Assembly (NCBI GenBank): GCA_005656395.1
Contig: SRSI01000073.1
Coordinates: forward strand, 434,001 to 498,000
DNA length: 64,000 nucleotides
Origin: Strongyloides papillosus
Taxonomy: Eukaryota > Nematoda > Chromadorea > Rhabditida > Strongyloididae
Reading direction: 5' to 3'
Shown here piece after piece: positions 1-64,000 of the stretch. The position numbers and the translations under genes are program-made. Below the pieces are notes generated by a model. The model worked only from the letters and a program-made list of their open reading frames with translations, did not search any database and had not been told where the DNA came from. Position 1 is the first letter of the stretch. Every line of letters begins with the position of its first letter.

Positions 1-2167
1 ATTAAGAATATTATTTGGAGTTCCAGAATTTCTTCTGTATGCACTAAATAATTCAGATGCTGTTCTGGATTTTCTTTTTTCTGTCATTAAAGATGGTTCA
101 AATCCACAATTAGCATTAAAGAGGAAAATTAAATACTTTCTAGAAACTGAACCAAGAAGAATTTTATTCTCCATATCCGTAACAATTGGATAAGAACGTA
201 AATGTGCTGTATCACGTAATATTTCTCTTAATTGTCCATATGTTGTTGATCTAGTTATACAAACAACATCTTTTATCATGATTTTATCAATTTTCATTGT
301 GTGTACGGAAATTCTAGATGGTGGAAGTTCAGCCAAGTGAGGATACTTTTTAATTAAAATAATAGATTCATAAATAGATGGTTGAAGGAAGGATGATATA
401 GCATTACTAACCATTAAAGCAATTAAAACAGGAAGTAATGGTGATAATTGACCGGTTGTTTCACAGACAATAACAGCAATAGAAAGTGAATGTGTGACGG
501 AACCTGTATAAGCTGCAGCACCAACAACAGCGTATAAACCAGGATAAATTTGAGGTGCTCCTGGTCCACGTATACCTTCTGGAAATAGGAGTGCCATTAA
601 CTCTCCAATGATTCTACCACCACATGCTCCAATTACAAAACTAGGTACGAAAATACCTGCTGGTAAAGCTAATGTAATACAAATCGCCACAATGAAATAA
701 TTAACAATGAGGTAACCTAATAATGTTTGGATGACACTCGGATTTGTTTCATATAAACCTTCTTGTCTTGTGTATGAATCATAAGTACTCCAACGGTTAA
801 TAATATCCATACCACAACCTCTATCAGTCCCATTATATGAAACAGTCATTGTGCAATTAGAAATAAAATCGGCTAAAGTCTCACGGAATGACAATTTTCC
901 AGCAACTAAACTTCCAAAACCTTCAGGATATGTTATTAAACCAACAACAATAGCCATAAAGACAGTAAATTTAATACTATTATTATCACCAAATATTTTT
1001 TTGAAAATTTTGTTCTTCATTTTAAATACACATATTTGCCTATTGATATAAACAAAAAGTGCTCCAAAAACACCAGAAATTGCACCAATAAAAGCGAAAA
1101 TGGGTAATTCTTCAACAAGGAAAACTTCATTTGGAAAGTATGTTTGGTAATAAGCTGTTATTGTTCCGGCAATATGGGGTGGGATGATTGCTGCATTAGC
1201 AAATCTAAAGACTAAAGCACTGCAAGTTGTAGCAAAAAAAGCTCTCCAATAATTTTTGACGGCAAAATATTTATGGGTTGACTCGATTCCATACAATACA
1301 GCTCCAGCAGGGGCACTAAAAGTACATGCAATACCTACAGCACAACCAGAAGATAATATTTCAATTTTACGACCTTCAAAATTATCATAGAAACCTAGTT
1401 GTTTTAGAGCATGAGTACATTTCATCAACAATGCTCCAACAATAGCTCCCATATGTACAAATGGACCTTCTTTACCAACAGGAAAACCACTACCTAATGT
1501 AAACAAAAGACCCAATGTTTTTGATACCAATGTTTTGAATGTTAGATAATTTGGTAAATCAAAACCGTTCATGATAACTTTAACCTCTGGGATACCGGAA
1601 CCAATTGCTTGCTTAGAAATATATTGACAAGTCAATGCAGCAATAGTTATGAGAGCAGTAATGTAAAAAAGCCAAGTAAAGAAAGCCAGTGACGTATCAT
1701 GTGAGAGTGCCTTATCATATACCATAATTTTTACTATAAAAAATAATAATTAGTTAAAATTTGTATAGACCTACAATGAATCAAATATTCAATACCGACA
1801 TCAAGAGAGATTGAGAGAATAGCTGTAATAATACCTAACATAGCGGAAATTCCCCAATCTTCGATGAAGAAATTAAAAATATTCCTTCTGTGTCCTGAAA
1901 TATTAAAAGTAATGATTAATATAAAAAAAACTATATCTTACTTGCAAAAAATTGCGCCCAGGTTTCAGATTGAATTCTTTTATCAATTAAATCAATACTT
2001 TCTTCATCTTCTTTAAACTCACTTTCCTTCATATCGACAACATAATTTTCCCCATTTGAATCTCTATTGTTTAATTCTTCTGAGCGAACACGATTAACTT
2101 GGAATCGTGAATGCTCGTTGTCAGAGTCTCTACGTTCTTGTGACATTGTCACCAATGGCTCATCCAT
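1..2167 (-). CDS. CLC-type chloride channel, 5' part (truncated by window edge)
   Basis: Plasma-membrane voltage-gated chloride channel of the ClC-1/2-like class (nematode clh family). Exons read 2167-1942, 1894-1775 and 1733-1, joined by 47-nt and 41-nt introns with in-phase GTAAG/GTAGG donors and CAG/TAG acceptors. After an acidic cytoplasmic N-terminus the frame shows all CLC selectivity signatures: GSGIPEVK, GKEGPFVH (with the gating glutamate) and GIFVPSFVIGACGGR, then the start of a cytoplasmic CBS domain (TRSTTYGQLREILRDTAHLR). No stop occurs in the last 1733 nt, so the C-terminus lies outside the window. I chose the ATG at 2167 because TATTTTTAG, a splice acceptor, lies 2 nt upstream; an ATG at 2182 would put that acceptor inside the coding region. 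Family assignment is secure; which clh paralogue is not resolved. Confidence 0.93.
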
Positions 2168-5100
2168 TACTAAAAATATCATAATAAATTCCCTGTTTTT
2201 TAAGCCAAAACAATGACAAATAGCATTATTATATCACACGTCGTCAACTAATAAAATTATAAATAAAAAATTACTATTATCAATACATTACATCAATTTT
2301 TTAATTAGATTGCTTAATGAAAATATCTTAAAAAAAGTAACCTGTTTTTCATAAGTATTAATATTCAAACAAAGTACACATGTGAATGTTAACAAAAAAA
2401 GTTACAAAATAATAACAACTGAGATAATACCTTCATGATAAGATAATAAAAATATTGCTATAAAAAATATAATAATTGTTTGGTAAGTATATAATATGGA
2501 AAAACATTAAAAGCAGTCAGTTTAAAAATGGTATTTTCTATAATTAGTCTACCAAAACTAAAATGATATTTTTTCATTTAAAATTGCAAATATTATTTAA
2601 AATATATTTTTATCGTGGTATAGTGGAATGAAGGTAGGTTTGTGAAGGGATAGATAATAACTTTAATAATATAAAAATTCAATTTTAGGTACGAAAAAGT
2701 TTAAAAATCAAGAATTACTATATTTTTATACAGAATTTGTCTTAAAATAGACACTCCTATGCATAAATGAAATATTTCTAAAAAATCAATCATCTGGCGA
2801 AGGAGGTTGACTTTTTTTTTCAAATTCCACTATACACAATTAAATATCTTGAATATCACAGAAAAATAGATTATTTTTAGATATAAATAGCCTTGAAAAG
2901 TAAAAATTTATGAATATAAGAGAGAATGCACCCAAATGTACCAATTTTAGGTTATGCGCATAACTAAACTTCCTCTTTTTAAAAAAAGAATGTTATATAT
3001 AAGTGACAGGCGTTTTATTACCTTATATAAATTATAAACTTTAATCTACCAATACCAAAACATTATTTTTATTTATTAATTTGATTATTTTCAATTTTTT
3101 AATGAAAAAATGATCTAAATAAAAAGATTCAGAAATTATACAAGGTTGAAAAATATTTAAAATAAAATTGAAAATGTTTGTCAAAAATTTTTATCCATAT
3201 TTATAATAATAAAAAATTTTCTCTCATTCAACTTAAAAAGGAGTTGTCTGACGAAAAGAGAATAATTCAAAAGAGAATTGTATATGGAAATAAAGATTTT
3301 TATTATAAATACATTTAAATACTTTTGTACGAAGATTTTTGGTAAGTAAATAAGTTCTTTGACTTTTTACATGATATAATTTATTAATAATTACAATGAA
3401 AAATATGATATTGTACAAAAAGTTGTTTCTTTTTCACAAGATTTTTATGACGTCTAAAAGTTTTATTAAGATGATGTTAGTTAACTGCTGTTAAAAATGT
3501 TTAAAATAGTTGTAATGAGGATTTTTTATATGTAATATTTTTCTATGATATTGTTATTAGTATTATTTTATTATTACAACTAATTATAAACTTTAAATGA
3601 CGCTGGCAAAGGATCACATTCATTAAAAAATTTTTTTCAACTAATTTAAAACGGAAATGGAAGTGTTGGGGAAGGGAGTAGTGTAAGTGATCATCTATAG
3701 TCTCTCGTTTTTTTCAATAAAGTAATTAACAAACTTGATGTATCTAATTTAGGTAACATAATAAATTATGTCGTACTTTACAGTAAGATTTTTTGTTAAA
3801 TAAATAGTATAGAAAAATTATATCGTTTAGTTATAATATTATTTAAGATTAATTAATGCAATAAACCATCACAGTAAAAATGAATTATAGTTAGACCCAG
3901 AAAAAATCATGTATTTGTGATTTTGTTATACCAAATACTAATCACTTGACGTCGAAATAAATATATTTATTTATATATGCATTAAATATTATGTATTTTG
4001 GTTGTTTTAATGGTAGAAATTTGATTAAAAAGTGTGGCTGAAATATATAATCATGAATAGTGTTGGTGGAATAACTAAAAATATAACGTTTATTTACAGA
4101 TAAATTTTATACATATATTATAATTAAAACATGTTAATAAAAGATAAATAAATAAAAACATCCACAAGGACAAGGTAGTTATTTTTGGATTTCTTGGAAG
4201 TTGATACTAATTTGTTATTTATCTTTTTATATTATTTGCGTATATTCTAAATTATGTTACAATATTTTGTTGAAATAATTAAGTAAAAGTACAAAAAAAT
4301 TTGAATTAGGTTATGGTATTTAATTAAGTGGATAAGTAGTATTAAAATTTCATGTTCTTAAAACATATTTTTTTAAAGTACAGTGAATAGTAATAAGAGA
4401 AGAAATTTAATTGCAATATCAAATTTAATAATGATTTTTAAAAAGATATTTTTAAACTTATATAGATACTCTTTTTATGCTACTGTAAAAAACAATAATT
4501 TGTTAAAGTGTTGAAAATAATAATATTCATAAAATAGAGATGATACAAACATAATCAAAACTTTTTAGGATAAAGTGATATGCATATATTTGGAAAATAA
4601 ATAAAACTTTACTATCACCTTATTTTATTCTTAAAGTTATTGATAAAATTATAATTTGATTTTTAATGGTTCTTTAATAACAAGGTGAAATAGTGATATG
4701 AAATTTTGTTGGAAAATTCGTCATAGCTATATAATTCGTATAATTAATTTTTACTATAAATAAATGTAAAATAAATATTTAATCTTACGAGAAGATAAAG
4801 ATGCACATTTACAGAAAACTTTTGAAATGATAATATAACTTAAACCATGGAAATAGAGATGTAATAAACTTTTAGTTCTTAGAATAAAAATGAAAGAAGA
4901 TAATTATCATGTATTCATTTCAATATTATTATTTGTTTAGTTATTTTTTCATTAGTTGACTATAAAAATGTACATTTGAATTTATTAATTTGTCACATAT
5001 TGTTCATAAAGATAGTGGATAGAAGACTCGTTATGATGCATTTATACTTTCAAGGACACTTTTCTCTTAACGCTTTTTTTGACAAAATCCAAAGCACAAA

Positions 5101-6731
5101 ATTAAAATATTAAAATTAAATGTTATATCTTATTTCACATGCCATTTATTTTACATTTTTCTGTTGCGTCATTTGCTATGTAATACAACATGGGTTCGAT
5201 ACCTTCGATACACATTTTATTTTATTTATGATGTTTTCTGAAAGTGTTAACGCATATAATAGTTAAGATGGATGTGAAGTATAATTATTATTTGATATTT
5301 TTATAAAAGAATACACCAAAACTTCGGTGGCTTATTTGTCATCTCGTATATGTTAAGATCAAATCGTTTGTTATCATTGTGTAGCATTTAAAATATTGCA
5401 ATTGTAGAGGATTAATAGTTTTTTATTCTTAAATACTGATGTATCAATTGATTTAGCATTATAAAGTATGGAAAGTAAGAGTCATATTATTTTGCTTGTG
5501 CTTCTGTGATAGACGATTGTATGATTATTCATAGAAGAAATTGAAAACATTTTTATTAGTAAAACAAAATAGTGCCCCAGTTTATGCCTTATCTTCGAGA
5601 AATTTTATTTCGAGACTGTTTTTTTTAATACAACCATACGCAAAAGCAGGACATGGATCTAAATTTACAATAGTCATATAAATTTTTTTCCATGTGGACC
5701 TTTTAAATAGAAAAGACAATTCTTATGACAAACAGAGGTTAATATTTATAAATTTTGAGTTACATAATATAATAAATCTAATTTCTTCAAATAAATTAAC
5801 TTTCTTCTATATTTTTGATAATCAAATGATCATTAACTCTGTAATGATTATATGCTGATGTTCTCACAAGTTGTTTATATACATTATCATTACTACTTTT
5901 TTCAAAAGTAGTTTGTTCAATACATCCTAATATATTCATAGTTTTCTTCATAGGTTAGAAATTATTTACCTATTCTTTCGGAACAACTATTTCGTCAATT
6001 TCTGACTAAAATATTTAGAACATTTTTGATAAAAAAGAAAATACCAATGTAGTGGTAGAAAGTAAAAAAATAGTAAGTTATTAATACATCTTTTGCCATA
6101 TCTGCGAAATTATGTGCTCATAAGATAAGTGATTTCAGGTTATCAAAATGTTTTGATAATAAATGGCTTTTCTCTTTTTATAGTTGATGCATTATAAATA
6201 TACAACAAAATCTATCTTAATATAAATAATTTTAAAAAATAAAATAGTTTCAATATTAAATATGGACAATTGCATAAATTTACACAACCAAAGTGATAAA
6301 GTATTAACAAAAAATAGTAAAATTCGATTAAATCTATAAAGTTTACTTTTGCTACATTTGATTAATACTGCTCAGAAAAAAAAGTTACTATTACATTAAA
6401 AGATATGCAAATGGAATTTGAGAATAATTTTTTATCCAGTAATACAAATATTTTACTAATAACTTTGTTTAAATAATAAATAACGTCAAACAAATAAGAA
6501 TCTCTTGCTTATATTTTTTATATTTATTAATTAGTAGTAATTAATAAAGAAACTTAGTTATGGTATAATACTATTAAATAGTTAATCAATTTTAAGCACA
6601 AAAATGGAGCAAAAAATACTTTAAGAAAAACTAATATATTAAAAAAGATATTTACATTTCTATGCCTGCAAAATTTATTATTGTTTCCTCAAAGCAAATT
6701 TACTTTAGTTAAAAAAATAAATTAATAATGC
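2168..6731. other. Intergenic, no supported gene
   Basis: About 4.5 kb of very AT-rich sequence between the divergent channel gene and the Arg-rich secreted gene. The only ORFs are short, low-complexity and lack splice or signal-peptide context. No tRNA with both A and B boxes was found. It probably holds the promoter of the channel gene. Confidence 0.6.
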
Positions 6732-6738
6732 TATAAAA
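6732..6738 (+). promoter_or_regulatory. TATA-like box of the 6781 gene
   Basis: TATAAAA lies 49 nt before the ATG of the Arg-rich secreted protein, a spacing that recurs in other genes of this window. Inferred from motif and position only. Confidence 0.35.
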
Positions 6739-6780
6739 AGTTTAAAAAGTCTATTTTTTTATTCTATTTTATTTCCTCTA

Positions 6781-7179
6781 ATGAATATGGTATTTATTAA
6801 TATAAAAAATCTTATATTAATTTTTGCCTTCACAATTTTTACTAATTCATTCATAGTAAATTCAGTGGAGGAAAATTCCGAGGACCTTTTCCGTAGATCA
6901 TTGATGGCTAATTCAAATATATTTTCAATTATCAATAGTTTTGGAGACGATAGCCAATTAGTTGTTAAAAGACAAGCAGGTAGAAGAAGACCTGGAGCTG
7001 CAGCTAGAAGAAATTCACCTGCCGCAAGAAGAAGAAGGAGAAGAAGAAGAGGTAGAAATGGACAAATACAACAATTACGAAATCAGGTTCAAAGTTTACA
7101 AGCCCAAGTTAATGCATTGCAACAAGCTCTTAGTGGTAGTGGTGGTAATGTCGGTGGCCAAGACGAATATTACTATTGA
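6781..7179 (+). CDS. Small secreted Arg-rich protein with coiled-coil tail
   Basis: Intronless 132-aa protein of unrecognised family. Residues 1-29 form a hydrophobic signal peptide. A short acidic/polar propeptide-like stretch follows (about 30-62) and ends in a VVKRQ dibasic site near residue 63, suggesting furin-type processing. The mature part opens with a strongly basic Arg/Ala/Pro segment containing eight consecutive Arg (about 84-91), then a heptad-like QIQQLRNQVQSLQAQVNALQ helix, and a Ser/Gly tail ending DEYYY. The layout (signal, propeptide, cationic block, coiled coil) would suit a secreted peptide that binds acidic surfaces or nucleic acid and oligomerises, but that is inference. 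A TATA-like box lies 49 nt upstream; AATAAA overlaps the stop and another AATAAA lies about 95 nt on. A +1-frame ORF at 6962-7183 overlaps it and is taken as a shadow. Confidence 0.75.
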   Translation: MNMVFINIKNLILIFAFTIFTNSFIVNSVEENSEDLFRRSLMANSNIFSIINSFGDDSQLVVKRQAGRRRPGAAARRNSPAARRRRRRRRGRNGQIQQLRNQVQSLQAQVNALQQALSGSGGNVGGQDEYYY

Positions 7180-7645
7180 ATAAAGTTAAAAATCTCGAAA
7201 ATAATAATAACAGCATTAAAAAACCAATTTTAATTAATTTTTGAATATTTCAAATAGAAAATTCTGTTAATTATCAATAAAAGTTTTTCATTTTTAAACA
7301 TGTTTTTATGAATAATGACCTTATAAATGAAATCACAACAAAAATAAACGAAATTTTTGTCTTAGGAATCTAATAAACATAATAAGAATAGTTAAATTGA
7401 ATATTTAAATTTTAAACACAACGTTTTGAAGTAAAACGGTCAAAAATTTTGATTACTTTTTAATCTAAAAAACATATGATTGGCAAAGTTTTATTTTTAA
7501 CTTTTCCATCGTTTTGTTGTTTTCATACAAGTTGTAGTGTTGTATAGTTTTAAAATACATAATGACATAATTAATCTTAAAATAAAGTAAACAAAGAAGA
7601 GATATAGTAATATATGAATAGTAATAATTTTTATGAAAGTTGTGT
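7180..7645. other. Intergenic, 3' flanks of convergent genes
   Basis: AT-rich spacer holding poly(A)-signal-like AATAAA sequences after the 6781 gene (for example near 7276). No coding signal. Confidence 0.5.
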
Positions 7646-8690
7646 CTACATTACTCTAAAAAATAGTTTAAATCCACCACTAAAAAATAATAAATTGTAG
7701 TATAAGATAACATGGTAATCTTTAGAAAGGAAAATAGTTCTTGGATTTTTCCCACAAAATAATTCTCCAGTAAGCGTTTTATCAGGTAAGAGTTTAACTT
7801 CCGAACAGTTTGAAAATTTGCAAACTTTTGAACCAGATGTAACAATAATATACTCAAATTTTAACATAATTTTTTTACCTATGACTGTTCTTATATGATA
7901 AATACATCTTTTAGATCCTTTAACTTCAAGTTTTTGTAACTTCTTTAAAACTACAATATCTGATTGACCACAGCTTCTTAAAGGAGGAGCAATTTTTTCA
8001 CAAAACTGACTAGTAAAACCATCAACACAAAACGACTACAATTTTTTGGACTTTGATAGGAACCGTGTTGACAATATAGATATAAGGTATTTTTGCAAAT
8101 GTTTGCACAATGATAAAGATTTAATGCTTTGATATCATTAAATACAAGTTTATCTAAATGACCAAGTGTTTTGGTGTATAGAAAATTTTTTGGCAAGATT
8201 GTATAATTGCCATTTTTAGAGTGTGCTCGCACGTCTTCATGTAACAAAGATCCATAATCAAATAGTATACCTAATGTATTTCAATGTTTTGATTTTACAA
8301 CTGAGAATCATCACGATACCCCCGACGAATATTTTTTGGAAATATGTACAGATGCTCATTTCTATCTATTCTACTATGTTCATGGAAAAATCCTAATGCA
8401 TGTAAAATTTCATGTTGGATTTTTTGAATTCTCATGCACTCATCTCCTAAACTTACAATTTGCCAGGTTTTCATACCTTGCTTTCCTAATTGTGAGTAAC
8501 AACCATTTCCTTTATAAAAAATAATCCCTGATTTAGTTTCAATGGTCCCTGGAATTTCTTTAAATGTTAAACATGTTTCGGCTTGTAATTCAGCCAATGT
8601 CGCCCTGACCATAACAGCGTTAACACCATTTTCAATATAATATAATAATGGAAACTCCTATTTTATTTCTTTTGCCTTTTAATTTTTCTC
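7646..8690 (-). pseudogene. Astacin metalloprotease pseudogene (intact zinc motif, frameshifted)
   Basis: Remains of a secreted astacin (M12A) with catalytic, EGF-like and CUB parts. The catalytic piece (about 8660-8295) keeps the full zinc signature HEILHALGFFHEHSRIDRN. The frame then breaks: the Met-turn region continues in another frame (8270-8010) as FDYGSLLHED, where the usual Met-turn SxMHY is lost. A second break inside the EGF-like segment (about 8015-8040) shifts to a third frame that carries the CUB domain to the stop at 7646. A further frame change near 8660 separates the RNKI mature start from the catalytic domain. No plausible intron explains these shifts; the gap at 8250-8290 would give only a 28-nt intron and still the wrong frame. 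At least three frameshifts make this a pseudogene unless the assembly is poor. It contrasts with the 29.7-44.7 kb family, which has open frames but lost ligands. Confidence 0.8.
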
Positions 8691-10392
8691 TTTTTTCTAA
8701 TATTTAATTTATTTGTAAAATTACCATTTCTATGTATTATAACTTTTTTACAATTTGTTTCTTCTAAAAACAAGAATTTTTTTAAAATATATATGTTGTG
8801 ATTAACAGCGAACTAAAGCATTCACAAAATATTGACTAATCATATCAACTTACGGAATAATTTAATAAAAAACTAATAATTACTATTAGTATTACTCCTA
8901 TTAACATAATTGATTGAAATTTTTTAAAATATTTTTATAATATAATATAATGTTAATGTTTTTTAGTTAAAATCAGTAATAAATTTTATTTTCTTGGTAA
9001 AAATTCTGAAAACACTTTTTAATGTAAATATTATATAACAAATAAATTTCATTTAACATTGCTAAAATTTAATGGCTTCAGAACATTTGCATATTTAGTA
9101 CAATAAAAAACCAGGAGTGATTTTGATATGTTATATTTATGAAATATCCAAAGCATCATTCACTGTTTTTACACAATATTTATTATGTCATGTATAATGC
9201 GTTCCACAAAAATCCAAGTAATTAATTAAAATTTTGTAAACATTTTTAATGTGATATAAAACATCTAAACTTAGTTATTTACTTATTATAAATCTATCTT
9301 GATGTCAATCAAGAATTGTGTAGCAGATGACAACTTGTAATTTTGCTTGACCGGTCAATGAACGTTTAAGCAAAACATACATTTAAAAAAAGATCTGTAG
9401 GTAACCGATCATGAAAAATGTAAATATATAAAAACCATTTTTGTAATCTATCTTATTTTATTAACAAACAAAATAAGTATTACAATTTAATTTTTTTATG
9501 TATTATTAGATTTTATTTTTAGATTCACTAATATACGAAGTAGCATTTAACCGTGACACTTACCCTAAGAAATTAAAAAAGTAAATTTTTATCGTCTTTT
9601 TTTAAATTGCTTAAAATACAATGTATCTTTTAAAAAATATGCTTTTTAAAATTTAAAAAAATAAGTTTTTAATTTTTCTTTATGTTTAATATGTTCAAAT
9701 GGCTTAAACTTTGATTATTTAATTAAAGAAATCAATTTTATTGAAAAGTATTTTTTTTAAAAAATGCTTCTACTATTTCTGACCGGATCCCAAAAACTAA
9801 TATTTATAGTAATCATTTTTTATGATTTTACAACGCTTTCAAAAATGTTTTTTATATATGTATGTTTTGTCTAAGCGGTCACGCAAAATTGACAGGTGGC
9901 ACTTAAAGAAGTATTATTTAAAAATTTTATACAACTTCTTAGAAAATACCAAAAATCTTCTATCATTTATATTCGAGAATTAGTCTACATTTAGACAAAA
10001 GAAATTGCAAATAACTTTACATTTATATCTTTCCACATTTTTTATTTTTATATTCATTTTGAATCTACAACTCTCATGAAATTAAGAAGTATTCTATGGA
10101 ATTTTGGAAATTAATCATATTTGTCTCTCGCAACATTTTTGCGATCTTTGCACTTTGGGTCATGATTTTAATTTCTGGTGCATGGGATATTTTGTTTTTG
10201 CTGTGCAGCAATAAGTAAATACAATATACGTGTGATCAAAATATTTCTCAATAAGTTCATGTGATCAAAAACTTTGTGAGGCATCTTGTATAGAAAAACA
10301 ATTCTATTGACGTTAAATTTTTGGATAATATTTCAGTATTTTTATAATTTGAAAGTTGTAGATTCTGATAAATATTTGCTAATTATTTTGAG
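8691..10392. other. Intergenic
   Basis: AT-rich spacer between the astacin pseudogene and the first 97-aa orphan. The only item of note is a 40-codon hydrophobic ORF at 10096-10218, listed separately. Confidence 0.5.
10096..10218 (+). CDS. Possible 40-aa single-membrane-span microprotein
   Basis: ATG-to-TAA ORF of 40 codons with an almost continuous hydrophobic stretch (residues 6-36, including IFALWVMILISGAWDILFLL) in slightly GC-richer sequence than its surroundings. No homologue is recognised and no clear promoter or splice signals flank it. It may be chance. Confidence 0.15.
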   Translation: MEFWKLIIFVSRNIFAIFALWVMILISGAWDILFLLCSNK

Positions 10393-10400
10393 TATAAAAT
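10393..10400 (+). promoter_or_regulatory. TATA-like box of the 10434 gene
   Basis: TATAAAAT 41 nt before the ATG; the paralogue at 56059 has TATATAAT in the matching position within conserved upstream sequence. Confidence 0.35.
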
Positions 10401-10433
10401 AAATTTTTTTATCGATTTAGATCACTTCAAAAT

Positions 10434-10727
10434 ATGAATTTAAAAAATATTCTTTCTACAATTTTTCTCTTTGGAATTAATCTTCTATTAACCCATCAAT
10501 ATTATCATAAATGTCAATGGAAAATAAGAAAACAATCAAAATGCTATCTTCTTATTAGTATAGAAGGACCTGAAGTAAGATTCAAAGTTTTACCAGCATT
10601 AATGCAAGCAGATTATAATAATCTGCAATTTTATTATAATCAACGTAGATATAATGCTAAAACTGCAGATTTAATGAATTTATATGTTATAAATAACTTA
10701 AATCAAACAAATATTGCAAGTTTTTAA
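10434..10727 (+). CDS. 97-aa secreted orphan, copy 1
   Basis: Unrecognised small protein with an N-terminal signal peptide (residues 1-21) and two cysteines in the [18 protein letters not shown] block, followed by a conserved SIEGPEV segment and a C-terminus rich in Asn/Tyr/Leu. A paralogue of identical length lies at 56059-56352 on the same strand, about 46 kb away, with roughly 70% identity by eye and similarity extending into both flanks. The core ([31 protein letters not shown]) is nearly invariant between the copies, which supports coding. An alternative model uses a 36-nt intron (10720-10755, weak GTTTTT donor, CTAG acceptor) and ends at 10790 with a [10 protein letters not shown] tail; the paralogue keeps the same sites and open frame, so this ending deserves testing. 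Confidence 0.75.
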
Positions 10728-10790
10728 ATTCTAGCTCTAATAACTTTCTACCTAGGCAAGAATTTGTACACGATTCAAGTTAAGATATAA

Positions 10791-11692
10791 ATTTCCAACG
10801 TACCTCTTTTTCGTAAATTCATATAGAAATAAAAAGAAGCAATTGAAAAGTTACGCGAAATGTAATGTTTTTTTTTTGTATTTTAATAACTTTTTTAGAT
10901 GTAAATTCATGGTGAATAAAAAAATTTGAAATTAAAACCAACTTAAAATACTTTAAACGAATTTGAAAAATTATAGCATGTGATATAAGTTAAAAAAGTT
11001 GAATCTTGAAAAATGACAGAAATAGAATAACAATTTATAGCATTATCTTGTTAAATAGTCATTTGAAAGTTATTTTATTCTAAAGACATAGATTTAAAAT
11101 AAATTTATTAAATCACAACAGTTAATTCTTTTTGGATATCATGGATTCTATATATTCACCTTATACCATAGTAGTTAATAATTAATTAAATACGTAGTAA
11201 TTTTCTATGACAGTGAATTGGAAGCTCAAGAAACAAAAATCAGTCACTTAAAAATACGTTATTAATTTTAAAATTTTTAACTTTTGTGCTACATTCTTTA
11301 GAGAATCCTTCATGTAATTTTGTTTAAAAACACATTTTTGTTTAACATGTTCGGCCTTCAAAATAACCAAGAAAGTATGTAGTTCATAAATATTTAACTA
11401 ATTTTATTTGCTATTGTTCTGTTTTTAATTTATTAATTCTAGTTACTATATTTTGATATGATTTTTAATTTTTTCATACCTCTTTAAATTCTATCAGGAT
11501 TTTACAACATAGAATTCTAACATCTATATTTTTTCAATGTATTTTTAACTTTAGAATCAAATCCATTTAAAAATAATAAAATCATAATTAAATAGGCAAC
11601 AAGTTTCCAATAGATTAAATATTAAAATGATTCCTTCATACGAAATATTATAGTATAAACTTAATTTATTTTGCTTGTAGATTTCCATAGAA
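10791..11692. other. Intergenic
   Basis: AT-rich spacer with no coding signal. TTTCCATAG just before 11693 resembles a trans-splice acceptor for the transthyretin-like gene. Confidence 0.5.
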
Positions 11693-12208
11693 ATGATTTT
11701 AAAAATAATTACTATTATTCTGACATTCTTTGTTTCTAACATTTTGTCGAATCAGTTGATGCGCGGACGTGTACCTACAAAAGTGTCAGGAAAATTCACA
11801 TGTCATGGTGCTCCTGAAAAAAATGTTCAAGTTGTGATTCTGGTTCGAAACATATGGGGTAAACAAACGACAATTTCTACTGTTCGTACTGGACTAAATG
11901 GTCTTCTTCTAATGTCAATACCAGATGCTACTTTCAAATCAAAAGGTTAATCAATGAATGAGATATTTAATACTATATTTTTAGAAGTCCTGCTACGTAT
12001 TGGTCATCACTGTGGAGATCCCACTCCAGGATGTCAGATGATCTTTACTCGGCCACTTCCATCAAAAGATAGAAATAATAGAAGAACATCATATAGAAGA
12101 TATTATCAATTGGGAAATACTGAATTAGGAAGAGTGCCTTTTTCGCAAACTAAAGTCTGTAGTAACGGTCCTCGTCGAAGAATGTCGCTTTTAAACAGAA
12201 GACATTAA
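11693..12208 (+). CDS. Transthyretin-like (TTL/TTR) secreted protein
   Basis: Nematode-specific transthyretin-like family member, secreted, about 158 aa from two exons: 11693-11945 and 11985-12208, joined by a 39-nt intron (GTTAAT...TTTTTAG) that splices g|aa to make a Glu codon in frame. Residues 1-19 are a signal peptide. The TTL core follows: VSGKFTCHGAPEKNVQVVIL (family VxGxLxCxGxP motif), a middle segment with VRTGLNGLLLMSIPD, then RIGHHCGDPTPGCQMIF, which supplies the second cysteine pair typical of the family. The C-terminal tail is basic and Arg-rich. Family function is extracellular ligand or adaptor binding; the specific role here is unknown. The ATG sits 2 nt after an acceptor-like TTTCCATAG. 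Confidence 0.85.
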
Positions 12209-13339
12209 ATAAAAGTATTAAACGTTTGACAGAGCTAATTTAAAAATTTATAATGAAATATATAAATTATACTTCATATAATAATATATTTTTTCCAATA
12301 ACATTAATTACCATAGTAAAGGGATGACATAGCGGAATGATGGATTGATGTCATCCTATTTAAGGAGGCAAAATGACAATAAAGTCATTATATTTTTTCT
12401 AAGTTTAATTGTAAATTTTATGTAATATTATCTAACTTTAAATTTCTTATAATTATTAATTTGTGTTTTGTAGACCAAAATCATCATTTAAAATAAAATT
12501 TTTAACTCCATTTTAAAAAATAAATCTCTTCATACAGTTTTTATTTGCATATTCCAATTAATATGACCATTGTTTACTATAAAAATTATATAAAACGTTA
12601 AAAATCTCAAAAAATAAATAATTTTGTTAAAATAAATTTTTCTGAAGTTTTAAAGTACATATAAATATTAAATTAAGATAAATTAAATTTAAAAATTGCA
12701 ATACTTTATTTTTATAGACTATATTCTAAATATCTTATTTAATTAATCATAATTTATCAAAGAAATTTAAAAACAACGATCAAGTTACCGTAACCTACTA
12801 TGATCTAAAATTTTTTTACAGTGTCTGGATTAAAATTTTTTATTATTGTTATAAAAATAATGAATATTTAATGCCCTAATTTATCTTAGAACAAAAAAAA
12901 ATGTAATAAAATACAAAATAGTGTATTTACATTAAAAAAAACAACCTTTTTTATTTACCACTGAGGAATTGCATATAAGTTTTTTATGATTAATAAGATT
13001 TTTCTTTATTTTTTTATCAAAGTGCTCTTTAGTGACTGCCTATAAAATTGATTTTAAATAAACTTTATTCATTGTTTTTCTTCTTTCATGTGCAAACATT
13101 AACCACGGAATTTTTATTCGTATTTGATATTTATATTAATGATAAACAACACTTTAAAATACATTTTAATTTATATTCAATTAACAAAATGTTAAATCGA
13201 ATAAATTTTTAAAAAGATAATTTTTACTAAAACTTGAGAATATCATTAGCTTTTTTAGGTTATTAGACATAATTTATTAAGAATCACAACTTAGTTGTTA
13301 ATTTTTAATATTATTGTAAGATAAATGTAGAGTTTTCAG
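12209..13339. other. Intergenic with one hairpin
   Basis: About 1.1 kb of AT-rich spacer between the two transthyretin-like genes. Apart from the inverted repeat at 12322-12356 nothing was found. Confidence 0.5.
12322..12356. other. 9-bp perfect inverted repeat (hairpin)
   Basis: GGATGACAT at 12322-12330 pairs with ATGTCATCC at 12348-12356 around a 17-nt loop, about 115 bp after the stop of the 11693 gene. It is GC-richer than its surroundings. It could be a 3'UTR or small-RNA hairpin, or a remnant of a mobile-element end. Confidence 0.3.
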
Positions 13340-14006
13340 ATGAAGAATATTTTATTAATAATATCCAAAAAATATATTGCTTTATCCTTGATTTTTGAAC
13401 ATTGTGTGGTAAAACTAAATGCTAATCGAGATATTATGTTTGAAAATAGAGAAAAAGATCCACTAAGCAGTTTAAGAAGAGGTAGTGGGCAATATGGCTC
13501 AATTAGTAGTATAAGAAGTGGTGGACGATGGGGTATACGAGAAAGTATACGAGGTAGTATGAGGTTACAACCTAAGTTAGTTGGAGCAGTTGGCAATCTT
13601 CTTTGTAATGGATTTCCAGCGAAGTCTGTTAGAATTGCTCTTTATTATAAAAATAATATGAAAGTTAAAACTTATCTTGATGGAATTTATAGTAATGAAA
13701 GAGGTGCATTTATGGTTAGAGGAAAAATAAATCCTATTCTGAGAGTTCGTATGTTTAAAAACTCTAAAAATAACATATCTTTTAGATCCAATAGTAAGTA
13801 TTATTCATACTTGCAATGAGCCTGATAAACGGTGTTATTTTGTTGTACCTTTTATAATTCCTGATTATTACATTACGACTGGCTCTCAATTAAAATTTGT
13901 CTATAGCGTCGGAACCCTTGAATTATCAAAGTTTTATCAAGGACAAAAAATTGAATGCACAAAGAGGTTAAGTAGAAAGATTAAAAATGGATATATAAAT
14001 TATTAA
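13340..14006 (+). CDS. Transthyretin-like (TTL) secreted protein with Ser/Arg/Gly insert
   Basis: Second TTL gene, about 209 aa. Exon 1 is 13340-13748; a 37-nt intron (GTATGT...TTTTAG, 13749-13785) leads to exon 2, 13786-14006. Unspliced, the frame would end at 13819 and lose the family C-terminus; splicing restores HPIVSIIHTCNEPDKRCYFV and IIPDYYITTG, which are TTL hallmarks (the xIxHxC and KxCxxxxxIPxxYI region). The N-terminal signal peptide (about 1-28) is followed by an unusual 50-residue Ser/Arg/Gly-rich block with repeated S-I-R-x-G steps before the TTL core (AVGNLLCNGFPAKSVRIALY). TTTTCAG abuts the ATG, as in spliced-leader acceptors. A decayed copy of the 5' end lies at 16611. Confidence 0.83.
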
Positions 14007-15554
14007 AATTTATTTTGCATATATAAGTTTTAAGATTAACTCCTTGTTTGTAATGTTTTTTTGAGAAAAAATATTATTAGATTAAAAATTGCATTTAGTG
14101 CAAAACGTTTGAATATTTTTCACAATGATTCATTTCAATTTGTGCAAATAAGTAAATTGTTATACTAAAACATCTTTTATAAAGTATGTTAAAAAGGTGT
14201 AATTTTGGGGAAATATTAAATTAAATTTCCATGATTTAAATTCCAATAATTTGAATCTGAGAATCAAATCAAAAATACAAAGGCTTTTGTTAAATAGTGC
14301 TTGAATTAGTAAATAAATAATTACAATTTTTTTGATGTTGTCTTTTTCATGACTTAAGTAGAAATATTAAGTTTTGTTGGTGTAATCGCATAAGATAAAG
14401 GATACTTTATTTCGCAAGAAGTTAAAATAACACAATTAGATTACAAAATTAAAAAAAGTTTTAAAAAGCGGCTACCTAACAGTTACGTTAATATTAGTTA
14501 GTAACAAAAGAGGAAACTTACTTTAACTTTTTATCAATCACAATTAACACACACAATATAATTATATTTCCCTCTTATCCCTTTTCTACATTAAAATAGC
14601 ATAGATTAGTAATTGAGGTTACAAGGTAAAACTATAACAAAATTTTAGAATAGTGATGTAACCGCTTTTTTGTCTTTATATACCATGCTGTTAGGGGTAA
14701 AAATTTCTTTAGAGGATAAATAAAAACAAACAATGATGAGAAGAACTGTTAGGATTACAATTCTTTTACTCTTACGAATTAGTATTAAATAATTTATTAA
14801 ATTTAAAAATCTAATCATTTAGAATTAGGGTACTTTTTTGAAAATTATTCTACTTTTTTATCGAAAATACCTTATTAATAATCATGTAGTAAAAACATGT
14901 ATTAAAAACTAAATCTTTAAAGTTAGAAAAAATATACAAGATTCTAAAAGTCTTAAAATAGTAGATAATTAAATTAGTTCAGATTATTAAAATATCATAA
15001 TTATCTCATGCTCAAAATATTTATTTTCAAAATAAAAGAATAATTTTGTATATGAAAGTTTGTGCATAAAAATTGGATTTAAAATTTGAACAAATTTCTA
15101 TTTTTATAATTAAGATAGCATTTATTCTTTAGTTGGTTTTTTTTTTCTTTAGGATGCTAAAATATTAATCATTTACAAATAATTGCAATTTTTTTGTACT
15201 AAAATAGAATTTGTGGTTTTAATAGCAGTGTTGTCATCTAAAAATATTTGATAAAGTATAAATAATAAATATAATAGATATTATATTATTTATATATGTT
15301 GTTAGAAATACAGATGTTTTGTCTTGAAGAAGGCTAAAAACACATTGAACTCTGTTAATTATCTTTTTTCAGCAACATTTTTTTTGTTTTTTACACTGGA
15401 AGTTATGTACATTTAATATCTAAAGATAATTTAATACCTTTTAGATTAGATGCCTCATTGTGATTTATCAAAGATTCTTCCCGTAAAGAAATTTTTCATT
15501 GAATCTCTAAATTTATTTGCAACATATATAAAACCGCACAGAAATCTCTTAAAA
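14007..15554. other. Intergenic part of duplicated unit 1
   Basis: Non-coding AT-rich DNA between the convergent TTL and Thr-rich genes. Stretches near 14040-14340 and 14950-15060 are recognisably repeated near 20990-21270 / 21490-21840 and near 23100-23230 / 24030-24180, so this is paralogous spacer of the three-unit segmental duplication. Confidence 0.5.
15455..15554 (-). CDS. 3' end of last exon of Thr-rich paralogue A
   Basis: Continuation of the last exon (15567-15455) of the gene above, listed so that its full extent, 15455-16171, is clear. It encodes most of the conserved C-terminal domain (from GFKRFLCG through MKNFFTGRIFDKSQ) and ends at TGA 15455-15457. The same DNA is strongly conserved in paralogue B (22011-22132). 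Confidence 0.7.
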
Positions 15555-16171
15555 CCATTATGAATATCTATAAACATGCATTATTTAAACACAATGGTAA
15601 AATATTTATATACCTGAACAATTTTTCTTTCCTTTAACAGCTATAAATGAAAATATTAGTATGAATTTGTAAAAAATATAAAATTATTATTTAATTGTCC
15701 TTATGCAATATCATGCACATTATTTTATATCGTGAATAAGTTAAAATAAAATGTATTTTTACCTGTTGTAGTAGTAAAAGTAGACGTAGATGTAGTAGCT
15801 TCAGTTGTTGTAGTTGAAGTTGCTAAAAAATAAATTAATTCAGTAAATATATTATTTTTAAATTACTTGTCGGTGAAGTTTTTCGTTTTTTTCCTTTTCC
15901 TTTCCCTTTTTTTGACTTATCTTAAAAAAGAGTACTACTATTATTTTAAAATTATTATAATTTATTACTTTTCTTTTTTTCTCCTCTGCGGATTCTTATT
16001 AAAGCGTTCTTTAATTTAAAAAAAATACATATATGCAAAGCGTTTTTAAAATCTTACACTATCGTAATCACCTAGACTTCGTTCTTGATCTTTTTTCAAT
16101 GCAATTTCATTAGAAAAAATAAAATCATTTAAAATCAATATAAAAAAGAACAATGAATATAAAAATTTCAT
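15555..16171 (-). CDS. Thr-rich small secreted protein, paralogue A
   Basis: Unrecognised family; 135 aa assembled from six exons: 16171-16058, 16008-15969, 15920-15867, 15822-15763, 15640-15614, 15567-15555 extended upstream as 15567-15455 in the base count (stop TGA at 15455-15457). All junctions have GT/AG and internal exons share phase 1. Exon 1 encodes a signal peptide ending near IFSNE; exon 2 a basic LIRIRRGEKKK patch; exon 3 a Lys/Gly run; exon 4 a Thr-rich TTSTTTTEATTSTSTFTTTT block (likely O-glycosylated); the last exon a conserved C-terminus with FIYVANKFRDSMKNFFTGR. The same exon order and phases recur in paralogues at 22011-22765 and 24536-25425, which is the main evidence for the model. 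Function unknown. Note that the true 3' end of the CDS is 15455, so the gene spans 15455-16171. Confidence 0.72.
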
Positions 16172-16203
16172 ATTTTTCAATCTAGATGATTTAACAATTT
16201 TTT

Positions 16204-16213
16204 TCATATATAA
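16204..16213 (-). promoter_or_regulatory. TATA-like box of Thr-rich gene A
   Basis: TTTATATATG on the minus strand, 33 nt before the ATG. Paralogue B has the identical decamer at the identical distance (22798-22807), so the element is conserved between duplicates. Confidence 0.45.
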
Positions 16214-16610
16214 ATAATTCATTTGTTTAAATGCACCAATACTGCAAAAATTGTACTTTTTAAAATCAATAAAAGTTCAAATGACTAAAATATTTACTTT
16301 TAAGTTTATTTTTTTGATTAACGAAAATTAAAGCTTTAAATGTTTCAATAACCTTTGATGAAGCAAAATTAGTTTGATTTTTTGCAAAACAATGAATGGA
16401 AGTTAGATTTCCCTTCTATTTAAAATCAATATTTTATCATATTTTCAATAACTTTATAAAAATATTTTTGCAAAATATAATTATCAATTTTAGTATGAGA
16501 ACTATTTTTGATAATTTTATTATCTTAAATGCATGAAAATTTTTAAAAGAAATCATGTACAAATTGGTCAATCATTTTTTGTTAATATAAGACAAATGTA
16601 AAATTTTTTT

Positions 16611-16710
16611 ATGAAAAATATTTTATAGTTAATATTCAAAAGATTTATTGTTTTATTCCTGTTTTTCTTAAACATTGTATGATACAATTAAATGCTAGTC
16701 ATTATAGTAC
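16611..16710 (+). pseudogene. Decayed 5' end of a transthyretin-like gene (unit 2)
   Basis: About 100 bp aligned by eye with the start of the 13340 TTL gene (ATGAAAAATATTTTA..., then the AAACATTGTATGA... and AAATGCTA stretches) but with in-frame stops from codon 6 on. The rest of the TTL body is missing. The LTR retrotransposon is inserted 34 bp further on. It marks the second copy of the TTL + Thr-rich duplicated unit. Confidence 0.6.
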
Positions 16711-16743
16711 ATAAACAAATATACAAAATATTGTAAAGGTAAT

Positions 16744-16902
16744 TGTTAGCTAAAAGCCAGTTTAGCTTATCTATTGATGATGGCATAATAATAATATAAA
16801 TAATATAATTTATTAAAAGGCTAGTTAAGAAGAGAGACTACAATATATATAATATTTTATATATTTAAAATATGAATAACTATATATGCATATTATGCAA
16901 CA
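16744..16902 (-). repeat. 3' LTR (159 bp)
   Basis: Direct repeat identical to 20795-20953, beginning TGTTAGC and ending GCAACA on the plus strand. It supplies the last codons and the stop of the polyprotein frame (stop at 16893). Confidence 0.95.
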
Positions 16903-19900
16903 TTTCCCTCCTTGGAAAAAAAATTTTCTGTCCTCAGAAATGGTTGAACTTTTTTTGCTAATTCTTTTTTCTCATGATCAGGTATTTTCTCTTTTCCCAC
17001 ATTTACCAAGGTAGTTTTTATAAATTTCTCTTTATCTTTTATAATAAAAGTCTTTTTTCCAATTTGTGCTATAATGTCACAATCTTTTTTCTCATCATTC
17101 ACTTTATAGTTACCCCTTTTCCAAATATATCTCATGAAGTTCAATGTATTTTGATCCCGTATTGTATTAATGGAACTTAAATTACTGGTATTAAAATGTA
17201 ACTCTCTTGGTGATTTCTCATGATGGTAAATCGTGTCTCTACTTTTACTTATTGCTAATTGTAAAGCAATGCCTTTTGACTTATTCAATTTATAAAATAT
17301 TTTTAGATGGTTTTTTATGCTCTTTATTGCTCGTTCCGCTTTACCGTTACTCCATTTTTCGTAACTATTACTGAATTTTATATTAACTCCTTTAGACTCA
17401 AGATATTTTCTTATTTCATTTGATTTAAACCCAGTCTGATTATCACATTTTATATTTTTATATACAGCATAATTTTGAAATATTGATTCTAAGAATTGTA
17501 TGATTACTTTAGAACTAAAATTTTTCACCCATGTGGCATATGCAAAATTTGAAAATCCATCACGTAATAGTAAAAAATATTGCTTATAACATTCACTATA
17601 TCCATAATCCATACTTCCTAATTCAAATGGTTTATCAACTTTTTCTTTTTCTATTACTTTTCTATTAGTTATTATTTCTTTATTATGGAAGCACGTTTTA
17701 CAATCTCGTACTATATTTAAAGCTAATACCGTTCTATTTTTTGCATAATATACTCTATCGAATTGACTACACATACTTTCAGCATTTATGTGATTAGTTT
17801 CATGAATCATTTTTAGAATATAAGTGGCATACTCTTTGTTTAAAACAATTTTTTTGTTATATGTTATTAACCCATTTTTTCCTATCTCAAATTGTTTTTT
17901 ACCAAACTCATCTGTTAATTTTGGAGTTGTTGATTTATTCAAAACATTTTTCCTTAATTCTAAAAAAATTTCATCAGTGTTTTGAATTCTATACCATTCA
18001 CATTCATTTGGTATTTTATTTGTTAACTCAGAGATGGAACAGACTGATAATATAGGGGTTGGAAACTCTTCATCATCTGGAATATCACAGTGTTCAATCA
18101 CTCGCGACATTGCATCTGCAATGACATTTTTTGAACCAGGTAAATATACAATATTAGAAATATTAAATTCACCCAATAACATTGACCACTTAAGTAATCG
18201 TAAGCTTAAATTACCAGATATTAACAAACTACATAACTGCTTATTATCACTTATTATTTGAATTGGTAATCCCCATAATTGATAGCGCATTGCCTGGAGC
18301 GTTGATACTGCTGCTAAACATTCTAATTTCATTGCTGGATATCGTTGCTCAGCTTTCGACAATGCTCGACTATAAAATGATATAATATTATAATGTTTCT
18401 TTCCATCTATTACTTCTTCTTGAGTTATAACACTACCTATTCCATTGAGACTTGCGTCTGTAAAAATTCGTATAGGTTTTTCATTTGTTAATGCACCATC
18501 ATAATCTAAATGTTTCAATATCGGAGCCTTTTCTATCATTGATTTCAACTGTTCATATGCATTTTTGGTTTCATTTGTCCATTCTATTTTCTTATTTGGT
18601 ACTAATAGGTTATACAAAGGTTGAGCAGTCTGTGCAAAATTATGTATAAAGTTTCTAAAATACGAACATAGACCTAGAAATGACTGTATATCTTTCTTAG
18701 ATTTTGGTTCTTTAAATTTAAGCACCTTTTGAACATGTTTTTGAGCAATTCCTATACCAATAGGCTTTAAATAAATACCAAGATATTCTACTTTATTTCT
18801 TAATAATTGCATCTTTTGTACATTAACATTTAATTGGAGTTTTTCTAGTCTTTGACATACTTCATGAACTATTTTTATATTTTCATCTTCTGATATTGTT
18901 GAAATTAACAAATCATCTATAAAAATATGTATTTTTCCTTTGTATTTATTTAAGAGATCTTCCATGTTATTTTGTAATATTGTTTGGAAAGCATATGGAC
19001 CAATCGTTATACCTTGTGGAAGTGCTTGAAATGTATATTGTTTTGATAAAAATGTAAATGCAAGCATATCTTGTAATTTTTCATCAACACGTAAATTATA
19101 ATAACCATGTTTCAGATCGATTACACTAAAACATTTTTTATCAAACATTTCTGCAAGTATTTGTTTGGGTTGAGGTAATATGGATACTGGTTTTCGAATT
19201 TGTTTATTCAAAGATTTATAATCTACACATAACCTGTAAGATATAGATCCATCTTTACCTTCTTTTTTAATTGGTACTAAACAACTATTCCATTCTGACA
19301 TACATGGCTTTATTATCTTCTTATCTAATAATATTTTTATTTCTTTTGATATAGCTTCTATTTGAGTTTTTGGTATTGGTCGTATTTTGCTTGCTGTAGG
19401 TTTATTCTCTATCATTGACCACTGAATTGGTGGAATTACTTGAGATGGGATAACAGCTTTATCTTCAAAATTAATTTTGTACTTTTTTAGTAAAATATTT
19501 TTTAATTTCTTTTCTTTTTCATTAACTAAAGGATATTCTAAAGATTTTATTAATAAAGATTTTAAGAATGGAACATTTTTAATTGTGTTTTTACAAATTA
19601 TAAGTTCATAATCTAACTCAGGAAGAACTAAAAATTTTACCTTGTTTCCATACATTGATATATCAACTTGACCTAATATTTTTAGTGGATTTTTTTCTAT
19701 TCCCTGAACGGTACTTTTATAAGACATTGTTGTAATATTTTCACCTATTGATTTCAGTGTATGAATAACATTTTTACTTATCAAATTTACATCTGATCCA
19801 GTATCAAGTAAAGCTGTTACATTCAACTTTTTCTCACCAATTACAATATTTTCCGTTTTCTTTAGCTGTTTATCATTTATTATCAATATTTCTTCAATAA

Positions 19901-20837
19901 AATCTTCTTCATCATTTTCATCTTCTTCATCAACTACATGAATTTTTTTGTTTTCTTTTTTATGAAAAAATGGTTTACTATTTGATTTTTGTACATTTTC
20001 TCTTTTATTAAAAGTATCTTGATTTCTAAATGAAGATTTCTGTGTAGCAAATGTTTTTGATATAGAGTAACTATTCTTTAATTGTGATATTGCCTCCTTT
20101 TTTAATTCTGTTACATTATCTGGATGGCTATTTAACACACGAAATAGTTTCATTTTTGTTTTTGATAACAGTTCTACATGAATGTCAAAAATATCAACAT
20201 CTGTCAATTTATTCGTCAATGTTTCATTGCTTATTTGAATTTGAGCACCTACTCTGTTCAGAAAATTTATGATTGTTTCACGTGAGTATGGTCTTATCTT
20301 TAATAATTCTTTTTTAGCTTCATAACGATTATTTTGTAACGGATACAAATTATCCTTTAACTGATTACAGAATTTTATGAAATCACTCTTATCAGGAATC
20401 ATTAATGCCGCATCTTTAGTAGGACCATGTACTTGAGATATAATTATGTTAATTTTTTCATAATCATCAACATTCAAAGATTCTATTTCTTCTAGATAAG
20501 CATTCAATTCAGTTGGTGTGTGCTTCCTAGGCAATCTAAATGTTGGTTTTACTTTATTTGTCATTAACGTGTTAATTGATGACATTGTTGTTTCAAGTAA
20601 ACTTTGCATATTGTCCTCATTTGATTTTCGCTTATTTTTCAATTCTGCATATTTTAATGCAATTTTTATTAACATTACTCTTGTAATATTTAAATTTTCT
20701 TGCCTAACTACCTCCTCTATAGTGCTTGGTAGTGATGACAGACTGATTTGTCTTTGATTGTCCAACTCTAATTCTGGCACCGGTTGAGCCCCCATGTTAG
20801 CTAAAAGCCAGTTTAGCTTATCTATTGATGATGGCAT
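16893..20837 (-). CDS. Gag-Pol polyprotein of Ty3/gypsy-type retrotransposon
   Basis: Single 1314-codon frame. Residues about 1-300 are gag-like: helical, with a basic Lys/Asn/Phe-rich segment near 255-300 but no CCHC zinc knuckle visible. Protease has the DTGS active site at about 345-348. Reverse transcriptase spans about 480-690, with VIDLKHG (Asp about 573) and FIDD (about 639-642). RNase H includes TDAS at about 793. Integrase has an HHCC finger (His 1012 and 1016, Cys 1046 and 1049) and a D-D-35-E triad at about Asp 1077, Asp 1132 and Glu 1168. All key residues seen are present, so the enzyme set looks intact. Notably the first ATG lies inside the 5' LTR and the stop inside the 3' LTR; a second ATG (20795) straddles the LTR/PBS junction and could be the start. 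No gag/pol frameshift or stop is needed. Confidence 0.93.
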   Translation of the reverse strand: MPSSIDKLNWLLANMGAQPVPELELDNQRQISLSSLPSTIEEVVRQENLNITRVMLIKIALKYAELKNKRKSNEDNMQSLLETTMSSINTLMTNKVKPTFRLPRKHTPTELNAYLEEIESLNVDDYEKINIIISQVHGPTKDAALMIPDKSDFIKFCNQLKDNLYPLQNNRYEAKKELLKIRPYSRETIINFLNRVGAQIQISNETLTNKLTDVDIFDIHVELLSKTKMKLFRVLNSHPDNVTELKKEAISQLKNSYSISKTFATQKSSFRNQDTFNKRENVQKSNSKPFFHKKENKKIHVVDEEDENDEEDFIEEILIINDKQLKKTENIVIGEKKLNVTALLDTGSDVNLISKNVIHTLKSIGENITTMSYKSTVQGIEKNPLKILGQVDISMYGNKVKFLVLPELDYELIICKNTIKNVPFLKSLLIKSLEYPLVNEKEKKLKNILLKKYKINFEDKAVIPSQVIPPIQWSMIENKPTASKIRPIPKTQIEAISKEIKILLDKKIIKPCMSEWNSCLVPIKKEGKDGSISYRLCVDYKSLNKQIRKPVSILPQPKQILAEMFDKKCFSVIDLKHGYYNLRVDEKLQDMLAFTFLSKQYTFQALPQGITIGPYAFQTILQNNMEDLLNKYKGKIHIFIDDLLISTISEDENIKIVHEVCQRLEKLQLNVNVQKMQLLRNKVEYLGIYLKPIGIGIAQKHVQKVLKFKEPKSKKDIQSFLGLCSYFRNFIHNFAQTAQPLYNLLVPNKKIEWTNETKNAYEQLKSMIEKAPILKHLDYDGALTNEKPIRIFTDASLNGIGSVITQEEVIDGKKHYNIISFYSRALSKAEQRYPAMKLECLAAVSTLQAMRYQLWGLPIQIISDNKQLCSLLISGNLSLRLLKWSMLLGEFNISNIVYLPGSKNVIADAMSRVIEHCDIPDDEEFPTPILSVCSISELTNKIPNECEWYRIQNTDEIFLELRKNVLNKSTTPKLTDEFGKKQFEIGKNGLITYNKKIVLNKEYATYILKMIHETNHINAESMCSQFDRVYYAKNRTVLALNIVRDCKTCFHNKEIITNRKVIEKEKVDKPFELGSMDYGYSECYKQYFLLLRDGFSNFAYATWVKNFSSKVIIQFLESIFQNYAVYKNIKCDNQTGFKSNEIRKYLESKGVNIKFSNSYEKWSNGKAERAIKSIKNHLKIFYKLNKSKGIALQLAISKSRDTIYHHEKSPRELHFNTSNLSSINTIRDQNTLNFMRYIWKRGNYKVNDEKKDCDIIAQIGKKTFIIKDKEKFIKTTLVNVGKEKIPDHEKKELAKKVQPFLRTENFFSKEGNVA
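16903..16913 (-). other. Polypurine tract
   Basis: AAGGAGGGAAA on the minus strand directly precedes the 3' LTR. It is the expected plus-strand primer of reverse transcription and is also read as codons of the polyprotein. Confidence 0.8.
20777..20794 (-). other. Primer-binding site
   Basis: TGGGGGCTCAACCGGTGC follows the 5' LTR without spacer and begins TGG, complementary to a tRNA 3' CCA. The priming tRNA is not identified. The same bases are codons of the polyprotein. Confidence 0.7.
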
Positions 20838-20953
20838 AATAATAATATAAATAATATAATTTATTAAAAGGCTAGTTAAGAAGAGAGACTACAATATATA
20901 TAATATTTTATATATTTAAAATATGAATAACTATATATGCATATTATGCAACA
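20795..20953 (-). repeat. 5' LTR (159 bp)
   Basis: Identical to the 3' LTR. On the minus strand it contains TATATATA-like promoter sequence, an AATAAA, and the first ATG of the polyprotein at 20837. Confidence 0.95.
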
Positions 20954-20958
20954 GTAAT

Positions 20959-22010
20959 TAAAAAAAACTAGTGAACAAAATGATTCAAATATTCCCTGCC
21001 TGTAATATTTTTTAAAAAAAATCTGTTACTAGATAAAACATTTTACATTTATTTGTAAGACGTTTGAATAGTTAGTATAATGATTTACGGAAATTTCTAC
21101 AAATAAGAAATCGTTGTATTAAATATAAAATGTTTTTGAACGGTATAATTTTGAAAAAATATTAAATTAGATTTTTATGACTTCATTTGTTGTACTTTGA
21201 ACATAAAAATATTATAAAAATTCAATGACTTTTTGTTTGATACAGCTCTTGTTACTAAATAAAGCGATTACCCTAAAATCCTGTGTATAAGGCGCTTATA
21301 TTTTTACATGATTGGACAAACGCCCTCTCAAATATTCATTCATTTTACATGATTTTCACATAATTATCTTATAAAATTGGTACGAAAAAAACAAACTTCC
21401 ATGAGAGAGAACACACGAGAGTACAAAACTTTTATTTTTTACTACATAGGCGCCTTATACACGATGCGCCTTATACACGGGATTTTAGGGTATTTACAAT
21501 TTCTTTGATGTTGGTTTTATCAGAATTTATCGGTTGGTATAATGTATTGAATAAGGAAATTTAATTCATTAACAATTGTTTTACTTTCTATGAAAGATTT
21601 TTTTATTAATAACAAAAGGGTGAAAGACTTCTATAAATAATTTAGTCGTAGAATGTATAAAAAATATAAATGTTCAAAAAGCCTTAAAACAAAAATATAA
21701 TGAATTCAATTTTAAATTATTAAAATAACGTAATTATTTTATGCTTAAAAATATTTATTCTTTAGATAAAAAAATAATTTTTTATGTGAAATTTTGTTCT
21801 TTAGAATTAGATTTTAAATCTGAAAAATTTCTCCAAGGTATTAGAAAAGTAATAAATATTAAATTACCTATATTTGTTTTGGCTCGATGAAAACTAAAAA
21901 TACCTTTAACTTTGTAAATTATCTTTTGTCAACGACTTTTTGGGTTTTTTCTTATAGACATTAAAAGTTATGTTGATTTATTGTGTAAAGATAATTTATC
22001 GTTTGTTACA
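20959..22010. other. Spacer of duplicated unit 2 with a MITE
   Basis: Non-coding DNA collinear with 14040-15450 (unit 1). It holds the 21271-21490 MITE; otherwise no gene. Confidence 0.5.
21271..21490. mobile_element. 220-bp MITE with 25-bp terminal inverted repeats and TA target site
   Basis: Ends CCCTAAAATCC...GGATTTTAGGG form 25-bp inverted repeats with one mismatch, flanked by TA on both sides (21269-21270, 21491-21492). Paralogous spacer sequence in units 1 (about 14309) and 3 (about 23155) reads straight through without the insert, giving empty-site confirmation. The right end holds a duplicated 14-mer of the TIR interior. TA duplication suggests mobilisation by a Tc1/mariner-type transposase; no coding capacity. 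Confidence 0.85.
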
Positions 22011-22765
22011 TTAGCCTCTTATTCCCGATTGTTTGAAAAATCTTCCCGTAAAGAAATTTTTCATTGAATCTCTAAATTTTTGTGCAACATATACACAATG
22101 ACACCAAAATTTTCCTAAATCAGTTATACGATCTGAAATACACATTATTTTGATATAAAAGTAAACTAATTATATACATTCACACTTGTCACTTTTATCA
22201 GCTATAAATAAAAATATTAATGTAATTTTGTAAAAAATATATAATAATTATTCATGTTGATTTTACATAAGTTTATGTATTTTTTTTAATGTCATGAATA
22301 ATTAAAATAGTATATATTCTTACGTGGCCAAGTAAATATATTAGGGTTATATGTAGTAGCTTTAGTAGAAGTAGTTGTAGGAGCTATTGTAGATGTAGTT
22401 GTTATAACTTCCGTGGTTGTAGTCGTAGTATCTAAACGATAATTTAATTCCGTAAATTTATAATTTCTTAATTACTTTTTGATGAAGGTCTTTTTTGTTT
22501 TTTTTTTTTTTGGACGGCCTTAAATAAAAATGCTATAATTATTTTAAAATTATTATAATTGATTACTTTTTCCTTTTTTCTTTCTGCGGATTCTTAGTAA
22601 AGTATCCTTTAACAAAAAAATATTTATTTAAGACACTTTTTGGAATCCTACACTATCAACATCATCCAGGCTTTGTTCCTCATTTCTTCCCAGTGAGACT
22701 TCATTAGAAAAAATAAAATCATTAAAAATTAGTATGAAAAAAATTAATGAATATATCAATTTCAT
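22011..22765 (-). CDS. Thr-rich small secreted protein, paralogue B (possible frameshift)
   Basis: Same six-exon plan as paralogue A: 22765-22652, 22606-22567, 22518-22476, 22431-22324, 22201-22178, 22132-22011 (stop TAA). Exon 1 gives a signal peptide almost identical to A. Exon 4 is a longer Thr-rich segment (TTTTTEVITTTSTIAPTTTS). The last exon has the conserved VYVAQKFRDSMKNFFTGR C-terminus. Exon 3 is 43 nt, not a multiple of three as the 54-nt A exon is, and contains a run of 14 A; as read this breaks the frame before exon 4, although the exon 4-6 frames are open and conserved. Either a homopolymer sequencing error, or a real inactivating indel, or a different splice site explains it. 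Family unrecognised. Confidence 0.6.
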
Positions 22766-24535
22766 AATTTCAATCTAGATAAACTGTCAATTTCTTTCAT
22801 ATATAAATTTTTCATCTGTTTAACTACAATTGTTTTGCAGAAAAATATTTACTTGTGAGACCCAATGAAAGATTTGACAATTAAAATATTAACCTTTGAG
22901 TTTTTTTTATTTGATTAACCGAAAAGAATACTTTCAATGTTATAATAATCATTGACTGAAGCATAAATAAATTTAATTAATACAAAGCAATAAATTAAAA
23001 TTTTTTGCTATTTTGTGTTAACATATCATTAGATTTATTTTCAATATTTTCATAAAAGACTTTAAATGAATAAAATTATAAAAATTTTAATATGAGAATA
23101 TTACTAAAAATTCAAAAACTTTTTTTTTGATAGTCTTTATGCTACTGAATAATGCAATTATGTTCAATTTTTTCAATGCTGATTTTTTAGGATTTATTGA
23201 TTGAGAAAAATATTTAAAGTATTTGTTTGGTGACCTTCCCAGTAGATAAATGAACTCTTTTATTTTCACACAAATAAATTACAATTTTAATAAATGGCCA
23301 CCTAGAGATACTAAATTAACTTAACTAACTTATTAACTTATTTATTAAAAACCTATGATCTCTTAAACACCTTCCAGAGATCCTTTACTTTTCCTCAGTT
23401 TCAATATCCCTAGTGGACTAAAATTACAATAAGTTAATAAATATATAAAATAATATAATAAAATGTTTGATACATAAAATTTTTCTGCTGATATAATAAA
23501 TTCAACTAAATGTTAAAAATCTCATCTTCCCAAATTTATCCATTCCTTCTTTTGTTTTAAGAGTTTATTAAGAATTTTAGCACGAAAACAAAATTTGAAT
23601 TACAATTAATTTACTATTGGTATAAAATAATGTATTGGTTTTGAAAATCTGATTATATAAAATCGTTTTAATTTTTTATCAAAAAATTCTTGCCAATAAT
23701 AAAGAAATAAAGAATTTCTATTTAAGTAAAACCATATATTTTTAAAAAGAAAGAAAATAGTAGCTATTGTTGATCGATAAAATAAGAAACATACATATAT
23801 AACGATAATCAGTATAATTCTTCACATTTAATTTTGCTGATTACTTGTAATTAAGAATCTCTTTTACTTGATTGTTATTTTATAGGTTGCCACGAATAAA
23901 AGATTAATAGAAAAACTCGTGTAACTTACTGGCATAAAACGTTTTTTTTTTATAAAAATTTTACTTTAAAAATTTAGTTTTCAAAAATAGAAAAAGTATG
24001 TATGCTTCAATTTTTTTTTAGAAAAAGAGAATAATGGAACCAATTTAGATTATTAAAATAACACAATTATCTAATGCTTAAGAATATTTATTCTTTAAAT
24101 AAACAATACTTTTATTTATGAATTTTTATTCTTAAAAATTAGATCTTAAATTTAAACAAATTTTCTCAAGGTAGCAGGAAAATTCTATTTCCCCTTAAAT
24201 TACTTGTTTTTCAAAACTTGTAATTAAGTGCATTAAGGTCTTAATGTATAATTTTTACTTAAAAATCATGAAAAACTAGGATTATTTTATATTATTTCTT
24301 TTATTTCAATTTAAATAGTTAAAACAACATATATATATTACTTGGTTATTTTTTCTTTTTTTCATCTGCTAAAATATTAATTATTTGTCAGTAATGAGAA
24401 TTTTATCTTACTTATAGTAATAATAGTGGTGGTATCAGTAGCACTTTCATCTATACATAATTAATTAAAAATAATAAATATTTAAAGAACATAATATATT
24501 ACCTGATACAGTTTATAATGGTTTAGTTTTCCTTC
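22766..24535. other. Spacer of duplicated unit 3
   Basis: Non-coding. Segments at 23100-23230 and 24030-24180 are paralogous to spacer in units 1 and 2. No transthyretin-like relic was recognised in this unit. A possible extra Thr-rich exon of gene C lies near 24420-24452. Confidence 0.45.
22798..22807 (-). promoter_or_regulatory. TATA-like box of Thr-rich gene B
   Basis: TTTATATATG on the minus strand, 33 nt before the ATG, identical in sequence and spacing to gene A. Confidence 0.45.
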
Positions 24536-25425
24536 TTATCCAAAAAGATCTCTAACTTTAGCAAGAACGCGACCAAAAATACCCCGATTCGCTGTCTCTA
24601 AAATTTTTTTTATACTCAAAATAAGATATTTAAAGTAGCGGTAGTAATAATTATACATTCGTTAGTTATAAAAGGAAGATGTAAAATAAGGGAAATTTAT
24701 TACCTGTTGCAAGAGTCGTTGCATTATTTTTTGTGGTTGTATCTTTTTTACCAATTAATTTGTCCAATCTTTTTTTAAATTTTTTATTCCAATCATGCGT
24801 ATTTTTTCTTATCCAGCAAAATGTTTTACCAATTCCATATCCATAACCAAAAATACGGCCTATATAATTACTTATTATTATATAAAGAGTAAAGTATTAA
24901 TATACCTTTACATATGTCTTTTTTATTAACAACTATAAATAACAATATTATTATTTTATGAAAAATATTCTTGAATTGATATTGTTATTTTTATATGAGT
25001 TTATATACATTTTTTTGTAGTGGTAATGATATAAAATAAAATATTTTTTACCTTGCGGAGTAGTCACAGTAGATTCAGTTGTTGTATCTAAAAAATATTA
25101 ATTACGTACATTTACAATTTTTTAATTACTTTCTGATGAAGTTTTTGTTGATACCAGTCTATATTTACTACCTAAAGACAAAATTTATTCTTATTTAAAA
25201 ATACGTTTTTATTAGATACCATTCTTTCTTTTTCCACCTTTTCTACGAATTCTTAATAAAGTTTCCTTTAAATTAATAAAATATTTATACAAAAATTTAT
25301 ACTTATCTTACACTATTATAATTATCTAGACTTTGATCTTGACCATTTTCCAATACAATTACATTAGAAAAAATAAAATCATTGATAATAAGTGTAAAGA
25401 AGAATAAAGAATATATTGGTTTCAT
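24536..25425 (-). CDS. Thr-rich small secreted protein, paralogue C
   Basis: Most diverged member; 160 aa from seven exons: 25425-25312, 25265-25220, 25171-25130, 25087-25052, 24932-24906, 24859-24704, 24597-24536. All introns are GT/AG and keep phase 1, as in A and B. The signal-peptide exon and the basic LLRIRRKGGKRK exon match A and B, the Thr-rich exon is shorter (TTTESTVTTP), and the C-terminal domain is longer, with FCWIRKNTHDWNKKFKKRLD and a further GIFGRVLAKVRDLFG helix. Past the stop, the plus-strand-reverse shows another splice donor and a short Thr-rich frame (near 24420-24452), so a longer isoform or a truncated ancestor is possible. Function unknown; secretion is inferred from the signal peptide. 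Confidence 0.68.
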
Positions 25426-25460
25426 AATTCAGAATCTAAATTTGATATCAAAATTTTTTC

Positions 25461-25470
25461 CTATATATAG
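25461..25470 (-). promoter_or_regulatory. TATA-like box of Thr-rich gene C
   Basis: CTATATATAG lies 36-45 nt before the ATG, the same region as in genes A and B. Confidence 0.35.
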
Positions 25471-26223
25471 ACAATTTATTCGTTTAAATACACTAGTAAA
25501 TTCAAAAAAGTTGTACTTTTGCAATTTCATAAAAATTATGATAATTTAAATATTAATTTTTAAGCTTTTTTATTTAATTAACGGAAATTAAAATTTTAAA
25601 TATTCTAATAATTTTTGACTAAAACATAAATTACATTGAATAATAAAAAAACGAACGAAAATTAAACATTTCTACTATCTTGCTTCAATATTTAATTTGT
25701 TTGATTAAATTTTTATATATTTCACAACATTTTAATACACTCTAAGTTTCAGAAGGAGTCAAGTCTAAATAAACCGTATTCAAAAGAAGCATCCAAATTA
25801 TAAATTTATAGAGTACATGCTTTTAAATATTTGTATGAAATTTTAGTTCGTCAACAAGATCTTTTATGGCATCTATGCTTTTTTCCATTCATTGTCCGCT
25901 CCTGGGTAAACTACTAGGAGATAATCTGCCTATGTAAAACTTTTTACAAACATAACTCATAAATCGTAGTTACCTGTAATAATTACAATAATATTAAAAT
26001 TCTACAAGGAATTTCAACCAAAATTTAGTGAAATTTTTGTAGAAATTCTTTCATGTATTAATTGCTTTAAGTTTTTTATAATACATTTTACTATCGCAGA
26101 TAATGCAGTTAAAATACATCAATTTTTTCACCTTATTTCTATAAAAAAGTTGATTTGAATTCACTAAATTATAAGCCTTTGAACTAAGAATAATTAATGT
26201 GATGATTATAAAGATATCAAAAT

Positions 26224-26316
26224 ATGAAATGGAATTTTAATGGAGAATATATTAAGCAATTGTTAGAAATAAAACAACAGGTAATGGAGCAATTAAAAAA
26301 TCAAAACAAAAAGTAA
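26224..26316 (+). CDS. Possible 30-aa helical microprotein
   Basis: ATG-TAA frame encoding MKWNFNGEYIKQLLEIKQQ followed by a Gln/Asn/Lys-rich end: amphipathic, coiled-coil-like, no signal peptide. AATAAA follows about 80 bp downstream, after the hairpin. Only codon content and neatness support it; a chance ORF is quite possible. Confidence 0.2.
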   Translation: MKWNFNGEYIKQLLEIKQQVMEQLKNQNKK

Positions 26317-26365
26317 CTATATAAAAGAGAATTTGTATAATATAATCTTATCATTTCTATTTGAT

Positions 26366-26394
26366 AACTGAGAAATCCTGTTAGATTTCCCAGT
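26366..26394. other. Imperfect hairpin, stem 11-12 bp
   Basis: AACTGAGAAATC (26366-26377) and GATTTCCCAGT (26384-26394) pair with one mismatch around a 6-nt loop; AATAAA follows directly. It may be a 3'UTR or small-RNA structure. Confidence 0.25.
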
Positions 26395-27453
26395 GACAAT
26401 AAATATCTATATACATTATTAATCTTTTTTATGATAATTTAAATTTTAAATAAATGTTTTGTAATAAATCTAAAAGGATTGATTACACTTTATCTCTGAA
26501 AATATTTTTTAACTTTATTATAAGCATTACTGCTTACAAATAATATAAAAAAATAATTACTTATATGGATTTTCACGTATACAATTTTTCACTGATGAAT
26601 TTTTTAACAAATTAAAAATTTTATTTGTAATTTCTAAAATATAATTTATATATTAACATCATCAGAAAACTTTAAAAATAAATTATTTCACACAATTTAT
26701 CAAATTATACAAATAACACAAAATAAAAACCAGAAGGCTTGTAAAATTAGACAAAATAACGGTGAAAAAATCTTTTATGTCTCATTGAAATAAACATTTG
26801 CTTTAAAGTTTGTTTAATCCATGTTTATCGGTATAATTAACAAAGACATTCCGCAAAAGTATGTGCTTGAAATAAAGAAAAAATTAACTAGTAAAAAAGC
26901 GGACGCCTTTTTAAGATCATAATTATAAACAATAAATTTGTTGTAAATTATCTGTTAATACAGCATAATTGTTAGAAATTTTATTATAAAGAGAAATTTT
27001 TCTGATGTCCTAATTACAATCTGTAGTATATCCCAACATTTATTTAATCTTATATATTAATAAGTAATTTTACCTTAAAAATATAATAACATAAACTTAT
27101 CTAAAATATTTTCTAATTATAATATAATATTGCTAGAAGTTTGTTTATTATAATTTAGTTTATCATTTGTAATTTCCTAAAACAATAAAAATGTCATGCT
27201 TGAGTTTTTAAGGCATTATTATGATTTACATATCTTGACAAAGCAGTAGCACGTATGTTGACCTGCAGCCAAGAAATATATTGCAGAAGGTGCTAACAAG
27301 ATAATCATGTTTTATTTTCTATGTGAAATTATTAATATAATTCAAGAGAATGCATAACTTTCTTAATTGAATTTTAATATCGTGCTAACTATTTCCTAAC
27401 AACGTTTAATATTCGAATAATTTTTTAAAAACTAATCGTGTTTTTATTTTAGA

Positions 27454-29413
27454 ATGTTTGTTTTGAAAAATATTATCCTACTTCTACTAATACAAAATAT
27501 ATTTTGTCAAACTGATAATATTTCTCCAGAACTGAAGATAAAAATATCAAATCAACCATTTATGGCTTCTAATATTATGCAATTGAAAGTAATTGAATGG
27601 ACAATGTTAGGAAGAACAGCAAGTCAAACAATATATTGTGTTTCTGAAAACCCTATGACAGAACTCCGATTTACATGTCCAGAATGTGTTGAAAAAAATT
27701 ATACAGATATTACCAATGTTCTTAAAACTGCAGAAGACCTAACAAAAATGTCTGGATTTCCAGTAAGTTAATTATCTTGTAATTTAATTATATATTATCT
27801 TTTAGACTATTGCTTTACAAAATGTTCCAGCTAAAGCTAATTGGACAGGAATTAATATATTATGTCAAGGAAGAGCAAGTAACAAAACATTCAATTCATT
27901 ACCTGCTAAAGTGATTGTAAAATATATTCGCCAGCCATATATTGTTGATGGAAATAATATGAAGCCAGATTTGACCTCAAAACAAGGATATCGCTTTTAT
28001 GTTGACTGTTTGAAGAGTGAAAATGGTAAATGTCAAGAGTTTTCTAGTAGGAAAAATATTCTAAAATGTGTTGTTGAAGCATATCCTAAACCAACAATTT
28101 ATAAATGGTATAAGAATGGGATTGAAATGTCGGAGAGAAGTTCAATTATTGAATTCAATGTTGATATGATAGGAGAATCAATTCAATGTGCAGCAAATAA
28201 TGATCTTCACAGAGAAAATAACATGTTAGAATCACAAGCAGTTCAAATATTTCCTCTTATAAGTCCTAAAGTTGTTGAAGATAATTTTAAAGCTGTGAGA
28301 GTATCAAGACTTCTTCAACCTGGTAATAGAATTAATATGAAGCAGAGTATTGTTTTGAGTTGTAATGTTGAAGGAAATCCAAAGCCACAAATATCCTGGA
28401 AACATCGTAAACTTAGTGGTGAAATAGTTAATGCTGAATGTTTGGAAGACAATGATAATAATGAAAATACAATGTTTATTAATAATGCAGTTAGAGTGAA
28501 ATCGTCATGTTTATTAATTGCATCAGATTATTCTTCATCAGGGCAGTATTGGTGTACCGGATGTTTTAATATATCTAATAATTCTTCTAAATGTTCTTCC
28601 AACTTTAATGATGCACCAAACAACTATTTTGATATGGAAGTACAAGGACCACCAGTTGTTTTAAATGAAAAATTATCAACAGAAAAGGTAAGTAAAATTC
28701 TTTTTTGATTTTTAAAAAAATTTATATTTTTAGATAAATAATGGAAAAGATATTTTAATTAGAATAAATTACTGTTCAAATCCTAAACCACTACTTTCAA
28801 AGGAAGTCGTTTTTGATGTTGATCAACATATAGTTCAAGAAGGCCAAAGATGGAAGAATATTAAATTTGTGGAAATAAAACAAAATGAAATTGAATCAAT
28901 TTGTTATTCAGCTAACTTGGTAATTTTTTCGGAGATGCACTTTGATAGAAATATTGATATAAAACTGATAGTACATAACACATTTGGACAAGTCAATATT
29001 AATGTTCCCTTAAATTTCGACTTTGATGTTATTAATAATGATGTTTTATCAAAATGGGCGAAATATGGAATCATTACTTTTTCATTTTTATTTGTAACTT
29101 TATTAATAGTAATAATATACATTAAAAATCGGATTGTGAAGATTAGAAACAAGAACTATAATGATAATGAAGAAGAAAAGTAAGTTTTTGAATTGCACAT
29201 TTTGATAATATATTTGTTTTTAGAAATGATAAAGTAGAAAAGGACAATTTATCATTTATTAATGATCAAAATTCCAGTAGAACAAACCTGAGTAACAAGT
29301 TGAATCTTCCCATGATTGATGAAACCGTTATATATGAAGATTATGTTGATTTTAAAATATATGGAACAGTTAAAAAGCAATCAGTTTTTCTCAGTCATGA
29401 AGCTTTTGTCTGA
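27454..29413 (+). CDS. Immunoglobulin-domain type I transmembrane protein
   Basis: 608-aa cell-surface protein from four exons: 27454-27762, 27806-28687, 28734-29179, 29224-29413; all introns are short (43-46 nt) with GTAAG donors and TTTTAG acceptors. A signal peptide (1-18) is followed by a Cys-containing N-terminal Ig-like region, then two clear Ig domains: CVVEAYPKPTIYKWYKNG...CAANND, and CNVEGNPKPQISWKHRK...GQYWC (the C-W-YxC pattern). A membrane span covers about 511-528 (IITFSFLFVTLLIVIIYI). The cytoplasmic tail, about 80 aa, contains ETVIYEDYVDF tyrosine motifs that could be phosphorylated. Probably an adhesion or signalling receptor of the neuronal IgCAM type; the exact orthologue is not recognised. 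The ATG is 1 nt after an acceptor-like TTTATTTTAG. Confidence 0.85.
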
Positions 29414-29752
29414 AATAAATAAGAAATTTTTTAGCAAACTTTGTTTGAAACATTTAGGGTTGCAAGATAGTATTTATTTAACTGTATATAACAATTTTGA
29501 TTAGAAAAAATTTTTGTGAAGACATTTGTATGTAATTAAAGTTATTTTTTTTATCATTTTCTTAATTTTATTACGAAATAAATAATTTTTATAGATGTTT
29601 CGTATGTATAAAGATTACAAGCCATTTGCTTGTCATCTTTTTATGTTATGTATAAATACCTTGCTTTTTATAAAATACACTTTACCTTAAACTTGTCATA
29701 ATTTATTAACTAAATAACTAAATATTTAACAATAGATAAAGTGTTTATTTGT
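29414..29752. other. Intergenic between convergent genes
   Basis: AT-rich 3' flanks of the Ig-domain gene and the first pseudo-astacin; AATAAA near 29579. No gene. Confidence 0.5.
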
Positions 29753-30934
29753 TTATGGAACTTGCATAAATAATACTCTTATTTTGTATGCTTTGTTAGC
29801 ATAATTCGAATGGAGTACCATGCGATTACCTTGTGAAGTAATTCTAACCGGCTTAAAATTGGGGCAAATAATAGCACCACCAACACACAATGTTTTTCTG
29901 TATAAAACCTCCAAATTCTCATCATTGCTACACTTAAGATGTGGTGTCATATTACGGAAGAAAAATATCATTAATTTTATTCTATATCCTGGCTTTGTTT
30001 CGAAAATAAAGGAGCAGTTTCCACCTAGATTAAGAGTACGTCTTGAGAAGAGTGGCTTTACATTAAATTTATTGATTCTCGAGCAATGTTGCTTATTTAA
30101 TACGAAATATTGACACTTAGGACCATAGAAAAATGGTAAACATTTGCATACCCCAGGAACTATAGGATACCCATTATTAAGACATTGTGTATGCTTCATT
30201 ATTATTGGATTTGTGCAATACTTGAGATTTAGGAGTTTAGCATCATTAAAACTAAGATGATTAGTCTTGCCTATTGAATATTTCATCAATTTATCTTTAA
30301 CTACAAAAGTTTTTAATCCATGTATTGCATATTCAGTATTTGTAAAGTGCATAATAGATCTATAGTCGTATTCTGTATTATAAGTGGTTACTTTGAGGAT
30401 ATTGTTTGTTAGGAATAAGGGCAAAAACAGTGGTAATATATTATGCTTATTAATAGTTATATATTTGTCTCTATCGAATCTATTGTGTTCATAATCAACC
30501 CCTAAAGCTCGTAAAACTTCTCTGACAGTCTTTCCAATATCTTGATGAACAATAGATACATATATTGTATGATAAGAATTTCTATCTTTTCCTAATTTAG
30601 TTGTATAATGTGCACCCCAATCAAAATATAAATCAGCATGTTCGAGTGATGGTGCTCTTACAAATTTGAAACATGTCTCTTTTTGAATTCTAATTAAAGC
30701 GAGCTCTATGAATTTATGTGATACTTTTGAATTTACAAAGAATAATAAGCTTGTTATTGTCCATTTATACTTTTCACCATTTAATATATCGTTTTTTTGT
30801 CTCTGTACAAAATAATTACCAACAGATGATGTATTCTGCAAAAATCTTTACAATTTTGTTGAAGTTAAACTTACATAAAATTCAAAAGCATTGGTGGAAC
30901 TAAAAATTAGGCAAAGTATTATAATTAATATCAT
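29753..30934 (-). CDS. Astacin-like pseudo-protease 1 (zinc ligands lost)
   Basis: 380-aa secreted protein: exon 1, 30934-30875 (60 nt, 20-residue signal peptide), phase-0 intron, exon 2, 30835-29753. The order is signal peptide, astacin-fold domain (about 40-220), EGF-like Cys cluster (CLNNGYPIVPGVCKCLPFF) and CUB domain. The astacin signature at about 125-143 reads REVLRALGVDYEHNRFDRD: the three zinc histidines of HExxHxxGxxHE are Arg, Arg and Tyr, while the catalytic-base Glu and the RxDR tail remain. The Met-turn is kept (YDYRSIMHF), but its following Tyr is Phe. With no zinc ligands proteolysis is not expected. This is the most diverged intact member (no KR processing site before the domain). 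What it binds is unknown. Confidence 0.9.
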
Positions 30935-31787
30935 GATTTGATGTAGTATAATTTATTTATAGATGAGTATTTATATATGAGTAAAATAGATAATTATTTG
31001 ATGTATTTTTTAATTGCGAAAGAAATTTTAACAAATATTGTGCTTATAGACGAGTGAAAACTTTAAAGTTTGTTTTTAATTGTACACAAGATAAAAAATA
31101 GTTTATATTTAATCAACAGGTACAATAAAATAGAACAGAATACATACAAGTATGAATAAGCAGGATATAATTAAGACCATCTGAATATAAGATAGTATAA
31201 CTAAAATTTCGTACAGTTATCAGATCTTTCAGCTTATTGTAAAACAAAGTTAATTATCATAAGTAAGATAAATAGATCAACAAATAAAATATTAAAAAAA
31301 ATATAATAGTTAAAATAAAATGATATACCAAAAAAGTGGTTTAAATATGAAAATAAATTGCTAATTCAAATCTGATAGCTTAAATATCAAATAGAATAAA
31401 TATTCAAGAAATAATATAAGGGGATTTTAAAATAGTGATTCTTCTAGGTTTCAGATCAAAGAACCTTAGAGATTAAAGATTAAATGCAATATTCGATAAT
31501 GTGTGATATTTTTATTGATGCATGAACTATACTTTTTTTTAAAACATCAAATAAATTGTAGGATAAAAATTACTCATGATAATTGATCAATAATATTTTA
31601 TTTCATTACAATTTGTTCATTTTACATTATAATTATTTAACATTTTTGCATTTCAATGTGACAAGAAGTTTTCCGTGAAAAAAAATATCATAACAAAATC
31701 TTTTATTTTTAATTACTTATTTTTGTATGAAAGGTTAGTTTTATAGCTTTATTCAATAATTTTTAGTTGCAAAAATATTCATTCTTT
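30935..31787. other. Intergenic spacer of pseudo-astacin array
   Basis: AT-rich spacer with the promoter of copy 1 at its left end. No gene seen. Confidence 0.5.
30968..30977 (-). promoter_or_regulatory. TATA-like box of pseudo-astacin 1
   Basis: TATATAAATA on the minus strand, 34 nt before the ATG; the next gene has the same element at 35 nt. Confidence 0.4.
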
Positions 31788-32981
31788 TTAAAATATTTGA
31801 CTATAATATATTTTAAACCTATAGTTATCCATATTATATCGCGTATGAAGTATTATCAAATTTGAATGTGATCTAAACACATAGGGTTTTCTTCGAGGAC
31901 ATATCATAGTACCACTCACTGAATAGTCCCTCATATATCTCACTTCAATATGCTGAAATTCGTTACAAATACGTTTTCTAAGCGCATAGCCTTCAAAACG
32001 CAAAAATAGTAGGACTTTCCGACCTTCTTTGGCTTTAATAAGATAATAACAGTTTTTATTTGCTATTAGTAAGCTTTTGGATGGTATTTTTTTGGCATAG
32101 AAAACATTTCTGCTAGTGCAATAGTGAAAGTTTGGTATAAAGTGTTGACATCTGTTTCCGTCGAAATAAGGTAAGCAATAGCAAAATGTAGTACTTATAC
32201 CAGTAGGGTACCCGTAGTGGAGGCATTTTCCTCTTCGTACAGCTATTAGACTTAAACAATATGCTAAGTTAACAAGTTTGGCATCATTAAAAGAGAGATC
32301 TTTAGCTTTTCCCATCGCTTGTTCAACTAACCAATCTTCACTCTTTGATTTAATACATTGTGCTCTGTTAAGACATAATTCTTTGGAGCTAAAGTGCATT
32401 AATGATCTGTAATCATATCCAAGGCCAAATGTATTTACAATTGCAGAAGATAATTTGGCATATAGAGGTAAATATTTTTGAATTATGCCATTTTTAAGAA
32501 TGATAAGATAATTATCTCTATCGGGTCTATTATGCTCGTAATCAAATCCAAGGGCACGTAATGTTTCTCGGGCAATTTTTGCAGGCATCATACTTTCTTT
32601 TGGTATATAGATTTTGTGTGGATCTCTACCTTGTTTACCTAAATAAGTTAAATAGGAAGGACCTGGTTGATAAATAAAATTAACTTTACTTCTTTTTTTG
32701 GTTTTTTTAAATTTAAGACATGTATATTTCTCGATTATTATGTGAGCGACTTCAATTGGACGTTGTTCTAAGTGAAAACTAACAAAATAATAAAATGTAG
32801 TCCCATCCCAAAGATAACTTTTATCTATCATTACAGATCTTTTTTCTCTATAGTTTAGAGATACATTTGGCTGCATGAGATTCTTAAATATAAAAATTTT
32901 TTGAAAACATTTTTAACTTACGTTTAATTGTGAAGCTGTAATAAAGTTAAAAAGCAAGTAAAATACTACAATTAATATCAT
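31788..32981 (-). CDS. Astacin-like pseudo-protease 2 (zinc ligands lost)
   Basis: 384 aa: exon 1, 32981-32922 (60 nt, signal peptide), a 39-nt phase-0 intron, exon 2, 32882-31788. A basic REKR site near residue 33, just before the astacin domain, is placed like the propeptide cleavage site of the family. Signature at about 125-143: RETLRALGFDYEHNRPDRD, again Arg/Arg/Tyr for the three zinc His. The Met-turn is YDYRSLMHF; an extra CLNRAQC cysteine pair follows it. EGF-like segment: CLHYGYPTGISTTFCYCLPYF; the C-terminal CUB domain ends at the stop. The two Cys that form the second disulfide of active astacins, before the zinc helix, are absent. Its closest relatives are copies 3 to 6. Confidence 0.92.
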
Positions 32982-33521
32982 TGATCTAATGATTAATAAA
33001 TTATTAATAAATGATCATTTATATACAATTAATATATTTGTTATTTGATTAATTGTTCAATCGTTTAATGAAGCCTGTTAATAATTGTATTTACATAATT
33101 GAGTACATCAAATAATGTTATTATTTAAAAAGATTTCTAGATATATTTTTAAGTATAAATTATTCATAATAATCGATACATATTTATCGATTGAATCTAT
33201 GTCAAAAAAAAGATATTTGCTTTACAGTTCCATATGCAGTCTATACAAGTTTAAAACTAGGAGTATGGCTTAATAACTACTTAAGTTATGACATTTTTTA
33301 GAATAAACAAACCAAATTGTAACAATTAACATTAAATATAAATACAAGTAAATTATAGTCTTTTAATAATTTTAATATTGAAATTGGCAAGATTTTTTAT
33401 CAAAAGACTTAAAGAAGAAAATATTCAGAACAAATGATTTATTTTATTCTTTTTGTAATACGAATATATTTTAATAATTTGTTTTTTGTCTATTAGTTAT
33501 TAAAAATATTTATTGTTTATA
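32982..33521. other. Intergenic spacer of pseudo-astacin array
   Basis: AT-rich, no gene; holds the promoter of copy 2. Confidence 0.5.
33016..33025 (-). promoter_or_regulatory. TATA-like box of pseudo-astacin 2
   Basis: TATATAAATG on the minus strand, 35 nt before the ATG. Confidence 0.4.
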
Positions 33522-34716
33522 TTATATTTCATGATAATATATGGTAAACTCATAATATTTTATATCATATTTAGAATGAATTATTATCATGTTTGATTCC
33601 GATTTAAATGAATAATAAGAAGCCAAAGGGCACACTAATTTGCCTGTTACACTAAAGTCTTTCTTGAATCTTATTTCTAAATGTTGATTTTCGTTACAAA
33701 CGTGAGTATTAAGTGCAAAACGCGAAAATTCTATATATAGCATAATTTGTTTTCCTTCACTAGCTTTGATAAAATAATAGCAATCTCTTCGTGCTTTTAA
33801 GGTTACTTTAGTTATTCGCTCATTGGCATAAAAAACATTTGGATTAGTACAATACTCAAAATTTGTCGTAAATCGTTGGCATTTTTTTCCTTCGAAATAA
33901 GGTAAGCAATAGCATCTGGTTTTTGCTAAACCCAGAGGAAACCCATAATTAAGACACCGTGATTTTCTAATTAGTATTAAACTTATGCAATATGCCAAGT
34001 TAACAAGTTTGGCATCATTAAAAGAAAGATCAGTAGTTTTTCCCATGGCTAAATCAACTAATGGATCCTTGTTTTTAGATTTAATACATTGCGTAGAATA
34101 ATGACATAGTTCTTTAGATCCATAGTGCATAATTGATCTGTAATCATAGCTAAGCCCATATGTATTAACGGCTTTTGGAGATTTTTTGGCATATAAAGGC
34201 AAATATCTAGCGAGTATATTATTTTTTATAATAGAAATATATATATCTCTATCAGGTCTATTGTGCTCATAGTCGAAACCTAGTGCACGTAGTGTTTCTC
34301 GAGCAATTTTTCCATGGTGCATGTCTCCTCTTGGTACAAAAATTTTTTGGGGAAAATCACCTTCTTTGCCTAAATGAGTGCTATACATGGGGCCTGCATT
34401 GTAAATTAAACTAGCTCTTTTTTTATTGAAGACTCTACTGAATCTAAGGCATGTGGATTTCTCAATCTTTACAAGAGCAACTATAATAATAGAATAATTT
34501 AAATTTAAATCTCTGCTAATATAATATGGAAAAATATGACTTTTCCATTTAAATTTTTGATTTCGTATAACAGCTCTTTTTTCTCTCTGATTCAACGTTA
34601 CATTTGATTGAAAAAAATTCTAAAATATACAAAAAATTCTTATATATTAAACTTACATTTAATTCTGAAGCAATAATAAAATTAAAAGACAAGTAAAACA
34701 ATGTAATCAGCAGCAT
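33522..34716 (-). CDS. Astacin-like pseudo-protease 3 (zinc ligands lost)
   Basis: 385 aa: exon 1, 34716-34657 (60 nt signal peptide, MLLITLFYLSFNFIIA...), phase-0 intron, exon 2, 34619-33522. REKRAV processing-type site near residue 32. Signature at about 127-145: RETLRALGFDYEHNRPDRD. The Met-turn is YDYRSIMHYG, the only intact copy that keeps the Tyr normally next to the Met-turn His. CHYSTQC pair, EGF-like CLNYGFPLGLAKTRCYCLPYF and a full CUB domain follow. Codons for the replaced ligands differ synonymously from the other copies (CGA, CGT, TAT here), so the change is held at protein level. Secreted non-enzymatic binding protein by inference. Confidence 0.92.
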
Positions 34717-36338
34717 TGATTAATAATAGACGATCTGTTAACAAAAATTTGTGTTTTGGTTAACATCTGCTACGTGAAGTTTATCCACGAATACTATTTA
34801 TAGATGACAGCTACCAAATAAATTAGAGATTAAATAATCTCATTTTATTGTGACAATTGTTTATTTAAATATTATATATTTATAAATTTTTTATTTTCAC
34901 TTTTGAAATATTTAAAAATTTAGTATTTGATTAAATAATGTTCACTTATTAGAAAATTGATAACTATCATTAACTCTTTCATGACCAAAAATTTTCCTGT
35001 TTGTAGTACACACTCTGAGAAAAGAGACATTTGCTTGTCCATAGGTAAGCAAAATGGCATTTTTTTAAGATACAAAATATGGACAAACGAAAAAAATTGA
35101 TATTTGTTTTGTACTAACATAATTATATAGTTTAACTACACGTTTTTATGATTTTCTCAAAAAAAAGAAAACTAATTAATTCATTTTTTAATAAAGCAAG
35201 AGCATTGCATTCCCGACGAATGCACTGCCATCATTAATCACCGTATATAGGAGATGCATACAAACAGTTTACAAATCAAATTTGTAAAAATTTACTTACC
35301 AAATTTTGTTTTAATAAAAATGTATGCTGTTTCACTTGTCTACGGATATCCCTTTACACAAGCAAAATTGCACTTTAAAAAGGAAAAAATATAGATAACC
35401 ATGGACAAGCGAATGTTCACCGTCTCAATCAAAATACAAGTTTGATTGATCGTATGAACCAAGTGATTTCGTATTGTACGAATCTGAGGAAAATTCTTAG
35501 GTGGCACATGAAAGTGAATTTTCAAATAATCGAAATAGTTGTTCACAATTCCCACATATTTTATGCTACCTAGATTTCAAAAAAATACCCTTAAAAAATT
35601 TAGGAAAGAAATCATGTAAAAATTTAATGAAGAAAGAGAGCCTTACTCACCCAAAAAAATAAGAAAAAAATTCTTATTCTATTGCTCCATAAATCTTAAA
35701 AAAATAAAAAGGTAGCAATGTAACTCAACGTAAAAGATGTGTCGTATGTGCAAAATCAAATATTCGCATGAATGCTATCTTATTACTGCAAACCATGTCT
35801 CAATAAGTTTCCATTGTGCATAGATAAGTGTTTTTGTAAATATCATTAAGAAAATCACTAATTTTTTAGGCTGCTTTCAAAATAATATTTATTTTATTTC
35901 CTTAACTTTACTTGTAGAAGTGGCATTATTTTTTGAACGTTCTAGTATTTTAAATTTTTTAAAATCTGATTCATTAATTATTTTACGTGTATAATTTTTG
36001 CAATTTTACAACATTTTTATTTTAGATTTTAATATTCACCAAAAAATAAATCACGGGACGAAACAATTTTTTAAATTTTTTTAAATTTTATTTAAAATTT
36101 TTATTTATTATTTTAATTTCTTTTTTCACTTCTTTTTTTAATATAAATATTTTATATCACTAAAAATAACGTTATTCTAAAATTGTCTCTCTTTAGTATA
36201 AATTACTACTGCGGATTAGCATTTTTGTTAGTGATGCATATACGTGTCATCATATCGAGAAAGAGTTAATAAATTTTATATTAAATTCCTTCGTAGATTT
36301 CTAGTGTTTTCTTCTTATCAAAATAATTAATAATTGCA
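34717..36338. other. Intergenic spacer with a 410-bp inverted-repeat element
   Basis: 1.6 kb between copies 3 and 4. It contains the 35017-35426 MITE-like element; short ORFs at 34920-35120 and 35340-35555 fall inside or beside it and are not considered genes. A TATAAATAG (minus) lies at 34794-34802. Confidence 0.5.
35017..35426. mobile_element. 410-bp MITE-like element with 24-bp terminal inverted repeats
   Basis: The left end (35017-35040) and the reverse complement of the right end (35403-35426) match at most of 24 positions and share ACATT(T/C)GCTTGTCC. A second, 96-bp copy at 59646-59741 has the same ends, and the sequence just inside the ends is also alike. No coding capacity. The target duplication is not clear. 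Confidence 0.6.
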
Positions 36339-37537
36339 TTATAATAGTCTATAAGATAATTTTAATTCATAAATTTTTATTAGATATTTTGTATGAATGA
36401 TTGCTATGCCCGATTTTGATATGAACTTATAGGAATGACGTCGTGGGCAGATCAATGTACCAGAGACTGATATATCGTGTTTTTCTCTAATTTCAACGTG
36501 TTCTCTTATATTGCAAAGGCGTTTCCAAGGTCGATAATTTAGGAATTTTATTTCAAATCTAACTTTTCTACCATAATGAGCTTCAATAAAATAATAACAA
36601 TCTTTTTTCGCAGTTAAGACAACATCTTTTTTTATTCCTGATGCTATAAAAACGTTTTGTTTTCTGCAATAAGGAGGATTTTCTCTAGGATATTGACATA
36701 TATTCCCCGAAAAATAAGGTAAGCAAATGCATTGGTTTGGCAGTATACTGGGTGGATATCCGTAATGGTGGCATTTTTTCCTTTTAACAGCTATTAAACT
36801 TGTGCAATATTGAAGATTAACGAGTTTTGCATCATTAAATGTAAGCTCAGTAGCTCTTCCCATTGTTTCTTCAACCAACCAATCTCTTTTTCTCGTTTTT
36901 ATACATTTTCTACCCTTTTTACATAATTCATGAGCTGCAAAATGCATTACTGATCTGTAATCGTAGTTAAGATCAAATGCCTTGACGGTTGCTGGAGGTT
37001 TTTTATAAAATAGTGGCTTTACATCCATATGTAGATACTTGAATGAAATATAGAGATAGAAATCTCGATCAGGTCTATTATGCTCATAGTCAAATCCTAA
37101 GGCTCGTAATGTTTCTCGAGCAATTCTTGCAGGATCTTTGTCATGTTTTGGCACCATAATTTTATGCGGAAGTTTACCTCGATATCCTAAATTAGTTAAA
37201 TATATCGCACCAGGAATATATAAGATGTGAACAGATTTCCCATTAATTTTATGTACTCTTTTAAACTTTAGACAAGTACGTTGTTTAATCATTAGGAGAC
37301 CAAGTATAATAGTATCATCTTTTAATGAAGGATCAATATCATAAAAAAATGTAGCTGTATTCCATTTATATCTTGGATCTTGAAGTACAGCTCTTTTTTC
37401 TCTATGATTTATAAAAGCATTTATTTCTCTGGAATTCTAAAAGTACAAAATTATTTTTATAAAATCTTTAAACTTACAGTTAAAAAACAATTATTTAATA
37501 AGCTAAAAATTAGAAAAAATATTGTAATTATCACCAT
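36339..37537 (-). CDS. Astacin-like pseudo-protease 4 (zinc ligands lost)
   Basis: 385 aa: exon 1, 37537-37478 (60 nt signal peptide), phase-0 intron, exon 2, 37436-36339. REKRAV site near residue 34. Signature RETLRALGFDYEHNRPDRD with all three zinc His replaced (CGA, CGA, TAT codons). The Met-turn is YDYRSVMHF; CKKGRKC pair; EGF-like CHHYGYPPSILPNQCICLPYF; CUB domain with the RRHSYKF...AIIHTKY end. The two frames in the window that begin at an internal Met near 37292 miss the N-terminal 80 residues; the exon model restores them and matches the paralogues. Confidence 0.92.
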
Positions 37538-37574
37538 TGAAAATATGTGAGAAATAATTAATTAATAATAACCA

Positions 37575-37583
37575 ATTTAAATA
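37575..37583 (-). promoter_or_regulatory. TATA-like box of pseudo-astacin 4
   Basis: TATTTAAAT on the minus strand, 38 nt before the ATG. Confidence 0.3.
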
Positions 37584-37889
37584 CAGAAATAATATATTCA
37601 GTTGTTAGATATTTGTTTACATTTACTATGTAAAATTTTGACAAAAAATCTGTTTGATTACACGGTTATGTCAACAAATTGTAGATTAAAATTACTATCA
37701 GATATTTTGATAAGTGATTATTTACATATTATTTAATTTCAATTTTTTTAACGTTCCAATATCTAATTTATTAAATTTAATAATATTAACTTATAAAAAA
37801 TTAATGATTATCATTCTTAAATTTTTATTTAAAAGTTTTCATAAGTATCTAATGTTTGTTTGTTGGCAAAATATTTAGTTTATAATACA

Positions 37890-39311
37890 ATGTTTTGTAA
37901 TATAATCTTATATGGAATTTTTTTTTCATATTTTGTATGAATAATCACTAAATATGGTTCTCATACAAACCTATAAGATAGAAATTGTGAACATATTACT
38001 TTCCCACTCACAGAATAGTCAATTTTATCTCTTATTTCGACGTGCTCGAAATTATTGCAAAGACCATTCAATGATCGATATTCCAGAAATTCTATGTCAA
38101 ACCTAATTTTTTTGCCATGACTAGCTTCAATAAAATAATAATAGTCTTTTTTCGCAATTAAGACAGCTTTTTTTCTTACTCCTGATGCTAAAAAAACGTT
38201 TTGTTTTCTGCAATAAGCAAAATTGCTTCTTGGTAATTGACACAATTTCCCAGTAAAATAAGGTAAAACATGAAATTTATTTGCTCTTGTTCCTGATGGG
38301 TAATCATAGAGCAAACATTTTTTTCTCCCAATTTTTATTGTACCCAAGCAATATTGGAAATTAACAAGTTTTGCATCATTAAATGTAAGCTCTTTTGCTT
38401 TTCCAAAAGCAGTTTCAACTAATCTATTTCGTTTTTTTGTTCTTATACATTTGTTAAGCTTTCTTGCAAAATTCATTGGCTGCCAAATACATTACTGATC
38501 TATAATCGTAGTTGAGACCAAATATGTTAACAGTTGCTGGTGGTTTTCTGTAAAATAGTAATTTAAAATTCGGAAGTATATAGTGAAGAATGATCGTTTT
38601 CTTCGTAGGATTACAATCAAGGGGAATATAAATACCCTTAAAAAATGATTACCAGACAGTTCTGACTTCTACTAACCAGGCGGAAAAAACCCAATATATA
38701 TTGGGGTAAGTAATTAACTTATATATTTTTTCTTATTGTATCATTATAGTTTTAATTAACTAAATAAAGTTTATATTTTACTATTTACTTATTCACAGGT
38801 GTAAGTACCAACTTATTATTTGCTATATACTTTAATGAAATATCAAGATAGATATCTCTATCAGGCTTATTTTGTTCATAATCAAATTCTTATGCACGTA
38901 AAGTTTCTCGAGTAATTCTTGCAGGATCGTTATTATAATTAACACCATAATTCTATGGATAGTTTCACTACGTTTACATATAAAAGTAACATATATTGGA
39001 CCTGAAACATATAAGATGTCAACGTGATAACGAAATCTAGATGCTCTTTGAAAATTTAAACAAGTACATTGTTAGATCATCATATGACCGAGTTCAATAG
39101 CTTTATTTTTTATTGAAGACTGAACATTATAAAAAATATATTTTTGTTCCACTTATATTTAAAATCACGAACAACGGCTCTTTTTTCCCTATGATTTATT
39201 TCCACAGAATTATAAAAGTATAAAATTATTTTTTTAATAGTTAAAACCTACAGCTAAAAAACAAGTATTTAACAAATTTGAAATCAAATAAAATATTGTA
39301 ATTATTACCAT
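37890..39311 (-). pseudogene. Astacin-like pseudo-protease 5, broken copy with insertion
   Basis: Paralogue closest to copy 4. Exon 1 (39311-39252) and its GTAGGT donor survive. The signature is recognisable (RETLRA, stop, EFDYEQNKPDRD near 38905), so it already carried Arg/Arg/Tyr before it decayed. Lesions: a stop in the signature, frameshifts around 38470 between the Met-turn (YDYRSVMYL) and the next segment, a stop inside the CUB domain near 37961 with homologous sequence continuing after it, and an inserted block of about 225 bp at roughly 38575-38800. The open stretch 37961-38476 is only the C-terminal part. Confidence 0.85.
38575..38800. other. Unclassified ~225-bp insertion in pseudo-astacin 5
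   Basis: Sequence without counterpart in copies 1-4 or 6 at the same point of the catalytic domain. It contains a perfect 16-bp palindrome, CCCAATATATATTGGG (38690-38705). The ends are fuzzy and no clear terminal repeats or target duplication were found; probably a transposon fragment. Confidence 0.5.
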
Positions 39312-40617
39312 TTATCTATATGGGTAATGATTAATTAACAATAGGTAAATTAATATCAATTAATATACTTAGTTTGTTTAATAACTGATACATTAAAATG
39401 TAAAACTTTTAACAAAAAAATCTGTTTGTGCACGTAGATGTGTTTGATAATTTGCAGATTTAAAATACTTCCAGAAATGTGGTTATTGGCTATTAAAAAA
39501 TTATTTAATTTCAATTTTTTGAGTTACATTTCAACTACTCTAATTTTATACGTATAATACGATCTGCGTAATGCGAGATAAAACTTTTGGCATAATAAAT
39601 AGTACGAGGAAAAAAACTTGGTGCGGAAAATTCTGTACTACACTATCAGTGGTTTTATTTTTTTCAATCTTTTAATAACATATTCTTGAAATTTAGTTAT
39701 AACGGTAAGTTTTTTTTGGCATTTTAGACATGTTAAAATGAGTGTCTCATGTTGGTTATGAAAAGAAAATCCATCACTGCGCAGGGGAAGTTGAACGCTA
39801 TTACTCTTGTTAAAGATGTCGAGAACTCAGAAGTTGCTAGAAGATGTGGATTTTCTGAAATTCATATCAGATAATGGAGAAAACAGGAATCAAAATTTTT
39901 GCTTTGTAAAAAGAATTAACCATCATTTAGAAGTGGTGAGGCTAAATGGCTACAAATTGAAGTGAAACTTGTTGACTGGATTATAAATTGTCATAAAAAT
40001 GGCATTAAAATCAACATAGTCAAAATTAAAATACATGCACGAGGACTTGCACAGAAATGATCTATCCGTTAAACCAACAATGTCTGTAAGACAGAAATTT
40101 GTAGCTAAACACGTTTAGAAACTTATAGATTTTTAGTGCTTTATTTATCGTGAACTCGTTGACTAGATGCTGCAGATTTAGTTAACATGTTTCCAGAAAG
40201 ACGTTGATGATAAGTTGGATTTTTCAAGAGTAGAAAATAAATTGGAAAACTCTCATGTAGAGAATAAAATTATTATTCTTACAGAAATTGTTAACTTTGG
40301 CAATAAATTTTATAAAAAGTTGACATAAAACCAAGATTGAAATATTGTAACCCAATTTTTTTAAAAATTTCACATTTTACGCGTAAAATTAGGGTATTTA
40401 GATTTTTTTGCTAATTAAGCAATGTTTCTTCTATAAAAAAATCTATAACAATTTTCGTTCTATAATTTATTTACATTTCGAAATATGAATTAATTTATAT
40501 CATTTAGAAATAAAATAACATAGAAAAAATAAAAAATTTGTTTTCTACAATAAAGCTTTTTTAAATTAGATGCTTTAATTTATTTCTAACATTTATTTAT
40601 TGTCAAAATTAACGATA
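39312..40617. other. Intergenic with a transposase relic
   Basis: Spacer between copies 5 and 6. It contains the CENP-B/pogo-like relic at 39758-40065; the rest is AT-rich and non-coding. Confidence 0.5.
39758..40065 (+). pseudogene. Relic of a pogo/Tigger-like transposase (HTH region)
   Basis: Starts with MKRKSITAQGKLNAITLVKD, EVARRCGFSEIHIR: the first helix-turn-helix pattern of Tc5/pogo/Tigger-type transposases. After a stop the frame continues WRKQES and, after another, KWLQIEVKLVDWIINCHKNG, matching the second, CENP-B-type HTH. No catalytic DDE part follows. In-frame stops and truncation show a dead fragment. Family call is by pattern recognition. Confidence 0.5.
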
Positions 40618-41806
40618 TTAGAATCTTTTATAAGACAATCTTACTTTGAAACTTTTTTTCGAATTTTTTGTATGAATTATTACCGTATTTGATTCTGATA
40701 TAAATTTATAGGGTAACAATTTTGGACAAATCATAGTACCACTGACACTTATATCTTTGTTTCTAACTTCAATGTGCTCAAAATTATTGCAAAGACGATT
40801 CCATGGTCGATATCTTAAATATTTTATTTCGAACCTAATTCTTTCACCCTTACCAGCTCTGATAAAATAATAACAATCTTTTTTCGAAATTAAAATCGTT
40901 TCAAATTTTTTCCTTGAAGCAAAGAAAACGTTTTGCGTTCTACAATACTCATAATTTTTTCTAGGAGTTTCGCACAGTTCTCCCACAAAATAAGGCAAGC
41001 ATAAGCAAAATGTGGGTTTTAAATTCAAAGGATAACCAAAGTGTTTACATTTACTTCTTCTTACTACTAACAAACTTAAACAATACTGCAGGTTGGTAAG
41101 TTTTGCATCATTAAATGTTAGTTCATTTGCTTTTCCCAGAACTGATTCAACTAATGGATCTCGTTCTTTCGTTCTCATACATATTTTTTTCTTTTTGCAT
41201 GATTCTCCAATTGAAAAATGCATAATTGATCTATAATCGTAATTAAGACCAAATGTATTTACAAATTGGGGTGAATCTTTATAAAATAGTAACAAAAGAC
41301 TTGTAGGTATATTTAAAAATCTAACATCAAGATATTTATTCCTATCAGGTCTATTATGCTCATAATCTAGACCCAAAGCACGTAAAGTTTCTCGAGCAAC
41401 TTTACTAGGATCTGTAAAAACTCCTGGCACATAAATTTTATGTGGAGACTTAGAATGTTTGCCTAAATAGGTTACATACATTGGACCTCGAACATATAAA
41501 AGGTCCGGTTTTTGTTTTTCCAGTGTTCTTCTAAATTTTAAACAAGTAGATTTTGTTATCATTACGAGACCGAGAACAATCTTATCACTTCTTAATGACT
41601 TATCAACAGAATAAGAAAAAATATGTCGATTCCATCTATACTTTTCATCTCGAATTACAGCCCTCTTCTCTCGGTAATTTAAAGATACAACGTTTTCAGT
41701 AAAATTCTAAAATAAAAAAATATTTAAGATTCAATTTTAAACTTACTACTGAATAACAAGTAATCATAAAGCTAAAAATCAAATAAAGTGTTAAAGTTGG
41801 CTCCAT
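40618..41806 (-). CDS. Astacin-like pseudo-protease 6 (zinc ligands lost)
   Basis: 382 aa: exon 1, 41806-41747 (60 nt signal peptide), phase-0 intron, exon 2, 41706-40618. REKRAV site near residue 33. Signature RETLRALGLDYEHNRPDRN, with Arg, Arg, Tyr at the ligand positions and Leu for the usual Phe. The Met-turn is YDYRSIMHF; CKKKKIC pair; EGF-like CKHFGYPLNLKPTFCLCLPYF; CUB domain complete to the stop. The frame starting at 41562 would omit the signal peptide and domain start; the two-exon model agrees with the other copies in exon length and phase. Confidence 0.92.
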
Positions 41807-41843
41807 CGAATTTGTGGGAAATAATTTAAAAATAAAGATTATC

Positions 41844-41849
41844 TATATA
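41844..41849 (-). promoter_or_regulatory. TATA-like box of pseudo-astacin 6
   Basis: TATATA about 38 nt before the ATG. Confidence 0.3.
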
Positions 41850-42499
41850 CAGTTATTATATTTAAAATGTTCATGTATCATATATTAAAAATTATGAGCG
41901 ATCTTTTTGGACATGAGGCCAAGTTAAATAAATCATAAGATTAAAGAATGTCATGGTAATGGATCCATATTAAATATTTTAACTATAACATTGATAAGAA
42001 AAAGGTTATTAATTAATATAATCACAAGAAAAATTTTTCTATAAATTTTAAAATTAATAAAAACGTTCTCCAAAATAAATCTCGAGATATTATTTTTGTA
42101 CATAGTAATTTTAATGAACATTTAAGAATACATTTATTATAGTAAAAACGCAAAAAACTTTATCAGTAAACTACAAAAAAAGACATGTGAAATAATATTA
42201 ATAATATTTTTTAATTGTTAGAAAAATATGAGATTTTTTATTAATTTTTGAAATTATATAACTGGTGACCTGACATCTTTAATGTTTTAAAAAAGCATTA
42301 TTCCAAAGATAAAAAATTGTTGAAAGGTATTTACTTTTTTAGTCATAAATAACATTTTAATAATAAATAATAATAATAAAAAAATAACATATTCATAATT
42401 AGCGTAAAATTTTTGGTCTATTGATACCAATTTGTTAAAAATTGAAAAAAAAATTGTAGATAATTAATTATATCATATTTTTCTCAAAAACTAAAATTT

Positions 42500-42955
42500 C
42501 AAGAATCCGTTTCATGCGCTTGTAGAACAAATTTGTGGCTGCAGAATAAGATATCAACCATTTCTGTAGCTTATGTACACGTTTCAATAAATATTGTTAG
42601 AGTATCTTAGTCATGTTTAATAAAACAAGAAGAAAATATTAATATTTCAACAATAAAACAATATTTTAAAATTCTATCTCATACGTTTGTAAAACAAATT
42701 CTTGGCTAGGAAATAAGATATCAACCACTTCTGTAGCTCAAGTAGAGACTTCAATAAATATTTCTAAAGATTTTCAACTAAGTATATAAAAATTTTAAAA
42801 AAATTTATTTTTAATTTTTAACATGAATAATTTTCGCAATAAAATAAATTTTAAAAATCTGTTCTTTGCGTTTGTAGAACAAACAATTGGCTACAAAATG
42901 CGATTATAATCATCTCTGTATCTCAAGCACAGACTTTAATAAAAATTTTAATTCG
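42500..42955. repeat. Three tandemly spaced ~100-bp repeats
   Basis: Copies at about 42500-42600, 42671-42775 and 42853-42955 share a core: (C/G)TTTGTAGAACAAA..TTGGCT, AAATAAGATATCAACCA, TCTGTAGCTCAAG and CTTCAATAAATATT. The period is about 170-185 bp with unrelated AT-rich filler between. No reading frame is conserved across the copies. Each ends with AATAAA. Confidence 0.65.
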
Positions 42956-43569
42956 ATCACAAACAAATTTAGTTCAATAAAAAAATAATTGTTTGGCTAA
43001 ATGGTTTTTTGATTTTATTTCTGTAACAATTTTCTTAAGGCTTTATTGCTAATTAAAGATTTGTAATTAGCATATAATTATTTGTTTATTTTTGTAAATA
43101 TGGTAATAGCAAACAAATAAAAAACTGACGTAAAGACCATTTGAAATTTGTCACTGTAACTTTTATCCTAACAAGAAAGTTTTTTTACTTTATTTATTGA
43201 ATGTTAACAAACAACTTTTTTAAAATACTATTTTAAAAAAATTCTATATGTTTAAATTCTATATACTTGAAAATTTTTAGAAGATAATATTTATTTTAAA
43301 AATTTGACAAACTTATATGTCAGGTTGGTATATATAATGTAATTAAAAATTCGAACTATTATATTATCGAACAACATAACGTATTACAATTACTTTTAAT
43401 TAATCATTTCTATTTAGTGAATTATGAAAATAAATTCAATATTCCTAATCTATAATGAAGAATTCTAAAAAATTAAAATATATACGAATAAAATTTTTTA
43501 TTTTTTACCAAATTTATTTTTAATTACTTGTTTTTTAACAAATAAATTTTATATAAGCTTTTTTTACTC

Positions 43570-44725
43570 CTATTGCAACTCTTTATAACGTAATTCAATA
43601 TTATACCTTTTATATTCGTATTTTGTATGGATGATTATAATATTAGAATATGATCTATATTTGTAAGAATAAATATGAGGACAAATTAATGAACCTGAGA
43701 CTGATATATCTTTAAATCTCACCTCAATTTTCTCAAATTCATTGCAAACACGCCCAAAATATGATAAACGAGGAAATTTTACTTCTAAATAGATTTTTTT
43801 GGTTTAATAAAGTAAAAGCAATTTTGTCTTGCTAATAATGTAACTTTGTGTAATTTGTTTGAAGCATTAAAAATATTCGGTCTATTGCAATAATCATAAG
43901 TATTCATTGGTATTTGACATCTATTTCCAGTGGAATAGCGTAAACATATACATTGATTTTTGATTTGATATTTTTTGAAATGGATATCCAAAATTTAAGC
44001 ATTTTCTTAAATTTACTATTCTCATATTCAAGCAATATACTAGGTTGACAAGTTTGGCATAATTAAAAGCAAGATCTATTTTGTTACCCATTGATGTCTC
44101 AATTAATTTGTTTCCGCTTTTTGATCTAATACACTTTTTACGATATTCGCATAGTTCATGAGATCCAAAATGCATTATTGATCTGTATTCATAGTTGAGG
44201 TCGTACGTGTCTACTTTCTTTTCTGATTGTTTGAGAAATAATAAAAGAAGATTACCAGGTATGTATTTATATATAAAATCAAGCTAATGATTTCTATCAG
44301 GTCTATTGTGTTCGTAATCAAATCCCAAAGCACATAGAGTTTCTCGAGCAATCTTCCCAGCATGCATATCTTCCTTTGGTATAAGAATTTTATGCTGTAC
44401 AAATTTCTTTTTACCTAAATAAGTCAAATATATGCTACCAGATTTATAATAAAATTGCGCTTGGTCTTGCACATGTGTTATTACAAATTTTAAGCATGTG
44501 GATGCTTGAATAAGTGATGAGCATGAAGAATAGATTTTTCTCTTAATCGATGGTCAATGTAAAATGTGAATAAACGTCCAGACCACTTATTTTTATTACT
44601 GATTAAAGCTCTTTTCTCTAAAATTGAAATTTGTTTGATTTGAATTTTAAAATATTTTCTATATATTTAAAACTTACAATAGATATCAAAGTATTAATGC
44701 ATTTTACAAATATCAAAATAAACAT
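43570..44725 (-). pseudogene. Astacin-like pseudo-protease 7, broken copy
   Basis: Last, most decayed array member. Exon 1 (44725-44678, 48 nt rather than 60) keeps a GTAAG donor. Fragments in different frames cover the signature (RETLCALGFDYEHNRPDRN at about 44330: Arg, Cys, Tyr at ligand positions), the Met-turn region (44175 onwards), the EGF-like part (43991-43920) and the CUB end, which stops at 43570-43572. At least three frameshifts separate them. Confidence 0.85.
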
Positions 44726-44929
44726 CTAATACTTCATACTTGTGAATCTTTAAAAAAGAGTGGTGAAAAATGCATTAGAGTGATTTTAATAATAAATGTA
44801 ACTATTGTTATCTTTAATTAGTAAATTTCAATCAAAATTTAACAAATTATGTTTAGATTTTTGGTTTTATTATATTTGTTCAAAAAAGCTAATAGTTTAA
44901 AATGCAAATTATATTTATCATTAGAGCAA

Positions 44930-46720
44930 AAATAAATAATAAAAATGTGCATTTTTATGAAATATAAAGTTCCTTCATTCAAAAATTATTAAACACATTT
45001 ATTAATGATTTTATATTTACTACGAATATTTTAAGAATTTTTCTTACTTATAACTAAACAATATTTAGAGGTTTGTTTTGTTGAGTTTTCAATCCTCCTT
45101 TTTTATTAGTATTAGAAGAGAAATTATTTAAACTAGTTTCTTTTTTTGATTTAAAATGTAGTAGATCTCTTAATGGCGAGCATAAAAATAAAACGGTATA
45201 AAATAAGCCAAAAGTCATCAAATCAACATTCCAGTAAGAAATTTCTTGAGCAATTATATCAACTAAATCACTTTCAACAGTTACAAAGTTAATGATTTTC
45301 CCCAAAGAGTATGCTACAACAATTAAATAAGTAAAAAAATTTATTATAGTGTATACAAACATTGAAATATTTTGAGAATTCTTTACATTCATTGTTTTGT
45401 AGTATTTTGCAAATTTTACTGATGAAATAATATTCATGATTGTTGAAAGCGCAAATATAGGAATATTAATAACAATTACGTAGACTATTATACAATAAAT
45501 TAAATCTAATGATTTAAATGTAACAAAATATCCTTTTTTAGATTTTAAATATTTATAATATGGGTGGAAAAAAGTTAATGCAATACCATAAATTAATCCA
45601 ACCAAAACTGTAATAGTAAGGCATATGACGATTTTTTTCTTCGAAAACCATATATTATATTTTAAGGGATAAACTAATGCAATAAATGTGTTCAAACTTG
45701 AAAATAAGGATACTCCATATATATTAGTATGGCATATTTCAAGAATAATATAGTAATATATAGCTATACCATCGTTTTCTTTATAGAAATCTCCCATAAT
45801 GTTCATCCTAGCAGCCCGACTGCAAAAAAACATTGAAATCATAAGAATTATATCACTGTATGATTTAAATAAAATCAAAGGAAAAAAGTTGTTATTATAA
45901 ATTGGATTTCTTTTGATTAGCATCTCATTGGTTAGCCGGATAACAAAAATGATCAGTAATATAATTGATGGAACAAAATAAGAGAACTGTATAATATCAA
46001 CAGTTGTTATCATAATTGTGTGAAAAACTTTTAAGAATACCTTATTATAAATATACAAGAATTGTAGTTTGGTTTTATGATACAAATAAATGAAATGTTC
46101 ACATAAATAAGAAATTTTCACATGAGCCTCAAATTTCTATTATTTAAAATATTTTTAAGAATGAATACAATTTTGTTTTGTTTTTTAATGAAAGTTTTTG
46201 TACATGGTTGATAGAGTAAGATAAATATTATTACTGTTATTTTTTGAAATTAAACATTATATTCATTAAATTGTATCAAAATAAGTTTATAATTTAAAAA
46301 TAAAAATATTTCTTCATATAATTATTCTTTTTTATATTTTTTATAAGACATTGAAAAAATTTATAGAATAAAAAACAATATTGTATTTGTTCTTGAGAAT
46401 AAATTACTGCTTAATAATAATATTTATTTTGAATATACAAAATATTGTTACAACAGACTTAAAGTATTTTTAATGAATTGAAGTACATGCTGAAGATAAT
46501 TTTGTGATTGATAATTGGTATAAATAATAAAGATTGTGTAAAAATGAGTTTATTTAACAATTTTTAAATAGATACAAACAACATTCTAAAAATTAATAAT
46601 TCTAGAATTATTATTTGTGGGTACTAAAGTCTAGACATTTGTATTTTAAAAATTTAATAATAATACTTGGATTTTAAAATAAATAAAATCCAATTTGAAT
46701 ATCAAATTGAAAAGGTTAGC
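44930..46720. repeat. Segmental duplication, copy 1 (7TM receptor unit)
   Basis: About 1.8 kb that matches 50510-52290 over the receptor gene and both flanks (for example the GTTCCTTCATTCAAAA block before the stop side and TTTTTGTACATGGTTGATAG past the ATG side). Boundaries are approximate. A third partial copy of the distal flank occurs at about 52390-52590. Confidence 0.75.
45054..46013 (-). CDS. Nematode 7TM chemoreceptor-like protein, copy 1
   Basis: 319-aa intronless seven-transmembrane protein. The ATG at 46013 (MITTVDIIQFSYFVPS) is chosen over an upstream GTG-initiated extension because the duplicate at 50642 starts at the matching Met and has the same length. Hydrophobic spans lie at about 8-30, 50-70, 90-120, 130-150, 175-200, 230-255 and 270-295. 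After TM3 the sequence SSLNTFIALVYPLKYNIWFS resembles the conserved IC2 region of nematode serpentine receptors (Srg superfamily, Srv-like). The C-terminal tail is short and polar. Expected role: ligand-sensing GPCR in sensory neurons; the subfamily is not certain. Confidence 0.8.
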   Translation of the reverse strand: MITTVDIIQFSYFVPSIILLIIFVIRLTNEMLIKRNPIYNNNFFPLILFKSYSDIILMISMFFCSRAARMNIMGDFYKENDGIAIYYYIILEICHTNIYGVSLFSSLNTFIALVYPLKYNIWFSKKKIVICLTITVLVGLIYGIALTFFHPYYKYLKSKKGYFVTFKSLDLIYCIIVYVIVINIPIFALSTIMNIISSVKFAKYYKTMNVKNSQNISMFVYTIINFFTYLIVVAYSLGKIINFVTVESDLVDIIAQEISYWNVDLMTFGLFYTVLFLCSPLRDLLHFKSKKETSLNNFSSNTNKKGGLKTQQNKPLNIV

Positions 46721-46952
46721 CGTCAATAAAAAATCTTTGTTAATTTGTAAGTTTTAGAATTCTTTGAAATTATTTTTTTTATTCTTTTATAAAAAATCTT
46801 TTGATACTTTTAAAAAAAAGAACGAGCTAGAAAAAATATGTCAAATATAATTCATCAAGTAGATTTTTTTAAGTATTTAAACATATTACCATAAATTTAT
46901 TTAGCACATCAACGTTTTAGATGGACATTCTCAATTACTTGAATAAATTTCA

Positions 46953-47475
46953 TTGGATACTTTTTATCGAATGGTTAGAAATAAAATTCATGGTATGAAA
47001 TTACAAATAAAAATCATAAGCCAAATTGATGGTGACCACGGTGTAGGTGCTGACAACATGAAAGACGATGATACTGACAATTCAATGTCCAACAATGGTG
47101 GTATACTACTAATAGTATCAAGATTTAACAACGGAGAAGTTATATTAGTTAGTAATTTCAATAGAAGATAACCAATAAAGTACAAAAAAGGGCCTATTTT
47201 TGAAGATTGGTTCAAGTTATTAATTGAAAGAAAACGAGCTACATCTGAAATCGAGAACTACGTTTTAAGGCTTAATTTTTTGTCAACGTAGTTGTTCCGG
47301 TCTTCTTAGCACTAAACATTATTAATGATTGGTATGTGAAAAGAAAGTATAAAGAAAGAAAACAAAAGTTACAATCAGGGATCCTGGTCATTATGACCCA
47401 AAAAGTCAGTATCAAGAAATTGTTGATGTACCTTCTTCCATATTCTCACCAGCTAATTTATTTTCACGAGCTTAA
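46953..47475 (+). pseudogene. Decayed fragment of an unknown membrane protein
   Basis: Disconnected plus-strand frames: a 72-codon piece (46953-47171); then VVPVFLALNIINDWYVKRKY, a hydrophobic span with basic flank (about 47285-47350); then, after a frame change, DPGHYDPKSQYQEIVDVPSS ending at a stop at 47473-47475. Together they look like the membrane anchor and short cytoplasmic tail of a surface protein. No family recognised. Confidence 0.3.
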
Positions 47476-47509
47476 TTAATAAAAATATGTTAACCTAAAT
47501 CAAAATATA

Positions 47510-48570
<1,061 letters not shown>

Positions 48571-49124
48571 TTTATTAATCACATATTGATCATAGCACGA
48601 TTAGCAGAAGAAATATTTTTCTTGGGTCATGATTGTAATCGAGCACGAGTCTTGTTATTTTCTAGATTGTAGAATATAATATTGATCCAAATGTTGAAGA
48701 TAATTGTAATAAAGAAATAGAAGGATGTATAAAGTGTTTTTATCAACAAGAGGTAAAGATAGTGAATTATGTGAAATTATGGTGATGGTATTAACAGAAA
48801 TTGAACACATTACCAATGTAATAATTATGGCAGTAAAAATTATGCAAGAGAGATATATGATATTAAAAACAGGAAATTGTTTACCTAATTTTCTTTATTA
48901 AAATCATCTTAAAATATTAAAAAGAATTTTTCTTTCAATAAACAAAATACAATAATCTAAATAGTTCGTAATTTTGTCTTTAAGTCTTCATTTAATGTTT
49001 ATAGTTTTTAAAGATACTGTGGAAACACTATTCAAAGAAGAAAAATTTGAAAAGAAGAATAAAAGATTTTTTAGAGGGAATTAAATGCAAGCAATTGTAA
49101 AAAAAAATTTGTTTAAATATACAT

Positions 49125-49960
49125 TGTCTGTTCTAAAAGTAAAAAGAATGATTTTACTACGATCCTCACAGACAATGAATTAAAAAGGTAAGGATGGGAT
49201 TTTGTAGAGAAATTTCTCGTCTAAGAAATGGCGTATATTAAAGTTGAATTCGAGCCCTACAAAATTTTTTACATTAAAGAAAGTAGGCACATGTTTTGAA
49301 CTCTCGTCACGCCCAAAAATATCATTTATGACAGAACAAAGAATTTATTAATCTGTTTAACAATGAACGTGCCAAAAAGTGTCAAACAACGTTAAACAAT
49401 TGAAATTTGTACAAAACATGGAAAAATGCTACAGAAACTTAAAAATGCAAAAACAAAATATAAAAGAAAATTTTCTGCCATTCAGTCAAAACTCTTCATG
49501 CATACGATCGTTTAGAGCACTCGTCGAAGGTTAATCGTACATTTTTAAATCACTAAAGTAGTGTTTTTTTTAGATAATATTTAATTTTGAAGAGTAGAAA
49601 GAAGTTACATGTTGTAGGTTGGGACTGTATGAGGCTTGAGATTAAAGTGGGAATAATTGTCGAACAAGGAGATTCATCAACAGGCAGTGATGAGTAACTC
49701 AATGTATAATTATAATAATTGGCCTGTAGGTTTTTTTAAAATCTTTTTGCCACCTAAAATAATGATATTTTTGGGCGTGACGAGAGTCTAAAACATGGGT
49801 CTACTTTTTTAACATAAAAAATTTTGAAAGGTTCAGATTCAAATGGAACATTTGTCATTTCCTAGATGAGAATTTTCTCTACAAAACCCCATCCCTTTTA
49901 ATTTTAACATATTGTCTGTGAGAGTCGCAACAAGAACATTCTCATTACTTTTAGGGCAAA
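49125..49960. mobile_element. Foldback-like element with ~200-bp inverted repeats
   Basis: The arm 49125-49326 and the reverse complement of 49762-49960 align along their length with scattered mismatches, including GGGATTTTGTAGAGAAA, ACTCTCGTCACGCCCAAAAA and CTCACAGACAAT blocks. About 435 bp of non-coding DNA separates them. Ends are approximate; no target duplication is identified. A non-autonomous DNA transposon is the likely origin. Confidence 0.65.
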
Positions 49961-50509
49961 CTACGTATTTTCTTTTAATACTAGCATTATTGAAAAAAAT
50001 AGTTACAATTTTTTTATTTATAACTTTTTCTAACTTTGATTTTAAGCAATGGTACTATACTTATTCGATAGAGCTTCTCTTACTTTGTTAAATTACTTAT
50101 AAACCTATTTTTAAAAATTTCTTATTAAAATTTTATTGTTAAAAAACCTAGAAAGTTGACAAAAACCGTGGATTTTTTTTTAAATTTAATGTAGTTGCTT
50201 TACATTAATATTCATGAAAATTTAAGAGTTAATACAAAACGTCGGACTTTTATAATTTGTATCTACCATAAAAATATCTTCCAAATAAAAAAGTTACATT
50301 TAATGAAAGTTGAAAACTGCACCTAAATTTCGAAGATCTACAACTTTGCCTAGTATTCATATTTCGTTTTGGAATCTATAGATTTAAAATCGTATTACCG
50401 CAGATACAAAATGGTTATAATACCAAATTTGTAGCTTATTTATGTACAAAGTTAAATGTGCAATTATTTATAAGAACTTATGCTAGCCACCTCGAATTCA
50501 TAATTGTGA

Positions 50510-52290
50510 AAAATAAATAATAAAAAATTTTACTTCGTGAATTTTTATGAAAAAAAAAGTTCCTTCATTCAAAATTTACCAAACACATTTAATAACAACT
50601 TTATATTGATTACGAACATTTCAAGAATTTCTTTATATTAATTAAACAATAGTAAGAGTTTTGCTTTGTTGACTTTTCAATCGTTCATTTATATTAGTAC
50701 TAGAAGTAGCATTATTGTAACTAGTTTCTTCTATTGATTTAAAAAGTAGTAAATCTCTTAAGGGTGAGCATAAAAATAAAACGGTATAAAATAAACCAAA
50801 AGTCATCAAATCAATGTTCCAGTAGCGAACGATTTGAGCAATGCTGTCAACTAAATCATTTTGAAAAGTTACAAAGTTAAGGATTTTTCCAAAAGTGTAT
50901 GCTACAACAATTAAATAAGTAAAAAAACTTATTATAGTGTATACAAACATTGAAACATTTTGAGAATTCTTTACATTCATTGTTTTGTAGTATTTTGCAA
51001 ATTTTACTGATGAAATAATATTCATGATTGTTGAAAGCGCAAATATAGGAATATTAATGACAATTGAGAAAGCTATTGCACAATAAATTACATCTACTGA
51101 TTTAAATGTAATAATATATCCTTTTATAGATTCTGAATATCTATAATATGGATGGAAAAAAGCTATTGCGATTCCATAGATTGATCCAACAAAAAATGTA
51201 ATAGTAAGGCTTACAACGATTTTTTTTTTCGAAAACCATGTATTATATCGTAAGGGATAGACTAGTGCAATAAATGTGTTTAAACTTGAAAGTAAGGATA
51301 CTCCATATATATTAGTATAGCATATTTCAAAAATAATATAGTAATATATAGCTATACCATCGTTTTCTTTATAAAAATCTCCCATAATATTCATTCTAGC
51401 AGCTCGACTGCAAAAAAACATTGAAATCATAAGAATAATATCACTGTATGATTTAAACAAAATCAAAGGAAAAAAGTTGTTATTATAAATCGGATTTCTT
51501 TTGATTATCATCTCATTAGTTAAACGAATAACGAAGATGATTAGTAATATAATTGATGGAACAAAATAAGAAAATTGTATAATATCAACGGTTGTTACCA
51601 TAATAGTATGAAGAAAATAAATAAAAATACTTTATTTTAAATATTTCAGAATTGTAGTTTGGTTTTATGATACAAATTAATGAAATGTTTACATAAAAAA
51701 GAAATTTTCACATAAGCCTCAAATTTTTATTATTCAAAATATTTTTAAGAATTACTACAATTTTGTTTTTATTTTTAATGAAAGTTTTTGTACATGGTTG
51801 ATAGAGTAAGAAAAATATTATTACTGTTATTTTTTAAAATTAAGTATTATATTTGTTAATTGTATCAAAATAAATTTATAATTTTAAAATAAAAATAATT
51901 CTTTATATAATTATTCTTTTTATTTTTTTCATAAAACATTTATAGAATAAAAAACAATGTTGTATTTTGTTCTTGAGAATAGATTACTACTTAATAATAA
52001 TATTTACTTGGAATATACAGAATATTTTTACAACAGGCTTAAAGTATTTTTAATGAATTGTAGTACAGACTAAAAACGATTTCGTGATTGATAATTGGCA
52101 TATAAAATAAAGATTGTGATATTATTGAATTTATCTAACAATTTTTTAATAGATACAAAAAATATTTTGAAGACTAATCTAACAATATTATCTATAGAAA
52201 TTTATAAAGTCTAGACAATTGTATTTCAATAATTTAGTAGATTGTGTAGAATAAACCTAGATTTTAAATTGAATGAATCTAATTTGAATA
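50510..52290. repeat. Segmental duplication, copy 2 (7TM receptor unit)
   Basis: Counterpart of 44930-46720, same orientation; coding part highly similar, flanks moderately. Downstream, 52390-52590 repeats part of the distal flank a third time. Confidence 0.75.
50642..51601 (-). CDS. Nematode 7TM chemoreceptor-like protein, copy 2
   Basis: 319-aa paralogue of the 45054-46013 gene, roughly 85% identical by eye over the first 140 residues and diverging most in the loop after TM4 (YRYSESIKGYIITFKSVD) and the C-tail. Open throughout and the same length. Divergence concentrated in extracellular-type loops would suit ligand-specificity change; codon-level tests are not done here. Subfamily uncertain (Srg-superfamily-like). 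Confidence 0.8.
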   Translation of the reverse strand: MVTTVDIIQFSYFVPSIILLIIFVIRLTNEMIIKRNPIYNNNFFPLILFKSYSDIILMISMFFCSRAARMNIMGDFYKENDGIAIYYYIIFEICYTNIYGVSLLSSLNTFIALVYPLRYNTWFSKKKIVVSLTITFFVGSIYGIAIAFFHPYYRYSESIKGYIITFKSVDVIYCAIAFSIVINIPIFALSTIMNIISSVKFAKYYKTMNVKNSQNVSMFVYTIISFFTYLIVVAYTFGKILNFVTFQNDLVDSIAQIVRYWNIDLMTFGLFYTVLFLCSPLRDLLLFKSIEETSYNNATSSTNINERLKSQQSKTLTIV

Positions 52291-53452
52291 TCAAATTGAA
52301 GTACAAATTGAACTGTAGATGAATTTTTGTTCTTATATATGATTGAAAAAAGATGAACATAAAAACTTCTATGTAAGCATAAAATTTGTAAATTGTATCA
52401 AAATAAACTTATGATGCTAAAATAAAACTAATTATGCATGTAAATATTTTTTTTATATTTTCTATAGAAAATTAAAAAATTTTATAGAATAAAAAATAAT
52501 ATTGTGCTTTGTTCTTTAGAATAAATTGCTATTTAATAAATTTATTTATTTTTTAAATACAGATAACTTTTTTGATGAACGAGAAGTTGAAGTTCTTCAA
52601 AAGTACTATGCCAGATTATTGAAATCATTGTGTAAATCAATTGGTTAAAATCAATTAACTTCATTTTTAGATGGTGATAAAAAAATATTTGAAAAGTATG
52701 TTAAAAATTACAATTTTAGATTATTAATACTTCAGTTAATAAAAATCAACTTCTATTTATTGTGAAGTCAATAGTACAGTTTTTTGACCATCTGTACTTA
52801 TACAACGGTTGATGAATTTAAAAAATATCCTATTTAAAGTTGTAAACACCGATATATAGAATAAAATGTTTTTAAAGTATACATAACGAAAATTATGTTT
52901 ATGAATTGTTTAGTGATGGGATAATTCTAGTTTCAATTTCTACTGCAATCACTTATTAATGTAAGGTATTCTATCTTTAGAAGATAGATTTACCTTCGCC
53001 ACAACTACTGGCATTTAATGTGAATTCATTTAAAATCTACCACTTACATTTCTTGGATTGATCCTAACATTCTTTTATTTGTATGTACATAAATGTTGTT
53101 ATGGAACATTTCTCTATACTTTTGCTAATACAGCTGGTGTTCTAGCATTCAAAAATCATATTTGAATGGACTAGAAATTCTTTTACTAACACTGTTTAAC
53201 TCTAACGAGGATTGTTCAATAATGTAATTGAATTGGCAGTTCGTAGTACAATATGTCACATATCTTACCATGTTATTCAAGGATTTGCTTCTAATGAAAA
53301 TGCAATTACACCAGGAAACTATTGGTGCAAATGCAGAGGTGCAGAATTTGGTTTTTGTACATCTTTTTAAAGTATCAACTATAATGATTTTCAAGTTGAA
53401 TACCAAAGATAGTTAAATGTGTTGATACAATGCTCAAGGTACCATGGTATTT

Positions 53453-53470
53453 CCTCTATATATATAGAGG
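53453..53470. other. 18-bp perfect palindrome
   Basis: CCTCTATATATATAGAGG, extendable as an imperfect TTT...AAA stem. A cruciform or hairpin is possible; function unknown. Confidence 0.4.
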
Positions 53471-55394
53471 AGAAATTTCGCTCTGTAAATTATTTTCGAA
53501 TTTCTGGGTTTTTTTAATGAAACATAATTGGGGAAACATGGTAAAACATAATGTCAAATATTAGCTCCTTACTATATGTCATTCTTGAGATACATCGACT
53601 TATAGGTACAAAATTTCAAATTTGCCTATCTCTATATTTTCTTTAAAAATTCATTTTTTTTAATTGAATTTTCGCAATTAGATATCATTTTTAATTCTTA
53701 TTACGTATAAATAATAAAATTCAACAAAAAAATTTCAATCTTAAGATTTTGAAAATCGTCGGAAATGATACTTTTTACCACAAATTTTACACCTTTTGGA
53801 GCGGCATATCTCGCTTAAAAAAAAGAAATTCAAAGCAGTTAGATATATTTTAATGGAAAATTTATTTCTCTACATTTTAAGGGTATTTTTAAGAAAATCG
53901 GACAACTTTGAATATGAGTGAGCTAAAAAAAAACTTTTCTTAGGAATTTTTTTTTCGTAAAAATTTTAACTTTAAGACTTAATAAATATACGAAGATATC
54001 AAAATTTTTATATAGTTTCATTAGCATAATTATTTGATAAACAATTCTCTATCAAATGACGTTAACTATGATTTGATATAATCACCTAGTTCCGAGATAT
54101 AATGATTTTGAAAATTTACCAAAATTTTCACAAAACTTTTTTTGACTTTGAGGCAAAAAAAAGTACAAAAATGACAAGTAATAAAAAAAAACAAAAAAGT
54201 ATTTCTGAACATTTTAGCATTATGAACAACAATATATGTTGTGTCATTCTTGAGTTATCTGAGGAAATACTGAAGCATGTCTCCAAACAAATTTTTAAAA
54301 ATCTTTTAAAAGTCGCATTTTTTCTAACTTTTATACAATTTAAGCACACATTTTGCACATATCAATGCATTTTTATAATTAAAATAATATTTAACGATTA
54401 TTTAATGCAATTTTAATGTAAAAATTCTAAACAGAATATAATAAATGTCGGTCAGTAATTCCATTTTAAATTAAGAAACATTTTTATACTAAATCTATAA
54501 TGTCTTAAGCATTAAGACAAATCAAACAAATTTAGATATTTCAAAAAAGTTTTAGCGGCGTAAAAGCTATTTTTTTTTAAAAAGATCGAATTTATCTACA
54601 ATACTGGCGACGAATTCTTGCGATTTAGAAAAATATAACAAATTATCAAGCGATTAATGTATCTTTATATTCTCTAAATACATATTCTTTAATAACCCCA
54701 CATAAGTATTTAATGAAGAAGATGTGACGCATCTAAAAATTTACATAATAAATAAATTTATTATAACGCAAATATACAGTTTGAAAATGATTCATGATAA
54801 AAATACTTTGCACAAGTCGGAAACAACAAACAAAAATATTTTTTGAATAGAATAAACTGAAGATAGTCTTGAGAATCCTGTCAGATGTGAAGTCTAATCT
54901 CACATCGTTTAATACCTATTGAAAAATTTAAAAAGCATAAACAACTACTCTCAATGTCATTAGTAATTACTTAAACATATAGTGAATAATATTTATTTGA
55001 AAATTTACTTTAGAAAGTAAAAAAAATAACACAAATTCAACGTATAAAACTAAATTATTCAAATCATTTTATTGTTTAATCACATATAAAGTTAAGATTT
55101 TACAAGGAAAAATCGTTGAAATTACATGCAAATTTTACAGCACGGAAATATAACTCAAAACAAAATGTTTGGATAAATTTAAAAAGCGTCATTATAAAAA
55201 AGTTCAAACGAAAATAACATTCAAAATTAGCTTTATACATGCGGCAGCTAATAGTGATTTTTTTTTAAATTTCTATTTAACAAATTTTTTTTAACTAAGC
55301 AACTATATCTATATTTTATAAATTTACAAAAAGACTGTAATAAAAGGGGTAGAAGTATAATTTATGTTTACGTAGAAAATTCCAGCTTTGCCGG

Positions 55395-55428
55395 CAAGCA
55401 GTGATGAGCGAAGCGAGTTAGCTGCTTG
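55395..55428. other. GC-rich hairpin in AT-rich DNA
   Basis: CAAGCAG (55395-55401) pairs with CTGCTTG (55422-55428); the loop holds GAGCGAAGCGAG. The local GC content (about half) stands out strongly from its surroundings. Probably a mobile-element end or structured RNA; unproven. Confidence 0.35.
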
Positions 55429-56007
55429 TTTATCTATAGTAAAAAATATCCTCTACATATTTAAATTCAATATGAGAACAAATACTAAAATAATACTTTT
55501 AATTCTTAATGACTTGTGTGGTTAAATAATAATTTTTTGGCTTTTTGTTATTATTGTTATGAATTTTCTAAATTTTTAAACTTATTCCTGTTAATAGATT
55601 GTTTAAAAGAATGATTTTTGCTAAAATTTAACAATCTTATACGAAATTGAATTCTAACGACGCATTTTATTCTATATTAGAAAAAAATAAGTTAGACCCT
55701 AAGATTAGCACTATATCGAAAACATTAAGATATAATAAAACTTTTATAACTTCAAAATGTAAAATACGTAAAATTTTGTAAAAAACAGCCGAATTTTTTG
55801 ACAACCTAATATTTTTAATTGTTTGAAACATCTTTACTATCGCTTGGTATTTTTAAAATTTGAATAAATGTTGATTTTCTTAACAGGTGGAAAATTTTTT
55901 TGCATTTTTTGATAAATTGTCAAAAATTTTTCCTTTTTTTCTGTGTGTAGTATTTTGATTGTTTTGAAAGCTGTAGATATTGGTAAATATTTGCCATATA
56001 TTTTGAG

Positions 56008-56016
56008 TATATAATA
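56008..56016 (+). promoter_or_regulatory. TATA-like box of the 56059 gene
   Basis: TATATAATA 51 nt upstream of the ATG, in the place of TATAAAAT in the 10434 paralogue. Confidence 0.3.
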
Positions 56017-56058
56017 AATTTCTTTATCTATTTATACTACTTTGAAATATTCAGAAAT

Positions 56059-56352
56059 ATGAACTTAATGAATATTATTTTTAAAATTAGTCTTATTGGG
56101 AGTGTAATTTTATTCACACACCAATGTTACTATACATGCAAATGGAATTTAAGAAAACCATTAAAATGCTATCTTCTTATTAGTATAGAAGGTACTGAAG
56201 TAGAATCCAAAGTTTTACCAGCATTAATGGAAGCGGATTATCATAATCTTCAATTTATTTACAGTCAACGCGAGCATAATGCCGAAACTTCAAAATTAAT
56301 GAATTTGTATGTTAGAAATAACTTAAATCAAACAAATATTGCAAGTTTTTAA
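56059..56352 (+). CDS. 97-aa secreted orphan, copy 2
   Basis: Paralogue of the 10434 gene with identical length and orientation. Signal peptide 1-20; cysteines in [20 protein letters not shown] (one more Cys than copy 1, at HQC); the [13 protein letters not shown] core and [11 protein letters not shown] end are conserved. Many differences between the copies are conservative or synonymous. Upstream (TATA region) and downstream sequence is also alike, so the duplicated block is larger than the gene. The alternative 36-nt intron at the 3' end and its open [10 protein letters not shown] tail are also present here. Function unknown. Confidence 0.75.
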
Positions 56353-56919
56353 ATTCTATCTTTAATAACTTTTTATCTAGGCAAGAATTTGTACTCGATT
56401 CAGACTAAGATATAAATTTCCAACGTACCTGTTTTTTATAGATTCATACAAAAATAAAACGCAACAATTAAAAAATTTTATAGAAGGTAATGTTTTTTGT
56501 ATTTAAATAACTTTTTTCAATTACAGATCTATAGATGAATAAAAAAATTTGAAATTACAAGCAACTTTGATTAAAAATACTTTAAACGTATTTTGAAAAA
56601 TTATATTATTTTATATAATTCTTCAAAAAAGTTTAAAAATATTGTTGAAAAAAGACAAAAATAAAATATTAATTTATGTTATTGTCTAATAAATTAGTTA
56701 ATTGAAAGTCATTTTATTCTATCCACATAGATTTCAAATAAATTTACTAAATAACAACAATTAATTCTTCTTTGACATCATAGATGGTATATATTCAATC
56801 TGTAATTGTGGAGTTTTCAACACCTTAGAAATAATAACAATAATTTGAGCTGACTTTTATAAGAATTATTAGAAACCTGAATAAATTTTACAATGAATGT
56901 CTTTTATATACTTTTTTAA

Positions 56920-57306
56920 TGCGTTGAACATAGTGTTTGGCCCGTACCCGGGTGGAAGTTAAATAAATTTATAAAGGAAGAAAGCATTCCTTGCACAATG
57001 ATAATCCCAATATGACAAGGGTAAAAGGTTCGCAATTTGTTTCCATAAGTAAGAGTGAGGATACTTTCAATTCTTATCAAACAATCGTTTATACCCATCA
57101 TAGCTATAAGTGTTCGACCCATAATCACGTTTGGTGTAGATTATAGAATTTTTAAAGTTTATAGACAACTGGAGAGATTTAAGATCTGATTCAACATGGT
57201 TTTCATTAAGAGGTTCATCTAACGCATGTTGACAATCAAATGAGGAGAAAAGAAAGATTGTCAATTGAGATTCAAGAACTTGTATTGCAGATTCATCGTT
57301 ACTCAA
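56920..57306 (-). pseudogene. Relic with FLYWCH-like zinc-finger segment
   Basis: The minus-strand frame 57306-57067 ends with SNTYSYDGYKRLFDKN, which resembles the YDGYxFxxDKK core of FLYWCH fingers, often attached to Mutator-like transposases. Past the stop another frame continues YPHSYLWKQIANLLPLSYWD and, after a further stop, LPPGYGPNTMFNALKK. Broken frames imply a dead copy. The assignment rests on a short motif. Confidence 0.25.
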
Positions 57307-57975
57307 CAGTATTTAGTCAAGTAATGTAAACGGTGTATGCAGTGAAGAAGGAGTACTTTCAAAAACGTAAGTCGAAGAAATGAAATGTTACAGCTTGTTT
57401 TCATCTTTTTCTAATGACACTTTACGATAATATGTACTAAAGAGTTTACAACTTGAAAACTTTTCTGATGTGGTACCACGAAGTTTCAAACAAGTATCTT
57501 TAGGAGATGAAGCATATTCTTCGAAAGTAGGCAGTTTAATTAGTATAACTGAACAATTCAGATAATATTATTCTGTTGGTAGTAAAAACTGTATTCCATC
57601 ATTTTGATTTTTGGTTCTAGATAAAGATGAATTCAACGCATCGGAAGACCTTTTTAATTTTTGAGAAGGTGACATATTCAGTAGAGCAGTTTTTTCGGGT
57701 GTTTTCTTATATGAATTTATATGTTCTTAATTCGATTATTTGATTTTAAGCAATACTTTATAGATATAATTTTCTGGGGATTAGAAGGTTGTGAATCATT
57801 TTTAAAACAATTATATATGAAGAAAAAGACTTTGCAAAATGTTAAAAGTAAAGATAGACTCCAAATTGTAGATGAGAATAGAGAATATTCGTCTATTAAT
57901 AAACTAAAAAATTTAGTTATAGATTGAAAGAATTTATCAAGTAAAACTTGAACATATAAATAATAAAAAGAATAA

Positions 57976-58660
57976 TCAACAAACATATTTACTGTGAGTT
58001 ACCAACATAATAAAATTAAATGAATTAATTTGTCTAGGGTTTGTAGCAATAACCCATGAAACATACAATTTATAAATAAGTTTTCTCATTGTCAAACACA
58101 ATTGACAACAACTAATAGTTCTGTCAACAGTTGAGAAGATATTATAACAATAATCAAAAGATTTTATTTTTATTCTACTATCAGTTGTTCCAACATGGGT
58201 AATACAATAAATAATTTTATCATCTCTTTGATTAAATTCATCTAATTGGATATTAGGATCAATACTTTTAACAGTTTTTCTATTCAACTCATCTAGAATG
58301 GTTTCATAATCTAAAAAAACTATACGAAAGATTCCTATCTAATAATGTTTTATTTGATTGGAGGTTTTTATTACTCCAGGTTTTTGTAGAATTAGCTGTT
58401 TCTGAAAGATTTTTAATGTTATATGTTTTAGCTGTCAAATCAAAGGTATCAGAGTGTTTAACTCTATCCTTAACATTTCCTGAAAATGCTGTCCTGAGAA
58501 GTAGTCTTGTCTTCTTTCCTAAACTCTGAGGTATAGGGACTATTTTAAAAAGAACTATCATTTTTTGCTGTCTAATGGTGCTACTAATCTTTTGAATTCA
58601 TTGATTAAATAATACTCATCTACAGTGGCTGGATCTGTTAAATCATCTGTAGTTCTGTTG
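57976..58660 (-). pseudogene. Cluster of broken frames, unknown element or gene
   Basis: Three successive minus-strand frames: a Met-started piece with DDLTDPATVDEYYLINEFKR (about 58670-58561), the 58561-58304 frame (with LLLRTAFSGNVKDRVKHSDT), and 58287-57976 (with IQLDEFNQRDDKIIYCITHV). They sit head to tail with single-base frame changes between them, so one longer protein has decayed. A gag-like origin is possible, but no catalytic motif is visible. Confidence 0.3.
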
Positions 58661-58699
58661 GAAGCATTTGACATCAAGAAATTACAAGATTCCTCTACA

Positions 58700-61073
58700 G
58701 CTTTTCTGTTTCATGACTCAATATTTTTATAAATATCTAAAAAATAGGGGTAGTAGAATTACTTTGGATTCATAGAAAATGTTTAACATATTTAAAGTCT
58801 TTTTGTACATTAAAATCATACACGAAGAAAACCTTGTCTAGGTAATCTGAGTACTACCTAGAATTGCTGTTAAACTTATCTAAAGATGTCACGTTTAACT
58901 TAACCTGATTACTTGTTAGAAATTGTTGACGAATTAATTTAATTGCTAAGAATTTGAACAATTTATTAGTTTTAAAAGATAATATATTGTAATATTTTTT
59001 TTACTAAAAAATTTTTTTATTTGTAATAAAGTTATGTTTTTTATATGGGTATATGTTATTAGTTTAACGGGTCGATTTTAAAAAGCGATCCTAAACCGAC
59101 CGACCACTGGTCAAAAAATTTATCGACTCGCCCATGTTTAGTTAACACTATGCTTTCTTTCTAGAAATTATGTCATGAGAACTGGAAGTAATGAAGAAAT
59201 AATAAGGCAAAGTTTAATGTCGATCGCATTCCTGCTACATCTACTGGTGATGGCATTAAAGTATTTAACTTAATGGTTGAACCCAAAGTTGATATTGATG
59301 GTTGGAATGGTAGCATAAATACAATCTGTTATTTAACTCTCTGCTATCTTTATAATAAGAAAGACAAATAAATTAAAGATAAAGCAAAAAAACAAGAAAA
59401 TAAAGACAATACAATAAAACTACTTTTATTAAAAAAATAAACAAAGTACAATAAAACAAAGAAATATTTAGTTACATTATTAATCTACACAATCTCTCTG
59501 TTTCAGGATTTTCGAGACTTCATAAAGTGTCCTCTTAGGACATGACTTCTGAAAACAGATTTGATTCCGAATCTGCCAAATTAATTATTGAGTCTAAAAT
59601 TCCAGATGATGCTTTAATCGAACTTAGTACATTAAAATGGAAATTGGGAGAGAAGACATTCTCTTGTCCAAGGATAAGAAAAATGACATTTTTGAAAAAA
59701 AAAGTATAGATAGTCGTGGACAAGTGAATGTCCATCGTCTCGAAAAGTAGAAAAACAATTGAAATTAATAAAAAAATTTCATGAAATAATTATTTATATA
59801 TTTTAATCATAATATCAGATAACATTTTCTTAATTGAATGGTTAGTTTATTTATATATATTATAAATAATTCACATTTGCAGGTATTATGTTTATTGGAG
59901 TGCTACGATTGTTCAATCAATAAGATAACTTGATATATCGATTTTTTTAAAGAAAGTACAAGAAGAAGTTTGTCCCAAAAAGTAAGAGATTCATGCATTT
60001 TCCCTAAAGCGAAATATTAAATATTTTCTCAAAACTATAATTCTCTACTCATCTTAATTAAAAAAATTGAATAAGAAAAAGTTACGCATTATATTATCAA
60101 TTCTTCATTAAAAGTACTAAAAGTTAAATATTTGCTCTCTCCAATGCCTAATCAGAGATGTTTGATGTCATTCTGATCAAGGGGAATACTTTATACATTT
60201 CAAAATCACTTTTCCATGATAATGCAAAAAAATAAGTACCTATAACTTTTAATTTTAAGAATATTCATACCTTGAAAATTTCCTAAAAAAATTTATAGTT
60301 TAACAACTTTAAAAAGTGACACGAATTTGTATTTTTAAATGATATACAAGAATATGATTAAAGTTAAAATAATGTAATTTGATTTATTATTAAAATTGCA
60401 AACATAAGATTTAATTCATTAGAATACAACTCATGAAAGAACATTAAAAAATATTTCCAATAAATTTGATACTACGTTTACCTATGTAATGTATAGTCAA
60501 AGATGTTCTACGCCTATTAAACAATATTTCAATGTTTTGAATATTTAATGACGTATGATCTTAAGAATAGGTTATCGATAAAAAAAATTGTGAGTAAACC
60601 AATATAATTTTTTGCAGGTAGATTAACGAAAAAAACATTCACAAAAAATTGTAAATCATATTTCAATTAAAAATACAATGATTAACATTTTGTGTATCAT
60701 TACAACAAAAAAAATCAAACAATATTAACACTAATAATTTATATGTAGAAGAGGATAAAAGGATTAATTCAATAGTAAGACTTTAAAAATCACGATTATT
60801 AAATAAAAGGAAGTATTATAAACTTGCAACAAAAAATTTAAATTTATTTAATTATAACTTTTAAAAGTACAAAATTAATAAAGTTTATTAAATCAAAAAT
60901 CCATTTAAATTGAAAATATAGTAGAATTTACTGTTTATTTTAAAATCCCAGGTAAACTATAAAGTGGTATTTAAGGATAATTTTATTTCTTGATCACACA
61001 ATTTCAGTTCTTGTTTTTTTTACAGAAATACATAGTATCAAAGAATTAATATTTAGATATTTCTTACTAAACA
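58700..61073. other. Intergenic upstream of the prolyl oligopeptidase gene
   Basis: AT-rich, no intact gene. It contains the 96-bp MITE copy at 59646-59741 and, just before the peptidase gene, an acceptor-like TTTTTTTACAG (61014-61024) in the probable 5' leader. Confidence 0.5.
59646..59741. mobile_element. 96-bp MITE-like element (family of 35017-35426)
   Basis: Its 24-bp ends (59646-59669 and 59718-59741) are inverted repeats of each other and match the ends of the 410-bp element at 35017-35426. It looks like an internally deleted copy. Confidence 0.6.
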
Positions 61074-64000
61074 ATGTATTTAAAGTTCCTTATATTTTAT
61101 ATTATTGCCTTAGTGGCGTTCTTACCTTACTTGTCTACTGATGCAAAAAAATCAAAAAATAAAGACGAAGATAAAAAAAATGATTTAGCCGAAATTGATA
61201 ATAATGATAAAGCATTAGATAATTATGAAGAAAAAGAAGAAAACAAAGGTAAACGTAAAGGTAAAGGCAAACATATAGTCAAACACAAAGGAAATACCAA
61301 TATTCATATTCACATTCACCATCTTCCTCCACATTGTGGCCCAGTAAAACCAAAACCACCCCGTCCTGGAAAAACAACAACAAGAAGAACAAAAAAACCG
61401 AAACCTCCATCTGGTGGAAAGACAACACCAGGAGGACCAACAACAACAACAAGAAGAACAAAAAAACCGAAACCTCCATCAGGTGGAAAGACAACACCAG
61501 GGGGATCAACAACAACGACAAGAAAAACAAAAAGCCCCAAACCGCCATCAGGTGGAAAGACAACACCAAGGGGACCAACAACAACGACAAGAAGAACAAA
61601 AAAACCGAAACCTCCATCAGGTGGAAAGACAACACCAGGAGGATCAACAACAACGACAGGAAAAACAAAAAGCCCCAAACCGCCATCAGGTGGAAAGACA
61701 ACACCAGGGGGACCAACAACAACGACAAGAAAAACAAAAAACCCCAAACCTCCATCTGGTGAAAAGACAACGCCAGGAGGACCAACAACAACGACAAGAA
61801 GAACAAAAAAACCAAAACCTCCATCAGGTGAAAAGACAACACCAGGAGGACCAACAACAACGACAGGAAAAACAAAAAGCCCCAAACCTCCATCTGGTGG
61901 AAAGACAACACCAGGAGGACCAATAACAACGACAGGAAAAACAAAAAGCCCCAAACCTCCATCAGGTGGAAAGACAACACCAGGAGGACCAACAACAACG
62001 ACAGGAAAAACAAAAAGCCCCAAACCTCCATCAGGTGGAAAGACAACACCAGGGGGACCAACAACAACGACAAGAAAAACAAAAAGAACGAAAAAACCAA
62101 AAACTACACCAAGTGGACCAACAACAACAACCGGAAATGGCAAACCACCAGTTAAACCACCAGGAAAACCAACACCAAAACCACCATCAGATAAAAAAAC
62201 AACAACACCAAGAAGTACAAAAAGAACAAAAACACCACCAAGATCGACAACTCCTAGACGTACTGAATGTGATGATTGGAGGGATTATTATTACGAGAGA
62301 TATCATAGTACCATTAAAATTAATGTAACAGAATATATCCAAACTGATAGATGTCAAGAAAAATGTTATAATGTAATTTTCGGAAAAGAAGTTTATGACT
62401 ACTACCGACATTTAGAAATCTTAAGGAACAAAAAAACTGTGGATTTCGTTAAAAAACTTAATAAATTATCTTACAAATACTTGAGCTCCATAACAATTAG
62501 AAATTATATTGAGAGAAAAATCATAAGTTTTTCATCTTATCCCAAGTTTAGTATATTTGAAAAACATGGCCAATTTGTATATTACAAGTATCGTAGATCA
62601 TCAGAAAATCAAGAGTAAGTTTACATTGATGTTTTATCTATACTAATTACACTCTTTAGTTCTATATGGAGAAGAGATGGTTATATGGGTAAAGGAGAAA
62701 TATTCCTTAATATAAGTGAAATTGATAATACGGGAAAAACAACAATTGTACAAGTTTCATTCTCCAGAGATGATAAATATATGGCTTATGCAATTTCTGT
62801 TAGTGGAAGTAATTTGTGGACTATCAAATTTAAAGAAACTGATAAAAAATACAACAAAATCAAGGATGAATTGAAATATGTCTTTAGTCCATTTATGGGC
62901 TTTGCCTACGAAACAAAAGGATTCTTCTACTCAGCATTTGTTGATAAAAAAGGAAAACTTGTTACCTCTTTGGTTGATGCTAAGGAAATGTATCATGCAT
63001 TATTCTATCATAGATTTGGTACAAAGCAAGAAAATGATATATTAATAGATGTAGTTTATGATATTCCTAATGTATTTGTCCATGGATGGGTATCACACGA
63101 TGAAAGAATGTTGTTTGTCAGATACTCCCTTGGTAATAGTGATTCTCAGCAAGGCATTAAATTCTTGAGATTACATAAAATATCCGAAAGTAGCATAAAG
63201 AAGGGAATACAATTGGAACCATTATTCACTAAATACGATGCACACTATTCAATTGTTGATTCTTTGTTCGATGAGGTCATCCTTTTAACAACAAAAAATG
63301 CTCCAAATGGTAGAGTTGTTAAAATTAACATTGGAAATGCAGGTCAAAGTGAAAAATATTGGAAAGATATTATTAGAGGAGACAGCAAAAAGTTTATCAA
63401 AAATGTCCAAGCCGTTGGTCAAAATTACTTGTACATCAATTACATGGAAAATGTTACAAATAAAGCATTTATATATGATAAACGTAATGGCAAAATGCTT
63501 ACCCAACTTGATTTCGAAACATCTTATCATGTTGAATTTTCTGGAAGTATTTTTAATAGTAGATTCTTTATTAGAGTTATAAATCAAGTTGTGCCACAAA
63601 TAATTTATACTGGAAATACATTAGATTTGAAGAGAATCAGTAAAAAACGACCATATAAATTAAAAGTTGTTGAGAGTACAGAAATAAGTGGAATCGAGAA
63701 AAAAGATTATGTTATAAAAACAGTGTACTACCAAAGCTTCGACAAAACAATGGTTCCAATGTTTATTTTCCACAGAAAGAATATGAAATTAGATGGTCAA
63801 AATCCAGTACTTCTTGAAAGTTACGGTGCTTTTGGTATTTCTAGTTTCCCAACATACTCTCCTTCAAATTTGATGTTTGTAACTCACTTTAGTGGAATAT
63901 ACGTTATTGCTGGTATTAGAGGAGGTGGTGAATATGGTGAAGAATGGCATAAAGCTGGTGCCGGTAAAAATAAAAACAATACTTTCAATGACTTTATTGT
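61074..64000 (+). CDS. Secreted prolyl oligopeptidase (S9A) with Thr/Pro/Lys repeat domain, truncated
   Basis: Exon 1, 61074-62614, a 45-nt intron (GTAAGT...CTTTAG), exon 2 from 62660 to the window end, open throughout. Residues 1-24 are a signal peptide, so the enzyme is extracellular, unlike classical cytosolic POP. A charged Lys/Glu region, a His cluster (IHIHIHHLPPHCGP, about 77-90) and ten 23-residue Thr/Lys/Pro/Gly repeats (about 99-330) precede the peptidase. The POP N-terminus starts near 420 (VYDYYRHLEILRNKKTVDFV), followed by the beta-propeller and the start of the alpha/beta-hydrolase domain: YGAFGISSFPTYSPSNLMFV and IRGGGEYGEEWHKAGAG are diagnostic. The catalytic Ser (GGSxGG), Asp and His would lie downstream of the window. 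Such enzymes cleave small peptides after Pro. The repeat domain may be O-glycosylated. Confidence 0.92.
61368..62059 (+). repeat. Ten tandem 69-bp units (23-aa repeats) in the peptidase gene
   Basis: In-frame units of the type TTTTRRTKKPKPPSGGKTTP plus GGP/GGS. Variation is mostly at four positions (RR/RK/GK, KK/SP/NP, GGK/GEK, P/S), and neighbouring units are often identical, as expected from recent unequal exchange. The long opposite-strand frames over this block are artefacts of the repeat. Confidence 0.95.

What the first reader, a model, noticed from the sequence alone, without database searches (positions are those of the whole stretch)
29753..44725. Tandem family of astacins that conservatively lost all three zinc ligands
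Five intact secreted astacin-EGF-CUB genes carry R-E-x-x-R-x-x-G-x-x-Y-E where active astacins have H-E-x-x-H-x-x-G-x-x-H-E. The Glu, the Gly, the RxDR tail and the Met-turn remain. The codons of the replaced residues differ synonymously between copies (AGA/CGA; CGT/CGA; TAT/TAC), so the substitution predates the duplications and has been held since. The two broken copies also show Arg/Arg/Tyr or Arg/Cys/Tyr. Loss of the ligands with otherwise intact secreted frames points to selection for a non-proteolytic role, such as decoy, inhibitor or binding of active astacins or host substrates. I do not recall a described family with this exact replacement.
Basis: partly seen in the sequence, partly recalled or inferred. 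Interest (0 to 1): 0.88.

Follow-up and report, generated by a model that had tools for sequence, protein, structure and literature searches.

The report
Parasite proteases that lost their zinc
A parasitic worm (Strongyloides papillosus by protein match) and three relatives carry a family of protease look-alikes, predicted to be secreted, in which the zinc-holding histidines of the cutting site are replaced, nearly always all three by arginine, arginine and tyrosine, so they likely cannot cut proteins and would instead act by binding.

Summary
Seven tandem minus-strand astacin copies carry R-E-x-x-R-x-x-G-x-x-Y-E in place of H-E-x-x-H-x-x-G-x-x-H-E (Cys for the second Arg in one broken copy); five are open, two broken. 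The fourth zinc ligand (Tyr to Phe, 28 of 31) and the Cys64-Cys84 pair are also lost. dN/dS is 0.20, omega 1 strongly rejected; R92, R96 and Y102 show at least 8 codon changes and no amino-acid change. The model has a mature-astacin fold. So these are conserved, predicted-dead astacin-EGF-CUB proteins, probably binding proteins or decoys; activity, expression and ligand are untested. Eleven other places of 90 read also lack the canonical motif (biased sample). My paper searches found no described pseudo-astacin, but key subscription papers were not held.

The parts
29753..30835 (-). copy 1, main exon: astacin domain with REVLRALGVDYEH (30470-30523), EGF-like and CUB-like tail; maturation site reads RQKN
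   Evidence: PF01400 E 1.7e-29; 99.4% identical to S. papillosus P0013, 84.5% to S. venezuelensis P0014; acceptor placed by eye against P0013
30875..30934 (-). copy 1, 5' exon with signal-like peptide, GTAAGT donor
31788..32876 (-). copy 2, main exon from the listed ATG (acceptor not pinned): REKR site, RETLRALGFDYEH (32517-32570), MHF
   Evidence: 88% to S. venezuelensis P0008; AlphaFold2 model m0a23323fb7f2
32922..32981 (-). copy 2, 5' exon with signal-like peptide
33522..34619 (-). copy 3, main exon: REKR, RETLRALGFDYEH (34248-34301); keeps MHY
   Evidence: PF01400 E 8.6e-34; 99.7% to S. papillosus P0006
34657..34716 (-). copy 3, 5' exon with signal-like peptide
36339..37436 (-). copy 4, open main-exon frame: REKR, RETLRALGFDYEH (37065-37118), MHF
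37478..37537 (-). copy 4, 5' exon with signal-like peptide
37907..39270 (-). copy 5, broken (several frames, stop inside the motif RETLRA*EFDYEQ); ends approximate
40618..41706 (-). copy 6, open main-exon frame: REKR, RETLRALGLDYEH (41341-41394), MHF
   Evidence: 77.7% to S. venezuelensis P0015
41747..41806 (-). copy 6, 5' exon with signal-like peptide
43579..44631 (-). copy 7, broken (10 in-frame stops), RETLCALGFDYEH at 44293-44346

Best explanation
The genes encode proteins of the astacin domain family in which the three zinc-ligand histidines are replaced by arginine, arginine and tyrosine, and which are therefore predicted to be catalytically dead, likely secreted binding proteins, most likely decoys or competitors for ligands of the parasite's active astacins. 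Shown by sequence: one clade in four Strongyloides species; loss of the first and third His throughout and of the second in nearly all, mostly of the Met-turn Tyr, and of the Cys64-Cys84 pair; a new Arg beside the Met-turn; retained Glu93, Glu103, RxDR tail, Met-turn Met and, in 11 of the 12 open copies of this genome, a basic maturation site; purifying selection. Predicted: a mature-astacin fold whose first residue after the R-E-K-R site falls on residue 1 of mature astacin, so processing and docking of the new N-terminus on Glu103 are likely kept without catalysis. Inferred: Arg92 and Arg96 stand where the metal stood and keep the site's net charge (Zn2+ plus Glu = +1; two Arg plus Glu = +1). 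The cleft could thus still receive acidic ligands that active astacins bind, such as an inhibitor's aspartate or an acidic substrate loop, without cutting them. Host inhibitors (fetuin-B is one known astacin inhibitor), host substrates or the worm's own astacins are candidate partners; which one is untested.
Against: No activity, metal content, expression or binding data for these genes could be reached. Position 96 is not fixed (His kept in P0030 and P0032, Tyr in P0024). Copy 1 and S. ratti P0018 lack the basic maturation site. The model's first 12 residues are under pLDDT 50 and residues 11-20 average 65, so the N-terminal register is the less certain part. Two of the seven window copies and one of seven on C25 are broken, so turnover is high. 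Pairwise omega by NG86 over the whole length is 0.29-0.50 in all eight pairs of at least about 60% identity, all on C25; the two closest pairs give 0.50 and 0.32, and YN00 failed for most. The EGF+CUB tail evolves faster than the domain in the family (0.246 v 0.182), only modestly; neither canonical clade shows a comparable gap. The salt-bridge and charge argument is recalled chemistry: model coordinates were not readable here.
Confidence: 0.72

Rival explanations
1. They are dying gene copies: catalysis was lost by drift and the remaining frames are recent duplicates on their way to decay.
For: 3 of the 15 copies found in this genome are broken: copies 5 and 7 and C25:705 kb, whose N-terminal part changes frame. 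Copy 1 lost its basic maturation site. Glu93 is lost in L022.
Against: 12 of 15 copies are open. The signature is shared by four species. Omega is 0.20, and 0.17 and 0.25 in two subsets. Orthologues of S. venezuelensis at 78-88% identity keep the motif. No amino-acid change at R92, R96 or Y102 despite at least 8 codon changes.
Confidence: 0.08
2. They regulate the worm's own active astacins, as partners or competitive inhibitors in the same secretion, rather than meeting host molecules.
For: Fold and predicted maturation are kept. Many canonical paralogues sit in the same genome. Such roles are known for other pseudopeptidases (PMC11266112, passages seen).
Against: No pairing with one active paralogue was found, and none was tested. 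Lineage-specific expansions, with 12 S. ratti against 1 S. stercoralis sequence clusters, fit an outward-facing role better.
Confidence: 0.25
3. The proteins are still hydrolases that use another metal site or metal-free chemistry in the old cleft.
For: Glu93 is kept in 31 of 32 family proteins, and His115, Asp112 and His161 (alignment A1 numbering) are invariant among 13 rows.
Against: The first and third His are gone throughout, the second in 30 of 32, and mostly the Tyr ligand with them. Arg and Tyr are not an expected zinc site (recalled chemistry). One open copy lost Glu93 as well.
Confidence: 0.03
4. They are purely structural or adhesive proteins: EGF and CUB do the binding and the old protease domain is only a stable scaffold.
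For: The tail evolves faster than the domain (omega 0.246 v 0.182) and the core fold is kept.
Against: A mere scaffold does not explain why R92, Y102 and E93 in the cleft centre are in the slowest fifth of columns.
Confidence: 0.2

Closest known systems
Active astacins, family M12A (PF01400): crayfish astacin, meprins, BMP1, nematode NAS proteins
   Different: Zinc ligands replaced: H92R, H102Y throughout, H96R and Y149F in most; Cys64-Cys84 pair absent; Arg at position 144. Predicted inactive
ADAM pseudometalloproteases (M12B: ADAM2, 7, 11, 18, 22, 23, 29, 32; C. elegans UNC-71)
   Same: Metzincins with altered zinc motifs and a kept Met-turn (Table 2 passages of PMC11266112)
   Different: Another family (disintegrin domain, membrane-bound); motifs such as QSLAQNLGIQWE differ; none has Arg/Arg/Tyr in the table passage seen
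The Strongyloides astacin expansion linked to parasitism
   Same: Same genus and tandem clusters; astacin genes up-regulated in parasitic females of four species (PMC5979966, passages) and astacins found in secretions (PMC6327390, passages)
   Different: In the passages I read it is treated as a protease arsenal; this clade and several other genes in this genome lack the zinc motif
Second pseudo-astacin lineage found here (P0033, P0036-P0038, RQTxLSxGLxxQ)
   Same: Ligands lost with R at position 92; conserved in Parastrongyloides and three Strongyloides species at 61% identity to the P. trichosuri protein
   Different: Glu93 to Gln, Met-turn Met to Thr, no R96; third position Asn, Tyr or Arg; one close relative per Strongyloides species in the search

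Membership tests
Astacin family M12A, as fold family | PF01400 match above the curated cut-off | tested here: met
   75.6-117.3 bits against 22.5 in 5 of 5 open window copies
Astacin family M12A, as fold family | astacin catalytic-domain fold | tested here: met
Astacin family M12A, as active peptidase | HExxHxxGxxH zinc-binding motif | tested here: not met
   R-E-x-x-R-x-x-G-x-x-Y in the five open window copies
Astacin family M12A, as active peptidase | Met-turn tyrosine as fourth ligand (SxMHY) | tested here: not met
   Phe in 28 of 31, Tyr in 2 of 31, Leu in 1; copy 3 keeps Tyr
Astacin family M12A, as active peptidase | general base Glu93 | tested here: met
   30 of 31 rows; Gly in L022
Astacin family M12A, as fold family | family Glu103 followed by xxRxDR | tested here: met
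   Glu103, Arg, Asp, Arg each 31 of 31
Astacin family M12A, as fold family | basic maturation site giving the mature N-terminus | tested here: inconclusive
   R-[EK]-K-R in 11 of 12 open copies of this genome, RQKN in copy 1; P0018 of S. ratti lacks it; register matches mature structures; cleavage not tested
Astacin family M12A, as fold family | prosegment with FXGDI aspartate switch | tested here: not met
   no FxGD in the first 70 residues of any of 32 family proteins, some of which lack their true N-terminus; two canonical paralogues also showed none in the stretch read, so it is not diagnostic
Astacin family M12A, as active peptidase | zinc-dependent proteolysis | not testable with these tools
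   needs recombinant protein
ADAM pseudometalloproteases (M12B) | disintegrin domain after the metalloprotease domain | tested here: not met
   Pfam finds only Astacin and, in one of five, a weak CUB
Pseudoenzyme (general kind) | conserved enzyme fold, lost catalytic residues, retained under selection | tested here: met
   loss of activity itself is predicted, not measured
RRY clade of Strongyloides | one clade when motif columns are left out | tested here: met
   100/98, 31 rows, 100% of 200 bootstrap trees

The most novel reading that the evidence does not exclude
A sizeable part of the Strongyloides 'protease' expansion is really a non-proteolytic binding arsenal. In its largest clade found here an Arg-Glu-Arg-Tyr cluster with a new Met-turn arginine takes the place of the catalytic zinc, keeps the charge of the site, and lets the worm catch the ligands of active astacins (host inhibitors such as fetuin-B, or acidic host substrates) without cutting, so that its active enzymes stay free.
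Probability: 0.27. Interest if true: 0.88.

Novelty: new variant of a known kind. Interest (0 to 1): 0.7.

Why it matters
Astacin counts in Strongyloides are read as counts of proteases used for skin and gut invasion, and 31 of the 32 family proteins found are named metalloendopeptidases in the databases. If a conserved subset cannot bind zinc, those names and counts are wrong, inhibitor and vaccine ideas aimed at 'astacin activity' miss part of the family, and a new question becomes testable: what does a parasite gain from keeping, multiplying and processing dead proteases? The charge-conserving Arg pair also offers a test of how a metzincin cleft is re-used without its metal.

Tried and rejected
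Chance or reading error: rejected, as the motif stands in seven copies here, eight elsewhere in the genome and 32 of 35 database hits.

Relaxed selection: rejected by omega 0.20 against 1. Saturation makes the whole-tree value rough, so subsets and close pairs were also run.

Many independent losses: the best tree suggests several, but the AU test did not reject one clade of all 42 non-canonical rows (p 0.198), the RRY clade plus the C45 QQR pair (p 0.0996), or RRY plus P0033 (p 0.297). I therefore do not claim independent origins. The stem position of the RLRY (C4) and RLHL (C21) genes is on long branches.

Genome-wide share of dead astacins: not obtained. 172 distinct places outside the window cluster were merged from two capped searches (places). 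90 places, the window's included, were read well enough to score, part of them chosen by similarity to the dead copies, so 25 of 90 is not a genome rate. 14 of those 25 are this family (broken copy 7 among them; broken copy 5 was not scored) and 11 are others, of which the two RLHL places are near-identical contig copies. The family count of 15 is likewise a lower bound.

Prosegment loss: FXGDI is absent, but two canonical paralogues also showed none in the stretch read, so it is not diagnostic.

First codon-model runs: omega was not reported in the expected file and the fixed-omega runs failed (in part); values come from then on.

Papers: six phrases for inactive, pseudo-, degenerate or non-catalytic astacin gave 0 papers. 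Nine other word searches showed nothing describing it in the titles and abstracts listed; some searches listed 20 of 247, 208 and 108 papers. Of nine papers I saw outlines or passages only, none whole. Hunt 2016, Martin-Galiano and Sotillo 2022 and Moser and Hallem 2024 are not held, so they may mention such genes. A salmon-louse paper that looked relevant reports canonical motifs in its eight astacins (PMC10828956, passages).

Rows dropped: broken copies 5 and 7 were left out of the codon and tree work. The tree used 93 of 104 rows after near-copies were removed; before that 13 S. papillosus UniRef duplicates, P0032, P0035 and rows under 140 residues were left out.
Full report
What was checked. 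A scan of all six frames finds the motif R-E-x-L-R-A-L-G-x-D-Y-E-H at five open copies and R-E-T-L-C in a broken one, all on the minus strand between 29.7 and 44.4 kb, and one canonical HEILHALGFFHEH at 8361-8414. A second broken copy near 39 kb has a stop inside the motif. All five open copies match PF01400 well above its cut-off. The listed start codons of copies 4 and 6 lie inside longer frames that include an R-E-K-R site. Each open copy has a 5' exon with a hydrophobic, signal-like peptide and a GTAAGT donor; UniRef S. papillosus proteins begin with the same peptide for copies 1 and 3 and a close one for copy 2. The window belongs to a 58.2-Mb assembly in 79 contigs. Copies 1, 3 and 4 are 99.2-99.7% identical to S. 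papillosus proteins, so the species is S. papillosus or very close to it.

Extent in this genome. A protein search with copy 2 over the own genome gives, among its 15 best matches, the five open window copies, seven on C25:700842-716351, one on C75 and the two broken window copies: 15 members, a lower bound. One of the seven on C25 (705 kb) changes frame in its N-terminal part, which leaves 12 open. A query from S. ratti (P0030) has the same 13 non-window-broken places as its best matches. One UniRef S. papillosus protein (P0010) is at best 58% identical to a window copy and I did not place it in the assembly, so copy number may vary between strains. The next relatives on C15:1.09-1.11 Mb and C48 are canonical.

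Extent in the genus. A profile search returned 35 proteins. 32 carry the signature: 13 S. papillosus, 6 S. venezuelensis, 12 S. ratti and 1 S. stercoralis cluster. Over these, R92 is 32/32, E93 31/32 (Gly in P0007), R96 29/32 (His in P0030 and P0032, Tyr in P0024) and Y102 32/32. The other three are P. trichosuri P0033 (RQTALSIGLVNQ), and a S. venezuelensis protein and an Ancylostoma fragment that keep HExxHxxGxxH. 31 of the 32 are named metalloendopeptidase or astacin-like metalloendopeptidase in the listing.

One origin of the clade. A tree of 93 astacin domains, built without the motif columns and two Met-turn columns, puts all 31 family rows on one side of a branch (100/98; 100% of 200 bootstrap trees). 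The window holds both main branches: copies 2, 3, 4 and 6 with C75 in one, and copy 1 in the other with C25, S. ratti and S. stercoralis. Window copies 1, 2, 3 and 6 each pair with an S. venezuelensis orthologue at 78-88% identity. Two genes with R-L-x-x-R...Y and R-L-x-x-H...L branch next to the clade (97/65 and 97/93), which would fit a stepwise loss that began with His92 to Arg, but these are long branches. AU tests do not reject a single loss for all 42 non-canonical rows (p 0.198), so the number of origins stays open.

What changed together. Against 51 canonical rows, the 31 family rows replaced His92 by Arg (31/31), His96 by Arg (29/31), His102 by Tyr (31/31), the fourth ligand Tyr149 by Phe (28/31; Tyr in 2, Leu in 1), the residue at 144 (Gly in 37/51 canonical rows) by Arg (29/31), and the Ser two residues after Cys64 by Thr (31/31). 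Cys64 and Cys84 are Cys in 51/51 canonical and 0/31 family rows; Cys64 became Tyr in 26, Phe in 4 and His in 1. The disulfide numbering is that of the review PMC9848320 (passages). Kept are Glu93 (30/31), Gly99, Glu103, R-x-D-R, the Met-turn Met (30/31) and the Cys42-Cys198 positions. Residue numbers follow crayfish astacin by alignment.

Selection. A one-ratio codon model on 13 copies (C25:705 kb as its open piece) gives omega 0.204. Fixing omega at 1, with the best of five kappa values, costs 380 log-likelihood units. The astacin domain alone gives 0.182 and the EGF+CUB tail 0.246; the seven C25 copies give 0.249 and the five copies of the other branch 0.173. Two canonical clades of the same genome give 0.185 and 0.416, with no comparable gap between domain and tail. 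The trees are long, so whole-tree values are rough. The eight pairs of at least about 60% identity, all on C25, give 0.29-0.50 by NG86 over the whole length, the two closest 0.50 and 0.32. At R92, R96 and Y102 the 13 copies need at least 3, 3 and 2 codon changes and no amino-acid change, whereas all full columns together need at least 1131 amino-acid changes in 1607 codon changes. By hand this is about 6e-5 for 0 of 8; Arg's six codons mean that figure overstates the case.

How it most likely works. Shown: loss of the metal site's ligands, its age, and selection. Predicted: the fold. Inferred: no catalysis. Inferred further: two arginines give the site the same net charge as zinc with the Glu, so that the cleft could still hold acidic groups. 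Decoy binding of astacin ligands is my choice among binding roles. Regulation of the worm's own astacins and tail-only adhesion remain as rivals. Published work reports astacin genes up in parasitic females in four species (PMC5979966, passages) and astacins in secretions (PMC6327390, passages), but I could not tie any of these data to this clade.

Not alone. Of 90 astacin places read in this genome 65 are canonical in the four positions and 25 are not: 14 are this family, and the other 11 are RLxxH...L (two contig copies), RLxxR...Y, QQxxR...Y and ...F, HAxxN...N, KKxxN...D, QMxxK...N, and three that keep all His but lack the Glu. The sample is biased and partial. A second lineage, RQTxLSxGLxxQ with a Thr in the Met-turn, is conserved at 61% between P. 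trichosuri and S. ratti, S. venezuelensis and S. papillosus. A 2024 review of inactive metallopeptidases lists ADAMs and UNC-71 under M12 in the table passages seen (PMC11266112). The 2023 astacin review kept only sequences with an intact motif (PMC9848320, passage), which would hide such genes.

Verdict. A real, old, conserved clade of predicted pseudoproteases. The kind (pseudoenzyme) is known; within astacins I found no description in the searches named under Tried and rejected, with the limit that key subscription papers were not readable.

Noticed in passing
L078 (C45:136739 and 139040): Two tandem astacins with QQILRTLGMYFEQ and QQVLRTLGMYYEQ beside a canonical neighbour (141043): Arg at the second and Tyr or Phe at the third ligand position again. 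Separate in the best tree, but joining them to the main clade is not rejected (p 0.0996).
   Followed up: partly
P0033, P0036, P0037, P0038: A second pseudo-astacin lineage (RQTxLSxGLxxQ, Met-turn Met to Thr) conserved between Parastrongyloides and three Strongyloides species at 61% identity.
   Followed up: partly
L071 and L072 (C37:153464-162894); L052 (C2:2391598): Astacins that keep all three His but lack the catalytic Glu (HFxxH, HMxxH, HYxxH), the first two next to others with KKxxN and QMxxK.
   Followed up: no
8361-8414, minus strand: A canonical astacin motif (HEILHALGFFHEH) whose frame meets stops soon after; perhaps another broken or spliced astacin.
   Followed up: no
16893-20837, minus strand: A single 1314-aa open frame that reads like a retroelement polyprotein (protease DTGS, reverse transcriptase and integrase-like stretches, judged by eye).
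   Followed up: no
45054-46121 and 50642-51601, minus strand: Two similar seven-transmembrane chemoreceptor-like genes; the first matches Srv (PF10323), the second was not scanned.
   Followed up: no
62685-63998, plus strand: Prolyl oligopeptidase (PF02897, PF00326), another family linked to parasitism in this genus.
   Followed up: no
61074-62618, plus strand: A Thr/Pro/Lys-rich secreted-looking repeat protein (by eye).
   Followed up: no
copy 5, 37.9-39.3 kb: The public S. papillosus protein P0001 (531 aa) fuses a piece like broken copy 5 to copy 4, which looks like an annotation artefact.
   Followed up: partly
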